DNA from: Gemmatimonadota bacterium
GTDB taxonomy: Bacteria; Gemmatimonadota; Gemmatimonadetes; Longimicrobiales; Gaopeijiaceae
DNA: 64,000 nt
Direction of reading: 5' to 3'
Assembly: GCA_022822325.1 (NCBI GenBank)
Contig: JAJEBW010000024.1
Coordinates: 124,001-188,000 of the forward strand
This document shows positions 1 through 64,000 of the stretch, piece after piece (the stretch's first letter is position 1; every line of letters begins with the position of its first letter). The notes under the pieces are model-generated. The model did no database searches, was not told the DNA's origin, and saw only the letters and a list, made by a program, of their open reading frames with translations. A program made the translations under genes and the position numbers.

Positions 1-2
1 AG

Positions 3-692
3 AGCGCCGAGGGCTTCCATATCGTGTACCGGCCGCGCTTCGAGGAGGTGGGGACTCTCTTTCGCGACCTGCTGGCGGAGCGCGATCTGGCCCAGGCCGA
101 TGCGGGCGCCGCGGAGGGAGTGCGCGAGGCGCGTTCCTTTGCAGCCACCTCCGGCGCGCATGTCGTGGTGGCGCGAATGGCCGAGGATCCGGCCGGATGG
201 CTCGATTCGGAGCAGGTGCTGGCCACCTGGGATGGGGGCGCGCTGAGAGCTGCGGTGGTGGCGCGGGTGCTGGCCTTCTTTCCGCCCGAGTCGCTCGCGG
301 AGTTGATCGAGGTGGGGGAGGAGGGCCGGGTGCGGCTCATCGCCGATGTGGGCACGCGCGAACTCCGCCTGACCGATGCGGCCGCCCGGGGGCTTGCGCT
401 GGACGCGCCGACGGCCGACCGGCTTGCGCTCCTGCACGACGAAGAGATCGAGCACTGGACGCGGGTGCTGGAGCTGAACGGACCCGACGCTCCCTCGCGG
501 GAGGCCCTCGCGCGCTACATGGAGGCCGTGGTGGCGCGCCGCGAGGACGCCCGTTCGATGCCGCCCCTCTTCGAGGCCTGGATCAGGGACGGGATCGAGA
601 CGCGGGTGAATGGCCGCGGAGTCCTGGCGGCGATCGTGACGGCGCGTGGAATGCTGGCCGAAGCGGGGGGCGGGGGGACGGGGGATTCGTGA
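3..692 (+). CDS. Unknown protein, 3' part (5' end outside window)
   Basis: The frame is open from the first bases of the window, so the true start most likely lies outside; the first possible internal start is GTG at 24. About 229 residues are visible. They are acidic, soluble-looking, with no membrane segment, no cysteine pattern and no motif I recognise. The stop TGA (690-692) overlaps a possible GTG start (689) of the following di-haem oxidoreductase, which suggests the two are co-transcribed. Function unknown. Confidence 0.6.
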   Translation, partial: SAEGFHIVYRPRFEEVGTLFRDLLAERDLAQADAGAAEGVREARSFAATSGAHVVVARMAEDPAGWLDSEQVLATWDGGALRAAVVARVLAFFPPESLAELIEVGEEGRVRLIADVGTRELRLTDAAARGLALDAPTADRLALLHDEEIEHWTRVLELNGPDAPSREALARYMEAVVARREDARSMPPLFEAWIRDGIETRVNGRGVLAAIVTARGMLAEAGGGGTGDS

Positions 693-844
693 TCGCGGCG
701 GCCCGGACCGCTCGGAGGTCGGGACGGACATTCGATCTGTCGCGCCCCGGATGCGCCGCTCGCACGGTCTGCAAAGAGGAAGGGACCAGGGCTTCGCCTC
801 GCCTTGCCGGTTCGGCGCATCGCCGCTTTCGGCGCGCACTCGCG

Positions 845-2038
845 ATGGTCCACGGACCGCTGGTGGCCGCCGCGCTTTTCGGCTGCGGCGACACCCCCCC
901 CACCCCACCCCCCGACCTCGGCGACCCCACGGCGAATCTGGATGCGGGCGACCGCGGCCGCTTCCTTCTCGGCCGCGCCCTCTTCGAGCGTCTGGCCACC
1001 CCCGACGAGGGCCTCGGCCCCCTTTTCAATGCGGAGCGCTGCAGCGACTGCCACGATCAGCCGGTCGTGGGCGGCGGCGGCGCCCGCATTCGGGTCGTCA
1101 AGGCCACGCGCTTCGCCGATGGACGCTGCGACCTCCTCCACGCCGAGGGCGGCGACAATATCCAGCGCCGCGCCACCGATCTCCTGGCCGCGCACGGGTT
1201 GGGCCCCGAGCGGATCCCCGCCGCGGCCACCGCTTCGGCGCGCGTCACCGCCCCGCCCCTCTTCGGTCTCGGCCTGATCGGCGCCGTCCCCGATGCGGTC
1301 CTCCTGGAGGCCGCCGACCCTGACGACCGCGACGGCGACGGCATCTCGGGACGTTTGCCGCGCCTGCCCGACGGACGGAGCGCGCGCTTCGGTCGCAAGG
1401 GGGACGCCGCCACCCTCCGCGATTTCGTGGTCTCGGCTCTCCGCTTCGAGCTCGGCTTCACCACCCCCGCCCACCTCGACGAGATCGCCGTGAATGGCGT
1501 CCCCGTACCGCCCGGCGCCGACCCCGCGCGCGACCCTGAAATCGACCCCGTCGCGCTGGGCCAGCTCACCGACTACCTCCGCTTCCTCGCGGCCCCCGCC
1601 CCCGACCGCGACCTCCCCGATGCGGCCCGCGACACCGTCGCCCGGGGGCAGGCCCTCTTTCGCCAGATCGGCTGCACATCGTGCCACCGCGAGACGCTGG
1701 TCACGGCCGTCGCGGACACCCCCGCCTCAACCGGCGCCGGCTCCGTTGCCGCCCCGCTCGCCGACCGCACGATCCGGCCCTGGTCCGATCTGCTGCTGCA
1801 CGACATGGGCGAAGGGCTGGCCAACGTCTGCGGATCCGACGCCGCCCCCGCCGAACTTCGCACGGCGCCGCTCTGGGGCCTCCGCCACCGCAACCTCTTC
1901 CTCCACGACGGGCGCGCCTCCGATCTTCCCGCCGCCATCCGCGCGCACGGGGGCGAAGCCGCCGCCATCCGCGACGCGTTCCTTGCGCTGCCCGCAGAGG
2001 CGCAGGCCGACCTGATCCGTTTTCTGCGGTCGCTGTGA
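845..2038 (+). CDS. Di-haem oxidoreductase (DUF1111/DHOR family) lipoprotein
   Basis: The protein (397 aa from ATG 845) has two CxxCH haem-c motifs, CSDCH at residues 66-70 and CTSCH in the C-terminal half, and ends with the family's LHDGRA signature and a helix finishing in FLRSL. A short hydrophobic stretch ending LFGC (Cys14) looks like a lipobox, followed by a Pro-rich linker that includes an 8-C run (894-901). Family: COG3488/PF06537, periplasmic c-type cytochromes of the putative thiol oxidoreductase/peroxidase type; the substrate is not known. A paralogue lies at 19171-20439 on the other strand. The start is uncertain: GTG 689 would overlap the previous stop as GTGA and supply a more basic n-region. 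Confidence 0.85.
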   Translation: MVHGPLVAAALFGCGDTPPTPPPDLGDPTANLDAGDRGRFLLGRALFERLATPDEGLGPLFNAERCSDCHDQPVVGGGGARIRVVKATRFADGRCDLLHAEGGDNIQRRATDLLAAHGLGPERIPAAATASARVTAPPLFGLGLIGAVPDAVLLEAADPDDRDGDGISGRLPRLPDGRSARFGRKGDAATLRDFVVSALRFELGFTTPAHLDEIAVNGVPVPPGADPARDPEIDPVALGQLTDYLRFLAAPAPDRDLPDAARDTVARGQALFRQIGCTSCHRETLVTAVADTPASTGAGSVAAPLADRTIRPWSDLLLHDMGEGLANVCGSDAAPAELRTAPLWGLRHRNLFLHDGRASDLPAAIRAHGGEAAAIRDAFLALPAEAQADLIRFLRSL

Positions 2039-2196
2039 GCCGCGATCGGCACCCTGGACGCTGGCGGCAACGACGACCGTCTTCTCCCGCCGTCAGGCGT
2101 CCCCCGGCGAGGCCGCGCCCTGAACCGCCGCCGCTTCCAACCTGACCCCCCGCACTCTCCCGGCTCGCGCTTCCCCCTCCAACGGCAAACACCACC

Positions 2197-3684
2197 ATGA
2201 AGACCGTCCTTCCACGCATCGTCCCGGCCGCTCTGGCCATTGCCTTCGCCGCGCCCGCCGCATCCCAGCTTGCCCCGGAAACGCGCCAGCGCATCGACGC
2301 CGTCTTTGCCGAGTTCAACCGCACCGATGGCCCCGGCTGCGCGGTCGGGGTTTCGCTCGGCGGTCGGCTTGCCCACGCGCAGGGCTACGGCATCGGCCAG
2401 ATGGACCACCGCATCGCCCTCACGCCGCGCTCCGTCTTCTACCTGGCCTCGGTGTCGAAGCAGTTCGCCGCCGCCGCCATCCTGATCGCCGAGCACGAAG
2501 GCCACCTGTCCCTCGACGACGACATCCGCCGGCACATCCCGGAGTTCCCCGCATACGATCAGGGCGCCGTCGCCATCCGCCACCTTGTGCACCATACAAG
2601 CGGCGTGCGCGACTATCTCAGTCTGTTGAATCTGGCCGGGACTCCCTTCGAGAACATCCTGACCGACGAGGCGATGCTCGACCTCGTCACCCGCCAGCGG
2701 GAGCTGAACTTCGTCCCGGGCTCCGAGCATCTGTACAGCAATTCCGGCTATGTGCTGATGGCCGAAATCGTCAGGCGGGCGACGGGCAAGTCGTTGCGGG
2801 AGTTCGCCGAAGAGAAGATCTTCCAGCCCCTGGGGATGACCAGCACCCACTTCCACGACGACCGCGCCGAGATCGTGCCGGGACGGGTCTTCAGCTACCA
2901 TCCGCGACCGGATGGCGGCTGGCGCACCGACTATCTCATCAACTTCGACAAGGTGGGGGACGGCGGGCTGTATTCGACCGTCGAGGATCTCGCGCGCTGG
3001 GACGCGGCCTTCTACGGCGACCTGAATTCCAGTGCCAACGCGGGCGCAGGCGGCCGGAACGCTGCCAGTGACCACCCCTTGGGGATTCCCGACTTTGCGG
3101 AGCGAATGTACGAGCGCGGCGTCCTGACCGGCGGCGACACGATTGCCTATGCGCGCGGACTCTCGGTGGGGACGCGGCGGGGGCTCAGGCGCGTCTCGCA
3201 CGGCGGCGGCCTCATGGCGTTCCGCACCATGATCGCGCGGTACCCGGAGGAGCGCACGGCGGTGATCACCCTCTGCAATGTGGGAACGGCGAACCCGGGC
3301 GCGCTGAGCATGGCGGTGGAAGACATCGTGCTGGAGGATGCGTTCCCGGAGGAGGCGGCCGAAAATCCGGCGAGTCCGGGCGCGGCAATGGCGAATCCGG
3401 ACAGCGAGGCCGCCGAAGCGACGGTGCCGGCGGAGGTCGCGGCGGCGCTGGCGGGTGCCTACCACTCGGCGGAGATCGGCGCGACCTGGAGGATCGAGGC
3501 GGTGGAGGGACGACTTGTCCTGCACCATCCGGGCGGCCAGTCGCAGGATCTGGAGCCCCGGGACGAGAACGTTTTCGGGTGGGGCGGAATCGAGCTGGCC
3601 TTCGTCGTGGAAGGAACGCGCGCGACAGCCTTCGTCCTGGCCGCGGGACGGGTGCGGAACATCCGTTTCGAGCGGGAGTACTGA
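2197..3684 (+). CDS. Secreted serine hydrolase, beta-lactamase/class C PBP-like
   Basis: This 495-aa protein has a Sec signal peptide (about residues 1-23, ending AASQ). The penicillin-binding fold motifs are in order: SVSK at 85-88 (the SxxK nucleophile motif), YSNSGY (the YxN motif) and an HGGG segment in place of the KTG box. HHTSGVRDY is typical of the esterase/beta-lactamase-like subfamily (PF00144). A C-terminal extension after about residue 390 is probably a small beta domain. Such proteins act in the periplasm as peptidases, esterases or beta-lactamases; substrate unknown. It is followed by a promoter-like region and the SusC1 gene. Confidence 0.85.
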   Translation: MKTVLPRIVPAALAIAFAAPAASQLAPETRQRIDAVFAEFNRTDGPGCAVGVSLGGRLAHAQGYGIGQMDHRIALTPRSVFYLASVSKQFAAAAILIAEHEGHLSLDDDIRRHIPEFPAYDQGAVAIRHLVHHTSGVRDYLSLLNLAGTPFENILTDEAMLDLVTRQRELNFVPGSEHLYSNSGYVLMAEIVRRATGKSLREFAEEKIFQPLGMTSTHFHDDRAEIVPGRVFSYHPRPDGGWRTDYLINFDKVGDGGLYSTVEDLARWDAAFYGDLNSSANAGAGGRNAASDHPLGIPDFAERMYERGVLTGGDTIAYARGLSVGTRRGLRRVSHGGGLMAFRTMIARYPEERTAVITLCNVGTANPGALSMAVEDIVLEDAFPEEAAENPASPGAAMANPDSEAAEATVPAEVAAALAGAYHSAEIGATWRIEAVEGRLVLHHPGGQSQDLEPRDENVFGWGGIELAFVVEGTRATAFVLAAGRVRNIRFEREY

Positions 3685-3808
3685 CCGGAGTTGGACCCGG
3701 GCGCGGCTGTGCGCGAAGGAGCGGGAACTCATGGATCGAACGGCCTGCCGGAGCTCGTGATCGCCGACCGCCGGGGTCCCGCTCCGCCCCCTTACCTGGA
3801 TTGTTGAT

Positions 3809-3837
3809 TTGTCCCATCGTCCTGAACATCCTATCGT
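3809..3837 (+). promoter_or_regulatory. Candidate sigma70-type promoter before SusC1
   Basis: TTGTCC (3809-3814) and TATCGT (3832-3837) are separated by 17 bases. The same -10 hexamer occurs at the candidate promoter at 21609. Matches are 4 of 6 at both boxes, so this is suggestive only. It lies inside a 17-base-period direct repeat. Confidence 0.35.
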
Positions 3838-3848
3838 CCTGAACATCC
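3816..3848 (+). repeat. Two-copy 17-base direct repeat upstream of SusC1
   Basis: The unit ATCGTCCTGAACATCC occurs twice in tandem (3816-3831 and 3833-3848). It lies between the serine hydrolase and the SusC1 leader and could be a binding site for a regulator; no factor is known. Confidence 0.6.
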
Positions 3849-3903
3849 GGTGCCCGGGCCATCTTCCCGGGAGCGTTGCCGGATCCTGCCCCCGGTCCCC
3901 AGA

Positions 3904-3926
3904 CCCGAGGCCTCGGGGGCTTTTTT
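3904..3926 (+). terminator. Terminator-like hairpin in the SusC1 leader
   Basis: A perfect inverted repeat CCCGAGG/CCTCGGG (3904-3917) is followed within three bases by TTTTTT (3921-3926). The next gene's ribosome site AGGGGAGG begins about 12 bases later. It may end transcription of the hydrolase, or act as an attenuator if the promoter at 3809-3837 is real. Confidence 0.6.
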
Positions 3927-3951
3927 CTTTCTCTCCAAGGGGAGGTACACC

Positions 3952-6900
3952 ATGGTCTTTCTTCGTAAGACCTGCGCCGTTCTGGCGCTGCTCGCCCTCG
4001 CCGTGCCGATCGCCGCGCAGGAACGCGCCTCGGTCGGCGGCCTGGTCCGCGACGGATCCACCCTGCAGCCGCTCGGAGGCGCCCAGATCCAGATCGAGGG
4101 CACCAACTTCGGCGGCCTGACGAGCGCCGAGGGGCGGTTCGTCATCCTCAACATTCCTCCGGGAACCCACTCGCTGCGCGCCACCTTCATCGGCTACGGC
4201 CCGATCACGCAGGAGTTCACGGTCGCCGCGGGGGAATCGGCGGAGGTCAACTTCGACCTTGCGCAGTCCGCGCTGGCTCTCGACGAGATCGTCGTCACGG
4301 CCACCGGGCAGCAACGGAAACGCGAGCTTGGCAATGCGGTCGGCGACATCGACGCGGCCGAGATTCGCGAAGTGGCGCCGGTCAACAACATCTCGGATCT
4401 GTTGCAGGGCAGGTCGGCCGGGGTCCAGGTCTTCAACTCCGCCGGCACCTCGGGAGTGGGTTCGCGAATCCGGATCCGCGGCTCCAGCTCGATCTCGCTG
4501 TCGAACGACCCGCTCATCTACGTCGATGGAATCCGCGTCGACAGCCGCCAGAGCGGACTCGGCGCCGGCGGCCAGGAGGCGTCGCGCCTCGACGACTTCA
4601 ACCCCGAGGACATCGAGTCGATCGAGATCGTCAAGGGGCCCTCGGCGGCCACCCTCTACGGCACCGAAGCAGCCAACGGCGTGATCCGAATCACCACCAA
4701 GCGGGGCGTTCCCGGCACCACGCGCTGGAACATCTGGACCGAGGGCGGAATCATCCAGGAGCCCAACACCTATCCTCTAAACTTCGCGGGCCTCGACGCG
4801 GCCGGCGGCACCTACGCACGCGCCTGCCGCCTGAACGAGGTCGCCAACGGGCTGTGCAACCAGAGCTCGGTCGAGTCCTACCAGGTCCTGCACGATCCGG
4901 CGCTCTCCCCGATCGACGACGGCAATCGCACCCAGTTCGGGCTTTCCGTCACCGGCGGAACCGAGCGCATCAACTACTACATCGCGGGCGAGTTCGAGGG
5001 CGAAACGGGCCCGTACTCCCTTCCCCAGCCCGACCGCGAGGATCTGGAATCGCGCGGCGTTCCGGTCACCAGCGAGGTCGAGCGGCCCAACCAGCTTCGG
5101 CGGCGCAATCTGCGCGTCAATCTCAACAGCCAGGTCGCCGACCGGGTCACCCTGGCGCTGCAGATGTCCTACCTGGACAGCCACTTCGCCTACATGGGCA
5201 ACGACAACAACTCCTTCGGCTTCCTCCCCAGCGCCTTCTTCGGCGGCTCCAATCCCGACCGCGCATGGGGATTCCAGCGTCCCGCCCAGCTCTTCGGCCG
5301 CACCTTCTACCAGGACACCAACCGCATGACCGCGTCGAGCACGGTGACCTGGGACCCCTTCGAGTGGCTGGCCGTGCGCGGAACCGGCGGGGTCGACTAC
5401 TACAACCGGGGCGACATCTCCTTCTTCGCGCGCGACATCGGGGTGCCGGGCGACCGCAACCGCGGCCGCAAGGACACCGACTACATCAATCAGTGGCAGT
5501 ACACCTTCGACGCGAGCACCACCGCCTCCTTCGATCTGGCCGACGAGATCACCTCGCGCTCGACGCTGGGCGTGCAGTACTTCGAGAACCAGTACCAGGG
5601 CACCCAGGCATGGGGAATCGACATCGTGAACGGCGGTTCGTCGATCGGGCTCGCCGCCGAAACCTTCTCCAGCGAGTTCCACACCTTCGAGAAGACCGCC
5701 GGCCTCTTCATCGACCAGCAGTTCGGACTGAATGACCGGCTCTTCCTGACCGGGGCCGTCCGCGCCGACGACAACAGCGCCTTCGGCCAGGACTTCGACC
5801 TCATCTACTACCCGAAGGCGGGGCTCTCCTGGATTGCGTCGGAGGAAGAGTTCTTCCCGCGGATCCCCATGGTGGACCAGTTGCGCTTCCGCGGCGCCTG
5901 GGGCAAATCCGGACTTCAGCCGGGATCGGACGACGCCATCCGCACGCTGTCGGCCAACGCCATCACCACTCCCGGGGACGAGACGAGCTCCGGAGTCTCG
6001 ATCGGGAACATCGGCAACAGCCTTCTGGAGCCCGAACGTTCGAGCGAAATCGAGGTGGGTTTCGACGCCGAAATCGCCGGGGGACGCGCGGGCCTCGAGT
6101 TCACCTACTACGACAAGCGCACCGACGGAGCCCTGATCACCGTTCCGCTGGCGCCGTCGCTGGGGGCGAGCGCATCGCGGTGGATCAACATTGGCGAGGT
6201 GCAGAACAAGGGCTACGAGGCCACGCTCACCGCCGGAGTGGTCGAGCTTGAAGGCTTCTCCTGGGATCTGACGCTCTCGGGTTCAATCAACAAGAACGAG
6301 CTGCTGTCGCTGGGCGAAGGCACCGAACCGATCGGATCGCAGACGCGCTTCGTGCCCGGTTTCCCGCTCGGAGGGCAGTGGGACCGGCCGATCCGGAGCT
6401 GGGCCGACAACGACGGCAATGGAATCATCACCCCGGACGAGCTGACGATCGGCGACACGATCGAATACATCGGGCCCGGCCAGCCCGAAGATCAGCTCAC
6501 CATCGTCTCCAACTTCCGGATCCTGGATGGCATTCGCATCTACGGACTGCTCGACTACCGCGGCAACTACATCGCATACAACAACACCGAGCGCTTCCGC
6601 TGCCGCTTCCGGCTTTGCCAGGCGCTGATCGATCCGGCAACTCCGCTGGACGAACAGGCGCGCGCGGTGGCATCGCTGCTGCACCCCAGCCAGACGGTGT
6701 GGGGCTACATGGAGGAGGGGAACTTCTGGAAGCTGCGCGAAGTCTCGGTGAGCTACGAACTGCCCGTATCGGTCCTCAACCGGATCGGTGCGTCGCGCGG
6801 TTCGCTGACGCTGTCGGGGCGCAATCTCGGAACCTGGACCAACTACACGGGCATGGATCCCGAGATCAACTGGAATGGGTCGGGAGACAACTTCGGCATT

Positions 6901-6963
6901 TCGGAGTTCCTGACCCAGCCTCCGGTGCGCTACTACACCGCCCGCATCAACTTCGCCTTTTAG
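3952..6963 (+). CDS. SusC/RagA-family TonB-dependent outer-membrane receptor (pair 1)
   Basis: The 1003-aa protein starts at ATG 3952 with a good ribosome site (AAGGGGAGG, about 7 bases upstream) and a Sec signal (residues 1-23). A carboxypeptidase-D-regulatory-like domain (about 28-105) is followed by a TonB-box-like DEIVVTATG, a plug domain with the characteristic YVDGIRVD and GPSAATLYG motifs, and a long beta-barrel ending in aromatic INFAF, as expected for BAM insertion. Lengths and order are typical of SusC/RagA. It imports a bulky nutrient such as glycan or peptide with the SusD partner 13 bases downstream; the substrate cannot be read from the sequence, and no glycoside hydrolase sits next to it. 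Confidence 0.95.
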   Translation: MVFLRKTCAVLALLALAVPIAAQERASVGGLVRDGSTLQPLGGAQIQIEGTNFGGLTSAEGRFVILNIPPGTHSLRATFIGYGPITQEFTVAAGESAEVNFDLAQSALALDEIVVTATGQQRKRELGNAVGDIDAAEIREVAPVNNISDLLQGRSAGVQVFNSAGTSGVGSRIRIRGSSSISLSNDPLIYVDGIRVDSRQSGLGAGGQEASRLDDFNPEDIESIEIVKGPSAATLYGTEAANGVIRITTKRGVPGTTRWNIWTEGGIIQEPNTYPLNFAGLDAAGGTYARACRLNEVANGLCNQSSVESYQVLHDPALSPIDDGNRTQFGLSVTGGTERINYYIAGEFEGETGPYSLPQPDREDLESRGVPVTSEVERPNQLRRRNLRVNLNSQVADRVTLALQMSYLDSHFAYMGNDNNSFGFLPSAFFGGSNPDRAWGFQRPAQLFGRTFYQDTNRMTASSTVTWDPFEWLAVRGTGGVDYYNRGDISFFARDIGVPGDRNRGRKDTDYINQWQYTFDASTTASFDLADEITSRSTLGVQYFENQYQGTQAWGIDIVNGGSSIGLAAETFSSEFHTFEKTAGLFIDQQFGLNDRLFLTGAVRADDNSAFGQDFDLIYYPKAGLSWIASEEEFFPRIPMVDQLRFRGAWGKSGLQPGSDDAIRTLSANAITTPGDETSSGVSIGNIGNSLLEPERSSEIEVGFDAEIAGGRAGLEFTYYDKRTDGALITVPLAPSLGASASRWINIGEVQNKGYEATLTAGVVELEGFSWDLTLSGSINKNELLSLGEGTEPIGSQTRFVPGFPLGGQWDRPIRSWADNDGNGIITPDELTIGDTIEYIGPGQPEDQLTIVSNFRILDGIRIYGLLDYRGNYIAYNNTERFRCRFRLCQALIDPATPLDEQARAVASLLHPSQTVWGYMEEGNFWKLREVSVSYELPVSVLNRIGASRGSLTLSGRNLGTWTNYTGMDPEINWNGSGDNFGISEFLTQPPVRYYTARINFAF

Positions 6964-6976
6964 GAAGGAGCGACCA

Positions 6977-8296
6977 ATGAAGCGACCTGACATCGGGAGC
7001 TGCAAGACTCTGGTGGCCCTGGGCGCGTTGGCGCTTGCGGCCTGCGACACCGACGATCTCCTCAACGTGGTGGATCCCGACATCGTGACGCCCGCCGACG
7101 TGGTGGGCGAAAAGGGCGCCGAGCTCTACTGGGCGGGCGCCGTCGGCCTCTTCGCGGGGGCCTATTCCAGCGGAGGCGGGGGACAGGTGGTCTACTCGGG
7201 GATGATGTCCGACGAGTTCCACCTCTCCGGCACCTTCCCGACCCGCAACGAGGTGGACCGGCGCGAGATGGACGATCGCAACGGAACCCTCCTCGGGCAC
7301 TACCGCACCCTGCACCGGGCCCGCGTGGGCACGAAGAACGCGGCCCAACGGATGGCCGAAATCCTTCCGGGCGACGCTCGCATCGCCGAGATGTGGAATC
7401 TGAACGCCTACGTCAACCTCTTCTTCGCGCAGGACTACTGCTCCGGGGTGCCCTTCAGCGACACGCCCAACGAGGGCGACATCGTCTACGGCGAGCGGCA
7501 GACCACGGAAGAGATCGTCAACATGGCTGCCGCCGCCTTCGGGAGTGCGGATCAGGCTGCGTCCGGCGACCAGGACCAGCGCAACCTGGCCGCGATCGGA
7601 TTGGCCCGCACGCGGCTCAGCCAGGGCGACTTTGCCGGCGCGACCAGCGCGGCGGCGACCGTTCCCGACGACTGGGCCTACCAGGTCCGCAGCAAGCAGG
7701 GCGGAACCTTCGGCCAGCGCAACGCCGTGTTCGAGCTCAACCAGCGCCAGCGCCGGTGGTCGATCTCCGACATGGAGGGCGAGAATGGCATCGCCTTCCG
7801 CTCCGAAGCGGACAGCCGGGTCCCGTGGGAGGACAGCGGTGGCCCGGGCTTCGACCAGGAGACCCCTCTCTACCACCAGCTCAAGTACGATTCCGAGGAG
7901 TCCGATGTCGTGCTGGGCAGCGGATTGGAGGCGCGGCTCATCCGGGCCGAGGCCGAATTCAACTCGGGCGGTCCCTGGCTGGCCACCCTGAACGAGCTGC
8001 GCGCGGGCGCGGGTCTGGCGCCATTGGCCGATCCCGGCGATCGCGACGGGCAGATCCGGCTTCTCTTCGAGGAACGCGGACGGTGGCTCTTCGGAACCGG
8101 CCAGCGGCTGGGCGATCTGCGACGGCTGGTTCGCCTGTACGGCTACAGCCAGGAAGATGTCTTTCCGACCGGGGCCTTCTTCAAGGGCGGCGCCTACGGC
8201 ACCGACGTGAACCTGCCGATTCCCTTCGAGGAGCACGAGAACGAAGCGCTGGCGGGACTCGAGGGTCAGTCGCTCTGCCTGGACCGGGAAGCGTAG
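6977..8296 (+). CDS. SusD/RagB-family surface lipoprotein (pair 1)
   Basis: The 439-aa protein has a lipoprotein signal with lipobox LAAC (Cys23). TPR-like helical segments and the C-terminal LFEERGRWLFGTGQRLGDLRRL motif are typical of SusD/RagB, where this region precedes the C-terminus. It forms the lid that hands substrate to the SusC barrel. Its ribosome site AGGAAGGAG starts in the stop codon of SusC1, so the two are translated from one message. Confidence 0.92.
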   Translation: MKRPDIGSCKTLVALGALALAACDTDDLLNVVDPDIVTPADVVGEKGAELYWAGAVGLFAGAYSSGGGGQVVYSGMMSDEFHLSGTFPTRNEVDRREMDDRNGTLLGHYRTLHRARVGTKNAAQRMAEILPGDARIAEMWNLNAYVNLFFAQDYCSGVPFSDTPNEGDIVYGERQTTEEIVNMAAAAFGSADQAASGDQDQRNLAAIGLARTRLSQGDFAGATSAAATVPDDWAYQVRSKQGGTFGQRNAVFELNQRQRRWSISDMEGENGIAFRSEADSRVPWEDSGGPGFDQETPLYHQLKYDSEESDVVLGSGLEARLIRAEAEFNSGGPWLATLNELRAGAGLAPLADPGDRDGQIRLLFEERGRWLFGTGQRLGDLRRLVRLYGYSQEDVFPTGAFFKGGAYGTDVNLPIPFEEHENEALAGLEGQSLCLDREA

Positions 8297-8385
8297 GGCC
8301 GAACCGAAGTTTCGTCAGGCAACCAGGGGCCTGTCGGCGATCAGGGGAATGCCGGCAATCAGGGTCCTGAAGGGTTGAAGGACTC

Positions 8386-8426
8386 GCGGGAGTCCGTGGG
8401 GGCAGGACGCCTTCACGGGCTCCCGC
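8386..8426. terminator. Strong hairpin between convergent genes
   Basis: GCGGGAGTCCGTG (8386-8398) pairs with CACGGGCTCCCGC (8414-8426), 13 pairs with one G-U, around a 15-base loop. It lies between the end of SusD1 and the end of the minus-strand plug lipoprotein. No clear T-tract follows on either side, so a bidirectional terminator is likely but not certain. Confidence 0.5.
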
Positions 8427-8476
8427 TGTCTTGCGGGCCGCCGGAGGACCTCCCAAGCCGCCGCCCGAACCGTCCG

Positions 8477-8920
8477 CTACCGGCCCCCGCGCGTCCGAAT
8501 CAGAATCACGCCGTCGCCGGCGTTGGTGCCGTAGTAGGTCGTCGCGTGAACGCCGCTCAGCACCTGAATGCGTTCGATGTCCGCAGCCGGGAGCGCATCC
8601 AGGAGCTCCAGATCGCGAACCTGCACATGGTCGATGTAGATCGGGGTGTCCTCGATCAGCGCCATGCTGGAAAATCCCCGTCGGTGAACCCGCGCCGGAC
8701 CGCCCCCGGCCGACTCCCCGAAGCTCGCGTAACGGACGGTGCGCCGGAGCGCTTCCCACATCGTGGTCGCCTCGGATTCGGCAATTTCGGCGGCCGTGAT
8801 GACCGTGCCCGTGGATGCGTCGGGCAGCGCCGCGCGGGGCCGGATTCCGCAGCCGGAGAGCAGCGTCGCACAGGTCAAAAGGGCGGAAAGGAGGAGTCGC
8901 AATGGTCGCGTTGGTTGCAT
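8477..8920 (-). CDS. Orphan TonB-receptor plug-domain lipoprotein
   Basis: The 147-aa protein has a lipoprotein signal (LSGC, Cys24) and then only a plug-like domain: VITAAEIAESEATTMWEAL, a YIDHVQV segment like the YVDG element of receptors, and IERIQVLSGVHATTYYGTNAGDGVILIRT, equivalent to the GPSAATLYG...GVI element. There is no barrel. It is an isolated gene, convergent with SusD1 and divergent from the ABC operon. It could bind a TonB-dependent partner or an extracytoplasmic signalling component; function is inferred only from the fold. Confidence 0.75.
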   Translation of the reverse strand: MQPTRPLRLLLSALLTCATLLSGCGIRPRAALPDASTGTVITAAEIAESEATTMWEALRRTVRYASFGESAGGGPARVHRRGFSSMALIEDTPIYIDHVQVRDLELLDALPAADIERIQVLSGVHATTYYGTNAGDGVILIRTRGGR

Positions 8921-9259
8921 GAGGTGCAGGGGGGCGGGCGGGCGGCCTGACTCGGCAATCTGGCGGGGGCGTCCAGGCTGCCCATGGCCGGATCCGCTCG
9001 TCGCGCGGGGCGGCGGGTGCCGGAACCCCGGAGCCGAATCCCTGAAATGTCCGGGAACGGGCGCCTGGCCGCAAGCGGGTCGGCGTCCGGCTCGCACCGA
9101 AGCCCGGGCGGTCCCTCGCTCTTGACCGCCCCCGGCGCCCGTGTAGCTTTGGCGGCGAAATTGATGCATCCTCGCCGGCGGGAAGCCGGCATCGAAACCG
9201 GCGGGAGGGCAGTGTCCCGCAAGGCAGGAATCCGGCATGGCAGGAGCGACGGACGCGCA
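8921..9259. other. Divergent intergenic region
   Basis: These 339 bases separate the plug lipoprotein (leftward) from the ABC operon (rightward). I see no supported gene. The only notable element is the candidate promoter at 9122-9149. Confidence 0.5.
9122..9149 (+). promoter_or_regulatory. Candidate promoter of the ABC/Gld-like operon
   Basis: TTGACC (9122-9127) and TAGCTT (9144-9149) with a 16-base spacer fit a sigma70-type promoter. It lies about 110 bases before the ATPase start. Confidence 0.4.
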
Positions 9260-10219
9260 ATGGTCCAACTGACCGACGTTACCAGGTACTACGGCCGCAA
9301 GCGGGCGCTCGGCCCCGTCTCCTTCGAGATCGGCCGCGGCGAAACCGTGGGGTTCCTTGGTCTGAATGGCGTGGGGAAGACGACCCTTCTGCGCATCCTC
9401 GCCTGCGGGCTGCGGCCCTCTTCGGGATCGGTCGCAATCGACGGACTTGACGTGCTGCGCGATCCGCACGAGGTCCGCAAGCGGGTCGGCTATCTTCCCG
9501 AACAACCCCCCGTCTACGGCGACATGACGGTGCGCGACTATCTGAGCTTCGTGGGCCGGATCAAGGGGATGACGGCGGAAGCGGTCGCGCGGCGGGTGCC
9601 CGAGGTGGAGGAGTACGCCCGCATCGCCGAGGTGCGCGATCTGCCGACGCGCCATCTGAGCCAGGGCTACCGGCAGCGGGTTGGGGTGGCGCAGGCGATC
9701 GTCCACGAACCCGAGCTGCTGATCCTCGACGAGCCCACCCACGATCTCGACCCGGTCCAGATCATGGAGATGCGCGCGATGATCCGGACGCTGAAGGACA
9801 GGCATACGATCCTGATCTCGAGCCATATCCTGCCGGAGATCAGCGAGACCTGCGACCGGCTTCTCATCCTTGACGACGGCCGCATCGTGGCGTCGGGGAG
9901 CGAGGCCGAGCTGAGCGACCGCCTGCTGACGTCGCGCCGCATCGAGGTGACGGTGCGGGGGGGCGAGACGGAAGACCGGGCCGGCGCGGGCGCGGAGGTC
10001 CTGATCGGGCAGGTGCCGGGGGTGACGAAGGTGAAGTGCGCGGCGGCCACGACGGGGAAGGGGGGCACGGCGACCTTCCGGGTCGAGGCCAACGCCGATC
10101 TGCGCGCCGAGGTCTGCCGGGCGCTGGTGGAGGGCGGCCACGACGTGATCGCGCTGGCGCGCGCCGAACGGCAACTGGAAGAGGTGTTCGTGGGGCTGGT
10201 GGGGGGGGTGCGGGCATGA
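9260..10219 (+). CDS. ABC transporter ATPase, GldA/NosF-like
   Basis: The 319-aa ATPase has Walker A GLNGVGKTT, ABC signature LSQGYRQ, Walker B LLILDEPTHDLDP and the H-loop ISSHIL. A C-terminal domain of about 90 residues follows the nucleotide-binding domain, as in GldA/CcmA-type proteins. ATG 9260 begins the conserved MVQLTDVTRYYG segment; a weak GGAG lies about 13 bases upstream. It powers the permease encoded next, whose ATG overlaps this stop (ATGA), and belongs with the GldG-like and DUF4340 proteins. The substrate is unknown; in Bacteroidota the homologous complex supports gliding, but the same four-gene set is found in non-gliding bacteria. Confidence 0.9.
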   Translation: MVQLTDVTRYYGRKRALGPVSFEIGRGETVGFLGLNGVGKTTLLRILACGLRPSSGSVAIDGLDVLRDPHEVRKRVGYLPEQPPVYGDMTVRDYLSFVGRIKGMTAEAVARRVPEVEEYARIAEVRDLPTRHLSQGYRQRVGVAQAIVHEPELLILDEPTHDLDPVQIMEMRAMIRTLKDRHTILISSHILPEISETCDRLLILDDGRIVASGSEAELSDRLLTSRRIEVTVRGGETEDRAGAGAEVLIGQVPGVTKVKCAAATTGKGGTATFRVEANADLRAEVCRALVEGGHDVIALARAERQLEEVFVGLVGGVRA

Positions 10220-10956
10220 TCGGAACCGGCGCCACCGGCATCATCTTCCGGCGCGAGCTCCAGGCCTACATTCGCTCGCCGATGGGGTACATCGTGGCGG
10301 CCGTGGTGCTCCTCCTCGACGGCGTCCTCTTCTATGCGACCGCCCTGAATCCCGATCTGGGAGCCACGCTCTCGGGGTCCGTCCTGGCGCGCTTCTTCTA
10401 CAACGCGAGCGGGCTTACGGCGGTGGCCGCGGTGGCGCTCTCGATCCGCCTCATCGCCGAGGAACGCCAAACGGGAACGCAGATCCTCCTCGACACCTCG
10501 CCGGTCCGCGACTGGGAGATCGTGCTGGGCAAGTTCCTCTCGGCGCTGGCCTTCCTCACGGCCATCACCCTGGCCACCCTCTACATTCCCCTTCTCATAC
10601 TGGTCAACGGCAAGATCGCCATCGGCCACATCCTGATTGGCTATCTCGGCCTGACGCTGCTCGGCGCGGCGGTCCTCGCGATCGGTCTCTTCGCCACGGC
10701 GCTCACCCGTCACCAGCTCGTGGCGGCGGCGGTCGCGGCCGGCATCACCAGCGTCATGTTCCTCCTCTGGCCCCTGTCCCAGGAGATCGGCGCGCCCCTC
10801 TCGCGCGTCTTCGCGGCGCTGGCCATCCACGGCCGTCACTTCGCCGGCTTCCTCTCCGGCCTCCTGCACCTGCGCGACGTCGTCTACTACCTGGCGCTGA
10901 GCTACTTCTTCCTCTTTGCCGCCACCAGGGTGATGGAGGCAAGAAGATGGGGCTGA
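10216..10956 (+). CDS. ABC-2 type permease, GldF-like
   Basis: The 246-aa membrane protein begins FRRELQAYIRSPMGYI, a GldF/ABC-2 hallmark, and has about six hydrophobic segments. The segment RLIAEERQTGTQILLDTSPVRDWEIVLGKF after the second helix is typical of the family. It is translationally coupled to the ATPase by a 4-base ATGA overlap. The end of the gene lies within the first copy of a 40-base duplication (see repeat at 10935). Confidence 0.9.
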   Translation: MIGTGATGIIFRRELQAYIRSPMGYIVAAVVLLLDGVLFYATALNPDLGATLSGSVLARFFYNASGLTAVAAVALSIRLIAEERQTGTQILLDTSPVRDWEIVLGKFLSALAFLTAITLATLYIPLLILVNGKIAIGHILIGYLGLTLLGAAVLAIGLFATALTRHQLVAAAVAAGITSVMFLLWPLSQEIGAPLSRVFAALAIHGRHFAGFLSGLLHLRDVVYYLALSYFFLFAATRVMEARRWG

Positions 10957-11051
10957 GGCCAATGGACTCCCGGCAGGCCGGGGTCATTCGCTCGCCATGC
11001 AGCGGGAGATCGGAGGCAAGAAGATGGGATTGAAGCCAATGGACTTCCGGC
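10935..11051 (+). repeat. Duplicated 40-base start-like segment
   Basis: Copy A (10935-10974) and copy B (11012-11051) match at 36 of 40 bases. Each contains GGAGGCAAGAAG followed by ATGGG(G/A)(C/T)TGA(G/A)G, which also resembles the true GldG start ATGGGACTGAAG at 11098. Copy B opens a 27-codon frame (ATG 11024) whose TGA overlaps the GldG start. Confidence 0.8.
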
Positions 11052-11097
11052 GGACCCGATTCGCTTTCCGATCGTCGGCTGAACCGGAGACACGCCG

Positions 11098-13278
11098 ATG
11101 GGACTGAAGAAACCCTGGCTCACCGGACTCCTGCTGGCCGGGCTGGCGGCGGTCTTCGTCGGCACCCGCGTCCTGGACGACGTGGACTGGTTTTCCCTGC
11201 CCCTGGTCCTGGCTGGAAGCGCCGCCCTCATCACGGCCACCATCTGGCGCACGCTCCTCTGGCGCCGCACCCGGGACGATTCTCCCTCCGTCGAGGGCCT
11301 CTTCGCGATCGGCTACGCGGGCTGCACAATCGCGGTGGCCGGCTACCTCCCCGGCACCGAAGGCGGCGTCGATCTCCTCGGCCTCGAGTTCGACGGCATC
11401 CGCGACCAGCTCCGCTTCCAACGCTTCTTCCAGGTGGCGTCGCCGATCGCGCTGGCCACCTCGCTCTTCGCGGTTCTCGGGGCGCAGTGGGCGCTGGCCA
11501 GGGGCGGCACCGAGGGCGCGTCGCAGGTCGATCTCATGCGCGTGCGCGAAACGGTGGCCAATGCGGTGAGCGTGGCGCTGGCCGGAGCGGCGCTGATGCT
11601 GATCGGCTACGTCGCCTCCGATCTCAACCGCACCGCCGACTTCAGCTACTTCAAGACCTCCACCCCCGGCGAAGCGGTTCGCGAAATCGTCCGCAACATG
11701 GATGGCGGGATCGAGGCCGCGCTCTTTTTCCCCGAGGTCAATCCGGTCAAGGACGAGGTGCGCACCTACCTGGACGAGCTGGCGCGCGCGACGGGCAAGG
11801 TCACGGTGGCCGAATACGACCGCTTTTCCGATCCCGAAGCGGCGGCGGATTTCGGGGCGCGGGGCGACGGTTCGCTCTTCCTGCGGGTGGACGGACGCAG
11901 CGAAAGAATCGGATTCGCCACCGAGCTGGATTCGGCCCGCGCACGGCTCCGCGTCCTCGACCGCCATGTGCAGCAATCGCTTCTCCAACTGACCCGCGAG
12001 CGCCGATTCGTCTATCTCACCAAGGGTCACGGCGAGTTCAACGACCCGCTCACCGCCGAGGAGCCCGACGACGACCAGCCCCCCTCGCTGCGGCAGCGCT
12101 GGACTCCGGGAATGGAACGCGACATGGGTCCGCCGCTGGGCGCGCTTCGCGAGATGCTGGACTTTCTTAATTACGAGGTGCGCGACATCGGAATCGGGGA
12201 AGGGCTGGGGGACCGAATCCCCGACGATGCCGCGATGGTGATGATTCTGGGCCCCGAGCGTCCCTTCCTCGACGCCGAGATGAATGCGGTGCGCCGCTAC
12301 CTCGACGACGGCGGATCCCTTCTCCTGGCGATGGAGACCGGGTCGGATTTCCCCGTCGAAGCGCTGCGCGACCATCTGGGCGTGGACTACAACCCCGCCA
12401 TGACGATCGACGACCGCGCCTACTTCCCCGGCACTCCGCCCTCGATTGCCGATCGCCGCTTCATCATCACCAACAACTTTTCCACCCACCCGGCGGTGAC
12501 GACGGGCAGCCGCAGCGGCAGCGAGATCCTCATGGTGGGGCCGGGCAGCTTCCAGGCCGCCGAGGATGCGACCGGGCTGCGCGTGAGTCCGGTGATTCGC
12601 TCGCTCTCCTCCAGCTACCTCGATCTCGATGGCGACTACCGCTTCGACGAGGGGGCGGAGACGCAGGACCGCTACGGACTGGCGATGGCAGTGGAAGGGG
12701 TGGCCAACGTTGCAGGGTCGGCCGGAGTGGATGCGGAGGAAGCGGATTCGGCCCAGGCGGAGGGGGAAGGCGCGCTGGCGGCGGATGCGGAGGTGGATGA
12801 TGCCGAGGTGGATGCGCCGGACGCGGAGCCGACCGAGGTGGATGCGACCGAAGCGCAGGAAGAGGATTTGACCCCGGGGGACGCCGCGGCCGACGCGGAG
12901 GGTGCCCGAATGCGCGCTCTGGTCTACGGCGACGCCGAGATCTTCTCCGACGCGATCCTGGCTCGTCTGCGCATCAACTCCTTCGTGATTGCCGACGGGG
13001 TGCGCTGGCTGGGCCGCGAGGAAGAGTTCTCGGGCGAGGTGGAATCGGAGGAAGATGTGCCGATCCTTCACACCCGCGACGAGGATGTGGGCTGGTTCTA
13101 CGCGATCATCTTCGGGGCGCCGATGATGGTGCTGGCGGTCGGGGTCTTCATGCTCTACGGGCGAAGGCGGCCCGTGACCGGCGGAGCCGGCGACGAAGAC
13201 ATGGGGGATGACGGCCCGGGCGGGGCGAACGACCGAAGTGGCGGCGGACCCTCGCCCGCTGCGGGAGGCGACGCATGA
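11098..13278 (+). CDS. GldG-like ABC-associated membrane protein
   Basis: The 726-aa protein has about four N-terminal membrane segments (to about residue 180), a large periplasmic domain of the ABC_transp_aux/GldG type (PF09822, with the VYLTKGHGE-like segment and GPERPFLD), and a final membrane helix near the C-terminus (FYAIIFGAPMMVLAVGVFML). Between about residues 540 and 600 there is an unusual Asp/Glu/Ala-rich insertion. It overlaps the DUF4340 gene by ATGA. It works with the ATPase and permease before it; the cargo is unknown. Confidence 0.88.
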   Translation: MGLKKPWLTGLLLAGLAAVFVGTRVLDDVDWFSLPLVLAGSAALITATIWRTLLWRRTRDDSPSVEGLFAIGYAGCTIAVAGYLPGTEGGVDLLGLEFDGIRDQLRFQRFFQVASPIALATSLFAVLGAQWALARGGTEGASQVDLMRVRETVANAVSVALAGAALMLIGYVASDLNRTADFSYFKTSTPGEAVREIVRNMDGGIEAALFFPEVNPVKDEVRTYLDELARATGKVTVAEYDRFSDPEAAADFGARGDGSLFLRVDGRSERIGFATELDSARARLRVLDRHVQQSLLQLTRERRFVYLTKGHGEFNDPLTAEEPDDDQPPSLRQRWTPGMERDMGPPLGALREMLDFLNYEVRDIGIGEGLGDRIPDDAAMVMILGPERPFLDAEMNAVRRYLDDGGSLLLAMETGSDFPVEALRDHLGVDYNPAMTIDDRAYFPGTPPSIADRRFIITNNFSTHPAVTTGSRSGSEILMVGPGSFQAAEDATGLRVSPVIRSLSSSYLDLDGDYRFDEGAETQDRYGLAMAVEGVANVAGSAGVDAEEADSAQAEGEGALAADAEVDDAEVDAPDAEPTEVDATEAQEEDLTPGDAAADAEGARMRALVYGDAEIFSDAILARLRINSFVIADGVRWLGREEEFSGEVESEEDVPILHTRDEDVGWFYAIIFGAPMMVLAVGVFMLYGRRRPVTGGAGDEDMGDDGPGGANDRSGGGPSPAAGGDA

Positions 13279-14252
13279 AGACGCTCAAGGTGCACGGCGC
13301 GCTCTTCGCCCTGGCCGCGGTGGTTGCGCTGCTGACCTGGACCCGCGACCGGCCCAACGCCTCCGACGCCCGTCTTCCCCTGGTCTGGGAGCGCGACACG
13401 ACCGAGGTGGTTGCGGTGCGCTACAGGGGCCCGCAGTTGACGGTCGAGATCCAGCGCCTCTCCGACGAGCGGGGCGATTTCCTGTGGGCGACGCAGCTCT
13501 CGGAACGGCCCGCCACCGCTCCGGGCGCCAACTCTGCCGGCCCGGCTGCGTCCCCCGAACCCCTCGAATACCCCGTCGGGGGCCCCGGCCATGTCCTCGT
13601 GGCCCGGCTGGCATCGCTGCGCGTCATCCGCGATCTGGGCCCGCTCACCCCAGAGATGGCGACCCGCTTCGGGCTGGATTCCCCCGCGGAAGAGATCGAG
13701 GTCCGTTTCCCCGACGAATCCCGCACCCTTGCGGTGGGCGATTCAGCCTTCGGCGGCCAGGACCGCTACGTTCACGACCTGACCACCGGCGCGGCCTGGG
13801 TCATCGGCAGCGACATCACGCGCCCCCTCACGATCGGCGATGGCGCGATCCGGGAGCGCTGGCTGCACCGGTACCCCGACGCCGACGTGGCGACGGTGCG
13901 GCTCTCCCTCCCCGACGGGCGCACCCGCGAGATGGCGCGCACCGAGGCGGGCGAATGGACCGACCCGGACGCCGCGACCCCCGACGCCGCCTTCGCGAAC
14001 TTCATGCAGCGCGTCGAGCAGCTTGCAATCGGCGGCTACGGAGCCGAACCGGATCCCGCGCGGACCCGCCCCGTGTTGCGCGTGGACTACCTGGACGACA
14101 ATGGGGAAGCGCTCGGCTTCGTGGAACTCCTTCACGACCCGCAGGCCGAACGCGACCCCTGGTACATACGAAGCGAGACGACCCGGATCGTGGCCTTCGC
14201 GGTCAATTCCCTGGCCGAACGGGTGGAGCAGGGACTGGCGGAGGTGTTCTGA
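13275..14252 (+). CDS. DUF4340 protein of the Gld-like ABC operon
   Basis: The 325-aa protein has one N-terminal membrane anchor (about residues 7-22) and an extracytoplasmic beta-rich region typical of DUF4340 (PF14238), which usually follows the GldG-like gene. The start overlaps the GldG-like stop by ATGA, so the four genes form one translation-coupled unit. The molecular role is not known; the partner set suggests a subunit of the ABC complex. Confidence 0.85.
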   Translation: MKTLKVHGALFALAAVVALLTWTRDRPNASDARLPLVWERDTTEVVAVRYRGPQLTVEIQRLSDERGDFLWATQLSERPATAPGANSAGPAASPEPLEYPVGGPGHVLVARLASLRVIRDLGPLTPEMATRFGLDSPAEEIEVRFPDESRTLAVGDSAFGGQDRYVHDLTTGAAWVIGSDITRPLTIGDGAIRERWLHRYPDADVATVRLSLPDGRTREMARTEAGEWTDPDAATPDAAFANFMQRVEQLAIGGYGAEPDPARTRPVLRVDYLDDNGEALGFVELLHDPQAERDPWYIRSETTRIVAFAVNSLAERVEQGLAEVF

Positions 14253-14583
14253 CCGGAGGCTGAGCCGCCCCGTGGCTGGTTTGCCCGGCCGGAAGAGCTG
14301 CGACGCCAAAGGCGTGTGGGCGGGCAGGACTTGCGGAATCGCGGGCGGTGCCCTCGCGCGCCGCGCCTCTGTGGAATTTGCGCGCGCGGGTTTCTCGACA
14401 TACCATGTCGTGAATCCGAAAATGGATGCACGGTGCCTTGGCGGTGTTGGTACCCCGAGGTCCGGGCGTTCCTTTGGCAATTGGGTTTTGCCCCGCCGTA
14501 GCGACGGGGTGACCATAGATGACGCGGGGCGTGGTGTCCGGCGTCGGGCAACAGTCACTGACCTCACAGCAAGGAGAGGAATC
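14253..14583 (+). other. Leader/intergenic region before SusC2
   Basis: These 331 bases hold no supported gene. There is an imperfect hairpin at 14491-14509 (CCCCGCCG/CGACGGGG with one mismatch and a TAG loop) without a T-tract, and a good ribosome site AAGGAGAGGA just before ATG 14584. A promoter is expected here but I could not pick one with confidence. Confidence 0.5.
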
Positions 14584-17500
14584 ATGACACACCGCTACAA
14601 CCTCAGCACTAGAGGGGGGGGGGGTATTGCCCTCCTGGCTGCGGCGGCAGCGGTCGCGCTCCTCCTGCCGACCTCGGCGGTCGCGCAGGACGGAACCGTG
14701 ACCGGCCAGGTCGTCGCCGCCACCACCGGTCAGCCGCTCAACGGCGTCCAGATCAACATCATGGATACCGATCTGGGCAACCTGACCAACGCGCAGGGAC
14801 GCTTCCTCATCAATCAGGTGCCCGCGGGAAGCTACACCGTCCAGGCCGTCTATGTGGGCTACCGCACGACGACACAGGAGGTGACCGTAACGGCGGGCGG
14901 CGCGGCGGCGGTTCAATTCGAGATGGAGGTCTCGGCGGTCGCGATGGACGAACTCATCGTGACCGGCCAGGCCGGAGCGGTCGAGCGCCGCAAGCTCGGC
15001 ACCTCGGCGGCGTCGCTGGACGTCTCCGCCGTCGGAGAGGTCACGCCCCTTTCGGACTTCAGCCAGACTCTTGAAGGACGGATTCCCGGCGTGCGTTCGA
15101 TCGGGACGGTCGGCGGGGTCGGCGCGGGCCGCGAACTTCGCATCCGCGGAACCGACTCCTTCAGCCTTGGCCAGCGGCCCGTTATCTACATCGACGGCGT
15201 GCGCGTGGACGCAAGGCAAACGGAGTGGGGAAGCAGCGCCGGCGCATCCACCACCTGTTGCGCCTTCAGCGGCGGGGCGGGCGAGGACCGTCTCTCGGAT
15301 CTGAACCCCGACGAGATCGATCGCATCGAGGTTCTCAAGGGGCCTTCGGCGGCGACGCTGTACGGCTCGGAAGCGTCGGGCGGGGTGATCCAGATCTTCA
15401 CGAAGCGCGGCCGCAGCAACAGCCCGGCCAACTTCAACCTGAACGTCACCACCGGGTTCAACCGTCATCGCCCGAACTTCCCGACCAGCCTGCGCTCGAA
15501 CTTCTACGGCAACGACGGAACCGTGCCGTGGGATCCGAATGAGACATTGATCGAGAACGGCCTCATCAACTCCTACGACCTGACGGTCGATGGCGGCGGC
15601 GACGCTGTGACCTACTTCGTTTCGGGCGGGTTTTCGTACGAAGAGGGTTCGGTGAAGCCGAACGATCAGAAGAAGGCGAACCTGCGCACGAATCTCAACT
15701 GGACGGCGGCCGAAAATCTGACGGTGGGCGTACAGTCCGGGTACGTGCGCAACAAGGTCTATTCGCTGCAATCCGGGAACAACTGGCTCGGCATCTACAC
15801 CAATGCGCTGCTGAGCAATCCGCTGAAAGCCACGGCCGACGAACCCTACGGCGGCGGTCTGGACGTGACTGTGAAAGACGCCAAGGCAATCGAGACCTAC
15901 TCGGATGCGGAGCGCTGGACCGGATCGGTCACCCTGGACTATGCGCCGATGGCGAACTTCACGCATCAGGCGACGATCGGTCTCGACGCCGTCACCGACC
16001 AGAAGCCCCGGTATCTGCCCTTTGGGCGCCACTACACCTATATCGGGCGCGACGGCGAGCGAAACATCGGCTACCGGCAGGCCAGAAAGTACACCGGCCA
16101 GTATGTCGCGAATCTCGACTGGAATCTTCCCTTCATGGGCGGCCTTGGCGGCACCCTCGCCTTCGGCGGACAGGGATACTGGGATCTGATCCGCACATCG
16201 ATGTCCACCGGGAAGGGCTTTGCCGGCGAGGGCGTGACGACGGTCAGCGGGGCCGCAGAGACCTTCGGGGGCGAGACCTGGTTCGAGGAGGTCAACCTGG
16301 GCGGGTTCGTCCAGAACCGGTTCGACTTCGACAATCTCTTCATTACCGCCGCGGTCCGAGTCGACGGCAACAGCGCCTTCGGCGAGAACTACGGCTTCCA
16401 GGTGTATCCCAAGGCCGACTTCGCCTACAACCTCAGCGAAGGCATGCTGCCGGGTCTGCTGAGCAGCGCCAAGATCCGCGCTGCCGTGGGTGCGGCCGGA
16501 AAGGCGCCGGGCGCCTTCGACCAGTTCCAGACCTACGTGCCGAACACCGTTCTGGACGACCAGGCGGGCGTGCGGCCGAGCAATCCCGGGAACGACGCAC
16601 TGGAGCCCGAGACGAAGATCGAGTACGAGGGCGGACTGGAGCTCGGCCTCTGGGACGACCGCATCGGGGTGGACGCGACCTACTGGCACGCCGTCACGCA
16701 GAACGCTCTGCTTGGGATTGCCTTGCCGCCCAGCCACGGATTCAGCTCGAGCAAGCGGCAGAATGTGGGCGAGATCCTGAACCGGGGCATTGAGGCATCG
16801 GTGCAGACCACGATCGTCGATACCCGCGACTTCCGCTGGAACGCCGGTGCCAACTACGAGTGGATCCACAACGAGATTCTCGATCTTGGCGAGACCGCGA
16901 TCAACGACTCCATACCGTACTATTCCGATGCCGGGGAACTTCTGCGCTGGGAATACCACAAGCGCCTCGGAGGACTCTGGGTCGGATTGCCGATCTTCGA
17001 GACCAGGAGCCGGGTCATTACCGGTTGGGATCCCACGACCCGGAGGCATTCGAGATCGCAGTTCCTGACCTACGTCGGCAACCAGCAGCCCAATCAGCTC
17101 GCTTCGTTCTTCAACGACTTCGCCATTGGCCAGTCCCTGCGGGTGGCTGTCCAGTTCCGCGGCGAATGGGGTGCGGTGATGTCCAACTCCGATCGCGGCT
17201 ACGGCGTTCGCCAGCTCGCCTACGACGAGTTTCTGGAGCTGCTGGACGCGAGCAAGTGCACGCCTTCGAGCTGTGCGCTGGATGACATCAGCACGCCTGC
17301 CAGCGATTCGTTGCTCGACATGTTCCGCCTTCTGTATCCCATCGACAAGCGGGATCACATTCGGCTGCAGGAAGTCACACTCCGCTACTCGTTGCCCGAG
17401 AGCCTCACGAATTCCATCGGGCTGGGCCGGTCTTCGCTGGCCCTTGCCGGCTACAACCTGCACTGGTGGGACGACTGTCACTGCCCCGACCCGAACCAGC

Positions 17501-17592
17501 AGTACCGGGGCGGCGACGACTTCAGCACCTCTCCCTTCCTGGGCATTCCGCAGCCGCGGAGGTTCCAGATCACATTCAGAACCCGCTTCTAG
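14584..17592 (+). CDS. SusC/RagA-family TonB-dependent receptor (pair 2)
   Basis: The 1002-aa receptor has a Sec signal preceded by a basic/Gly n-region (residues 1-35), a carboxypeptidase-regulatory-like domain (about 37-115), DELIVTGQ as TonB-box-like segment, a plug with YIDGVRVD and GPSAATLYG, and a barrel ending TFRTRF. Codons 11-14 lie in an uninterrupted run of 11 G (14614-14624) ahead of the hydrophobic core; a change of one base would shift the frame at the start of the gene. A ribosome site AAGGAGAGGA lies 4-14 bases upstream. It pairs with the SusD gene 15 bases downstream. Substrate unknown. Confidence 0.95.
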   Translation: MTHRYNLSTRGGGGIALLAAAAAVALLLPTSAVAQDGTVTGQVVAATTGQPLNGVQINIMDTDLGNLTNAQGRFLINQVPAGSYTVQAVYVGYRTTTQEVTVTAGGAAAVQFEMEVSAVAMDELIVTGQAGAVERRKLGTSAASLDVSAVGEVTPLSDFSQTLEGRIPGVRSIGTVGGVGAGRELRIRGTDSFSLGQRPVIYIDGVRVDARQTEWGSSAGASTTCCAFSGGAGEDRLSDLNPDEIDRIEVLKGPSAATLYGSEASGGVIQIFTKRGRSNSPANFNLNVTTGFNRHRPNFPTSLRSNFYGNDGTVPWDPNETLIENGLINSYDLTVDGGGDAVTYFVSGGFSYEEGSVKPNDQKKANLRTNLNWTAAENLTVGVQSGYVRNKVYSLQSGNNWLGIYTNALLSNPLKATADEPYGGGLDVTVKDAKAIETYSDAERWTGSVTLDYAPMANFTHQATIGLDAVTDQKPRYLPFGRHYTYIGRDGERNIGYRQARKYTGQYVANLDWNLPFMGGLGGTLAFGGQGYWDLIRTSMSTGKGFAGEGVTTVSGAAETFGGETWFEEVNLGGFVQNRFDFDNLFITAAVRVDGNSAFGENYGFQVYPKADFAYNLSEGMLPGLLSSAKIRAAVGAAGKAPGAFDQFQTYVPNTVLDDQAGVRPSNPGNDALEPETKIEYEGGLELGLWDDRIGVDATYWHAVTQNALLGIALPPSHGFSSSKRQNVGEILNRGIEASVQTTIVDTRDFRWNAGANYEWIHNEILDLGETAINDSIPYYSDAGELLRWEYHKRLGGLWVGLPIFETRSRVITGWDPTTRRHSRSQFLTYVGNQQPNQLASFFNDFAIGQSLRVAVQFRGEWGAVMSNSDRGYGVRQLAYDEFLELLDASKCTPSSCALDDISTPASDSLLDMFRLLYPIDKRDHIRLQEVTLRYSLPESLTNSIGLGRSSLALAGYNLHWWDDCHCPDPNQQYRGGDDFSTSPFLGIPQPRRFQITFRTRF
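14614..14624 (+). repeat. Homopolymer of 11 G in SusC2
   Basis: The tract encodes Gly11-Gly14 at the very start of the receptor. It is the longest mononucleotide run I noticed in the window; other G or C runs reach 7-8. Such tracts in outer-membrane protein genes are classic slipped-strand (phase-variation) sites. Confidence 0.85.
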
Positions 17593-17607
17593 GAAAGGAA
17601 GAGACTG

Positions 17608-18933
17608 ATGAAGACGACGACAAGGATGGCGTCGCGCATCGTCGCGGCGCTCGTGCTGGCGATCATGGTCTCGGCCTGCGACGGGCTCCTGACGGTCTCC
17701 GATCCGCAGCGCTACACCTCTCCCGACCTTGACGACGCCCTGCCGGCGGTTGCCAACGGGGTCGAGGGCGGCGTGCACGAGCTCATCGACGGCTGGGTGA
17801 CCAACCAGGCGCTCCTGGCCGATGTGTATCAGCACACCGGCACCTGGTCCGGCTACGACGACATCGACCACGGCCGCGTTGACTACACCAGGAATTCGAT
17901 GGGCGGCTACCAGAGCGCGTGGAACCGGGTGCGGTGGTTTGCGCTCGCCGCGGAAGAGCGTTTCAAGAGGGTGCTGGGAGATGCGGAAGCGTCAAGCAGT
18001 CCCCTGTTGGCGCAGGCTCAGCTCGGCGGTGCGCTTGCCAGCCTCTGGGACGGGATGACCTTCTGCGAGTCGGTCACCGACGCGGATCCTGCCGACCAGG
18101 AAACGGATCCCCAGGGGATTACCGACATGCAGATGCTCGCCGAGGCGGAAGCCAAGCTCACAGCCACGATGGCGACCGCGCAGGCAGCCGGGCGGCCGGA
18201 TTACGCCAACGCCGCGCAGGCGGGACGCGCGGTTGCGCGCATGCTGCAGGACAACCTTGCCGGTGCTGCGTCGGATGCGGCCGCGATTCCCGCGGGCTTC
18301 AGCTACGACGCGGTCTTCAACGCCCAGAGCACCAACTCCGTTGTTCTGCTGACGACGAAGAACTTCAACGAAGCCGCGGGGCTCATGCACAAGTGGTGGC
18401 CGATGATCGCCAAGAGCGACGATCCGGGCTACATGACGGATCCGGTCAGTGGAATGCCGGACATGCGTCTGCCGGTCTACTTCGACGGCGAGATCGCGAC
18501 CGACAACGAGACCCCGCACTACAGTCAGTGGAAGTACAACACGCGCGAAGCGGACATTCCGATGTTGCATTCGGACGGAATGCGGCTGATCATCGCCGAG
18601 GCGATGGCGCGGAGCGGCGATGTGGCGGGTGCGCTCGGGGTGGTCAACGAGTTGCGCGCCGCAGTGGGGCTCCCGGGGCACGATATGCCGTCCAGCGTGG
18701 ACGAGGCTCTGCAGATTCTCCTCTGGGAGCGCTTCGCGGAGCACTTCATGGAGGGACAGCGCATGGTCGATCTGCACCGTTTCGGCCTGGTGCGCCAAGT
18801 GTTCACCGCGCTGAACGACGACGAGCGAATTCCGGCCGGACGCGCCACCAAGTGGCCGATGTCGAGCGGAGAGGCGCTCTACAACGACAACCTCGACGAC
18901 GATGTGTCGAAGAGGTGCGCTCCGACGACATAG
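17608..18933 (+). CDS. SusD/RagB-family lipoprotein (pair 2)
   Basis: The 441-aa protein has lipobox VSAC (Cys24) and the family's C-terminal ILLWERFAEHFMEGQRMVDLHRFGLV motif. Helical TPR-like stretches fill residues 60-240. It is the surface lid of the SusC2 barrel; the ribosome site AGGAAAGGAAG starts in the SusC2 stop codon. A terminator follows at 18985. Confidence 0.92.
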   Translation: MKTTTRMASRIVAALVLAIMVSACDGLLTVSDPQRYTSPDLDDALPAVANGVEGGVHELIDGWVTNQALLADVYQHTGTWSGYDDIDHGRVDYTRNSMGGYQSAWNRVRWFALAAEERFKRVLGDAEASSSPLLAQAQLGGALASLWDGMTFCESVTDADPADQETDPQGITDMQMLAEAEAKLTATMATAQAAGRPDYANAAQAGRAVARMLQDNLAGAASDAAAIPAGFSYDAVFNAQSTNSVVLLTTKNFNEAAGLMHKWWPMIAKSDDPGYMTDPVSGMPDMRLPVYFDGEIATDNETPHYSQWKYNTREADIPMLHSDGMRLIIAEAMARSGDVAGALGVVNELRAAVGLPGHDMPSSVDEALQILLWERFAEHFMEGQRMVDLHRFGLVRQVFTALNDDERIPAGRATKWPMSSGEALYNDNLDDDVSKRCAPTT

Positions 18934-18955
18934 TCGGCAAGGCATGAACGAAAGA

Positions 18956-18977
18956 GGCGGATTCGCCTGAGTCCGCC
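18956..18977 (+). other. Small hairpin after SusD2
   Basis: GGCGGA (18956-18961) pairs with TCCGCC (18972-18977). It stands just before the terminator and may help 3'-end stability. Confidence 0.4.
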
Positions 18978-18984
18978 TGGAATT

Positions 18985-19021
18985 GGGGTGCGGCTCCCTT
19001 CGCGGGGGTCGCACCCCTTTT
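18985..19021 (+). terminator. Rho-independent terminator of the SusCD2 operon
   Basis: GGGGTGCG (18985-18992) pairs with CGCACCCC (19010-19017); the inner part pairs further around a TTCG turn, and TTTT follows at 19018-19021. Confidence 0.8.
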
Positions 19022-19170
19022 CGCGTGTCCGGGACTGCGGAGCGGCAGGGGACCGAAGATTCAGGAGGCTGGCGGGATCGCCATGTTGGGCGCGGCTCGG
19101 GCATCGGTCCGTTGTGGCCATTCGCCGGAAGCGGCCGGGTCCCCAATCGATTGGACCCTCGGGCGCAATC

Positions 19171-20439
19171 CTACAACGACCGCAGAAAGGCCAGCAACTG
19201 CTCCCGCGCCGTGGACGTCAGCCGCCGGAAGAGATCGCGCGAGGCCGCCGCCTCCCCCCCGTGCAAGTCGATCGCGCTGGAAATGCGTTGCGCCCGGCCA
19301 TCATGCAGGAACTCGTTGCGCAGTCCCAACCCCACCAGGCGAGCCGTCTTCCACTCCGAAGCGGTCGTGCTCGGCGAGCAGATGTCGGCCAGCTCGGGCC
19401 CCATTTCGTGCAGCAACAGATCCGAGTAGAGGTTGAAGCGCGCCCCCGCGAAGACCGGATCGTCGGAGGCGCCCAGGGTAAAGGTCGGGGTGTGGCAGGC
19501 GTCGCAGCCGGCAAATGCGAAGATGCGTTCCCCCTCCTGGATGTCGGCCAGCGCCTGAGAATCGTCGGGGAGTCGGCGCGCGGGTGGCGCCAGCAGTTCG
19601 ATGTAGTCCACCAGCCGTTGCACCTGAGCGGCGGTGGCCTCCGGGTCCGGCGCGGGATCGGCGCCCGGCGGCACGGGAATCCCGTTGCGGCTTACCTCGG
19701 CCGGGTGCGCGGGACTGGTGATTCCCATCTCGAGCAGCAACGCCTCGGCGATGAACCCGGAGAGCGTCGCGTGCTGCGCGCGTCGGCCGAAGCGTCCCAC
19801 ACGACCTTCGCCGTCAAAGTTCGGTCGGCCGGAGATCCCGTCTCCATCGGCGTCTTCGGGGTCCGCGCCCACCAGAATCGCCGCCTCGGGAATTCGCGCG
19901 ACAAGTCCCAGGCCGTACACCGCAGGCGCCCGCATCTCGGTGATGGCGGTCATTCCCTGTGGATAGTCCTCCGGCGTCAGCCCCGCCGCCCTTCCCGCCT
20001 CCGTCACCCTTGCCTGCAACAGGTCGCCCCCTCGTTCGGCCAGGGTGCTGCACCCCTCGACCGGATCGAATCGGGTCACCTTCGTCACCGGCTCGGCCCC
20101 GTGCCCGCCGCTGGTCGGAAGATCGTGGCACGACGAACAACGGTCCTGGTTGAAGAGCGGCCCGAGTCCGGTCTCGGCGTCAAAGGGACGGTTGAAGAGA
20201 GCGAATCCCTCGGCGAATGCGTCGCGTTGGGCGTCGGTCAGGCCGGGGAGAGGCTCGCCCGGTTCGGCCTGGGTCAGAGGAGTTTCGGGTTGGCAGGCGA
20301 TCAGAGCGAGCAGCGCCAGTGCCGGAAGCGTGACGGTTGGCCGCCGAACGAATCCCTCCCGTCGCGCGGCAGGCCGGCGTCGGTTTCTCGCCTTCTCTTC
20401 GTCCTCCCGCTTGCGTGTGCGCCGCGGGGTCCAATCCAT
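19171..20439 (-). CDS. Di-haem oxidoreductase (DUF1111/DHOR) lipoprotein, second copy
   Basis: Paralogue of the gene at 845-2038, with CSSCH and CDACH haem motifs, the FLHDGRA signature and the same ending FLRSL. The hydrophobic segment ALALLALIAC gives a lipobox. I chose ATG 20439 (422 aa), which leaves an Arg-rich n-region of about 40 residues. The alternative ATG 20562 overlaps the stop of the preceding lipoprotein gene by ATGA, so coupled translation from there is possible, but it would put more than 80 residues before the signal core. Expected to be a periplasmic c-type cytochrome; substrate unknown. Confidence 0.85.
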   Translation of the reverse strand: MDWTPRRTRKREDEEKARNRRRPAARREGFVRRPTVTLPALALLALIACQPETPLTQAEPGEPLPGLTDAQRDAFAEGFALFNRPFDAETGLGPLFNQDRCSSCHDLPTSGGHGAEPVTKVTRFDPVEGCSTLAERGGDLLQARVTEAGRAAGLTPEDYPQGMTAITEMRAPAVYGLGLVARIPEAAILVGADPEDADGDGISGRPNFDGEGRVGRFGRRAQHATLSGFIAEALLLEMGITSPAHPAEVSRNGIPVPPGADPAPDPEATAAQVQRLVDYIELLAPPARRLPDDSQALADIQEGERIFAFAGCDACHTPTFTLGASDDPVFAGARFNLYSDLLLHEMGPELADICSPSTTASEWKTARLVGLGLRNEFLHDGRAQRISSAIDLHGGEAAASRDLFRRLTSTAREQLLAFLRSL

Positions 20440-20558
20440 CCGGGCGCCGATCGCTTGCCCGGGCAGGCCGTCACCGTTCACCCGCTCGAAAGGCCGACCA
20501 CCACCACAGCTCGGAATGTGTCCCCCGCGCCCGCCCGGCCTCGCGGTCCGATCCGACC

Positions 20559-21011
20559 TCACTGCACCCGCAACACCGTGTACTGATACTGGAACTTGAT
20601 CGTTTCCTGCAACCCGTCGTCATCCACGGCACGCAGACGCCGCGAATCGTTGTACCACTCGCGGTCGTCGAGATCGACCTTCATGGAGACGGTCGCGTCC
20701 ACGGCTGGCGTGGTGTAGGCCTCGGCGTAGAACTGAAGGCGCGAGCCGAAGGGATAGGAACGCTGGAAGGGAAGGTTGACGGTGGTCGTGTCGGATACGA
20801 CGAGTTGCGTGAGGCGGGGACAGTCGGGGCTGCCTGGCGTGAGGCAGTCCGGACTCTCGACCTCGATGTACCACTGCGACGTCACCAGGGTGATCGAGCT
20901 CACATCGGTGCTGGTAAGCTCCAGGTGCGCGACCTCGGGCTCGCGGCTCAGGGTGAGGGCGTCGCATCCGGCGAGAGCGAGGGCGGTGACGGCCAGAACT
21001 CCGTGGATCAT
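20559..21011 (-). CDS. Small lipoprotein of unknown function
   Basis: The 150-aa protein starts at ATG 21011 with signal MIHGVLAVTALALAGC (lipobox LAGC). The mature part is beta-rich with a likely disulphide pair (CLTPGSPDC). It immediately precedes the second di-haem oxidoreductase, with stop and possible start overlapping, so the two probably act together. I recognise no domain. Confidence 0.7.
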   Translation of the reverse strand: MIHGVLAVTALALAGCDALTLSREPEVAHLELTSTDVSSITLVTSQWYIEVESPDCLTPGSPDCPRLTQLVVSDTTTVNLPFQRSYPFGSRLQFYAEAYTTPAVDATVSMKVDLDDREWYNDSRRLRAVDDDGLQETIKFQYQYTVLRVQ

Positions 21012-21642
21012 GCCACGCGGTGTCGATCTGCGGGCCGCCAGGACGAGGCCGTTCCTCAGATGCCGCCGTCGCGAGTGCGGGTTGCCGGTTCCTCGTCCGG
21101 TCAAGCCACCTTCCATGCTGGCCCACCTTCGAGGACCCGGCCTTCCGCGCGTGTGTGCGTGCAGAACCTGCAAAGACTTCATGGCAATCACCTCCTGGTT
21201 GTTCGGATGATCTCCGGGCCCGGCTTCCCGGTTGGGGCATCGGGTTGGCGGATTCGGCGCTGGTCAGGGATGCCCGCGCGCCCGGGGTTCATGGAATGAT
21301 CCTGGCTACGCCGGCCGCATGGCGCAACCCCGGATGACTGCGGTGCACGCATGGGGCGATCGCTTAACTGATCCGTCGGGGCCCTGCAGCCCTGGATGTT
21401 GGCGGGTGCGCAATCGGCCCGGTTGGTTTTCGCAGTACCCGATCGGTGCGCTTTCGATCCGGTTCGCGGCTCCGTGCGGTCCATTCGATGGGCGAATTCC
21501 GGCCGTCAGCCGACGTTGCCCGAAGCCTGTCCCCATCTGCTATGGATTCGCCCCTCGAAAACATCGACCCATTGTCTGACGCGATTGCCACGATGGCGGG
21601 TGCGGGCGTATCGTACACTGAAGAAGCAAGGAGGGAGGGAAG
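21012..21642. other. Intergenic region, no gene supported
   Basis: About 630 bases between two divergently read transcripts. Both strands contain only short frames with no coding character that I trust. A candidate promoter lies at 21585-21614. Confidence 0.5.
21585..21614 (+). promoter_or_regulatory. Candidate promoter of the coiled-coil gene
   Basis: TTGCCA (21585-21590) and TATCGT (21609-21614) with an 18-base spacer, followed by a strong ribosome site AGGAGGGAGGGA before ATG 21643. The -10 is the same as at 3832. Confidence 0.4.
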
Positions 21643-22230
21643 ATGGAGTGGCTTGAGATCATCCCGGAGTGGATGAAGACGGCGCTGGCGGTGGGGGCCC
21701 TTGGGGCGGGGATGTGGAGGTGGATGGCGGAGCCCCGCGTGGAGCGGATGATCGCAGGTGCGCTGGACGCGTTTTATGACCGGCTCAAGGCGAACGAGTT
21801 CAGGGCCATCGACGCACGCTTCGAGCAGCAGGATGCCCGGATAAGTACGCTCGAAACGACTCTTCGCGGCGAGATGAGTCAGCTTCGTCTCGAGGTGAAG
21901 GAAGACATGGGTCGCCTCCGCGCCGAGATGAGCGAGATGGAGTCAGCTCTGCGCGACGAGATGGCGACGCTGGCGACCGGCCTGCGCGGCGAGATGGCCG
22001 AGTTGGCGACCGACCTGCGCGGCGAGATGGCGACGCTGGCGACCGGCCTGCGTGGCGAGATGGCCGAGCTGCGGGCTGAGATGAGGGAGGACATTCGGGA
22101 AATCCGCGCCGACATCAGGGTGCTTCGCGACGATCTGCGGGAAGAGCGCAGCGAGCGACGCGAGGAAATCAGGGAGATCAGGGCCGGACTGGAGCCCCGC
22201 CCTCCCGGACCTCGCGCCCAGGTGGGCTAA
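21643..22230 (+). CDS. Membrane-anchored hendecad coiled-coil protein
   Basis: The 195-aa protein has one N-terminal hydrophobic helix (about 12-28) followed by a long, highly charged coiled coil (50-182). Residues 103-146 hold four near-identical 11-residue units of the type LRGEMATLATG/LRGEMAELATD. Eleven-residue periodicity indicates a hendecad (right-handed or nearly straight) coil. It is convergent with the trypsin-like gene and resembles in plan the coiled-coil gene at 23680-24594. Function unknown; a membrane-tethered scaffold is a guess. Confidence 0.75.
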   Translation: MEWLEIIPEWMKTALAVGALGAGMWRWMAEPRVERMIAGALDAFYDRLKANEFRAIDARFEQQDARISTLETTLRGEMSQLRLEVKEDMGRLRAEMSEMESALRDEMATLATGLRGEMAELATDLRGEMATLATGLRGEMAELRAEMREDIREIRADIRVLRDDLREERSERREEIREIRAGLEPRPPGPRAQVG

Positions 22231-22240
22231 CGAGATTCCG

Positions 22241-23683
22241 CTACCGGAAGTTCCCGAAATCGACGACGGCTTCCTCCTGGTCGGCGCTCCAGTTCACGAC
22301 CACCGAGCCAGAGCGTTCGGGCGGCACGATTCCCCGGATGTGGTCCACCACGGAGGACACCCTGGCGTAGGCGGTGGGCTGATAGCAGATATTGGTGCCG
22401 AAGCTGACGATTCCCACCTGGAGCCACCGATTTCGGAAGGGCACCATGAGCGGTCCCCCGGAGTCGCCGTTGCAGATGGACTCGGACGAGCCGCGCTTCC
22501 CCGCGCAGATCGTGCCATCGACGATGTTGTCGCCCAAGTGGGTCTTGCACTCGTTGTTGGAGATGATCTCGGATTCGAGCTTCTTGAGCACATCGGACGA
22601 CGCTCCGCCCTCCGATGTCAGCCCCCAGCCGATGACGGTCGCGAGGATGCCCGGCGCGGCCAGATCCGACCGTTCGGGCGCCAGCAGTTCGATGCGCTGA
22701 TGCATGTGGCGGCCGCCGAGCCGGAGCAGCGCCACATCGCTGGAGAAGGAGGCCTGAGTGGAGTACCCAGGATGAATGAAAATGCGTTCCACGTCGATGA
22801 GTTCGCCTTCGGTGCGCTTGTTGTGGGCGTCGGCCAACACCTTGATGAGGGAGGGGTCGGTGACGCCATCGACGCAGTGCGCGGCGGTCATCGCCCAGTC
22901 GGCCGCGATGAAGGTGCCTCCGCAGAACTGACCGCGCGAAGCTGCGCCGACGAGCGCGACCTGGAAGGGGAACTCGTGCGGAACAGCTTCCGATCCGCCG
23001 ATGATGGCGGCCGTGCGAGGGGGAAGCGGGGAGGGGCCGGGGAGGCCGGGTGCGGTGTTGGTCCAGCCGATGGTGAGCTCCTGGGTCACCGTGTAGCTTC
23101 GGTCGGCATCGAGTCCCTCGAAGAGATAGGCGCCGTCTTCGCCGGTGACCACCGCGACCTCCGCCGAATCGCGGATGCCATCGCCGTTTTCATCCAGAAA
23201 GACGACCATCGCCGGAATCCCCACTTCCTCGGCGTCGCGGAGACCGTCGGCGTTGGCATCGTGCCAGACGACGCCGGAGATCCGTTGTTCGCCGCTGCCC
23301 GGGGGGCTGTTGACGGTGATCGGCCTGCCGTTTTGCGAATGGGTGGCGCCGCGGTCGTCGGTGACGGTGAGGCGGGGCGTGTAGGATCCGGCATCGTCGT
23401 AGCTGTGGGATGCGGTGGACCCGGTACCGGTTGCGCCGTCGCCGAACTCCCACGCGTACCCGACGATCGTGCCATCCGGGTCGGAAGAGGCGCTGGCGTC
23501 GAAGCGAACCAGGAGCGGCGCGGCCCCTGTGCTCACATCGGTCGAGAAGGCGGCGGTCGGGGGCTGGTTGGGGGTGCCGGTTGGCAGAGTCGGGGCGGAG
23601 TCGTCGCTGCAACCGCCGAAAATCAACGCGGCCAAAACGGTTGCCCGGACTGCGATCCGCCTTCGATTCCGATCGGTCCTCAT
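22241..23683 (-). CDS. Trypsin-like (S1) protease lipoprotein with PKD and SdrD_B-like domains
   Basis: The 480-aa protein has lipobox FGGC (Cys25), a PKD domain (about 41-126, with YAWEFGDG), an SdrD_B-like domain (about 134-212, with Ca-binding-type repeats DANADGLRD and DENGDGIRD), and a chymotrypsin-fold protease starting IIGG at 227-230 with the triad His269 (TAAHC), Asp316 (DVALL) and Ser408 (GDSGGP). The last 25 residues (VVVNWSADQEEAVVDFGNF) look like the closing strand of an SdrD_B domain, so the protease appears nested in that domain. Its ATG overlaps the stop of the upstream coiled-coil gene (ATGA), which makes an operon. Confidence 0.88.
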   Translation of the reverse strand: MRTDRNRRRIAVRATVLAALIFGGCSDDSAPTLPTGTPNQPPTAAFSTDVSTGAAPLLVRFDASASSDPDGTIVGYAWEFGDGATGTGSTASHSYDDAGSYTPRLTVTDDRGATHSQNGRPITVNSPPGSGEQRISGVVWHDANADGLRDAEEVGIPAMVVFLDENGDGIRDSAEVAVVTGEDGAYLFEGLDADRSYTVTQELTIGWTNTAPGLPGPSPLPPRTAAIIGGSEAVPHEFPFQVALVGAASRGQFCGGTFIAADWAMTAAHCVDGVTDPSLIKVLADAHNKRTEGELIDVERIFIHPGYSTQASFSSDVALLRLGGRHMHQRIELLAPERSDLAAPGILATVIGWGLTSEGGASSDVLKKLESEIISNNECKTHLGDNIVDGTICAGKRGSSESICNGDSGGPLMVPFRNRWLQVGIVSFGTNICYQPTAYARVSSVVDHIRGIVPPERSGSVVVNWSADQEEAVVDFGNFR

Positions 23684-24594
23684 GATTTCCTGCGATCGCG
23701 CATGATCGCCGTCAGCACATCGACCGCACCCGCGAGTCTGGCCGTGTCCACCTTTACCTCGGCGATGTCCTCCCGAATGGATCGGTTCTCGACAACCATC
23801 TGCGCCTGCATTTGACCGATCCGGTCGCCGATCGCCTCGTGGGCCTGATGATTCTCCTCGCGCATGGCGGAGAGCATATCGCGGTATTCGATTCGCGAAG
23901 CCGCCACGGCCTCCTGAAGTGCGCCAATTGACGCCCGCCCTGCGCGAATCTCCTCCTTGAGCTCCTCGCGAAGGGTCGCGTCGTTCTCCTTCGTCTCCGT
24001 TCGCAGCTCGCCGATCTCGTCCTTCATCTCGGTGCGCGACCCGTCAATCTCGTCCTTCATCTCCGTTCGCAGCTCGCCGATCTCGTTCTTGATCTCGGTC
24101 CTGAGTTCGCCGATCTCTCCCTTCAGCTCGGTGCGCGACCCGTCAATCTCCTTCTTCGTCTCCGTTCGCAGCTCGTCAATCTCGTTCTTCATCTCAGTTC
24201 GCAACTCGCCGATTTCGTCCTTCATCTCGGCGCGCAACTCGCCAATCTCCTCCTTCATCTCCGTGCGCAACCCGTCAATCTCCTCCTTCGTCTCCGTGCG
24301 CAGCTCGCCGATCTCGTTCTTCATCTCGGTCCTGAGTTCGCCGATCTCGTCCTTGATCTCCTTCATCTCGGTTCTGAGTTCGCCGATCTCCTCTTTCCGT
24401 TCCTTTGACAACTGGTCACGGGTGGCGTTCACCTTGGCGTCAATTCGTGGCTCCACGAGGAAGAACCACGCCACACCAAGAATGGCGCACATTCCGGCCA
24501 TGAACTGCACGACCGGAGGAATCGAAGCGAAAAAGGAAGGTTCCAAGGGTGCCGCCTCCTGCAACGGTCCCGAAATCGACTCGAACAGCGTCAT
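23680..24594 (-). CDS. Membrane-anchored coiled-coil protein with 12 hendecad repeats
   Basis: The 304-aa protein has one membrane helix (about 30-47) and then a coil in which residues 69-203 are twelve copies of an 11-residue unit, consensus EIGELRTEMKD, with a three-residue spacer after the first. The remaining C-terminal region is also helical. It is the first gene of an operon with the trypsin-like lipoprotein, to which it is translationally coupled. No known family could be assigned. Confidence 0.8.
   Translation of the reverse strand: MTLFESISGPLQEAAPLEPSFFASIPPVVQFMAGMCAILGVAWFFLVEPRIDAKVNATRDQLSKERKEEIGELRTEMKEIKDEIGELRTEMKNEIGELRTETKEEIDGLRTEMKEEIGELRAEMKDEIGELRTEMKNEIDELRTETKKEIDGSRTELKGEIGELRTEIKNEIGELRTEMKDEIDGSRTEMKDEIGELRTETKENDATLREELKEEIRAGRASIGALQEAVAASRIEYRDMLSAMREENHQAHEAIGDRIGQMQAQMVVENRSIREDIAEVKVDTARLAGAVDVLTAIMRDRRKS
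23986..24390 (-). repeat. 33-base coding minisatellite (12 units)
   Basis: The repeat encodes the 11-residue units of the coiled coil. Units are similar in DNA as well as protein, so unit number could change by recombination without shifting the frame. Confidence 0.8.
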
Positions 24595-24941
24595 TTCATT
24601 CTACTCCAGTTTCGATTGGTTTGCGAGCCCTCCCGGCCGCGACGACCGATCGGGACGAACAGAACAAGTATCGGCGAATTCGATCTGTGCCTCCATAGCG
24701 AAATGCGCCAACCTGATGCTCAGTTTCCCGACGGTTCTCATTTTCGATTCCTCACAGCCTCTCGGACTGGCCCCCCCGCCCCCCGCCCCCTATCGTCCTC
24801 ATTGCCGCCGCGCCCGACGGCGCACCCGCCCGGATGGCTCTTCCGGCGCCGGATTCCGCGATCCACGCCGACCATACCTTAGGCCCCCGCCGACCACCAT
24901 TGCCCGCCCGGCCCGACTACCCCGCAGACGACGAAAAGATC
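24595..24941. other. Divergent intergenic region
   Basis: These 347 bases separate the coiled-coil/protease operon from the cyclophilin gene. I see C-rich tracts but no gene or clear promoter. Confidence 0.45.
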
Positions 24942-25682
24942 ATGACCCCAACCACGTCCTCCGCTCCATTCCGGATCCCGCCCCACCTGTCGGCGACCAT
25001 TCTCCTGTCCGTGCCCGTCCTGATCGCCTTCGGCCTCGCGGGGTGCGATGGCGGCTCCAGCGACGGCCCGGGCGACGATTCGGAGCTTCCGGCCAACCGC
25101 GCCCTCTACTTCCCCGACCGGCTGACCGAGAGCGCGCCCGCCACCTTTCGCGTCCGGTTCGCCACCACGGCGGGCGAGTTCGTGATCGAGGCTCATCGCG
25201 CCTGGGCGCCGCGCGGAGTCGATCGCTTCTACAATCTGGCCAGGCACCGCTACTTCGACGGCGTTCGCTTCCACCGCGTCGTGGAGAACTTCATGGCGCA
25301 GTTCGGCGTGCACGGAGAGCCTCAGGTGCAGGTCCGGTGGACGGCTTCCACCATTCTCGACGATCCCGTCACCCAGTCGAACACGCGCGGCCGGGTGACC
25401 TTCGCCAAGGGCGGACCAAACTCGCGCACGACGCAACTCTTCATCAACTTCGGCGACAACTCGTGGCTGGACGCCGACGGATTCGCGCCGATCGGCGAAG
25501 TGGTCGAAGGGATGGAGGTGGTCGACGCGCTGTACGCCGGATATGGGGAGCTGGCGGATCGTGGGGGCAATGGTCCGATTGCGCAGAATATCGCCGCCCG
25601 CGGAAACGCCTACCTGGACGAGGACTTTCCCGAGCTGGACCACATCGTTGCGGCTACCCTGGTCGACGCATCCGAGGGCTGA
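24942..25682 (+). CDS. Cyclophilin-type peptidyl-prolyl isomerase lipoprotein
   Basis: The 246-aa protein has lipobox LAGC and a cyclophilin domain with FHRVVENFMAQFG and the TTQLFINFGDNSWLD segment that lines the active site. It should catalyse cis-trans isomerisation of X-Pro bonds in the periplasm or at the outer membrane. ATG 24942 starts a convincing signal; an earlier ATG (24834) would only add a Pro-rich, non-signal stretch. The SRPBCC gene follows 26 bases later. Confidence 0.85.
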   Translation: MTPTTSSAPFRIPPHLSATILLSVPVLIAFGLAGCDGGSSDGPGDDSELPANRALYFPDRLTESAPATFRVRFATTAGEFVIEAHRAWAPRGVDRFYNLARHRYFDGVRFHRVVENFMAQFGVHGEPQVQVRWTASTILDDPVTQSNTRGRVTFAKGGPNSRTTQLFINFGDNSWLDADGFAPIGEVVEGMEVVDALYAGYGELADRGGNGPIAQNIAARGNAYLDEDFPELDHIVAATLVDASEG

Positions 25683-25708
25683 CCAGCGGCGCAAGGGAGA
25701 CGCGGACC

Positions 25709-26155
25709 ATGACGCGAACCGAACTCAGCCGGACCATCCACGCCCCTGTGGCGCTGGTCTTTTCGACGATCGCCGATATCTCGAACTACTCCAGAGCGGT
25801 GCCCCACATTGAACGCGTGGAGTTCCTCTCGGAGGTGAAGGAGGGAGTGGGCGCGCACTTTCGCGAGACGCGGCGCATGGGAAAGCGACGAGCCACAACC
25901 GAGTTGAGAGTGACCGAGTACATTCCCAACGAGCGTGTGCGTCTGATTTCCGACCAGGGTGGAACGATCTGGGACACGGTCTTCACCGTTGAAGAGAGTC
26001 CGGAGGAGGGTGGCACGCGCCTGAAGCTGGCGATGGAGGCGAGGCCGTACCGCTTCCTGGCCAGGCTCGTGACCCCCATGATGAAGCGAGTGATCGCCGG
26101 AGCGGTCGCGGCCGATCTCGATGCCGTCAAGACCTTCGCCGAGGCCAATGTCTGA
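25709..26155 (+). CDS. SRPBCC / polyketide cyclase-like protein
   Basis: The 148-aa cytoplasmic protein begins with the typical strand-helix IHAPVALVFSTIADISNYSRAVPHI and contains hydrophobic-pocket strands of the START/Bet v1-like fold (polyketide_cyc2). It likely binds a hydrophobic small molecule; the ligand is unknown. Probably co-transcribed with the cyclophilin. Confidence 0.8.
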   Translation: MTRTELSRTIHAPVALVFSTIADISNYSRAVPHIERVEFLSEVKEGVGAHFRETRRMGKRRATTELRVTEYIPNERVRLISDQGGTIWDTVFTVEESPEEGGTRLKLAMEARPYRFLARLVTPMMKRVIAGAVAADLDAVKTFAEANV

Positions 26156-26345
26156 CGACGCTCGAATCACGCCGCAGACCTTCTCCCGCCCTTTCCGAAC
26201 GATCGTCTCCGGTCAGCGCCCATCCAGTCGGCGCCCGTTCCAGTCATCCCATCAAAATCGGCATATTTTCCAAGTCGGCATGCGCCCGCCCAACTTGTCA
26301 ATCGCCAATGTCGCGTCTCTTCAATCCACGCGAAGGATCAGTCAG

Positions 26346-28271
26346 ATGAACTCTTCAGTCCCCCTTCCAGGCGTTCTCGCGCTCGCAATTCCTGGCGCCC
26401 GCAGCCGGACACGGCCTCGCCGCTCCCGGTGCGCACCCGTCGTGATCCTCGCAATCCTGGGCGCCTGCGGTCCGTCCGACGACGCGAACGCTCCCGCCGA
26501 ATCCACCCCCGCGACCTCGCTCGCCGCCTCCGCCGAGATCGTCGCCACGGAGGTCCTGACCGGGGAAGATCTGGAGGGAATCCATCGCGAGATCGGCTAC
26601 GCCCCCATGCCCGACGGCATCCGCCTGGCCTACACCGCCTACCGGCCGGCCGCCGAGGGACGCTACCCCGTCATCCTGGACTACGACGCCTACGAGAGCG
26701 GCGGCATGGCGATTGCGCCCGGAAGCTGGGTTCACCAGGCCGTGAGACGCGGCTACGCGGTGGTCGGGGCGAATGTGCGCGGTTCCGGCTGCTCCGAGGG
26801 TGGAGTCTTCAGCGTTTTCGATCCGGTGCAGGGCGCGGATGGCGCGGCGCTTGTGGAATGGCTGGGCGAACGTCCCTGGAGCGATGGCAATGTGGGAATG
26901 TACGGCGTCTCCTATCCGGGCCACACCCAGTTCTTCACGGCGGCGCACAAGCCCTCGCACCTCAGGGCGCTGGCGGCGGGCGGACTGACGGCATCGCTCT
27001 ACCGCGAGGCGGTCTATCCCGGGGGAATCTTCAATGTGGCCTTCATGGGATGGTGGGGTGAGATGGCGCAGCCCTGGATCGAAGGCCTCGGGGTGGCGGC
27101 GCGAATCGAGGCGGGCGATTCCCGTTGCGAGACGATTCAGGCCGAGCAGCCTCCGAATCCCACCTTCCACGAGGTGCAGGAGCACGAATTCGACGACGAC
27201 TACTGGGTGGCGCGCGCAACCGAGTCCCATGCCGGTGCGGTCGAGGTGCCGATGATGATCATACAGGGGTACCAGGACCAGCAGACCGCGATGGGGGGTC
27301 CCCGTCTCTTTGAGCAACTCGCCGGACCGCGCAAGCTGATCCTGCAGAACGGCGGCCATGGGGTCGGCGGAAATGCGCTGGCGGTGGAGCAGGTGCTGCG
27401 GTGGATGGATCGCTGGCTGAAGGGCGAGGAGAATGGAATCGACGAGGAGCCACCGGTGTCAGTCCTTTTCGAGACAGGGGTGGTGGAGGGCGAGCTGAAG
27501 CCCCACTGGGTGGAGGATTTCGCCGACTGGCCCGTGCCCGGCACCGAGCGCCGAAGCTGGGGACTGGGCGCCGACGGATCGCTCGCCGACGGGCCGCTTT
27601 CTCCGGAACGGACCGGCAGCCGCGCCTACGTTTATCCGATGGGAACCGAGCTGGTCGGCGACAACCGAATGTTCGCGGTTCCTCCGGCCCCGCTGGGTTC
27701 GCTGAGCTACCGGACCGCCCCGCTGGAATCCGATCTGGCGATCCTGGGATCGGCGCGGCTTGTCTTCCACGCCAGCGCCACGGCGGAGGACACCGACTTC
27801 ATGGTGGTGCTGCACGATGTGGGACCCGATGGCGAAACCCTCTACCTGCAGCGCGCCTTCCTGCGGGCCTCGCACCGGGCGATTGATCCAGTCCGCTCGA
27901 CCGAGCATTGGACGCGCCATCCGCACGACCGCGCCGAACCGCTCGCTCCCGCCGAGATCTACGAGTTTGCGATCTCCTTCCCCGAGGTGGGCCATGTCTT
28001 TCGCGCGGGTCACCGGATAGAGCTCGCCATCCTGGCTCCGAGCGCTACGCCCGCCACCGATTGGGGCCCCATGCCGATCGATCTGCCGGGTGTCAACAGG
28101 ATCCATCACTCGCCGGATCACCCTTCGCGCCTGGAGTTGCCCGTGGTGCCGGGAATCGTCGCGCCGGGACCGCCGCCCGCCTGTGGTTCGCTCGAATACC
28201 AGCCCTGTCGGCCCGCGACGGCGCCGGGCTTCACCGCGGCCGGAATGACGCGCGATCTCGCGGGGCGTTAG
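26346..28271 (+). CDS. CocE/NonD (X-Pro dipeptidyl-peptidase S15-type) hydrolase
   Basis: The 641-aa protein has a lipoprotein signal after a basic n-region (ILGAC, Cys41). The alpha/beta-hydrolase domain has nucleophile Ser189 in GVSYPGH and a likely catalytic His in NGGHGVGG; a beta-sandwich C-terminal domain (PepX_C-like) follows from about residue 390. Family enzymes cleave X-Pro peptides, acyl esters or beta-lactams. The thioesterase gene starts one base after the stop, indicating an operon. Confidence 0.87.
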   Translation: MNSSVPLPGVLALAIPGARSRTRPRRSRCAPVVILAILGACGPSDDANAPAESTPATSLAASAEIVATEVLTGEDLEGIHREIGYAPMPDGIRLAYTAYRPAAEGRYPVILDYDAYESGGMAIAPGSWVHQAVRRGYAVVGANVRGSGCSEGGVFSVFDPVQGADGAALVEWLGERPWSDGNVGMYGVSYPGHTQFFTAAHKPSHLRALAAGGLTASLYREAVYPGGIFNVAFMGWWGEMAQPWIEGLGVAARIEAGDSRCETIQAEQPPNPTFHEVQEHEFDDDYWVARATESHAGAVEVPMMIIQGYQDQQTAMGGPRLFEQLAGPRKLILQNGGHGVGGNALAVEQVLRWMDRWLKGEENGIDEEPPVSVLFETGVVEGELKPHWVEDFADWPVPGTERRSWGLGADGSLADGPLSPERTGSRAYVYPMGTELVGDNRMFAVPPAPLGSLSYRTAPLESDLAILGSARLVFHASATAEDTDFMVVLHDVGPDGETLYLQRAFLRASHRAIDPVRSTEHWTRHPHDRAEPLAPAEIYEFAISFPEVGHVFRAGHRIELAILAPSATPATDWGPMPIDLPGVNRIHHSPDHPSRLELPVVPGIVAPGPPPACGSLEYQPCRPATAPGFTAAGMTRDLAGR

Positions 28272-28272
28272 C

Positions 28273-28767
28273 ATGGCCCGCTCCACCCGGCCCGATCCCG
28301 AACCCTCGTCAACGGTCGTCGCGCCGGACTCGCGCCCGGTGTCTTCGCCGTCGCCGCCCGCGCGCCGCTGCTTCGTCTGCGGCCCCGACAATCCGATCGG
28401 CCTGCACCTGGTCTTTCGGCTCGAAGGGGGGGAGTGCCGCTCCGAGTTCACTCCGAACGAGAACCACCAGGGCTATCCCGGCATCGTGCATGGCGGCATG
28501 ATCTACGCGGCGCTCGACGACGTGATGGCCAACTGGCTCTATCTGCAAGGGGCGCGGGCATATACGGCCCGCTGCGAGATCCGCTACCGGTGCCCCGCGC
28601 ACGAAGGGGACAGACTGCTCCTGGCGGGACGCGAGCGGTCGCGGCGGCGCAATCTGGTCGAGATGGAGGGGTGCGCGACGCGGGCGGCCGACGGCAAGGC
28701 GATTGCAACCGCGAAGGCCACCTTCGTGATGATCGATCCGGGGGAGTTTGCGGGCGGGACGGAATAG
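28273..28767 (+). CDS. PaaI-type hotdog thioesterase
   Basis: The 164-aa protein has the hotdog signature GIVHGGMIYAALDDVM, preceded by a CFVCGPDNPIGLHL motif common in this subgroup. It likely hydrolyses acyl-CoA thioesters. It follows the CocE-type hydrolase with one base between the genes. Confidence 0.8.
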   Translation: MARSTRPDPEPSSTVVAPDSRPVSSPSPPARRCFVCGPDNPIGLHLVFRLEGGECRSEFTPNENHQGYPGIVHGGMIYAALDDVMANWLYLQGARAYTARCEIRYRCPAHEGDRLLLAGRERSRRRNLVEMEGCATRAADGKAIATAKATFVMIDPGEFAGGTE

Positions 28768-28777
28768 CCCCAGGCGC

Positions 28778-29389
28778 TCAGGCCGGCGGTCCGTCCGGGT
28801 GAAGTTCGCATTCGGGCGGCTGGTGGCGCGTCCATGAGAGCGCGATGATCGTCCAGGAATCGTCGCCGTCGCGAGTCAGGAGAAGCGCGTCGGCCCCGCA
28901 GTGGCTGAAGTCGTTGCCAATGTAGAAGTCGTAGGGCGTCCAGACCATGGCCAGATCGCCGCTGATCCGCACCTCGGGATCGAACATGCGCTCGATCAGC
29001 GCGGCCTCGCTGCCCTCCAGCCGGGCGATCAGCTCATCCCGCGTCGAGGCGGAGCTTGAGCGCGTGCCGTCCGCGGCCCGTTCCACCGAATGCATGAGCA
29101 CATCGGGGTGCATGATCTCGCGCAGGATCTCTCCGTCGCCGGTCGCCAGCGCATCGAAGAGCGCCTGCACGGTGGCCAGGATGGCGGCCCGGTCGTCGTC
29201 GCCGGGAAGGTGGCGGGACCCGGGCGCGGCGGTGGCGGCGGCCGGATCGGGCGACGAGGGGGCCGGTTGCGCGGAGTCGGTGGCCGGGTCGGGGGGATCG
29301 CCGGGGGCGCCGCAGGCGAGCAGAAAGAGGATGGCGAGGGAGGGGGGGACGGCGCCGCTCGAAACCCGCCGCGAGTGGGAACGTCTCAT
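28778..29389 (-). CDS. SnoaL/DUF4440-like lipoprotein
   Basis: The 203-aa protein starts at ATG 29389 with lipobox LLAC (Cys26) and a Pro/Asp linker, then a SnoaL-like (NTF2-fold) domain from about residue 64 (ILATVQALFDALATGDGEILREIMHPDVLMHS). Family members are small binding proteins or isomerase-like enzymes. It is convergent with the thioesterase and divergent from the beta-propeller gene. Confidence 0.75.
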   Translation of the reverse strand: MRRSHSRRVSSGAVPPSLAILFLLACGAPGDPPDPATDSAQPAPSSPDPAAATAAPGSRHLPGDDDRAAILATVQALFDALATGDGEILREIMHPDVLMHSVERAADGTRSSSASTRDELIARLEGSEAALIERMFDPEVRISGDLAMVWTPYDFYIGNDFSHCGADALLLTRDGDDSWTIIALSWTRHQPPECELHPDGPPA

Positions 29390-29535
29390 GTCGCAAGCCT
29401 CTTTCGGAGAATCGGCCACTGACGAAGAGCCAACCCTTGCGTGGCGCCTGATCGTCATAATATCATGCCGTCCGAAGATGGGCCAGCCTGTCTGAACCGG
29501 GCAGAGATGAAATCGGCAAGTGGGGGACCGCGAAG

Positions 29536-30699
29536 ATGAAGCAGACCGAAGTTTGCAACCGGGTTCGGGGCCTTCCGGCGGTTTTTGCGCTGGCGGCCGT
29601 CGCGGCCTGCGGCGAAGGAGACGAAGGAGCCGCTCCACTCGAGGCGCCGCTCTTCGAGGGCGCGGTGGACCTTGAGATCGGGGAAGCCAGCGGCGACGAT
29701 CCCTACCTCTTCTCCTACATCGGCGCCATCGTGGAAGACCCCTGGGAGCGGATCGTGGTCGCGGACATGGGATCAAGCGAGATCCGCGTCTTCGAGCCCG
29801 ATGGCAGCTTTGCCTTCCGCTTCGGCGGCCATGGCGAGGGCCCCGGCGAGCTGGACAGGCCCAGCAACCTGCAGTTCGGCCCGGACGGCCTCCTCTGGGT
29901 GCGCGAAAGCGCCCGCTACAGCGTCTTCCGGCTGGAATCCGGGGGGGCGGAACACGAAAGGGTGGTCCCAAGTCCCCACGGTGGGCAGATCGGGTTGGTG
30001 GGTCCCTTCCTGGTGGACGGGGAGGGCGCTCTGCTCAGTGTGGGATCGGTTGACCACGAAGACGGTCCGCCAGGCATCGACGCGCGCCTGCATGTCAGAG
30101 GCGATGGAACGGTGGACACCGTGCATCTCGCGGACGCCGACCGTCAATTCACCGGTTGGGCCACCGTTCCGCGGCAGGTGGGGGAATTCCAGGCGCTGAT
30201 GTACATCTATCAGCCGCTCGGTCCCCGTTGGGCGCAGGCCCATGGCCCCGGCGGCGTCTGGGCCGAAGCCGTCACCTCCGAATACCTGGTCAACCTGCAC
30301 CGGCCCGACGGAACCACCCTGCAAATCGTCAGGCCCGAGGTCGAGGGACCGGAGCTCACGGCGTCCGACCGGGAATGGGCGCAGAGCCGCATCGACCGCG
30401 ATCTCGAGAGAATCGATCTCGCAAGCCACCCCTTCGACATTCCGGAGCGCAGACCCGCGCTGTCGGAGATCTTCTTCGACCGTGCGGGACGCCTTTGGGT
30501 GCAGAAGAGCCGTGCGGGAGGCGACGAGTGGAATGAAGCCGATGTCTGGGAGGGCGCCAGCCTGGAGGCCCGCCACCGGTGGCCGGCCCGGGTTGATGTC
30601 CGCAGTGGCTGGGTCGTCGATTCGCGGCTTTACGGCACCACCACCGATTCGCTCGGAGTTGAGCGCGTGGCTCGCGTTCGCTTCCGGCCAGCGGGCTGA
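29536..30699 (+). CDS. 6-bladed beta-propeller lipoprotein (NHL-type)
   Basis: The 387-aa protein has lipobox VAAC. Repeated blades carry motifs such as IVVADMGSSEIRVFEPDGSF and FGGHGEGPGELDRPSNLQF, the GxGPGEL pattern of NHL-like propellers common in Gemmatimonadota and Bacteroidota. A related propeller lies at 47688-48869. Role unknown; probably a surface binding protein. Confidence 0.8.
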   Translation: MKQTEVCNRVRGLPAVFALAAVAACGEGDEGAAPLEAPLFEGAVDLEIGEASGDDPYLFSYIGAIVEDPWERIVVADMGSSEIRVFEPDGSFAFRFGGHGEGPGELDRPSNLQFGPDGLLWVRESARYSVFRLESGGAEHERVVPSPHGGQIGLVGPFLVDGEGALLSVGSVDHEDGPPGIDARLHVRGDGTVDTVHLADADRQFTGWATVPRQVGEFQALMYIYQPLGPRWAQAHGPGGVWAEAVTSEYLVNLHRPDGTTLQIVRPEVEGPELTASDREWAQSRIDRDLERIDLASHPFDIPERRPALSEIFFDRAGRLWVQKSRAGGDEWNEADVWEGASLEARHRWPARVDVRSGWVVDSRLYGTTTDSLGVERVARVRFRPAG

Positions 30700-30805
30700 T
30701 CCGGTTCGTCGCGGCAGCTCATGGAGCCGGCGCGGCCCTGCAAATCTCCTGTCAACGCGGAATTCTCCGGCAACGCGGAAACGGACGCGGAACGACCCGC
30801 CGGGG

Positions 30806-31270
30806 CTATCCTTCCTTCACATCCGCCGTCCAGCGAATCTCGACCGCCTCCCTGAGGCTTTGCGCCGTCGGGCACTTCGAGACATGGGTGGCGAGCGCGC
30901 GGTCCACCTTGTCGCGCGGCGCGCCCTGGGGCAGGCGCAGCGTGTAGTGGACCTGAATTCGGGTCAGCGTGACGATCCGGTCCACGATCTCGTTGATGCC
31001 TTCCGCCCGCGCGCTGATGGCGCCGTTTGCCACCGGGATCCCGCGCACCTCCAGTGCGCCGTTGAGGGTCCCGAGCAGTCAGCCGGCGGTGGCCGCGACG
31101 ATGTAGTCGACGGGGAGCGGCCGGTCGCTTTCGTGGTCAAGGCGGAAGTGGCTCTTGATCGGGCCGTGGACGCCGAAGTCGATCTCGGTGCCGTCCTGGA
31201 GAGTGGCGCGGCGGTGAATGCCATCGACCTTGCCGACGACGGCGCGCGCGGTGTAGAAGGGTTCGCTCAT
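30806..31270 (-). CDS. OsmC-family peroxidase-like protein, probable selenoprotein
   Basis: Read straight through, this is a 154-residue OsmC-family protein beginning MSEPFYTARAVVGKVDG. An in-frame TGA (31081-31079, codon 64) falls between VAATAG and LLGTLNG, exactly where OsmC proteins carry their peroxidatic cysteine; the second cysteine (Cys133 in SKCPTAQ) is present. The sequence on both sides is intact and in the same frame. A hairpin with features of a bacterial SECIS lies 20-36 bases after the TGA (feature at 31034). OsmC-like selenoproteins have been reported in marine metagenomes. The alternative is a nonsense mutation or base-call error. TGA is used as a normal stop elsewhere in the window. 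It would reduce organic hydroperoxides. Confidence 0.75.
31034..31073 (-). promoter_or_regulatory. Candidate bacterial SECIS element
   Basis: Counting from the base after the UGA, GCGCAC (20-25) pairs perfectly with GUGCGC (31-36) around loop UGGAG, with G at loop position 2. An outer stem CGGGA/UCCCG (6-10 with 41-45) extends it. Loop distance, stem length and the early loop G agree with the published bacterial SECIS rules as I recall them. Confidence 0.6.
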
Positions 31271-31363
31271 GGTGCGGCGCTCCGGGCGGAGTTTGCGGGG
31301 GATTGAACAATCGGGATGGTGGAGATCGGGAAAGATCGCGGTGGGCACAGCGTGGGAACGAAG

Positions 31364-32653
31364 CTACTCTCCTCCCGGTTCGGCCACAATGCGCCGGTAG
31401 AGTTCCGGATCGGTGGCGCCCTCGGTGTTGAAGACGAGGACGCGCGACCGTTCGTCGAGCCCGAGCGCGCGGCGCAGCTCCGGGTCGCCGGCCGCCTCGA
31501 CCAACCCCCCCAGCCCCGCCACCCCCGCCTCGCCGCCCTCGAAGGAATCTCCGAGCTCTCCCCGCGCGGCCGCCCTCATCAGCGGCGCGATCCGCCCTTC
31601 CGGCACCGTCATGAAGGCGTGCGCGCCGATGGCCACGACCTCCCAGGCGAGCGGCGAGATCTCGCGGCAGCTCAGCCCGGCCATGATCGTGTGGAGATCG
31701 CCCCGGGCGCGGCGCGGCTCCCCGGCCCGCGCACTCTCAAGGAGTCCGTCGGCGCTCTCGGGCTCCACGATCACCGCAACCGGGCGCTCCGCTCCCAGCC
31801 GTTCCCAGAGGTGGGCGATCACGGCCGCCGCCAGACCGCCGACCCCGCCCTGCAGAAAGACGTGCGTGGGGCGCCAATCCCGCCGGACCGGATCGCGCTC
31901 CTTCCCGGGATCGGCCCCGGGCGCCGTGGGCCTCCCCCGCATCGCGACCAGCGCCTCCTCGGCCATCACGGTGTACCCCGCCATGACCAGACGTGGAATC
32001 TCCATGTAGCCGGGCCAGGAGGTATCCGAGATCACCGTCCAGCCATGCGCGCGCGCATCGCGGGCCGACAGCGCCACCGCGTCGTCGTATTCGCCATCCA
32101 CCCGCACCACGCGGGCCCCGAGCGACCGGATCGCCGCCGCGCGCCCCTCGGTTACATGGGCGGGCAGGTAGATGACCGCGTCCAGACCGAAGATGCGCGC
32201 GCCCCACGCGACCGAGCGGCCGTGATTGCCGTCGGATGCGCAGGTTACCGTGTGGCGATCGTCCGTTTGATGACCAGCCGCGCGGCGAGCGGCGGCATCG
32301 AAGGCGTGCGCCACCGACGCCGACCCCTGGTGGCCGGCCGCGCCGCGACCCCGGCCGCCGGAGCTGCCTCTGGGGCCGATTGCGCTAGCGCAGGCGCACC
32401 GCACGCCATACGCCCCGCCCAGCGCCTTGAAGCTCCCGAGCCCGAAGCGGTCGCTCTCATCCTTCACCTCCACGGACCCCAGCCTCGACTGCCGGGCCAG
32501 ATCGTGCGCGGCAAGCAGCGGTGTGGCACGGTAGTCGGGCCAGGAGGCGATCTCGACGAAGGCGGCTCGGTGGTCGGCGGGACCGATGACGCGGTGGACG
32601 CGCGACGGGCATGAAGAGGGCGGAGTGGCCTGCGGATTGAGGGTCCAGGGCAT
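31364..32653 (-). CDS. dpaL: Diaminopropionate ammonia-lyase (PLP-dependent)
   Basis: The 429-aa fold-type II PLP enzyme has Schiff-base Lys76 in FGLGSFKALGGAYG, the phosphate/substrate loop TCASDGNHGRSVAWGA, and a C-terminal NTEGATDPELY segment, which together are characteristic of 2,3-diaminopropionate ammonia-lyase (EC 4.3.1.15). The product would be pyruvate plus ammonia. A Gly/Arg/Ala-rich insertion of about 40 residues (about 88-130) separates the Lys motif from the loop. It is divergent from msrA. Confidence 0.82.
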   Translation of the reverse strand: MPWTLNPQATPPSSCPSRVHRVIGPADHRAAFVEIASWPDYRATPLLAAHDLARQSRLGSVEVKDESDRFGLGSFKALGGAYGVRCACASAIGPRGSSGGRGRGAAGHQGSASVAHAFDAAARRAAGHQTDDRHTVTCASDGNHGRSVAWGARIFGLDAVIYLPAHVTEGRAAAIRSLGARVVRVDGEYDDAVALSARDARAHGWTVISDTSWPGYMEIPRLVMAGYTVMAEEALVAMRGRPTAPGADPGKERDPVRRDWRPTHVFLQGGVGGLAAAVIAHLWERLGAERPVAVIVEPESADGLLESARAGEPRRARGDLHTIMAGLSCREISPLAWEVVAIGAHAFMTVPEGRIAPLMRAAARGELGDSFEGGEAGVAGLGGLVEAAGDPELRRALGLDERSRVLVFNTEGATDPELYRRIVAEPGGE

Positions 32654-32767
32654 GAGGACTCCGGCGGACGAGGGAGGCGAAGTGCGGGCGGGATGGACGG
32701 CTGTGCGGTTGTCGCGTCGTGGCCTGCGGCGACGGCACGGGGCAAAGGCTGTTAGCTTCCTCCACCT

Positions 32768-33439
32768 ATGGAGCTACGTCGAATGTTCAGTCGCGGATTG
32801 CAGCTTCGCCAACCGGAGCCGGGGGAAGCGCTGCCGGGCCGGGAGGAGCCGCTCGGGATTTCCGGGATCCATGTGGTGAGCGGGAACCGGATCCAGCCTC
32901 CCTTTCCGGAGGGATTGCAGCGGGCCTGTTTCGGGATGGGGTGCTTCTGGGGCGCGGAGCGGATTTTCTGGGAGCTTCCGGGCGTTTTTGCGACGGCGGT
33001 CGGTTACCAGGGGGGACTGACCCCGAATCCGAGCTACGAAGAGGTCTGCACGGGGCGCACGGGGCACGCCGAGGTGGTGCTGGCGGTCTTCGATCCCGAC
33101 CGAATCGCCTACGCGACGCTGCTCGCGGCCTTCTGGGAGGGGCACGATCCGACCCAGGGAATGCGGCAGGGCGCCGATGTGGGAACCCAGTATCGTTCGG
33201 CGATCTACACGGCAGGCGATGTGCAGCGGCGGCTGGCGGAGGAATCGCGCGACCGCTACCAGGGCGAGCTGACGCGGGCGGGCTACGGAGCGATCACGAC
33301 CGAGATCGCCGATGCGCCGGCCTTCTACTACGCCGAGGAATACCATCAGCAGTATCTGGCCCGCAATCCGGGCGGGTACTGCGGCGTGGGCGGGACGGGA
33401 GTGTCCTGTCCCAGCGGAATCGCCGACTCGGTGGACTGA
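32768..33439 (+). CDS. msrA: Peptide methionine-(S)-S-oxide reductase MsrA
   Basis: The 223-aa enzyme has catalytic Cys59 in [13 protein letters not shown], the family's [23 protein letters not shown] and [15 protein letters not shown] segments, and C-terminal cysteines that may resolve the disulphide. It repairs oxidised methionine. It is a normal cysteine form, not a selenoprotein. The N-terminal 50 residues are longer than in E. coli-type cores but carry no signal peptide. Confidence 0.93.
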
Positions 33440-33474
33440 TCCGGAACGGAGGAGATGGGTCCGGGAGACCTCCG

Positions 33475-34350
33475 ATGACACCGGGTTCGAATCACCCGCG
33501 CAATGGGCCGGAGTGGCGCATACGCCTCTTCCAGGTCCTCTTCGAGGCCGACACGCACGGTCCCGCCAAGGCCTTCGACATCGTACTGATTGCGACGATC
33601 CTGGCGAGCGTGGTCGTGGTGATGCTCGATTCGGTGGAATCGATCGTGACGCGGCATGGATTCCTCCTTCACTTCCTCGAGTGGGTCTTCACGATCCTCT
33701 TTACGGTGGAGTACGCGGCCCGCATGGTCTCGGTGGCCTCCAAGCGGCGCTACGCGCTCAGCTTTTTCGGTCTCGTCGATCTCCTCTCGATCATCCCCAC
33801 CTACCTGAGCCTCTTTCTGCCCGGAAGCCAGATGCTGGCGATCGTGCGGGTGCTGCGGGTGCTACGGGTCTTTCGGGTGCTCAAGCTGGTGCGCTACATG
33901 GGCGAGGCGCGAATCCTGGCGCGCGCAATGGCGGCGAGCCGCTACCGGATTGTGGTCTTTCTGATCACGGTGATGACGCTCGTGGTGATCCTGGGCTCCT
34001 TCATGTACCTGATCGAGGGACCCGAGGCCGGTTTCACATCGATTCCCGTCGCCGTATACTGGGCTGTCGTAACGCTGACCACGGTGGGATTCGGGGACAT
34101 TACCCCCGCCACGCCGGTCGGGCAGGCGCTGGCCTCGCTGATCATGTTGATGGGGTACGGGATGATTGCCGTGCCGACGGGAATCGTAAGCGTGGAGCTT
34201 GCCTACGCCGCCCAGGCCGCCGGGGCTCCGGAAGGAACGCCGGGGACGGCCGACAACGTGTGTTCCGCGTGCAGGACCGGTGGACACGACAACGACGCCA
34301 GATTCTGCAAGAAGTGCGGCGGGACGGTCATTGCAATCATGCCGGAGTAG
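33475..34350 (+). CDS. Voltage-gated-type K+ channel with C-terminal zinc ribbon
   Basis: The 291-aa six-helix channel has an S4-like segment with Arg/Lys every third residue (RVLRVLRVFRVLKLVR, 125-140), a pore helix, and the K+ filter TVGFGD (203-208). After S6 (about 218-245) the tail holds CSAC (263-266) and CKKC (278-281), a zinc-ribbon pattern. Expected role: K+ flux at the inner membrane. The zinc ribbon is an unusual ending and may regulate assembly or gating. Confidence 0.87.
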   Translation: MTPGSNHPRNGPEWRIRLFQVLFEADTHGPAKAFDIVLIATILASVVVVMLDSVESIVTRHGFLLHFLEWVFTILFTVEYAARMVSVASKRRYALSFFGLVDLLSIIPTYLSLFLPGSQMLAIVRVLRVLRVFRVLKLVRYMGEARILARAMAASRYRIVVFLITVMTLVVILGSFMYLIEGPEAGFTSIPVAVYWAVVTLTTVGFGDITPATPVGQALASLIMLMGYGMIAVPTGIVSVELAYAAQAAGAPEGTPGTADNVCSACRTGGHDNDARFCKKCGGTVIAIMPE

Positions 34351-34351
34351 C

Positions 34352-34441
34352 TTTCCGGGGGACGCGCAGTTTCCGGGGGACGCGCGATTTTCGAGGGGAC
34401 GCGCCGTCTCCGGAGGACGATCAGGCTTCCAGGGGGACGAG
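34352..34441 (+). repeat. Degenerate 18-base tandem repeat, about five units
   Basis: Units resemble TTTCCGGGGGACGCGCAG and become more divergent rightwards. The array fills the gap between the channel stop and the next gene's ribosome site. Confidence 0.7.
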
Positions 34442-34462
34442 TCGCAGCGGAGGAACCGCCCG

Positions 34463-35227
34463 ATGGAGAAGAGGAAACCGAAGGGATTGCGGAGTCCGGC
34501 CGAACCGGTCCTCCCCGGCAACGATGCGCTGGCGGGGCTGCGCGAGGAGAGCATCGAGGTGCTGACCGAGTGCTTCGCGCGGGATGTGATCGCAATCGAC
34601 GACTTCGAGCGCCGCACCGGCCAGGTCCATGGGGCGCGCAGCATCGCCGATCTCCAGGCCGCCCTCGACGGGATTCCCACCGCCTCCCCCTCCGCCCATC
34701 CCCAACCCCACACCGCCGCCACCCCCGCGCATCCGGGTTTGCCCGCGCGTCTGGCCACCCCTCCCGCGCAGGTGCCCTCCAGCGAGCGTTCGGTTGCGAT
34801 CTTCGGGGAAACCAGGCGGGAGGGCGTGTGGATTCCGGCCCGTCGCAACACTGCGGTGGCCGTGATGGGGTCGGCGGTCCTCGATCTTCGCGAGGCGAGG
34901 CTGGGAGAGGAACGCACGGTGATCGCAGCGCTGACCCTCATGGGCTCGGTCGAGGTGATCGTTCCCCCCGACGTGCACGTGGAGTGCAACGGCTCGGCGG
35001 TCTTCGGCGGCTTTGAACAGAGGCGCGAGGTGAACGAGAGGATCGTGCCGGGCGCCCCGGTGGTGCGGGTGGAGGGGTGGGCGATCCTGGGCTCGGTGGA
35101 GGTGGAGCGGCGGCTGGTCGGCGAGTCGCGGCGCGAGGCGAAGCGCAGGCGGAAACGGACGAAGCGCGAGCGGAAGCGGGAGAGACGGGAGGCGCGGAAG
35201 CGCAGGGGCCCGGGCGGGAGAGGGTAG
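34463..35227 (+). CDS. DUF1707 / LiaF-like C-terminal domain protein
   Basis: The 254-aa protein has an N-terminal DUF1707-like segment (REESIEVLTECFARDVIAIDDFERRTGQVHGARSIADL), a Pro/Ala linker, and a right-handed beta-helix of the cell-wall-active-antibiotics response type (PF09922; VAVMGSAVLDLREARL, LTLMGSVEVIVPPDVHVECNGSAVFGGF). It ends in a very basic tail (residues 222-254) rich in RRKRTKRERKRE. Such proteins act near the membrane in envelope-stress signalling. Start ATG 34463 follows the 18-base repeat. Confidence 0.75.
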   Translation: MEKRKPKGLRSPAEPVLPGNDALAGLREESIEVLTECFARDVIAIDDFERRTGQVHGARSIADLQAALDGIPTASPSAHPQPHTAATPAHPGLPARLATPPAQVPSSERSVAIFGETRREGVWIPARRNTAVAVMGSAVLDLREARLGEERTVIAALTLMGSVEVIVPPDVHVECNGSAVFGGFEQRREVNERIVPGAPVVRVEGWAILGSVEVERRLVGESRREAKRRRKRTKRERKRERREARKRRGPGGRG

Positions 35228-35646
35228 GTAGCGGGCTGAATCCGTTCGGGGCTGGGCGCGCGTCCCCGTCCCGGTTTCCGGCGTTGGGAAGGAAGGCGCC
35301 GCCACAGGGCGGTTGGGCCCGGCTGGTCGAGTGGGCGATCGATTCCGGGGCGGGCCGCGGCGGTCGGCTGGCTCGCGTGAAGGCGGTCGTCCGGCAATGT
35401 CCGGAGTTCGCCGGCGAGGGCGGTCGGATTCGGGCGCACCCGGTGGTTCGCGCGGCGTTGCCCCTGATCGACGGCCCTCTCTTCGTGGAATCGCCCACGA
35501 GAAGTCCGGGCAAGTCGAGGTGGTCGGCTATCGGAGCGGTCGTTGTCCCTCGCGCGGGGCCCGGACTTTCGCAAAGCGCGTGCCGGCCGTATGCTGACCG
35601 CGTCCTCTCACCGCAGGCGCTTCAACCCACGGAGGCAAACGCGCCC
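35228..35646 (+). other. Intergenic region, no gene seen
   Basis: 419 bases between the DUF1707 protein and DoxX. I see no coding frame I would support and no clear regulatory motif. Confidence 0.4.
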
Positions 35647-36036
35647 ATGTCCGACTTCCGCCAGAAACTCCCCGCCCTCTCCCACAACGCGCTGCGCATC
35701 GTGGCGGGTTTCCTCTTCATGCAGCACGGCGCCCAGAAGCTCTTCGGGGTGCTGGGCCGCGATGCCGTGGAGCTCATGAGCCTGCGCGGCGCCGCTGGAA
35801 TCATCGAGTTCTTCGGCGGCATCCTGCTGATGGTCGGCCTCTTCTCGCGTCCCGTCGCCTTCATCTGCTCCGGGCAGATGGCGTTCGCGTACTTCATGGT
35901 GCATCTGCCGCAGGGCTTCTGGCCGATCATGAATGGAGGCGAGCTCGCGGCCTTCTACAGCTTCACCTGGCTCTGGTTCTTCGCGCACGGCCCCGGCAAG
36001 TTCTCGCTGGACGCGAAGATGGGGCGGGAGGGGTAG
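35647..36036 (+). CDS. DoxX-family membrane protein
   Basis: The 129-aa protein has four hydrophobic segments and the family motifs RIVAGFLFMQHGAQKLFG and GIIEFFGGILLMVGLFSRPVA. DoxX-family proteins are small inner-membrane proteins linked to redox processes; the exact function is unsettled. Single gene. Confidence 0.85.
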   Translation: MSDFRQKLPALSHNALRIVAGFLFMQHGAQKLFGVLGRDAVELMSLRGAAGIIEFFGGILLMVGLFSRPVAFICSGQMAFAYFMVHLPQGFWPIMNGGELAAFYSFTWLWFFAHGPGKFSLDAKMGREG

Positions 36037-36188
36037 GGGAAGCCCCTATCGGTTGCGGGCCGCGCTGACCGCAATCGTCGTCTGTCCACCCGGGGTCGCG
36101 GGAGCGGCCGGGCGCCAACCACCAGGCGGGCTGTGGACGGTTGCGTGCCGGGAAAGCCGTGCCCCCGGCCCAGCGCGAATCGGCGCGG

Positions 36189-36605
36189 TCAGCAGTGCTC
36201 CGCGAAAGCCGTCTGCAGATCCTGCGCGATCGCCGGCGCCGACCGGCCTTCGATCTGGAAGCGTTCCATCATATAGACCAGATCTCCGTCCTTGAGCAAC
36301 CCGATCGAGGGCGAGGAGGGCGGGTAGCCAACCAGGTGCCGCCGGGCCGCCGCAGTGGCGTCGAGGTCCTGTCCGGCGAAGACCGTCACCCTGTGGTCGG
36401 GTTGCGTGTCGCCCTGCAGCGCCATCGCCACGGCCGGCCGGAAAATTCCCGCCGCGCAGCCGCACACCGAGTTGACCGCAACCAGCACGGTTCCCTCCAT
36501 GGCGTCCATGGCCTGCTCCACCTGCTCGGCGTCGCGGAGCTCCAGAAAACCCATGCGTACCATATCCGCGCGCATGGGAGCGACCATCATCTCGGGGTAG
36601 GGCAT
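36189..36605 (-). CDS. Bacilliredoxin (BrxA/BrxB, DUF1094 family)
   Basis: The 138-aa protein has the diagnostic CGC motif (Cys48-Gly-Cys50) in VAVNSVCGCAAG, and the family's RPAVAMAL and PPSSPSIGLLKDG segments. Bacilliredoxins remove bacillithiol from protein thiols, although in Gram-negative bacteria the low-molecular-weight thiol may differ. ATG 36605 starts MPYPEMM, and a weak GAAGGA lies 8-14 bases upstream. Confidence 0.85.
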   Translation of the reverse strand: MPYPEMMVAPMRADMVRMGFLELRDAEQVEQAMDAMEGTVLVAVNSVCGCAAGIFRPAVAMALQGDTQPDHRVTVFAGQDLDATAAARRHLVGYPPSSPSIGLLKDGDLVYMMERFQIEGRSAPAIAQDLQTAFAEHC

Positions 36606-36765
36606 TTCGGCAGATTCCTTCGGGGGGATTGACTGGGGAAAAGCGATCGGGCGCTTGCCGGGGGTGCGCAGGCATGGGCACCGGTCCGTGGGATGCGGTC
36701 GATTCGGCAATGGGAAGCGGAATGGGAGATCAGATAGTTTATCAGGGAAGCCGGACGGATTCCAG

Positions 36766-37455
36766 TCAGGGGGGATGCTTCCGGCCGAACTGCTCTGCCA
36801 GTTCCCCGGTTGCCTCTACCAGAGCGCTCCGAAAGGCGTCGAAGCTCCGAGATGTGTTTCGGTCCGGATCAATGTGGGCCGCGATCGATTCTGCCGCTTC
36901 GACTTTCCTCAGGCCTGTGGTGAAATACCCGTATCTCTTCATCACTCGCTCGAAGGCCTCCCAGGTCCCTCCCCTGATTGCATCAGGGTCTCGATAGCCG
37001 GCGCGACGCGGGATGTTCGCGGACACTCGTGGATAGGCCTGCCGAACTGCTTGCCAGTCGCCGAAATACCAGGCTTCCAACTCTTCGATGACGATCCGAT
37101 TGGCGATGCGCCACAGACCGCTCGCGGTCTGTGAGCGAGCAGGAAGACTCGCCGCATCTGCTGCCGCTTCCAGATCAGCTTTGAGGGCATGACAATCCTG
37201 GTCGTCACGGTCCACCAAAACGACGATCCGCCAGTTCGGCGGAATCCAGTGTTGGTATCCCCGCAGGCGCCCCCGGAGCTTCCTGAGAAGATCCTGCTTG
37301 CTGCGAAAGGCATGGATCCGGAACGAACAGCACTCCGGAATCATGCGGGGCAGCGCGACTCGAAGAAACCCTTCCATGGAGGGCTCTTCAACCAGAAATT
37401 CCAGGTGCGTGCCGACCGACTCCACCTCAGAACCCGATGGAGGCGGGACCGCCAT
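36766..37455 (-). CDS. DUF4276 (TOPRIM-like) partner of AAA ATPase
   Basis: The 229-aa protein has an acidic N-terminal motif ([11 protein letters not shown], Glu23/24), a DxDD motif after a hydrophobic strand ([10 protein letters not shown], 82-85) and a later acidic helix ([11 protein letters not shown]), which is the arrangement of TOPRIM nucleases. ATG 37455 has GGAG five bases upstream and overlaps the ATPase end by 29 bases; GTG 37425 just after the ATPase stop is an alternative. The ATPase/TOPRIM-like pair resembles PARIS or OLD-type anti-phage modules. This function is inferred. Confidence 0.7.
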
Positions 37456-38659
37456 GCTCCGTCAGGGGATCGCCAACACCGAAATGGCCCTCCATCCACA
37501 GTTCGCCAAGACTGGCACCTTCCTCGATGAACTCCGGGATGCCCTGAAGGTCGGCGGCCCGTGCGGTTTGGGTGTACCCCTGGTTATCGCGCCAGAGCAC
37601 CCGAACCTCTTTGGGCCGCAGCGCGTCAATGAAGAAAGGAGAGTGGGTCGTCACCAGCAACTGGGTATGTTCCGATGCTGCCCGGCATTCCTCGGCCAGC
37701 CCGCTCAGCAACTTGGGATGCAGGAAATTCTCGGGCTCCTCGATTCCGATGAACGGCGGTGGCTCGGGGTCGTACAGCAAGACGAGATAGGCCAGCATCT
37801 TGAGCGTACCATCCGAAGCGAACCGTGCAAGGACAGGACGACCAAAGGGAGCGTCCTTGATCTGCAGGAGAAGCCTGCCGTCCAGCATCGTGTCGGCAAT
37901 GACTCGCTCAATCCTCGGGACCCGTGCCCGCAGCGACGCAAAAACCCGCCTGAGCCGCTCTGGCTGCTGTTCTTCAAGGTATTGGACGACGTTCGCGAGG
38001 TTCTCTCCACTCTTTGTCAGTCGCTCCTGGGGCCCGGCTTCGGGCTGGCCCCGAGCACCGTCGGCAGACAGATAGGATACGTGCCAGCCCGTAATGAATG
38101 TGCGAAGAGCACCGACCCTGGGGTGTTCCCGAAACTGCCCGAGCGCATTGACGGCGAGGAGATCGGGTGAGCTGAGTGCAATATCCACTCGCTGGTCCTC
38201 TTCGTCAGGCACTTCGCCGCTGACTGCCTGGCCCTGCCCTCCAAGGTTTTCAAGAAAGCGGAATGGGGCGCCGTAGGGCTTTCGCTTCCAGCGCAGCCAT
38301 TCACGGGTGACCACGGGTCGGCCTCCAACCTCATCCACGGAGAGATGATAGGTGATCAGCGGAGTCCCGGGTTGTTCGCGATACTTGATTTCGATGGACA
38401 GCGGACCTTTGGCACCCCGCGTCATGAGTTCCTTGGCTCGTCCGCGACGGTCCCAGGCACGCCGAAGACCTGATTCGAAGCACTCTGCCAGAAATGCGAA
38501 CACGTCGAACACCGTTGACTTGCCGCTCCCGTTCGGTCCGAGCAGGACTGTCATCGGCTGAAGGTCCTTGAACTCCACGTTCTGCAGCGCACGAAAATTC
38601 CGAACGTTCAGCCGTTCCATTCGTGCAGGGGGAGCTGGTTGGGAATTCGACTGGATCAT
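37427..38659 (-). CDS. AAA (RecF/OLD-like) ATPase
   Basis: The protein is 410 aa from ATG 38659, or 397 aa from ATG 38620, which begins the conserved [17 protein letters not shown]. It has Walker [12 protein letters not shown], a signature-like region before [13 protein letters not shown] (Walker B) and the H-loop [14 protein letters not shown]. This is the AAA_21/COG4637 class, which lacks a fused nuclease; the DUF4276 gene supplies a possible nuclease or effector in trans. GC content drops here relative to its neighbours, suggesting acquisition by transfer. Confidence 0.8.
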
Positions 38660-38883
38660 GTCGGGCTGGCTTGGGGCGCGGGACGGCGTGGAAGTCAAGG
38701 AGGCGAACGCCTGTAAGTTACCTTGGGGAAGTCGCTCAATGCCAACGCCCCGAATGGCGCCGAAGCTCCGGGATGTCGTTGACAGGTGGCAGCGCGAAGT
38801 GCCGCGCGTCGTTCGGTTGGCAGGAACCCGGGGTAGCACCACACCCCGTCCGGGCCGATATTTCAACCGAAAGGAGGTTCCGG

Positions 38884-39354
38884 ATGGAAGTAGTCCGCCT
38901 GCGAGTGAATGGCGACGAGCGCGCCTGCGGGGTTCCGGCCCACTACACGCTGCTCGAGACGCTGCGCTACGGACTCGGGCTGACCGGGTCCAAGCAGGGG
39001 TGCGACAAGGGGGACTGCGGGGCTTGCACGGTGATCGTGGACGGGCGGGCGGTGCTGTCGTGCATTACGCCGGTCTGGGAGGCCGAAGGGCGCGGGGTGC
39101 GCACGGTGGAGGGGCTGGGGCGGGGGACGGAACCGCATCCGGTGCAGGACGAGTTCGACCTGAACGGCGCCGCGCAATGCGGCTTCTGCACACCCGGCAT
39201 CCTGTGCAGCGCGGTGGCCTTCCTAGAGCGCAATCCGTCGCCGGACCGCGACCGGATCCGCGCCGCGCTGGCCGGGAATCTCTGCCGTTGCACCGGCTAC
39301 GAAAAGATCTACGATGCGGTCGAGGCGGCGGCCGCGCGGCTGCGCGACCGATGA
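38884..39354 (+). CDS. Molybdenum hydroxylase small [2Fe-2S] subunit, HcrC-like
   Basis: The 156-aa protein binds two [2Fe-2S] clusters: a plant-type site Cys40, Cys45, Cys48, Cys60 and a helical site Cys99, Cys102, Cys134, Cys136 (CGFCTPG and CRCTGY). A ribosome site AAAGGAGG lies just upstream of ATG 38884. It is the electron-transfer subunit for the molybdenum subunit, whose ATG overlaps this stop by ATGA. A TTGACA at 38779-38784 may belong to a promoter, but no good -10 follows. Confidence 0.92.
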
Positions 39355-41918
39355 GCGCGAAGACCGGGGCCGGACCCGCGATCGCGACCCCGGCGCGGGG
39401 CACCGTCACCGCACCGCCGTCGCCCCGGCCGCGAGAGGCGGAAGAGGAACTTGTGCGCTCCCCGTCGGAGAATGGGGCCGGTCGGCCCGTCGCCGGCGGA
39501 GACCGCCCCGCCGACCACCCCAATCCGGGCGGCGCCCCCTCGGAAGATCGTCCGCTCGCCGCGATTGGCCGCCGCATGCGCAAGGTCGATGGCCTGGCCA
39601 AGGCGACCGGCCGCGCCCGGTACACCGACGACATCGCCCTGCCCGGAATGTTGCACGGCAAGATCCTGCGCAGCCCCCACCCCCACGCCCGCATCGTCGC
39701 CATCGACAGCTCCCGGGCCGAGGCGCTGCCCGGCGTGCACGCGATCGTCACCGGGCGCGACATGCCCCTCACCTACGGCATCATCCCCTGGACTCCCGAC
39801 GAATACCCCCTTTGCGTCGACAAGGTGCGCTACATCGGCGACGGCGTGGCCGCAGTGGCCGCCGTCGACGAGGAGACGGCCAACGCCGCGCTTGCTCTCA
39901 TCGACGTCACCTACGAAGAGCTGCCCGCCTACCTCGATCCGCACGAGGCGATCGCCGCAACCGACGGTCCCTTCATCCACGAGCCCCGCAAACCCGGTTG
40001 GAACGGCAACGTCACCAAGGTGGTGAAGCTCGCATTCGGCGATGTCGACGAGGGAATGGAACGCTCCGATGTGGTGGTCGAGGGCGACTACTTCTTCGAG
40101 GGCACGACCCACACCCCCATCGAGCCCCACTGCGCGATCGGGCTGTCCGAACCGTGCGGCAAGCTCACCGTGTGGTCGGCCACGCAGGTCCCCCACTACC
40201 TGCACCGCGAGCTCGCCCGCGTCCTGGGGCTCGATCCGGCCCGCGTGCGCGTCGTTCAGCCCCCTGTCGGCGGCGCCTTCGGCGGCAAGTCCGAGCCCTT
40301 CGATCTCGAGTTCTGCGTCGCGAAGCTGTCGCAGCTCACGGGCCGCCCGGTCAAGATCCTCTACACCCGCGAAGAGGTCTTCTACGCTCACCGCGGCCGC
40401 CATCCCTTCCACATGCGCTACCGCACCGGCGCCACCCGCGACGGCCTTCTCACGGCGGTGGACTCCCGAATCGTCATGGACGGCGGCGCCTACGCCTCCT
40501 TCGGACTGGTCACCACCTACTACTCCGGTCAGCTTCTGACGGCGCCCTACCGGATGCCCGCCTACCGCTTCCACTCCACCCGCGCCTACACCAACAAGCC
40601 CGCCTGCGGACCCAAGCGCGGCCATGGTTCGGTGCAGCCCCGCTTCGCCTTCGAGGTGCAGCTCGACCGCATCGCCGAAAGACTCGCCATCGATCCCATC
40701 GAACTGCGCAGGCGCAACTTCATCGGCTCCGACATCCGCACCGTCAACGATCTGCGCGTCACCTCCAACGGCTTTCCGGAGTGCCTGGACGCGGTCGAGC
40801 GCGCGAGCGAATGGAAGCGCAAGTTCCGCCGTCTCCCCTACGGACGGGGGGTGGGCGTGGCCGGCTCGACCTACATCACCGGCACCAACTACCCCGTCTA
40901 TCCCAACGAGATGCCGCAATCGGGAATCCAGCTCCAGGTGGACCGGTCGGGGCGCGTGGCGGTCTTCTCGGGCGCGTCGGAGATCGGTCAGGGGGTGGAC
41001 TCGATGGTGACCTATATCGTCGCCGAGGAGCTGGGCGTCCCGCTCGAACATGTGCGCGTCCTGGCCGGAGACACCGATTTCACCCCGGTCGATCTGGGCG
41101 CGTATTCGTCGCGGGTGACCTTCATGCTGGGGAATGCCTGCATTGCGGCTGCGCGCAAGCTCAGGGCGCAGGTGCAGGAGGCGGTGGCCGAAGCGTGGGA
41201 AACGAAGCCGCGCGAGGTGCTCCTGGCGGGGGGACGGGCGATGCGCTCGGGGGACACGGCCCGGAACATGCTGCTGCGCGAAGCCTTCAACCTGGCCGAG
41301 GCGAAGTTCGGCACCCTGGGCGCGACCGGATCCTACAACACGCCGAAGGATGTGCACGGCAGCTACCGGGGCGCGACGATCGGGGCCTCGCCGGCCTACT
41401 CCTTCACCGCGCATGTCGCCGAGGTCGAGGTGGATGCGGAAACCGGCTTTGTCACCGTCGAGAAGATCTGGATCGCGCATGACTGCGGGCGCGCCCTGAA
41501 CCCGGTCCTCGTCGAGGGCCAGATGGAGGGATCGGCCTACATGGGATTCGCCGAGGCGCTCATGGAGGAGCAGATCTTCAAGTCGGCCGAACAGGGACGC
41601 GCCGGGTTGCACAACGCGCCGTCGTTGCTCGATTACCGCATCCCGACCAGTGTGGACACCCCCGCGCTCCGGTCGCTGATCGTCGAGTCGATCGACCCGG
41701 AGGGGCCGTACGGGGCCAAGGAGGCCGGGGAAGGACCGCTGCACCCGTCCATTCCAGCCATTGCCAATGCCATTTACGATGCCGTAGGAGTGAGGATGAA
41801 CTCGTTGCCCTTTTCGCCGCCGAGAGTGTGGCGGGCGATTCAGGAGGCCGGACGGGAGGGACGCCGCGCGGGCGCGTTCGCAGAGGAGGCGACAAGTCGA
41901 AGCGGGGGAAGGGGATGA
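39351..41918 (+). CDS. Molybdenum hydroxylase large subunit, HcrA-like
   Basis: The 855-aa molybdopterin-binding subunit has VGGAFGGKSEPFDLEFC (cofactor loop), QGVDSMVTYIVAEELGV and the C-terminal GAKEAGEG bearing the catalytic glutamate. A Pro/Glu-rich N-terminal extension of about 70 residues precedes the conserved IGRRMRKVDGLAKATGRARYTDDI. Because the FAD subunit carries the extra 4Fe-4S loop, the enzyme is most like 4-hydroxybenzoyl-CoA reductase, which removes a phenolic hydroxyl in anaerobic aromatic degradation; a different substrate is possible. Confidence 0.88.
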   Translation: MSAKTGAGPAIATPARGTVTAPPSPRPREAEEELVRSPSENGAGRPVAGGDRPADHPNPGGAPSEDRPLAAIGRRMRKVDGLAKATGRARYTDDIALPGMLHGKILRSPHPHARIVAIDSSRAEALPGVHAIVTGRDMPLTYGIIPWTPDEYPLCVDKVRYIGDGVAAVAAVDEETANAALALIDVTYEELPAYLDPHEAIAATDGPFIHEPRKPGWNGNVTKVVKLAFGDVDEGMERSDVVVEGDYFFEGTTHTPIEPHCAIGLSEPCGKLTVWSATQVPHYLHRELARVLGLDPARVRVVQPPVGGAFGGKSEPFDLEFCVAKLSQLTGRPVKILYTREEVFYAHRGRHPFHMRYRTGATRDGLLTAVDSRIVMDGGAYASFGLVTTYYSGQLLTAPYRMPAYRFHSTRAYTNKPACGPKRGHGSVQPRFAFEVQLDRIAERLAIDPIELRRRNFIGSDIRTVNDLRVTSNGFPECLDAVERASEWKRKFRRLPYGRGVGVAGSTYITGTNYPVYPNEMPQSGIQLQVDRSGRVAVFSGASEIGQGVDSMVTYIVAEELGVPLEHVRVLAGDTDFTPVDLGAYSSRVTFMLGNACIAAARKLRAQVQEAVAEAWETKPREVLLAGGRAMRSGDTARNMLLREAFNLAEAKFGTLGATGSYNTPKDVHGSYRGATIGASPAYSFTAHVAEVEVDAETGFVTVEKIWIAHDCGRALNPVLVEGQMEGSAYMGFAEALMEEQIFKSAEQGRAGLHNAPSLLDYRIPTSVDTPALRSLIVESIDPEGPYGAKEAGEGPLHPSIPAIANAIYDAVGVRMNSLPFSPPRVWRAIQEAGREGRRAGAFAEEATSRSGGRG

Positions 41919-43081
41919 GGCGCGGGTTCGCACGAATGGCCGGGCGCGCTCCGGGCCGTCTCTGGGATTGTCGTTCCGTCGGTGGCCGGATTGGGTGCGG
42001 GTGGGGTTGGGTGGGGGGAGGAGGAAGGGTTGGGCGGTTCGTCGCGGCGCTGGCCCTTGCGCTGGCGGCATCGGAATCGTCCCGGGCCCGGGCCCAGTCC
42101 CGCCCCGCCCAGGGAACTGCCCGCGACTGGGAGATCGCGCGCGCACAGGTCGAATGGGCGATCGGCCACCGCCTCGCCGCCAACCCCTCCTTCGGCGACC
42201 TCATCGGCGCAATCGGCGAGCGTCTGGTCGGCACCGCCTACGAACCCCACACCCTGGAACTTCCCGGTCCCGAGCGCCTGGTCATCAATCTGGAGGCCCT
42301 TGACTGCGTCACCTTCGTCGAGAATGTGCTGGTCATGACGCGGCTGGCCTGGACGGCGGACCCGGCGCTGGTCGGGGGCGCGGATTCGGTCCATGGCCCG
42401 GATTCGATCGTTGGCCGCGATCCAGTAACGGGCCCCGACCCGGACGCCTTTCAGGCCGCCTACCGGCGCGAACTTGCCGCCATCCGGTACCGGGGCGGTG
42501 TTCTCGACGGCTACGCCAGCCGCCTTCACTACTTCAGCGAATGGATCGACGACAACGCGGCCCGGGGAAATGTGGCCCCGGTCTCGCGCGAGCTCGGCGG
42601 CATCCCCGATTCATCCCCGATCGACTTCATGTCCACCCACCCCGACGCCTACCGCCAACTTGCCGACCCGGCGGCGCGCACGCAGATCGCCGCCATCGAG
42701 GCGCGGCTGAACGCGAGTCCCCGCTTCTACCTCCCGGAGGCGGCAATCGAGGCAGCGGCACCGCAGATCCGCGAGGGAGACATCATCGCGGCCACCAGCA
42801 CCGTGGACGGCCTCGACATCGCGCACACCGGAATCGCGGTCTGGCGCGGCGGCGTTCTCCGGCTGATGCATGCTCCGCTCGTCGGTTCAAATGTCCAGAT
42901 CAGCCCGGAATCGCTGGCCGAGCGCATTGTGCGCACCCGTGGCCAGGACGGGATCATGGTCGCGCGTCCGGTTGCGCCCGAGCGGTCCGCCGACTCCCCC
43001 GCGGACGATTCCCCTTCCCATGCGGACGTCCCCCCGCGCTCCCTTGCGGCCGACCGGTCGTCGCCTCCCACTCCCCGGTAG
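41915..43081 (+). CDS. DUF1460 N-acetylmuramoyl-L-alanine amidase-like protein
   Basis: The 388-aa protein has a basic/Gly N-terminus with a signal-like stretch (FVAALALALAA), then a DUF1460 (PF07313) domain with LEALDCVTFVENVLV, where the Cys should be catalytic, and a later His in DIAHTGIAVW. Family members are NlpC/P60-related amidases that trim peptidoglycan. It overlaps the molybdenum subunit by ATGA and precedes the FAD subunit by 8 bases, an odd place in a hydroxylase operon. A repetitive GPDSIVGRDPVTGPDPD insertion lies near residue 170. Confidence 0.8.
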   Translation: MRRGFARMAGRAPGRLWDCRSVGGRIGCGWGWVGGGGRVGRFVAALALALAASESSRARAQSRPAQGTARDWEIARAQVEWAIGHRLAANPSFGDLIGAIGERLVGTAYEPHTLELPGPERLVINLEALDCVTFVENVLVMTRLAWTADPALVGGADSVHGPDSIVGRDPVTGPDPDAFQAAYRRELAAIRYRGGVLDGYASRLHYFSEWIDDNAARGNVAPVSRELGGIPDSSPIDFMSTHPDAYRQLADPAARTQIAAIEARLNASPRFYLPEAAIEAAAPQIREGDIIAATSTVDGLDIAHTGIAVWRGGVLRLMHAPLVGSNVQISPESLAERIVRTRGQDGIMVARPVAPERSADSPADDSPSHADVPPRSLAADRSSPPTPR

Positions 43082-43089
43082 AGACGCAA

Positions 43090-44118
43090 GTGCTTCGTCT
43101 TCATCCATTCCGCTACCACCGTCCCGGCACGGTCGGCGAGGCCACGGAGCTGCTGGCCAACTTCGGTGCGGAAGCCATGCCGATCGCGGGCGGCACCGAT
43201 CTCATGCCGAACATGAAGCATCGTCTCTTCACCCCGGGGCACCTCGTTTCGCTCAACCGAATCGCTGCGCTGCGCGGAATCCACCTGGACGCGGCCGGCG
43301 CCCGCCTCCGCATCGGCGCCACCGAGACGCTGGCCGACATCGCATCAAATCCCCTTGTCCAGCAACGCCTTCCCGCTCTGGCCACCGCCGCCGGACTCGT
43401 CGCGGGACCGCAGCTTCGCAACATGGGGACGATCGGCGGCAACATCTGCCTCGACACCCGCTGCACCTACTACAACCAGACCGAGTTCTGGCGGGCCGCG
43501 CTCGGCTACTGTCTCAAGAAAAACGGCACCGTCTGCCATGTCACCCGGGTCGGAAAGAAGTGCGTGGCCGCGCACTCGGCGGACACCCCGCCCGTGCTGA
43601 TTGCCCTGGGCGCAACTCTGGTCCTGGCCGGAGCGCTGGGTACGCGCGAGATGGCCGCGAACGACTTCTTTGTGGCCGACGGAATCCGCAACACCCGTCG
43701 CGCGCACGGCGAAGTTCTCGCCGAGATCCGGATCCCCCTCGCCGGGCCGCGCCGGAGAAGCGCCTACCGGAAGCTGCGGCAGCGGGGCTCGATCGACTTT
43801 CCGTTGCTCTCGGTGGCGGTGGTCTGCGACTTTGATGAAAGCGGCGCGGTGGAGCGTATTCGCGGGGTCGTGTCGGCGCTCGGCGCCCGGCCGCGGCTGC
43901 TCTCGGGCTGGGACGGCATCGCGGTGGGCAGTGCTTTGGACAATGGCGTGATCGATGCGCTGGCCGAGCGGGCCCATGCACAGTGCCGGCCGCTGGAGAA
44001 TGCGATCGTCGATGCCGAGTGGCGGCGGGCGATGGTGCCGGTGCAGGTGCGACGGGCGTTGCGCGAGGTGGCGGTCCTTCCCCCGAAGGGCGTCTCCGCC
44101 ATGCGGCCGGCCCGTTGA
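43090..44118 (+). CDS. Molybdenum hydroxylase FAD subunit with [4Fe-4S] loop, HcrB-like
   Basis: The 342-aa protein (GTG start, 43090) has the FAD motifs PIAGGTDLMP and TIGGNIC. The insertion with Cys125, Cys141, Cys149 and Cys158 has spacing 16-8-9, which as I recall is that of the extra [4Fe-4S] cluster of Thauera 4-hydroxybenzoyl-CoA reductase beta subunit. This loop is the diagnostic feature that separates this subgroup from xanthine dehydrogenase and CO dehydrogenase. It likely feeds low-potential electrons from a ferredoxin to the molybdenum site. Confidence 0.88.
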   Translation: MLRLHPFRYHRPGTVGEATELLANFGAEAMPIAGGTDLMPNMKHRLFTPGHLVSLNRIAALRGIHLDAAGARLRIGATETLADIASNPLVQQRLPALATAAGLVAGPQLRNMGTIGGNICLDTRCTYYNQTEFWRAALGYCLKKNGTVCHVTRVGKKCVAAHSADTPPVLIALGATLVLAGALGTREMAANDFFVADGIRNTRRAHGEVLAEIRIPLAGPRRRSAYRKLRQRGSIDFPLLSVAVVCDFDESGAVERIRGVVSALGARPRLLSGWDGIAVGSALDNGVIDALAERAHAQCRPLENAIVDAEWRRAMVPVQVRRALREVAVLPPKGVSAMRPAR

Positions 44119-44155
44119 AGCCGGTTCAAGGAAACAGGACTCTGGAGCAAGGATC

Positions 44156-44719
44156 ATGGCAAGGAACCACAACCCGGACATTGGCCAAACCCCGCACGGA
44201 AGCGTGCCTCCACGCAATGGCCGAGTCCTCTACACCGAGCGCACCTGGGCCCCTCTCTGGGTCCTGGTCCTGCTGTGGACCGCCTGCATCGCGGGTGCGG
44301 TCGGGGCCATCTACGATTTGCAGCGAACAGCCGAGCCGATCTCCACCCTGGGCGCGGGGCTGACCGCGGTCGCCATCCTCCTCTTCCCCCTCCTCATCAC
44401 CCTCGTCTTCACCCGTCTGGATGTGGAGGTGCGAACGGACTGCCTGCGCATCGCCTTCGGCCCCATCCACCTGGTTCGCAAGCGCATCCCCCTGTCCGAG
44501 ATCGAATCGGTGCGCGGTCTGACCTACCGTCCGCTCCGCGAGTTCGGGGGCTGGGGCATCAAGCCGCGGAAAGGAAAAACCGCCTGGACGATCCGGGGAA
44601 ACCAGGCGCTCCGCGTCAGATTGCGCAGTGGCCGGGAGGTCTATGTGGGATCGCGCTTTCCGCAACGGCTGGAGGAGCGGGTGCGAATGGCGATGCGGGG
44701 GGCGGGAACCGACGACTGA
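44156..44719 (+). CDS. Bacterial PH-domain membrane protein
   Basis: The 187-aa protein has two membrane segments (about 32-54 and 63-86) and a bacterial PH-like domain after them (VEVRTDCLRIAFGPIHLVRKRIPLSEIESVRGLTY). No further assignment possible. The gap of 37 bases after the FAD subunit may mean it is the last gene of that transcript. Confidence 0.7.
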   Translation: MARNHNPDIGQTPHGSVPPRNGRVLYTERTWAPLWVLVLLWTACIAGAVGAIYDLQRTAEPISTLGAGLTAVAILLFPLLITLVFTRLDVEVRTDCLRIAFGPIHLVRKRIPLSEIESVRGLTYRPLREFGGWGIKPRKGKTAWTIRGNQALRVRLRSGREVYVGSRFPQRLEERVRMAMRGAGTDD

Positions 44720-44725
44720 CCCGTT

Positions 44726-45034
44726 TCAATGAGATGTCGCGGGCCGAAAGACGATCTCGCCCACGATAGGGTACGGACGAATCCGTTCGGAGACGACGAA
44801 GAGCGTGTCTCCACGAAAGGCTCGGGGGGTTGCCCGAAGAAGAGAATTGCGATCCTCTACAAACTGGCGCATCAGCCGAGTTCCGTCGTAGCCGCGCGCT
44901 TCCAGAATGATCACCGCAGCCCGCACGGTGTTGAGGTCGCCCTCGCGGTCCGCCGGATCCAGGGTGGCGACCCGGCCCAGCATCAGCGAACGGCCGCAGT
45001 TCAGGTTCACGCGCCAGGGACCCGCCACCCACAC
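44726..45034 (-). CDS. Small hypothetical protein or gene remnant
   Basis: A 102-codon frame (GTG start) has protein-like composition (VWVAGPWRVNLNCGRSLMLGRV...TLFVVSERIRPYPIVGEIVF) but no recognisable start region. The same frame continues upstream after a TGA at 45098-45100. It could be the C-terminal remnant of a lost gene. Confidence 0.4.
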   Translation of the reverse strand: MWVAGPWRVNLNCGRSLMLGRVATLDPADREGDLNTVRAAVIILEARGYDGTRLMRQFVEDRNSLLRATPRAFRGDTLFVVSERIRPYPIVGEIVFRPATSH

Positions 45035-45290
45035 TCCGTCGCTCCACTGCCGGGGCGGAAGGCCGAGATCGGTCAGAACTCCCTGTGGTGAGACCGTTCA
45101 GCTCCCCACTGTCGCCACATGGAGGAGCCGTGACGGCACAGTCCAGTTTGGTGGAAACGGACTTCGCCCGACAGTCGCGGTCACGCCGCCCCGTTGAATT
45201 GCACCGCCTCGACGCCCATCATATTCGGTCGCCGCGTCACTCCGCCGCGTCGTTCCGAGAAGCCCCCGCACGAGGGAAGCGCGCCCACCC

Positions 45291-46553
45291 ATGAAAGCCA
45301 TCGAATTCAACGTCACCATCCCGGGCTACCTTCTGGCCCGAACGCTCGGCCGCGTCAGCAGCGCCTTCATTCACGGCCGTGCCTCGGGCTTGCGCCTGGT
45401 CGAACGGGCGGTTCCGGCGCTTCCAGGCGACGACTGGGTCCAAATCGAGATCCTCCTCTGCGGAATCTGCGGCAGCGATCTGGCGAACATCTCCTTCTGG
45501 TCGAGTCCGGCGATGGAGCCCTTCGGGTCGTTCCCGGCGGTGCTGGGCCACGAAGTCCTGGGCCGGGTGACCCAGGTGGGCGCGGGAGTGTCGCATCTGC
45601 GGGTGGGCGACCGCGTGGTCGTCGATCCGATGCTGCACTGCGAATCGCGCGGGTGGACCGAGGATTCGTGGTGCGCGTCGTGCCGGGCCGGGGCACACAG
45701 TACCTGCTGCACGGCGGGCGAAGAGGGAAAACTGATCGTCGGCGAGGGTGGCCAAAGGCTTGCGCCGGGGCTGACCATTGGCTATCACCGGGACCTGCCT
45801 GGGGGCTGGGGCGAAATGATGGTGGCCCATGCGCGGCAGGTGCGACCGGTGCCCGACGGGGTTCCGAACCGGACCGCGGTGCTCGCCGAACCGCTCTCGA
45901 TCGGGGTGCATGGCGTTCTGCAGAGCGGCGCGCTGGATTCGCCCGGACCGATTCTGGTGATTGGAAGCGGTACGATCGCATTCGGAACGATTTGGGCGCT
46001 GCGCACGCTGGGATACCGGGGCGAGTTGGTTGCGCAGGCCAAGCGGCCGCATGAAAGGAAGCTGGCAACCGCCCTCGGGGCGGATCAGACCATCGCCCCG
46101 GGCGCAGAGGCGCGGCAAGCCCTTGTCGATACCGGCGCGCACGCGTACATGCCAGTGGTGGGGCCCGAAGTCTACAGCGGCGGCGGGTTTCCGGTCATCT
46201 TCGACTGTGTGGGAAGCCGCTCAAGCCTGGCTCAGTCGTTCGGATTCGGGGCGGCGCGCGGACGGATTGTGGTGCTGGGGTGCGCGGGACAGCTCCGTAA
46301 GCTCGACCTTACCTTCCTGTGGGCCAAGGAATTGCAGGTACAGGGATATGTGGGGTACGGGGTGGAGGGCGGACGCGGGCAGGGAAGGCACACCTTCGAC
46401 ATCACCCTTGAGCGAATGCGCGACGACCCGGGCGCTCTCGCGGAGATCGTCACGCACATCTTTCCGCTGGCGCAGTACCGCGAAGCGCTCGTCGCCGCCC
46501 TTGACCACAGACGGAGCGGTGCAGTAAAGGTGGCGCTTCAGCCGGGGGATTGA
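45291..46553 (+). CDS. Zinc-dependent medium-chain alcohol dehydrogenase
   Basis: The 420-aa MDR enzyme has the catalytic zinc site CGICGSD and GHEVLG, a cysteine cluster CESRGW...CASCRAGAHSTCC for the structural zinc (longer than usual), and a Rossmann segment ILVIGSGTIAFGTIWALRTLGY. Likely oxidises a sugar alcohol, amino alcohol or similar polyol; the substrate cannot be told. Its 3' end overlaps the convergent MauD-like gene by 16 bases. Confidence 0.85.
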   Translation: MKAIEFNVTIPGYLLARTLGRVSSAFIHGRASGLRLVERAVPALPGDDWVQIEILLCGICGSDLANISFWSSPAMEPFGSFPAVLGHEVLGRVTQVGAGVSHLRVGDRVVVDPMLHCESRGWTEDSWCASCRAGAHSTCCTAGEEGKLIVGEGGQRLAPGLTIGYHRDLPGGWGEMMVAHARQVRPVPDGVPNRTAVLAEPLSIGVHGVLQSGALDSPGPILVIGSGTIAFGTIWALRTLGYRGELVAQAKRPHERKLATALGADQTIAPGAEARQALVDTGAHAYMPVVGPEVYSGGGFPVIFDCVGSRSSLAQSFGFGAARGRIVVLGCAGQLRKLDLTFLWAKELQVQGYVGYGVEGGRGQGRHTFDITLERMRDDPGALAEIVTHIFPLAQYREALVAALDHRRSGAVKVALQPGD

Positions 46554-47086
46554 GCCGCCGCCAGATCCGCCAACCTGCCGAGGCTGTCCTCGGTCACGTA
46601 ATAGGTGGCGGCGACAACACGACCATGACGGTCAACAGCAATCGCGCATGGCTGCCGAGATATCTTCCAATCCTCGATGTTCCGGGCCTCGGTATCGGCG
46701 ATCACAACGACACGCGCGATCATGTCTTCTGCGAATCTCGCCACTTCCGACTCTGTGCCAGCGCACGACACCACGACCTGTGCACCACTGCTGAGCCGTT
46801 CAGATACCGTCACGACGACATCCCGTATTGACGCGCACGGCTTACAACCTACCGCCAGAAATACGACCACGGCCGGCTCGCCGCGGCCCCGAAGTACCCA
46901 CTGACTGGAAACATCGCTCATTGCCCGCCCCTGCAAGATCGGCACCGTTGTTCCCACCTCAGGTCCAATCGAGTTGTTTCCTTTGCGCCCGGTGTGATCG
47001 CGAACAAGAACAATAATGATCATCCACTGGAATACAACCAGTATCCAAATCAAGACATATGATGTCCAGAAGATCATGGAATGCAT
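46538..47086 (-). CDS. MauD-like thioredoxin-fold membrane protein
   Basis: The 182-aa protein has one N-terminal membrane helix (about 5-29) and a periplasmic thioredoxin fold with CKPC (VFLAVGCKPCASI), as in MauD/TlpA-type proteins. MauD is needed for correct disulphides in the methylamine dehydrogenase small subunit. It follows the MauE-like gene by 13 bases and is the last gene of the five-gene operon that starts at 50086. Confidence 0.8.
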   Translation of the reverse strand: MHSMIFWTSYVLIWILVVFQWMIIIVLVRDHTGRKGNNSIGPEVGTTVPILQGRAMSDVSSQWVLRGRGEPAVVVFLAVGCKPCASIRDVVVTVSERLSSGAQVVVSCAGTESEVARFAEDMIARVVVIADTEARNIEDWKISRQPCAIAVDRHGRVVAATYYVTEDSLGRLADLAAAQSPG

Positions 47087-47099
47087 ACCCTCCAGGCGG

Positions 47100-47684
47100 T
47101 CAGTTGCGAGAGGAACGTCGAATACCCGTGCCGACGTCGTTGTCCGGGCGTTGTGACCTGACGAGCCTGTTTGACGCGAGGCGATGCATCACGGCCAGAA
47201 AGCCGCAAGCCGTAGCAACCCACAGAAGATCGGTTGCCCCCATATCGGAAAGTGATTCCCCATTGACGCCATTCGATTCGAAAGTCAAAAGGATCACAGC
47301 CAAGGCGGTGAGAACAAGGTTTCTCCAGATGCCAAACGACACTTTGGAAGAGGCCGCATTCGTTCCAAAGCAGTTACACCTACTATCAAATCCATGAATG
47401 GCACCGAGAACCAACAGAACACACAAGAACACGGAAAGCAAAACAACCGCGCCCGAGAGAGCAAGCGGCCGACCCACGCCGACGATCAGAAGAGACGCCA
47501 GAAGGAACTCCGTGACGAGAATCGCAGCGCGCACATATTGCACACTGGCTGACGGCACCCAGGGCAGAATCAAACGGACGACATCGCTCGTTTGCTCATC
47601 CCGTGGGGCAAACAGCTTGGACACGGCCGCAACCGCAAAGACGAGGCCAAGGACGATTGCCCCGATTCCAACGATCGTGCGCAT
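47100..47684 (-). CDS. MauE-like redox-associated membrane protein
   Basis: The 194-aa protein has four to five membrane helices and the MauE/DoxX-like signature (SKLF...RAAILVTEFLLASLL), with CNCFG (SRCNCFG) matching the family's CxCFG. MauE works with MauD in oxidative folding of an exported Cys-rich partner. Starts 3 bases after the stop of the propeller gene. Confidence 0.8.
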   Translation of the reverse strand: MRTIVGIGAIVLGLVFAVAAVSKLFAPRDEQTSDVVRLILPWVPSASVQYVRAAILVTEFLLASLLIVGVGRPLALSGAVVLLSVFLCVLLVLGAIHGFDSRCNCFGTNAASSKVSFGIWRNLVLTALAVILLTFESNGVNGESLSDMGATDLLWVATACGFLAVMHRLASNRLVRSQRPDNDVGTGIRRSSRN

Positions 47685-47687
47685 GAC

Positions 47688-48869
47688 TCAACCCCCCTGT
47701 GGAGCTGTTGGGGACAGACGGACACCGGTCGGTTGGCGGGGGACGAAAGTCATGCGGACGATCTCCGGTACATCCAGGTCCCCGGTTCGCACTCCGATCG
47801 CAACCCTGTCCCGGATGGCTCCATGCTCCAATGATACGTCACGCGGCCAGGTCGCGGTAAAGAGGAAGCTCCCCTGCCGGGTGTACACATGTGCACTGGC
47901 AAGGGGGACGGTATCCGCCAGAGACAAGTTCACCCACAATCTGTCTTCCTCATCAAACCACAAATCATTGATCGGCGGCTTGCGAACAGGCACCTGGAAC
48001 TCCGGGTAGCGCCACCCGCGTCGTGCATGGAAGGCAATCAGGCTGTCAAGCATATGGCTCTCTCGTCTGCGTTCGGTCATTGAAACTGCCGGACCCTGGA
48101 TCTGTCGGCGAATGGTGGTTATGTGCATCCCGTCGGGGTCGAACATCTGAATTTCGTACCGCGATGTAACAGCTCTCGCATACCCTCCGCTGCGACCATG
48201 GCGCAGAAGGTCTCTTGCGTGAAAGGGTCCCCGAACTTCCTGGCGTATCTGCCGTCCATCCCGGGTGGTCGCAAACAACTCGCCATACCCCAGTTCGTCC
48301 CACGGGATAACGGATGGCAATGGCTCCTCCCGCACGACCCGTCCGTCGGACAGCCAGGCGATTGCGCCATGTATCCCCGGGAGTCGCAGGCCAACGAGTC
48401 CATGCGGACCAAACATTGCCTTGCCTCGCACTGGTCGCCGGAATCCGGCCCGGACGGTCCGGTCATAAGTCCATCCCTGCAAGTCTGGAGAAAAGACAAC
48501 ATAGCCATATCCCACTTCAAGCCAGACCTCCTCGGTGGGACTTACGGCAACGGACCGAGCGAAATTTCCGAACTCGCCCGGGCCCTCTCCCGGCCTTCCG
48601 ATGTTTGTGAGATACTGACCGCTCTCACCAAAGACCGCGACCCGCCGCACGAGACGATCCGCGACCAGAAACCTGTAGTCACGGAGCAAAGCCAGATCCC
48701 GAACTTCTCCGAACTGATACCGCGAATCCAGAGTATGGCCGCCGATTACGAAGTCCGTGGTGGCCCTCATCGAAACTTCCTGTGACGGAGCGGCCACCAG
48801 ACCGCGATGCCGCGACGGAGCCGGGCATGCGGCAGGTCCCGGGGCCGCAGTCGATCGCGTCCCCTCCAT
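47688..48869 (-). CDS. Beta-propeller protein of the Mau-like operon
   Basis: The 393-aa protein starts at ATG 48869, which overlaps the stop of the Cys-rich peptide gene (TGATG). Blades with FGESGQYLTNIGRPGEGPGEFGNFARSVAVS and similar units indicate a 6-bladed propeller related to that at 29536. No normal signal peptide is visible at this start, which is odd for a partner of an exported peptide; an upstream start would run into the Cys-rich gene. In methylamine dehydrogenase the heavy chain is also a propeller, but this protein is not clearly homologous. Confidence 0.75.
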   Translation of the reverse strand: MEGTRSTAAPGPAACPAPSRHRGLVAAPSQEVSMRATTDFVIGGHTLDSRYQFGEVRDLALLRDYRFLVADRLVRRVAVFGESGQYLTNIGRPGEGPGEFGNFARSVAVSPTEEVWLEVGYGYVVFSPDLQGWTYDRTVRAGFRRPVRGKAMFGPHGLVGLRLPGIHGAIAWLSDGRVVREEPLPSVIPWDELGYGELFATTRDGRQIRQEVRGPFHARDLLRHGRSGGYARAVTSRYEIQMFDPDGMHITTIRRQIQGPAVSMTERRRESHMLDSLIAFHARRGWRYPEFQVPVRKPPINDLWFDEEDRLWVNLSLADTVPLASAHVYTRQGSFLFTATWPRDVSLEHGAIRDRVAIGVRTGDLDVPEIVRMTFVPRQPTGVRLSPTAPQGG

Positions 48870-49264
48870 CAATCGGCAACGCAACTGTCGGAGCTCTCCT
48901 CTTCGCATACGCATTTCCTCCCGCCGCACACGCAGTCGCAGATCAACTTCCAATCCTCCTCTTTGGCCTTTGCGCACCAGCAGTGAGCACCCGGTGGGTC
49001 ACCAACCGGCAAGTCCGGACATTCCCCAACGTCGGGCTCGCATCCAGAGCCGCAATCTCCCTCATTGCAATCATCGCAGCCAGCCACCCTGCGGTCTCCG
49101 AACAAACGTGTCGGACCTGTACGTGTCATGCCTGCCAACGTGGCAAATGCGACTACTGCCGCAAACCCTCGCCGACTGAGGGCTTCCAACACCCTGGCAC
49201 CGTGTTCCGTGTCATTCAGCGCATTTACCATTTGTTTGGCTTGGCGAAAAATCTGGTTGAGCAT
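48869..49264 (-). CDS. Tat-exported 13-cysteine protein (undescribed family)
   Basis: The 131-aa protein has a twin-arginine signal (SRRGFAAVVAFATLAG, Arg31-Arg32) followed by a short mature region in which 13 cysteines fall between residues 63 and 128, with several CxC and CxxC pairs. Its only tryptophans are Trp96 and Trp105, near the middle. The layout (Tat signal, tiny disulphide-rich body, MauE and MauD-like neighbours) recalls MauA, but the sequence is not MauA. It is likely the substrate of the folding machinery in this operon. Confidence 0.8.
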   Translation of the reverse strand: MLNQIFRQAKQMVNALNDTEHGARVLEALSRRGFAAVVAFATLAGMTRTGPTRLFGDRRVAGCDDCNEGDCGSGCEPDVGECPDLPVGDPPGAHCWCAKAKEEDWKLICDCVCGGRKCVCEEESSDSCVAD

Positions 49265-49336
49265 CCGTGTTCCTCCGTCGCTATGGACCTACGAGGTGAA
49301 AGCGTGCGCGCGACGCAACGCGCGTCATTGAGCGAA

Positions 49337-50086
49337 CTATACCATCACGCCAAGCACCAGAAATGCCAGGGTGGGTCGCACGGCCGCAAGCGTTCCACGT
49401 GACGATCTCAAATGGGCCAGGCACTCCATAATGGACCGGAACGAGCCAGCAGTCCGGGTCCGTACGCATCGCGAGACAAACAGCAGTGGAAGGCACCTGG
49501 CCGTCCCGAATGCGGCCAAAACGAGGACGGCAGCTACTGGGTCGCTTGCTGCGAGTGCGGACAATACAACGATGTAATAGCCGGCAGGCACGGTGGTAAC
49601 AAAGCCGAACCCAAGCAGGAATCCGAAAAGAAAAGACCACCGGACCAAACCTACGGCGCGCCAATGGCGGGGTACGACCCAGCCATCTGTTGGTGACCGT
49701 ACGTCCAGAAAGGACATCTGGACGGCAAAGAAGAGTATCACCGCAACGGCGAGAAGCCATGGCGCGGCGCTCGACAGAAAAGCGACGAAGCCCAAACTGG
49801 CCAACAGGATTCCGACAATGACGCTGGAACAAACAGCACCACCGCAGAATGCGATCAGAGGGCGGCGAGCATGTGAGCTCAACGGTACCGGCGTACGCCG
49901 AGGTCTCCGTGTCGCCTCGCCACCCCCCGGGGGCGTGATCGTCAAGATCGCGTTGACGCCTCATGGCGAATACATCGCAAGCCAGCCAGTCAATGCAGCC
50001 CAGGAGACCAGAACCGGGACAGCCAATGAACCTGGTGCGAGGGTTCCGACGAAGAACGCTGCAAGGGGCACGAGGTATCGAATCAC
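49337..50086 (-). CDS. CcdA/MauF-like membrane protein with in-frame TGA (possible selenoprotein)
   Basis: Starting at GTG 50086 (ribosome site GGGAGAGG about 10 bases upstream), the frame reads 41 codons of hydrophobic sequence ending LTGWLAMYSP, then TGA (49963-49961, codon 42), and continues in the same frame as GVNAI...through four to five further membrane helices (FGFLLGFGFVTTVPAGYY; FGTARCLPLL). The TGA falls where CcdA/DsbD-like proteins have the redox cysteine of an SPC motif. Reading through gives 249 residues. Alternatives: two separate genes (second start TTG 49945) or an inactivated gene. It is the first gene of the operon with the Cys-rich peptide. Confidence 0.55.
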
Positions 50087-50266
50087 GGAGCAGTTCCTCT
50101 CCCTTAAAGTATCAGGTCGGTCAATTCCACAGGACTCATGAAGCCCAAAGAAGTCACTGGAAATGTAGCAGACCGGGCGGCTGCCTGCCAGTCACACTGT
50201 CCAGATGTCGAGCCGCAGGAAAAAGCAAGTCGGATGCATGGAAAAACGAGGCAGCGCCACGACCCT
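50087..50266 (-). promoter_or_regulatory. Probable promoter region of the Mau-like operon
   Basis: The 180 bases between the CoA-synthetase stop and the CcdA-like start must hold the operon's promoter. A very short leader frame (11 codons from ATG 50139) ends just before the ribosome site. No convincing -35/-10 pair stood out. Confidence 0.3.
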
Positions 50267-52684
50267 TCATGCCTCGACAGCCCCCCGCACCACCCTTCCA
50301 TCCACCCCCACGGCGCGGTCCTCGTACACGAAAAGCGGGTTGACCTCGACTTCGGCGACCTCCGGCCACCGCATCAGGCAGGCGGCCACCGCCCGGGCCG
50401 CGGCCACCACCGGCCCGATCCGTACCGGCGGCTGTCCGCGCGCGCCATCAAAAAGAGCGGCGATCTTCAGCTCGCGGATTGCGGCTTCCATCTCGCGCCC
50501 GTCGACCGGCAGGACGCGGTGCGCCACATCGCGCAGCACCTCGACCCAGATGCCGCCGGCCCCCACCGTCAGCACGGGTCCGAGCTGCGGGTCGCGGGTC
50601 GCCCCCACAAGAAGCTCGGCCACCGGTTGCGGCAGCATCGGCGCCACGGTGACCGCATGACGCTCTGCCGGCAGGCCATGGGCACGGGCGTATTCTCGGG
50701 CCGCGGCCAGGATTCGCTCGAAGGCGGCGCGGGCCTCCTCTGCGGTTGCCACGCCGAGCTCCACCCCGCCCGCGTCGGTCTTGTGGACGATGTGCCGCGA
50801 GACGAGCTTGATGGCGACCGGCCCATCGACATCTCGCAGCGCCGCGGCCGCTTCATCCCCCGACCGCACGGTTACCGCCCTGGCGAACTTCAGCCCCGAT
50901 TCGGCAAGCAGAGTGCGGGACTCGGTCTCGCTGAGGGTCCGTCGTCCCTCCGACTGCGCCGCCGCCAACACAGGGTGGGGAACCGGACCACTGATCGAAT
51001 CCCCCACATCGGTCTCTTCCCGGTCCGCCCGCCCGTCTCGTTCACTGGGCAATGGCCGTGGGTCCGCGCCCGACTGGCCCTCCGGTCCCCGCACCGGCGC
51101 CGCAACCGTCCCACGGCCGAGACCGATCTTCCCACCCCAACTCGCGCCCGCACTCGTCCGCGCCGCCCGCCGCTGCAACTCCGCCACCGCGCGGCAGGCG
51201 ACCTCCAGCGAACCGATCACCGGCACCATTTCGGCGCGAAGCACATCCAGCGGCTGGCTCGGATGGGCCTCGTACTGCGAGTGAACGACCAGTCCCTTGC
51301 CCCGCTCGCGCATCAGCCGTGCCATCGACCGGGCCGCGACGATCTCCGTCCGGGTCAGCGTCTCCGAGAAGCGGATTCCATAGCCGCCGAAGAGGCCCAC
51401 CAGCAACACGGCCCCGACCGAGTCGTCCTGGGCGATGATCGCCAGCGCGTCGGCGAATGCTCCCGGATCGGCATCGGCGGCCCCCGCGACATCGACCGGT
51501 GTGCGCACTGCGGCGGCCGGACCCAGGCGCGCGCGCAGCCGGGCCGATGTTTCGTCGGACAATCGGGCGAGCGGCACTCCCATCTCGTGCAGCGCGTCGA
51601 CCGCCAGGGTGCTCTGGCCGCCGCCGTCGGAGAGGATTCCCACACCGCGCTGGCGCCCGGTCGAACCCGCCGGTTGTTCTCCCCCCGCCGAACGCGTCCC
51701 TGCCGCGGCGTCCGGTCGTCCAAAGGGGCCAGCCGAACGCGCCAACTCTTCATTCTCGCTGCGCGACACCGGCCCCGCGCCCCGCATCCCTTCCCCCGCC
51801 CCCCACCGCTGCGACCCCAGCGCGGCCGCGACCTCGAGCAGCTCGTCGGTGCGGGTAACCTCGACGATTCCCGCCTGCGCGAATCCGGCGCGAAGGCGGT
51901 CATAGGGTCCGGCGATGGCGCCCGTGTGCGAGAGGGCGGCGTGGGCTCCGGCGGCCGTGCGGCCGGACTTGATGGCAATCACCGGCTTCCGCGGCGTGAC
52001 GGCGGCGGCCGCAACCAGGAACGCGCGCGTGTCTCGGCAACCCTCCACATGGCAGATGATTGCGCGGGTGTCGGCGTGATCGCCCAGGAACTCCAGCACC
52101 TCGCCGAAACCCACATCGACCTCGTTGCCGAGTCCGCAGCAGATCGAGACGCCCATCCCCGTGCGGGCGGTGATCCGGGTCATCAGATCCAGCGCAATGT
52201 TCCCCGATTGAACCAGAAGCGCGAGGCCCCCGGGACGAACTCCGCGCGCGCCGATCAGGTTGACCCCCAGCGGCAGATTAAGGAGCCCCGAGGTGTTGGG
52301 GCCGACGACGCGCACGCCCCTTTCCGCCGCCGCCGCGAGCAACCGGGCCTCCAGCGCAGCGCCCTTAGGACCCGCCTCGCCGAACCCGACCGCCAGCACC
52401 ACAACCCCCGCTACCCCCCGCTCCCCGCATTCCTGCACCAGCCCCGGCGCGAACCGGCCCGGGGTGCAGAGGACGGCGAGATCCACGGCCTCGGGAATGG
52501 CTCCGACGGTGGGATGGACTTCGCGGCCGAGGAGCGATCCCCCCGCGGGGTTGACCGGATAGACGCGTCCCGCGTAGCCCGATTCCAGGAGCGCACGGAA
52601 GATCTGGTGGCCCCGCTTGGCAGGCGTGGCGCTGGCCCCGATCACCGCGATCGAACGGGGCTCGAAGATGGGCCCGAGGCTCAT
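50267..52684 (-). CDS. ADP-forming acyl-CoA synthetase (acetate-CoA ligase-type)
   Basis: The 805-aa single-chain protein has alpha-type CoA-binding and ligase domains (SIAVIGAS; phosphorylated-His motif ALSHTGAIAG) and a C-terminal ATP-grasp beta domain (GPVAIKLVSRHIVHKTDAGGVELGV). Two low-complexity stretches, one between the CoA-ligase domains (about 40 residues) and one before the ATP-grasp domain (about 65 residues), are unusual. It converts an acyl-CoA with ADP and Pi to free acid and ATP, or the reverse. Start ATG 52684 has AAGGGG three bases upstream. Confidence 0.87.
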   Translation of the reverse strand: MSLGPIFEPRSIAVIGASATPAKRGHQIFRALLESGYAGRVYPVNPAGGSLLGREVHPTVGAIPEAVDLAVLCTPGRFAPGLVQECGERGVAGVVVLAVGFGEAGPKGAALEARLLAAAAERGVRVVGPNTSGLLNLPLGVNLIGARGVRPGGLALLVQSGNIALDLMTRITARTGMGVSICCGLGNEVDVGFGEVLEFLGDHADTRAIICHVEGCRDTRAFLVAAAAVTPRKPVIAIKSGRTAAGAHAALSHTGAIAGPYDRLRAGFAQAGIVEVTRTDELLEVAAALGSQRWGAGEGMRGAGPVSRSENEELARSAGPFGRPDAAAGTRSAGGEQPAGSTGRQRGVGILSDGGGQSTLAVDALHEMGVPLARLSDETSARLRARLGPAAAVRTPVDVAGAADADPGAFADALAIIAQDDSVGAVLLVGLFGGYGIRFSETLTRTEIVAARSMARLMRERGKGLVVHSQYEAHPSQPLDVLRAEMVPVIGSLEVACRAVAELQRRAARTSAGASWGGKIGLGRGTVAAPVRGPEGQSGADPRPLPSERDGRADREETDVGDSISGPVPHPVLAAAQSEGRRTLSETESRTLLAESGLKFARAVTVRSGDEAAAALRDVDGPVAIKLVSRHIVHKTDAGGVELGVATAEEARAAFERILAAAREYARAHGLPAERHAVTVAPMLPQPVAELLVGATRDPQLGPVLTVGAGGIWVEVLRDVAHRVLPVDGREMEAAIRELKIAALFDGARGQPPVRIGPVVAAARAVAACLMRWPEVAEVEVNPLFVYEDRAVGVDGRVVRGAVEA

Positions 52685-52826
52685 TTCCCCTTGGGAGCCG
52701 AGCGATGACAACCCGTCGCGCGCGGGGCCGGCGTTGCGCTGCTCGGCACGCCGAGGCCACAGGACGAGTCGCCGCCGACGGCCAATGCGGAATCGGAGGG
52801 AGACCGCGCTCGGACGGGGCTTGCGC

Positions 52827-53612
52827 TCATTTCCCCCGGTAGTCCGGCCGACGCCCCTCGTGGAATGCGGCCAGTCCCTCGCGCCAGTCCTCGGTGCCGA
52901 AGATCTCCTCGAGCGCGGCTTGTTCCCGCTCCATCGCCTCTTCTCGCGAGAGAGCCGCCGCCGGGCCGATCAGCCGCTTCGCCGCCGCAAATGGAATCGG
53001 AGCGCGCCGGGCCAGCCGCCGGGCCAGCCGGGTCGCCTCGAGCATGACCCGTTCGGCGGGCACGGCCTGGTTCACCACGCCCATCGCCGCCGCCTCGGAG
53101 CCGGAAAAGAAGTCCCCCAGGTGAATGATCTCGCGTGCCTTCAGCGTCCCCACCCGGTCCGAAAGGGAATAGACGACGCCGCCCCCGACAAAGGTGCCGA
53201 GCGCGACCTCCGGCAGACGCAGCTTCGCCCCCTCGGCCACGATCGCAAAGTCCGCCGAGAGCGCGAGCTCCAGCCCCGCCCCGATCGCGTGTCCATTCAC
53301 CGCGGCGACGACCGGCGTTCCCATGGTCTGCATGAGGCGATTGGCGCGCTGGGCCATCTCGATGTATCGGCGCCTCTCGGCCGGCGCGGGCTCGCGGTCC
53401 CGATGTTCCTTGAGATCGGCTCCGGCACAGAATGCACGTCCCTCGCCGGTGACGATCACGCAACGGATCTCCGGGTCGGCCGCGGCGCCCTCCAACTCCC
53501 GGATCAGCGCTTCGTAAAGCGGCAGACTGACGGCGTTGAGACGGTGGGGCCGGTTGAGGGTCAGAACGAACAACGGCCCCTCCCGCCGAGCCAGAACCTC
53601 GCTACCGGTCAT
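52827..53612 (-). CDS. Enoyl-CoA hydratase/isomerase
   Basis: The 261-aa crotonase-fold protein starts at ATG 53612, has the oxyanion-hole segments AFCAGADLKE and GHAIGAGLELALSADFAI and the usual C-terminal helices. It overlaps the amidohydrolase gene by 11 bases. Likely a beta-oxidation or side-chain degradation step; the adjacent acyl-CoA synthetase supports acid activation nearby. Confidence 0.88.
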   Translation of the reverse strand: MTGSEVLARREGPLFVLTLNRPHRLNAVSLPLYEALIRELEGAAADPEIRCVIVTGEGRAFCAGADLKEHRDREPAPAERRRYIEMAQRANRLMQTMGTPVVAAVNGHAIGAGLELALSADFAIVAEGAKLRLPEVALGTFVGGGVVYSLSDRVGTLKAREIIHLGDFFSGSEAAAMGVVNQAVPAERVMLEATRLARRLARRAPIPFAAAKRLIGPAAALSREEAMEREQAALEEIFGTEDWREGLAAFHEGRRPDYRGK

Positions 53613-55284
53613 GCCGGGCCACCTCCCCGCCGGCCATCCCGGGCGTCTGTGCCACGTTGTCTTCGGCATCGCCGCCGACACCCCCGCCGACATCGAAATC
53701 CACGCCCCCGCGCAGCACCGGACGCCCCGCAAGCGCCATCGTCGTCTCGCCGTCCCGAATGGCGAAGACGCCATTGACGAGCACATGCACCGTCCCGCGC
53801 GAATACTGGTGCGGCTTCTCGTAGGTCGCCAGATCCTGCACGGCGTCCAGCTCCAGAACGGCGATGTCGGCGGCGTACCCCTCGCGCAGGTATCCGCGGC
53901 CGGGCCATCCCAGAAAGTCGGCGGCCAGACCGCTCATCGAACGCACCGCGAAGGGAAGGGTGATGAGAGCTTCGTCCAGCACCAGGTCGCGCACCTTCTT
54001 GGTGAAGGACCCGAATGCGACGGGGCGGGCGGGACCGGGATCGCGGCCGTCGGTGCAGGTCATCATCCAGGGGAGCTGCGAGAGGTGGCGAATGTTCTCG
54101 ATGTCGTAGAGTCCCAGATTCATCACGGCGGCATTGCCGCTCCGCAGGATTCGCCGGGCGGCCGCGGGGGCGTCGATCTCCCACTCGTCGGCGACCTCGC
54201 GCAAGGTTCTGCCATTGAGATCCGGGCGCTGGTCGGCAAAGAGAATGCGTTCGGGACCGCCCCGAATTTCGAGCATCTCGCGGGTTTGCCGGTCGATGAT
54301 CGCCACGGTGTCGGGGTGGTCGAAGCGGCGCACCATCGCGTCGTCGCCGCCGGCCGCCGCCCATCCGGGAATGGTGTAGGAGCGGAGATTGGATTGGGTG
54401 GCGGTGTAGGAATGCAGCGCTCCCGCGACCTCCACGCCCCGCGCGCGGGCCTCTTCGATCAGAGCGGCCCCCTCCCGAGCCCGGCCGTAGTTGTGCGCGC
54501 CCTGGGCGTTGAAATGGCTGAAGATGACCTTCGTCCCGGCCTCTTCCCCGATCCGGATCGCCTCCGCAATCGACTCCAGGTAGCCGAAGGGCGGGTAGGC
54601 CGCTCCGAGGTCGCGGTCGTGCGTGTCGTAGATCGCGCCCGGGTATTCCGCGGCTACCCGGTTCAGCTCGATCACCTCTTCGGTCCGGGCGTAACTGCCC
54701 GGCAGGTAGAAGAGCCCCGACGACAGCCCGTGCGCACCCTCCTCCATGCCCTGGCGCACCAGCGCCCGCATCTCGTCGAGCTCCACATCGGTGGGCGTGC
54801 GGTCCTCCATTCCCATTGCCCATGCCCGCACCGAATTGTGGCCCACGAAGAGGAAGGCGTTTACCCCGATGCCGTCCTGTGCCCAGCCGGTCATCCGCGC
54901 CTCCACCTCGGCGCTCCCGCCCCCGTCGAGTCCCAGCGCCACGGTGGTGATTCCCTGGTGAAGGAACGCGCGCGCGTCGCGTCCGTGATCGGAGTCGAGC
55001 TCGGCGTGGGAGTGCATGTCGATGAAGCCGGGGGCGACCACGAGGCCGCTCGCATCGACCGTGTCGGTGGCTGTGACCCGGAAGGAGGCGGCATTCCCAA
55101 CGAAGACGATGCGATCGCCCGAAACCGCGACATCGGCGACGACGGGATCGGTCCCCGTGCCATCCACGACATTGCCGCCGACGAGAAGGAGGTCGGCGCG
55201 GGTCGTTCCCGGAGCGCAGGCCGCAAGCGGGACCAGGAGGGCGAGGGCCGCGAGGGTGGCCGGGTGGCGGGGGGGTGGGATCAT
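53602..55284 (-). CDS. D-aminoacylase/N-acyl-D-amino-acid deacylase-like amidohydrolase lipoprotein
   Basis: The 560-aa protein has lipobox LAAC (Cys23) and an amidohydrolase barrel with the metal motif FIDMHSHAELDSD, a Cys/His-rich middle (IFSHFNAQGAHNYG, HSYTATQS) and the FGSFTKKVRD segment of D-aminoacylases. It hydrolyses an N-acyl amino acid or related amide outside the cytoplasm; exact substrate unknown. Confidence 0.85.
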   Translation of the reverse strand: MIPPPRHPATLAALALLVPLAACAPGTTRADLLLVGGNVVDGTGTDPVVADVAVSGDRIVFVGNAASFRVTATDTVDASGLVVAPGFIDMHSHAELDSDHGRDARAFLHQGITTVALGLDGGGSAEVEARMTGWAQDGIGVNAFLFVGHNSVRAWAMGMEDRTPTDVELDEMRALVRQGMEEGAHGLSSGLFYLPGSYARTEEVIELNRVAAEYPGAIYDTHDRDLGAAYPPFGYLESIAEAIRIGEEAGTKVIFSHFNAQGAHNYGRAREGAALIEEARARGVEVAGALHSYTATQSNLRSYTIPGWAAAGGDDAMVRRFDHPDTVAIIDRQTREMLEIRGGPERILFADQRPDLNGRTLREVADEWEIDAPAAARRILRSGNAAVMNLGLYDIENIRHLSQLPWMMTCTDGRDPGPARPVAFGSFTKKVRDLVLDEALITLPFAVRSMSGLAADFLGWPGRGYLREGYAADIAVLELDAVQDLATYEKPHQYSRGTVHVLVNGVFAIRDGETTMALAGRPVLRGGVDFDVGGGVGGDAEDNVAQTPGMAGGEVARHDR

Positions 55285-55361
55285 GAAGGTGTCCCCGAAA
55301 GCGCGGAGGATTGCAGGTGGCGCGTTCGGCCGACGTGGTGCCGGAGCGCTGCGGCCCAGGA

Positions 55362-56666
55362 TCAGTTCGCGGAGCGTTGCAGCAGAAAGAGCCCGCGTTC
55401 CATCGAAGTTACGGCAATGACTCCGCTCCCGAAATAGGGATAGTTGCTCCAGGTGCCGTTGAGTCCCGCCAGATCCTCTCCGTCAGGTTCCACATCGAAC
55501 CAGGCAATCTCCCGCGGGGCCTCGCGGTCGCTGATGTCGAAGATTCTGAGTCCGGCCAGGTAGTTGGACTGATACATCAGATCGCCGCGCACATAGAGGT
55601 TGTGGTCCGATGCCGCCGTGCTCCCGGCAAACTCCGTCACAAGGACCGGATCCTCCAGATCGGCCACATCCCAGACGAGCGTTCGCGTTGGACCCTCCGT
55701 GGCGAACTCGTCGTATTCGTCGTTCTGGTAGAGGTACCTGTGGGCCTCGTCAAGCCAGAGCTGGTGTATATATCCCGAATCCGGATACCGCGCCGCCGCC
55801 AGCGCGCGAGGGGCCTGCTTGTTCGACAGATCGGCGATGCTCAGCGCCGTTTCATTCGCGCCGAAGCAGATCTCCCTGCCCCGGTAGCGGGCGTCCGGTC
55901 CCCGGTAGATGACGCACTGCGCGTCGTGCGTGTAGCCCGTGCCCTCGAATCCGGTGTTCGTGTCGGCGTAGCACCCGGCGAAGCGCGGCTGTTCGGGTTG
56001 GCGGATATCGACGATGTGGAGTCCCCCGCCGCACGTGTCCCCCCCGCCGTTGGCCCCGACGATGTAGGCGAAGCCGGAGGACTCGTTGATGACGATGTTG
56101 TGCGCGCTGTCGATCCAGTCGTAGTGCGCCGTCGCCTCGAAGTTGACCGGCGAAGCGCCCGCGTTCCGCAACCGCGTCAGGTCGAAGATCTGCATCCCGT
56201 GCGCATCGGCTCCGTCCGCCACGATGAAGGCGTGATCGCGGTACACCTTGATGTCGCGCCAGCCGCTCGGCGAGGCTCCCGGCGTGAACGGCAACTGGCC
56301 GGCGTAGTGCGGTTCGGTGGGGTCGCGCCAGCTGACGAAGGAGGTTCCGTCGAAGTGACCGATCAGCGCCCACTCGGTTCCGGTCCGGGGATCGGTCCAC
56401 CCCCAGATGTCGCTGAGGAAGGCTGCGCCGATCTGGTGCGCATGCAGGTGGGCCGCCAGATCCACCCCGTTGCAGGGATACTCGCGGGCGAAGCCATTCC
56501 GGCAGGGTACGACGGCAGGGGAAGGCGGGGTCGGATCGGGAGGACTGACGGATCCCGGCGAGACTCCCTCGTCGCTGCACGCCACAATCGCGAATGGCCA
56601 CAGGCCCGCGGCCACCACCCGCACGACGCGGTTCCTTCCCCGAATCCGCCTGCGTTTTCCGCTCAT
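55362..56666 (-). CDS. Choice-of-anchor-B domain lipoprotein (LVIVD-type repeats)
   Basis: The 434-aa protein has a lipoprotein signal (FAIVAC) and repeated strands of the type LHIVDIRQPEQPRFAGC, LSIADLSNKQAPRALA, LRIFDISDREAPREIAWF, typical of the choice-of-anchor-B family with LVIVD-like repeats. A surface protein of unknown role. Confidence 0.8.
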   Translation of the reverse strand: MSGKRRRIRGRNRVVRVVAAGLWPFAIVACSDEGVSPGSVSPPDPTPPSPAVVPCRNGFAREYPCNGVDLAAHLHAHQIGAAFLSDIWGWTDPRTGTEWALIGHFDGTSFVSWRDPTEPHYAGQLPFTPGASPSGWRDIKVYRDHAFIVADGADAHGMQIFDLTRLRNAGASPVNFEATAHYDWIDSAHNIVINESSGFAYIVGANGGGDTCGGGLHIVDIRQPEQPRFAGCYADTNTGFEGTGYTHDAQCVIYRGPDARYRGREICFGANETALSIADLSNKQAPRALAAARYPDSGYIHQLWLDEAHRYLYQNDEYDEFATEGPTRTLVWDVADLEDPVLVTEFAGSTAASDHNLYVRGDLMYQSNYLAGLRIFDISDREAPREIAWFDVEPDGEDLAGLNGTWSNYPYFGSGVIAVTSMERGLFLLQRSAN

Positions 56667-56749
56667 GCTCCCCCCTGGCTCCGTCTCCCATCCGGCCCCG
56701 GCATCGTTGTCCGGGCCCGGCCAACATTCAAGCCACAGGGGACAACGTG

Positions 56750-57385
56750 CTACGGGTGCCGCATGTCCACAACCAGCCGCGGCTCGCCGCGCATCTCCAT
56801 GATTCGGTAGTCCAACCCCCCGGCAGCGCCAAAGATCCATCGGACGGTTCCATCCTCGTCGCAGCTCTGGACGGCGTCGGCGATGGCGGGGAAGCCGGTC
56901 GCGCGCTCGCGGTCTTCGATCAGGGGGGTTCCGGCATCGTTGGCGTGTGCTCCGGAAAACTCCACCACGAGGTGTTCGGCCGCCTCCGAGACGGCGCCGC
57001 TTCCGTCGCATCCTCCTGCGGCCTGGTCGGAAAACGCGAGACGATAGCCCGGGAACGATCCCTCAAAGGTGAAGACCACCCGGTCGTATCCGCGGGATTG
57101 CGAGGTGCGGACATCGACCAGGGGAACCGATGGTGCCTCCGGATCGGGATCGCGCGAGATCGTGTTGCGGGACCATGGCGTGGACAGCCCCACCTCGGAG
57201 GGCTCCAGCTCGCCGTAGTCGGCCTCGGTCATCTCTTCGGCGGGGGGCTCGGTGCGGACCAGTGGATCGGGCTCGGGCTGGGGGTCGTCGCCGCCGCCGC
57301 AGGCCGAAGCCAGAAGCGCGAGCGTGGCGAGGGCGAAGACGGAGAAGCGGGCGCGAGCGGTCGATCCGGGCATCGGGCTGAGCAT
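56750..57385 (-). CDS. AMIN-like domain lipoprotein
   Basis: The 211-aa protein has lipobox LASAC (Cys29), an acidic linker and an AMIN-like domain (VDVRTSQSRGYDRVVFTFEGSFPGYRLAF...RIMEMRGEPRLVVDMRH). AMIN domains bind the cell wall or help localise envelope proteins. ATG 57373 is an alternative start. Confidence 0.75.
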   Translation of the reverse strand: MLSPMPGSTARARFSVFALATLALLASACGGGDDPQPEPDPLVRTEPPAEEMTEADYGELEPSEVGLSTPWSRNTISRDPDPEAPSVPLVDVRTSQSRGYDRVVFTFEGSFPGYRLAFSDQAAGGCDGSGAVSEAAEHLVVEFSGAHANDAGTPLIEDRERATGFPAIADAVQSCDEDGTVRWIFGAAGGLDYRIMEMRGEPRLVVDMRHP

Positions 57386-57447
57386 CGGGGATACAGTCTC
57401 CTGGATGGGTTGACGGGCTACGGGGCTCGGGGGCCGAGGGTGGACTG

Positions 57448-58686
57448 CTAACGGAGAATCCGGACGGCCCGGCGCACGCCGTCCACCAATCGGCGCACCT
57501 CTTCGTTGGTGTTGTAAAGGTAGAAGGATGCCCGGACCGTTGCGGAGACGCCGTATCGGTCCACCACGAGCTGCGCGCAGTGATGGCCTGCCCGCACCGC
57601 GATTCCCTGCGCATCGAGCATCGTCGCCAGATCCTGCGCATCGGTTCGCCGAACCACAAAGGGAACGACGCCGGCGCGGTCCCGCGGATCCGTTGGGCCC
57701 AGAATGCGGATTCCGGAGATCGCGCTCAAACCCTCGATTGCCGTTCGCGTCAGCGCCTGTTCATGGCGGTGCAGCGCTTCAAAGCCGACCGCGTCCAGGT
57801 AGTCGGCCGCCGCCCCCATCCCCACCGCCCCCGCGACGTTCGGCGTCCCGGCCTCGAACTTGTGCGGAACTTCGGCCCAACTGCTCCGCTGCGGCGTCAC
57901 CCGCTCGATCATCTCGCCGCCCCCCTGCCAGGGCGGCATCTCGTCGAAGAGCGCCCTTCGGCCCCACAGCGCCCCCATTCCGGTCGGTCCGCACATCTTG
58001 TGGCCCGAAAACGCGTAGAAATCGCACCCCAGCGACTGCACATCGACCCGCAGGTGAGGTGCGCCCTGGGCGCCGTCGACGACAAAGACCGCGTCCGATT
58101 CCTCCCGGACCAGGGCGCCGATCTCGCGCACCGGATTGACCGTGCCCAGCGCATTGGAGACATGCGGCAGCGAGACCACGCGGGTGCGGCTTCCCAGAAG
58201 GCCGGCGAGTGCGTCGAGGTCCAGGCGGCCGTCGTCGGTGAGGCGCAGATAGCGCAGACGCGCCCCCGTTCGGGCCGCCAGAAGCTGCCAGGGAACGAGG
58301 TTGGAGTGGTGTTCCATCTCCGAAATGACGATCTCGTCGCCGCTCTCGACCCGCGCCTGCCCGATCGAGTGGGCAACCAGGTTGAGCGCCTCGGAGGTGC
58401 CCCGCGTCCAGACCACCTCGCGGGCGTCGGGGGCGTTGATCCATCGCGCGATTCGTTCGCGGCTGCCCTCGTAGGCCTCGGTGGCGCGGCGGGCGAGCTC
58501 GTGCACCCCACGGTGGACATTGGCGTGATCGTGCAGGTAGTAGCGCGTGATCGCGTCGATGACCTGGCGCGGCTTCTGCGACGAGGCGGCGTTGTCCAGG
58601 TAGACGAGCGGCCGGTTGTCGACGGTCTGGTGCAGGATGGGGAAATCGCGCCGCAGCGCATCGACATTCAGGGGCCCGGCGTCCAT
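57448..58686 (-). CDS. sufS: Cysteine desulfurase SufS
   Basis: The 412-aa class-V aminotransferase-fold enzyme has PLP Lys230 in FSGHKMCGPTG and catalytic Cys370 in RAGHHCAQ. It supplies sulfur for Fe-S assembly and is the last gene of the Suf operon, 9 bases after the Rieske gene. Confidence 0.95.
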   Translation of the reverse strand: MDAGPLNVDALRRDFPILHQTVDNRPLVYLDNAASSQKPRQVIDAITRYYLHDHANVHRGVHELARRATEAYEGSRERIARWINAPDAREVVWTRGTSEALNLVAHSIGQARVESGDEIVISEMEHHSNLVPWQLLAARTGARLRYLRLTDDGRLDLDALAGLLGSRTRVVSLPHVSNALGTVNPVREIGALVREESDAVFVVDGAQGAPHLRVDVQSLGCDFYAFSGHKMCGPTGMGALWGRRALFDEMPPWQGGGEMIERVTPQRSSWAEVPHKFEAGTPNVAGAVGMGAAADYLDAVGFEALHRHEQALTRTAIEGLSAISGIRILGPTDPRDRAGVVPFVVRRTDAQDLATMLDAQGIAVRAGHHCAQLVVDRYGVSATVRASFYLYNTNEEVRRLVDGVRRAVRILR

Positions 58687-58695
58687 CGGGGCGTC

Positions 58696-59037
58696 TCAGC
58701 CGAGGAGGATGTGAACGGCGCCGTCTCGAATCTCGACCTCGAAGACCCGGACCGGAGCCACGGCGGGCAACATGGTCGCGCGGCCGGTGCATGCATCGAA
58801 GCGGGCGCCATGAAAGGGACACTCGATCTGCCCGTCCTCCAGATCCCCGCCCGAGAGGGGGTAGTCCTGGTGCGAACATCGGTCCTCGAGCGCATAAATA
58901 GCGCCATCCACATTGGCGAGCACGACCGGACCCGCATCGGACTGCACGGCCGTCAGCTCCTCCGGGGGAACCTCCTCCACCGCCGCCACCCGCTGCCACC
59001 CCGTCGCCCGGCTGCCGCGTCCGATTCGGAAGGCCAC
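58696..59037 (-). CDS. Rieske [2Fe-2S] ferredoxin of the Suf operon
   Basis: The 113-aa protein has the Rieske ligands Cys54, His56, Cys73, His76 (CSHQDYPLS...CPFHGARF). In many Suf operons such a ferredoxin may deliver electrons for assembly. Confidence 0.92.
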   Translation of the reverse strand: MAFRIGRGSRATGWQRVAAVEEVPPEELTAVQSDAGPVVLANVDGAIYALEDRCSHQDYPLSGGDLEDGQIECPFHGARFDACTGRATMLPAVAPVRVFEVEIRDGAVHILLG

Positions 59038-59041
59038 CTCC

Positions 59042-60448
59042 CTACCCCGTCTTCCGCAGCGTTCGCGTCGCGCGCAGCTTGGTCTCGATCTCCCGGGTCA
59101 CCTTCCCGGTCACATCGGCGAAGGGAAGGCGACCCAGAACCTCGCCCAGGAATCCCGTCACCACCAGCCTCTCGGCGCGTTCGCGGCTCATTCCCCGGCT
59201 CATCAGGTAAAAGAGCGCCTCGGCGTCGAGCTGCCCGACCGTAGCCCCATGGGAACAGCGCACGTCGTCGGCGCCGATCTCGAGATTGGGCAGGGATGTG
59301 GCGACCGCCCCCTCAGAGAGGAGCAGGTTGCGGTTGGTCTGGTAGGCGTCGGTTCGCTGCGCGCCCTCGTGGACCCGAATAATGCCGCGGAAGACCCCGC
59401 GCGCGGCCCCGTCGAGCGCGCCCTTGTAAAGGAGGTCGCTGCGGGCGTGGGGCGCGACATGGTCCTGGCTGGTGTTGAAGTCGAAGTGCTGGTCCTCGTC
59501 GCCGAAGTAAAGTCCCAGCATGTCGCTGTTGGCGCCGGCGCCCAGAAGCCGCGCATTGAGATCGACCCGGTGGAAGGAACCTCCGAGCGCGACATTGAGG
59601 GTGTCGAGGGTGGAATCGGCCTCGGCCAGAGTGCGCTGATTCGCGATCCAGGCGGCGCCGTGGCCCAAGCGTTGCAGCGAGAGGTACCGGACCCGGGCGC
59701 CACCGCGCGCATAGAGCTCGACGGCCGCGTGCGCGAGGGTGGCCCGGTCGAGGTCGGGGGACTGGATCTCTTCGACGAGGGAGACGCGGCTGTGTTCCTC
59801 GGCGAGGACGAGGATGCGCGAAAAGGTGGCCGGGCCGGAACGCGAAATCCAGCGATTCAGCCGAATCGGCCGCTCGATGTCCACATTGCGGGGAACCCGA
59901 AGGAAGACGCCGTCGGTCCAGAGCGCGGCATTGAGCGCCGGGAACTTCCCGTCCGTCGCCGGAACCGCTTCGGTGGCCAGGTGGGCGCGCACCCGCGGGT
60001 CGGTGTGGGCGGCGCGGCGGAGCGAATCCAGAACCACCCCGCGGGAGGCAAGTTCCGGATCGAGCTCGACCGAAACCACGGCGCCGTTCATCTCGATGAC
60101 CCGTCCGGCGCAGTCGTCGTCCCGGGCGATGGCGCACCGAACGCTCTCGGGCAGATGGACCGCGCCCCCGCGAGCGCCATCCACCCGCGGTCTGCCGGAA
60201 CCACGGGGCAGGAGATCGTCCAGCGGCAGGATCCGCGCGAGATCGGTGTAGCGCCACTCCTCCGAACGGGTGCTGGGGAAGGGGGTCGCGCGCTGGATTG
60301 CCCACGCCTCGGCGCGGCGACGGGTCAGCCACTCCGGATCGGGCGCGAGATTCCCGGTCTGCGCGGCCGGGGCCATCCCCCGGCGCTCGGTTTCGGGCGC
60401 GATTGCCTCGGCGGAAGCCGCCCCGGGAGAAGTCGCGATCCGGCTCAC
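59042..60448 (-). CDS. sufD: SufD, Fe-S assembly scaffold subunit
   Basis: The 468-aa protein has the family's [17 protein letters not shown], the beta-helix with [45 protein letters not shown], and the [17 protein letters not shown] end. It overlaps sufB by ATGA. A complex with SufB and SufC assembles Fe-S clusters. Confidence 0.93.
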
Positions 60449-61860
60449 CCGACGCTCCCTTCCATCTCAAGCTCGATCAGGCGGTTCAGCTCGACCGCGT
60501 ATTCCAGCGGAAGCTCCTTCGCGATCGGCTCGATGAAGCCGCGCACGATCAGCGCCATCGCCTCGGCCTCGTCCATCCCCCGGCTCATCAGGTAGAAGAG
60601 CTGTTCGTCTCCGACCTTGGAAACGGTGGCCTCGTGACCGATCGAGGCGCTGCGTTCGTCGATCTCGATGTACGGGAAGGTGTCGGTGCGGGAGGTTTCG
60701 TTGATCAGCAGGGCGTCGCACTCGACATTCGATTTCGCATTGGTCGCGCCGTCGTAGACCTTGCACAGGCCCCGGTACGACGAACGTCCCGTCCCCTTCG
60801 AGATCGACTTGGACACAATGCTCGACGAGGTGTTCGGCGCGACATGGATCACCTTGCCGCCGGTGTCCTGGTGCTGTCCGTCGCCGGCGTAGGCGATCGA
60901 CAGGATGTCGCCGTGCGCGCCCTCGCCCATGAGGTAGCAGGACGGGTATTTCATCGTCAGCTTCGAGCCGAGATTCCCGTCCAGCCACTCCATGTGGGCG
61001 CCCTGTCGCACCAGAGCCCGCTGGGTAACCAGGTTGTACATGTTGTTGGACCAGTTCTGGATCGTCGTGTAGCGGAAGTAGGCGTCGCGCTCGACGACGA
61101 TCTCGATCACCCCGGAGTGGAAGGAGTCGGTGGAATAGACCGGCGCGGTGCAACCCTCGATGTAGTGGGCGCGCGATCCCTCGCCGGCGATGATGAGGGT
61201 GCGCTCGAACTGCCCCAACCGCTCCTGGTTGACGCGGAAGTAGGCCTGCAGCGGCGTATCGAGCCGAACCCCCGGCGGAATGTAGACGAAGGATCCGCCC
61301 GACCAGACCGCCGAGTTGAGCGCCGCGAACTTGTTGTCGGCCGCCGGAATCACCGTTCCGAAGTGCTTGCGGAAGAGCTCGGGATGATTCTTCAGTCCGT
61401 CCTCGATCGAATCGAAGATGACGCCCTTCGCCTCCCACTCCTCCTTGAGCGAATGGTACACCATCTCGGAGTCGTACTGCGCTCCGACCCCGGCTAGGAT
61501 CTTGCGCTCGGCCTCGGGGATTCCCAGTCGCTCGAAGGTCTCTTTGATGCTGTCCGGAACGTCGTCCCAGGACCGCTCCATCTGTTCCTGCGGCTTCACG
61601 TAGAAGTAGGTCTGGTCGAGCGTCTCCTGGAGCTCGGAGAGATCGCCGCCCCACTTCGGCATCGGCTTCGCTTCGTAGATCTTCAACGCCTTGAGACGGC
61701 GCTTCAGCATCCACTCCGGCTCGTCCTTGCGCGCCGAGATCTGCCGCACGATGTCGGCGTCCAGGCCGGGGCGCGTGCGGAAGACGGGCTCCGAATCGGT
61801 GACGAACCCGAACTTGTAGTCGTCGAGTCCAAGTCCCTGTATGACTTCATTGCTGGGCAT
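60445..61860 (-). CDS. sufB: SufB, Fe-S assembly scaffold
   Basis: The 471-aa protein shows the typical [24 protein letters not shown]-like segment, [57 protein letters not shown] motifs. Length and order match SufB (about 480 residues). Confidence 0.95.
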
Positions 61861-61922
61861 TCAGTCCCCCTTCATGCCAAAAATCCCGCCTGAACCATCC
61901 CCGGCGCCTTCGGCCGGTCCGC

Positions 61923-62696
<774 letters not shown>

Positions 62697-62852
62697 CGGT
62701 ACTGCTCCATTGCTTCGCATCAAGGTGTCACTCACGACGAAGGTGCGGCCGAAGACGGCCCGTTGGCGCCATCCGGCCCGGCGGGGGAAAACCCCCATTC
62801 GGGCACCAAAGGTACCCCGCCCCCCTTCCCGATGGAACCCCCGCGCAGGACG

Positions 62853-64000
62853 CTACTCGAAGATCGCCGCCGAAATCCAGGTGTCCGACCGCGCCCAGGC
62901 CTCTTTGAAACGTTTGTGCGCCGCATCGGCCTCGGCGTCGCGACCCTGGGCGCGCAACGCCGCCTCCAGCCCGAAGAGCGACCAGCCGTTCCGCGGATGA
63001 TCCTCGAGCGCGGCCTCGAAGACCGCCTCCGCCTCGCCGTGGCGCTCCAGCTCCAGGAGCAGGTCCCCCAACCAGTGGCGGGCCGAGAAGTTGAGCGGCT
63101 CGGGTTCGTCGTAGCGCAGCCCGTCCTCGATCTCCACGGCGGTCTCCAGAATCGCGACCGCGGCTGTCCCGTCCCCCTCGTGGCGCAGGATCTCGGCCTC
63201 GAGGATGCCTGCCACCACACCCAGCAGATCGGTCGCCGGGTGGCCCCGGAAGCTCTCCGACTCCGGCGTCGATTCCGCCGCCAGCCGCACCCGTTCCAGA
63301 TAGACGCGCGCGCGCCCCGGCTGGTCGTGGCGCAGATAGGCGTAACCGCGCGAGAAGTTCCAGAAGCCGCGCTGGATGTCGCCGTCGGGCGGGTCGTCCA
63401 GCTCCAGGATCTCGTCGAAGCGGCCAAAGCGGAGCATCGTCATGGCCTCGTAGAAGCTGCCGCTCGAAACGATCTTCCCGTAGTCGCGGGCCGCCTGGAT
63501 CGCCACCGCGCCCTGTCCGTCCATCGAGGCGGCGAAGAGCAGCATGTGCAGATTGTGCGACGGATAGATCGCCCACGCGATATCCTCCTCCGCGCGCTGG
63601 TCGGAGTGCCAGGCGGCGAGATTGGCGCGGACGGCATCGCCCCAGCGGCCAACCCGGTTGTAGGTGTGCGAAGGCATGTGCTGAATGTGGCTGGCGCCCG
63701 GGATCGAAGGGCCCAGATGGTCGGCGCAGGCTTCGGCCTTGTCGGGGCGAATGGTGGGCTCGGTGGCGTGCACATAGAGGTGACAGGCGCCCGGGTGGGC
63801 AATGTCCAGCGCGAGGACCGCCTCCAGAATGGCGTGAATCTTCTGCACGTCGGGGTTCTCGATGTCCCAGCGGCCGCGGCGCGGTTCCAGGAGCATCAGC
63901 GCTTCCCCGTAGAGGGTGCCCACATCGAGGTCATGGGGGAAGCGGTCGTACACCCCGGCCATGGCGTCGGCGTAGAGCGAGTCCATCTTCTTGCGCGAGG
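62853..64000 (-). CDS. TPR-repeat protein, 3' part (5' end outside window)
   Basis: The frame is open to the window edge (first visible ATG at 63986), giving about 380 residues of helical TPR-type sequence. Conserved HPGACHLYVHATE, GASHIQHMPSHTYNRVGRWGDAVRAN and TPR units near the end (GWSLFGLEAALRAQGRDAEADAAHKRF) suggest the family of large soluble or lipoprotein TPR proteins common in this group. Function unknown. Confidence 0.8.
   Translation of the reverse strand, partial: SRKKMDSLYADAMAGVYDRFPHDLDVGTLYGEALMLLEPRRGRWDIENPDVQKIHAILEAVLALDIAHPGACHLYVHATEPTIRPDKAEACADHLGPSIPGASHIQHMPSHTYNRVGRWGDAVRANLAAWHSDQRAEEDIAWAIYPSHNLHMLLFAASMDGQGAVAIQAARDYGKIVSSGSFYEAMTMLRFGRFDEILELDDPPDGDIQRGFWNFSRGYAYLRHDQPGRARVYLERVRLAAESTPESESFRGHPATDLLGVVAGILEAEILRHEGDGTAAVAILETAVEIEDGLRYDEPEPLNFSARHWLGDLLLELERHGEAEAVFEAALEDHPRNGWSLFGLEAALRAQGRDAEADAAHKRFKEAWARSDTWISAAIFE

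Follow-up and report, generated by a model that had tools for sequence, protein, structure and literature searches.

A Mau-like gene module with a putative selenoprotein MauF around a Tat-type cysteine-rich protein in Gemmatimonadota

Organization and recurrence of the gene module

Which protein would a set of Mau-type folding genes serve when the small cysteine-rich protein encoded among them is not MauA? This question is raised by an operon on the minus strand (46538–50086) of the window analysed here, a stretch of 64,000 nucleotides from an uncultured Gemmatimonadota bacterium (GCA_022822325.1, contig JAJEBW010000024.1), in which five genes encode MauF-, Cys-rich Tat-, propeller-, MauE- and MauD-type proteins. 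The original prediction had read these genes as a Mau-like oxidative-folding operon around an undescribed Tat-exported peptide. All five were confirmed between 46538 and 50086, and the core of the interpretation held: MauF, MauE and MauD of Mau-like type accompany an undescribed Cys-rich protein of Tat type, whose propeller neighbour is conserved. The quinoprotein-like reading was not supported, and the CcdA-like label fits poorly. The upper limit of 50086 applies to mauF if an in-frame TGA at 49963–49961, which the prediction left unmentioned, is read through, and fails otherwise. Our analysis makes it likely that these genes form a dedicated MauF/E/D-type oxidative-folding module, with MauF as a selenoprotein, for a Tat-exported Cys-rich protein and its propeller partner.

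49337–50086, minus strand: mauF-like gene, 249 residues with the TGA read as Sec (residue 42); membrane protein with an SP-U-G motif, identified by hhalign
49961–49963, minus strand: in-frame TGA, predicted selenocysteine codon; TGA in 11/11 loci
49918–49935, minus strand: SECIS-like hairpin with a bulged U, from the RNAalifold consensus; apical loop begins 32 nt past the TGA
48869–49264, minus strand: Tat-type Cys-rich protein, 131 aa, with 13 Cys, Trp 96 and 105 and an RRGF twin-arginine motif
47688–48869, minus strand: beta-propeller, NHL/DUF5128-type, 393 aa (PF17170); no hydrophobic signal
47100–47684, minus strand: MauE membrane protein, CxCFG (PF07291, 8.6e-19; hhalign against Paracoccus denitrificans MauE, 2.1e-13)
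46538–47086, minus strand: MauD-like membrane-anchored thioredoxin-fold protein, CKPC (PF08534, 6.1e-5, under the cut-off)

The mauF start, a presumed GTG at 50086, was chosen among five candidates. Both the MauE-like (CxCFG) and the MauD-like (CxxC) assignments were upheld, the former by PF07291 together with the P. denitrificans MauE profile and the latter by the profile match to P. denitrificans MauD (hhalign E 1e-11).

A profile search with the 131-aa protein recovered 11 full-length copies in 10 clusters from six Gemmatimonadota genomes, five of these copies in genome G121 alone, and neighbourhood maps covering the five module families placed the same neighbours around the copies, which indicates an arrangement beyond chance. 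All five gene types were present in eight of the 10 clusters, with mauF frame-broken in one of these eight. The counts exclude genome G007, which was scored as a fusion, other peptide matches at E 5e-4 to 0.009, and G103. Three weak peptide matches (L025, L026 and L027) looked like unrelated long frames on visual inspection and were discarded as spurious. A contig scan used MauD patterns that the diverged MauD of the window itself would not match, such that window-like loci could be missed by it, and none of 11 pattern matches in viral contigs was a relative.

Cysteine-rich Tat protein and its propeller partner

The peptide had been described as a 13-Cys Tat protein, and its length and cysteine count are as predicted. 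No Pfam or NCBIfam family matched it at E up to 1 and no PDB sequence match was found, in agreement with its description as undescribed; it is a new family. Alignment of 11 homologues showed invariant RR.F, CWC, CDC and CxC motifs; of the roughly 13 cysteines, 11 occupy invariant positions, and this conservation points to predicted disulphide formation in the exported peptide. The twin-arginine RR.F was present in 11/11 copies, and the hydrophobic stretch following it was measured in four. W96, within CWC, was invariant in all 11 copies, while Trp105 was not conserved and one copy carried a single body Trp. Divergence was otherwise rapid, with 29–34% identity to the window copy. For the Bacteroides NVEALA peptides, considered as a possible lead, our literature search found no paper.

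The propeller assignment for the gene next to the peptide was borne out by a PF17170 match of 27.3 bits (cut-off 22.9), and this neighbour is conserved across loci; its structure model (pLDDT 79.9) had NHL domains as the best Foldseek matches (E 4.6e-11). The open reading frame spans 47688–48977 and its ATG overlaps the peptide stop as TGATG (48871–48867). The predicted TGATG coupling is therefore present in the window, but it is not a shared feature of the module, as gene borders vary between loci. A readthrough fusion of peptide and propeller was ruled out from gene coordinates, since the frame relation varies among loci.

In a hydrophobicity scan that was designed after the sequences had been seen and had no signal predictor behind it, 10/10 partner propellers lacked a hydrophobic signal or anchor-like segment, whereas all 10 other (non-partner) propellers examined carried a hydrophobic signal. 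In the G007 genome a Tat leader is fused directly to the propeller. Together, the signal-less partner propellers and the leader-propeller fusion suggest, at the level of sequence, Tat co-export of the pair, and peptide and propeller presumably form a complex.

Alternatively, along the lines of the second option in the original prediction, the peptide could be a secreted, bacteriocin-like Cys-rich bioactive molecule and the propeller its receptor or immunity protein. The small size of the peptide, its rapid divergence and the five copies in G121 would allow this. We consider this unlikely, because partner propellers without signal or anchor in 10/10 cases are not obvious surface receptors. It is quite unlikely as well that the peptide-propeller pair forms a new periplasmic enzyme with its active site in the invariant C-W-C of the small subunit, where a cofactor might, for instance, derive from Trp or Cys-Trp. 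Such an enzyme would be exported by Tat hitchhiking, would depend on selenium for its assembly by the MauF/E/D set, and would represent a second branch of enzymes assembled by Mau proteins, distinct from the TTQ branch.

Relationship to methylamine dehydrogenase systems

The operon resembles mauFBEDA of the P. denitrificans plasmid (NC_008688.1) in its homologous MauF, MauE and MauD and in combining a small Cys-rich protein bearing a Tat leader with a propeller. It differs in having a TGA where MauF has the Cys codon of SPC, in a small protein that is not PF02975 and lacks the conserved Trp pair, in a propeller of NHL/DUF5128 type rather than MauB, which we take to be the propeller heavy chain of the Paracoccus operon, and in lacking mauG.

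In the quinoprotein-like enzyme suggested by the original prediction, the propeller would act as heavy chain and the peptide as a divergent light chain whose cofactor derives from Trp. The MauF/E/D set, the invariant W96 and a Tat leader similar to that of MauA (E 2.8e-4) are in keeping with this, as is a Thermomicrobium roseum plasmid locus (L055; NC_011961.1), in which a PF02975 light chain is surrounded by MauE, MauD-like and MauF-like genes. Nevertheless, we regard such an enzyme as very unlikely. The body of the peptide against that of MauA gave E 0.39, with a score under the median of 60 permuted decoys, and a PF02975 light chain was above cut-off in 0/7 genomes (the six with the module and G007). 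These searches ruled out TTQ/MauA membership and bore out the view that the small protein is not MauA. The module propeller was unrelated to MauB (hhalign E 0.39), and methylamine dehydrogenase was not among the best 50 of 1425 fold matches of the propeller model. Considering the leader-only likeness to MauA, the unconserved second Trp and the NHL/DUF5128-type propeller, the peptide is by homology not a tryptophan tryptophylquinone (TTQ) dehydrogenase. Tat leaders may look alike in general, and the leader is the sole similarity of the peptide to MauA.

As the original prediction had noted, the operon has no mauG. CCP_MauG (PF03150) genes were found on other contigs in 6/7 genomes; the exception, G011, bears the module without a CCP_MauG match at E 1e-5, which also argues against the quinoprotein.

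The T. roseum locus shares with the module its MauA-like small proteins and its MauE, MauD-like and MauF-like genes. Unlike the window peptide, the small protein scanned there matches PF02975, and two aligned copies keep both Trp residues. Its MauE forms part of a fusion with a large domain. The large proteins of the locus, here read as propellers, had only weak Pfam repeat matches and did not match the propeller of the module (E 0.08 or worse).

In-frame TGA in mauF

Identification of the membrane gene as MauF-like was corroborated by profile-profile comparison, in which the read-through family (nine loci, with a Cys letter placed at the TGA) matched P. denitrificans MauF over 176 columns (hhalign E 7.3e-12), and the part after the TGA alone gave E 1.5e-6. 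When the TGA was replaced by X, codons -30 to +15 matched MauF at E 5.9e-5, in comparison to 0.85 and 0.46 for the other two frames, and cross-family pairs among Mau proteins reached only 0.068 or worse. The MauF profile matched 4/298 genomes of the phylum, every one peptide-bearing; it found a match in 6/6 peptide genomes and none in G007, where only the leader is kept. A plasmid search with the read-through MauF returned a single weak match, a Paracoccus MauF (E 0.1). CcdA and DsbD have two membrane cysteines, and the earlier CcdA-like label fits poorly, as no DsbD/CcdA Pfam match was obtained and no invariant Cys follows the TGA.

The TGA aligns exactly with the SPC cysteine of Paracoccus MauF. 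It was conserved in 11/11 loci, 10 of which have the codon and the remainder of MauF in one frame, and was also found at the same SPC site of the MauF-like gene on the T. roseum plasmid, while all eight alphaproteobacterial MauF sequences read carry a Cys codon (TGC/TGT) at this position. MauF therefore seems to represent a new selenoprotein family, SPUG-MauF, with a predicted Sec where known MauF has Cys. SelA, SelB and tRNA-Sec were each above cut-off in 7/7 genomes checked and the tRNA-Sec anticodon was TCA in 3/3 examined; as SelA and tRNA-Sec are also common among relatives without the module, their presence is permissive only. On the T. roseum plasmid record selB, the one Sec gene sought there, was not found.

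Synonymous codon identity over the 15 codons after the TGA was 156/226 (0.69), compared with about 0.32 elsewhere and 0.557 in the best of 204 other windows. A published model of bacterial SECIS elements expects a G in the first two loop positions, a spacing of 16–37 nt and an MFE of -7.5 or lower (PMC13188914, accessible part). Here, the hairpin loop begins with G in 11/11 loci at a spacing of 32 nt, and the 20-nt hairpin piece has an MFE of -7.5 or lower in 9/11 loci. Covariation was weak, its score being matched by 110/500 shuffles. When 10 sequences were folded singly over 55 nt, none improved on its shuffles (z -1.10 to +1.81), and most of these sequences do not form a SECIS-like hairpin alone. 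We regard the hairpin downstream of the mauF TGA as a candidate SECIS-like element, on moderate evidence. Rfam, which may or may not hold a bacterial SECIS model, gave no match across 46000–50600 at E up to 1, and in the T. roseum mauF-like gene the corresponding stretch past the TGA showed no SECIS-like hairpin.

That the TGA is an ordinary stop, with mauF divided between a one-helix small protein and a second protein translated downstream by coupling, and with no selenocysteine, would agree with the unexceptional single-sequence folds and with in-frame starts 6–21 nt past the TGA in 7/11 loci, but is highly improbable given the invariant TGA at the MauF Cys position, the codon constraint past it, the Sec machinery in these genomes, and first in-frame starts lying +6 to +72 across loci, where restart would lose conserved GxNSI-type residues in 9/11 loci.

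The predicted pairing of Sec with Cys at a redox position, a candidate SECIS-type hairpin downstream and SelA/SelB/tRNA-Sec are features shared with known bacterial selenoprotein families, of which an inventory holds 119 entries (PMC13188914, accessible part). Neither 'mau' nor 'methylamine' appears in its main text, and the accessible part of its table has no MauF or methylamine entry; nor was a MauF selenoprotein found in the accessible literature on bacterial selenoproteins and SECIS, Thermomicrobium or Gemmatimonadetes.

Proposed role of the module

The sequences compared support conservation of the module, homology of MauF/E/D, the presence of the Sec machinery, and a TGA at the Cys column followed by constrained codons. 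For the dedicated folding module, the following scheme may be proposed. SelB, tRNA-Sec and the SECIS-like hairpin would allow the UGA at 49963–49961 to be read as selenocysteine, giving SP-U-G in place of the SP-C-G of Paracoccus MauF, and Sec insertion at this codon is accordingly a prediction. The small Cys-rich protein would exit the cell via the Tat pathway, and its propeller partner, which has no signal of its own, would probably travel with it. In the periplasm, the cysteines of the small protein would be paired by MauD (CxxC), with electrons exchanged between MauD and two membrane proteins, MauE (CxCFG) and MauF.

To our knowledge, MauF has no known mechanism beyond its requirement for methylamine dehydrogenase. 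Replacement of the SPC cysteine by Sec would single out this position as a probable redox centre that can be tested directly, and SPUG-MauF would enlarge the selenoproteome by a family embedded in the membrane. A mauF with an in-frame TGA would be broken into two genes by normal gene callers. The new Cys-rich family also suggests that Mau-type folding machinery may serve substrates besides MauA.

Decay of module copies was observed in several forms. The L068 copy of MauF has a later frame break, MauE is missing from one cluster, and in G121:C39 MauF is reduced to a fragment joined to a propeller, so the leader-propeller fusion of G007 could itself be a relic.

The module and its relation to methylamine dehydrogenase operons

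The five minus-strand genes of the original prediction were present as described, and their positions are listed with two further features of the window.

46538-50086, minus strand: genes for a MauF-like protein, a 131-aa Tat-type Cys-rich peptide, a propeller, MauE and a MauD-like protein
49963-49961, minus strand: in-frame TGA in mauF, predicted selenocysteine (Sec) codon
29536-30699, plus strand: second propeller of the same subfamily as that of the operon (profile E 5.9e-113), with a lipoprotein-like signal, far from the operon

Pfam searches gave clear assignment of MauE (PF07291, E 8.6e-19), placed the propeller in PF17170 (27.3 bits; cut-off 22.9) and returned a weak Redoxin match, below that family's cut-off, for the MauD-like protein (6.1e-5). 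The peptide and MauF ORF had no Pfam or NCBIfam match, even up to E 1. Comparison of the module families with Paracoccus denitrificans proteins by hhalign bore out the predicted likeness to MauE (2.1e-13), MauD (1e-11) and MauF (1.5e-6), with cross-family pairs at 0.068 or worse. In contrast, the module propeller was unlike P. denitrificans MauB (0.39) and the large proteins of Thermomicrobium roseum (0.08 or worse), and its structure model (pLDDT 79.9) had its best fold match in NHL-domain propellers (4zlr, E 4.6e-11, among the best 50 of 1425 matches). T. roseum plasmid NC_011961.1 carries a Mau-like cluster (717-9349 of locus L055) with a pair of small proteins resembling MauA, several large ones taken to be propellers, a MauE joined to a large domain, a MauD-like gene and a MauF-like gene with an in-frame TGA; a third frame of the small-protein type, near 3772, seems to be disrupted.

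Distribution of the module

The source genome has one full peptide copy, its other match being at chance level (E 0.36). Single-sequence search of 148 relatives gave peptide matches in 14 genomes at E ≤0.01, convincing only in G000, G011, G022 and G121, and profile search returned the same 8 genomes from each of two heavily overlapping phylum draws (395 and 394 genomes). A match in G103 (7e-4, three stops) was dropped and G007 was set apart as a fusion, outside the full-length count of 11 copies from 6 genomes (G000, G011, G022, G361, five in G121 and two in G314). These copies fall into 10 clusters, and the peptide's neighbours recur: MauF, peptide, propeller, MauE and MauD were found together in 8 of the 10, including one in G314 (C19) with a frame-broken mauF. 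MauE was not found in G121:C34, even at E 10, and the G361 contig stops after the peptide gene. The MauF profile matched 4 of 298 phylum genomes, all of which have the peptide, and matched all six peptide genomes, with G007 unmatched. MauD profile search of genome contigs identified 8 loci, every one from metagenome bins of Gemmatimonadota, among them Candidatus Palauibacter poriticola and Ca. P. denitrificans.

A further G121 locus (C39; L085:8197-9675) carries a MauF fragment joined to a propeller, with the TGA context intact and the remaining module genes missing, and is a decaying copy. Separate from the module, true PF02975 light chains occur in 2 of 298 phylum genomes (G225 and G246; loci L058 and L059), adjoining genes that are MauE- and MauD-like by eye.

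An in-frame TGA in mauF

Upstream of the MauF ORF lies a short membrane segment ending W-L-A-x-(Y/H/F)-S-P (variant in G361) and followed by a stop, which is TGA in 11/11 loci (10 clusters and the C39 remnant) and in frame with the remaining MauF in 10; locus L068 has the same TGA context and a frame break further on. The corresponding residues are WSPCGYSSI in P. denitrificans MauF as compared with WSP-TGA-GYS in T. roseum, and a Cys codon stands at this position in all 8 alphaproteobacterial MauF genes read out of 15 records. Adding the pre-TGA segment improved the P. denitrificans MauF match from 1.5e-6 to 7.3e-12, and the stretch around the TGA, masked with X, matched MauF at 5.9e-5, in comparison to no match in the other two frames (0.85 and 0.46). 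Two species pairs gave dN/dS values below 1 on both sides of the TGA (0 and 0.49; 0.35 and 0.34), as rough estimates from few changes.

Synonymous codon identity over the 15 codons 3' of the TGA was 0.69 (156/226 comparisons; 8 sequences, omitting L067 as a near duplicate of L066, with L068 and L085 unused), in comparison to 0.32–0.33 elsewhere in mauF; the 204 other windows of that length that gave 40 or more comparisons reached 0.557 at most. RNAalifold predicted a consensus hairpin with a bulged U (columns 29-46), whose apical loop begins with G in 11/11 sequences, 32 nt past the TGA and inside the 16–37 nt spacing of a published SECIS model (PMC13188914). Counting against the hairpin, covariation was weak (score reached by 110/500 shuffles, fraction paired by only 9/500), 2/11 hairpin pieces missed the MFE limit, single 55-nt folds of 10 sequences were not better than shuffles, and the hairpin was absent in T. 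roseum.

SelA was identified in 33 of 39 genomes tested and tRNA-Sec over the family cut-off in 37, although scores near that 47-bit cut-off may be ordinary tRNAs, as 5/14 control genomes also pass. All seven genomes of interest had SelA, SelB over cut-off and tRNA-Sec at 68.9 bits or more, and the TCA anticodon was confirmed in 3/3 loci run through ARAGORN; SelB was not found on the T. roseum plasmid. Because module-less relatives carry both SelA and tRNA-Sec, these permit but do not prove Sec decoding here.

MauF was not named in the table, or by term search, of a 119-entry prokaryotic selenoprotein inventory of 2026 (PMC13188914). No report of a MauF selenoprotein was found in the literature searched, within which it is probably undescribed. 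MauD, MauE and Sec-containing MauF are proposed to form a membrane relay oxidising or correcting the disulphides of the peptide after its export. In this scheme Sec takes the place of the SPC cysteine, at the site that is redox-active in related CcdA-type proteins, and selenium might speed exchange or resist over-oxidation.

The peptide and its export with the propeller

As originally predicted, the small protein is not MauA: likeness was limited to the leader (E 2.8e-4), the body-to-body comparison (E 0.39) scored under the median of 60 permuted decoys, and the second Trp is not conserved among the 11 copies, one of which (L045:2488-2892) has a single Trp in its body. In contrast, both TTQ tryptophan positions are kept in two aligned copies of the T. 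roseum small proteins. Invariant peptide residues were C63, C66, C71, C82, C95-W96-C97, C109-D110-C111, C118, C120 and C128. C75 and C113 are absent together and in L024 only, a joint loss that would be expected for a disulphide pair.

Ten partner propellers had no strongly hydrophobic segment ahead of the domain (Kyte-Doolittle means over 12 residues reached 1.26 at most, in an over-extended start), in comparison to 1.41 or more in ten other propellers from the same loci and the window; two short matches (158 and 105 aa) were omitted, and the ten include close pairs (G011/G022). In G007 (L044:2725-4047) a peptide-family Tat leader is fused straight onto an intact propeller and the Cys-rich body is gone; MauF was not found genome-wide, and the 9 kb examined there contained neither MauE nor MauD. 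This propeller had dN/dS values of 0.29 and 0.22 against those of G011 and G022. We read this as suggesting that the peptide's leader serves export of the peptide-propeller pair, with the caution that neighbouring genes do become joined by deletion as copies decay, as the MauF fragment-propeller fusion of G121:C39 indicates. Several G121 peptides share a RHPGELx-like C-terminal tail behind a Gly-rich linker, which the window copy lacks and which is perhaps a propeller-binding strand.
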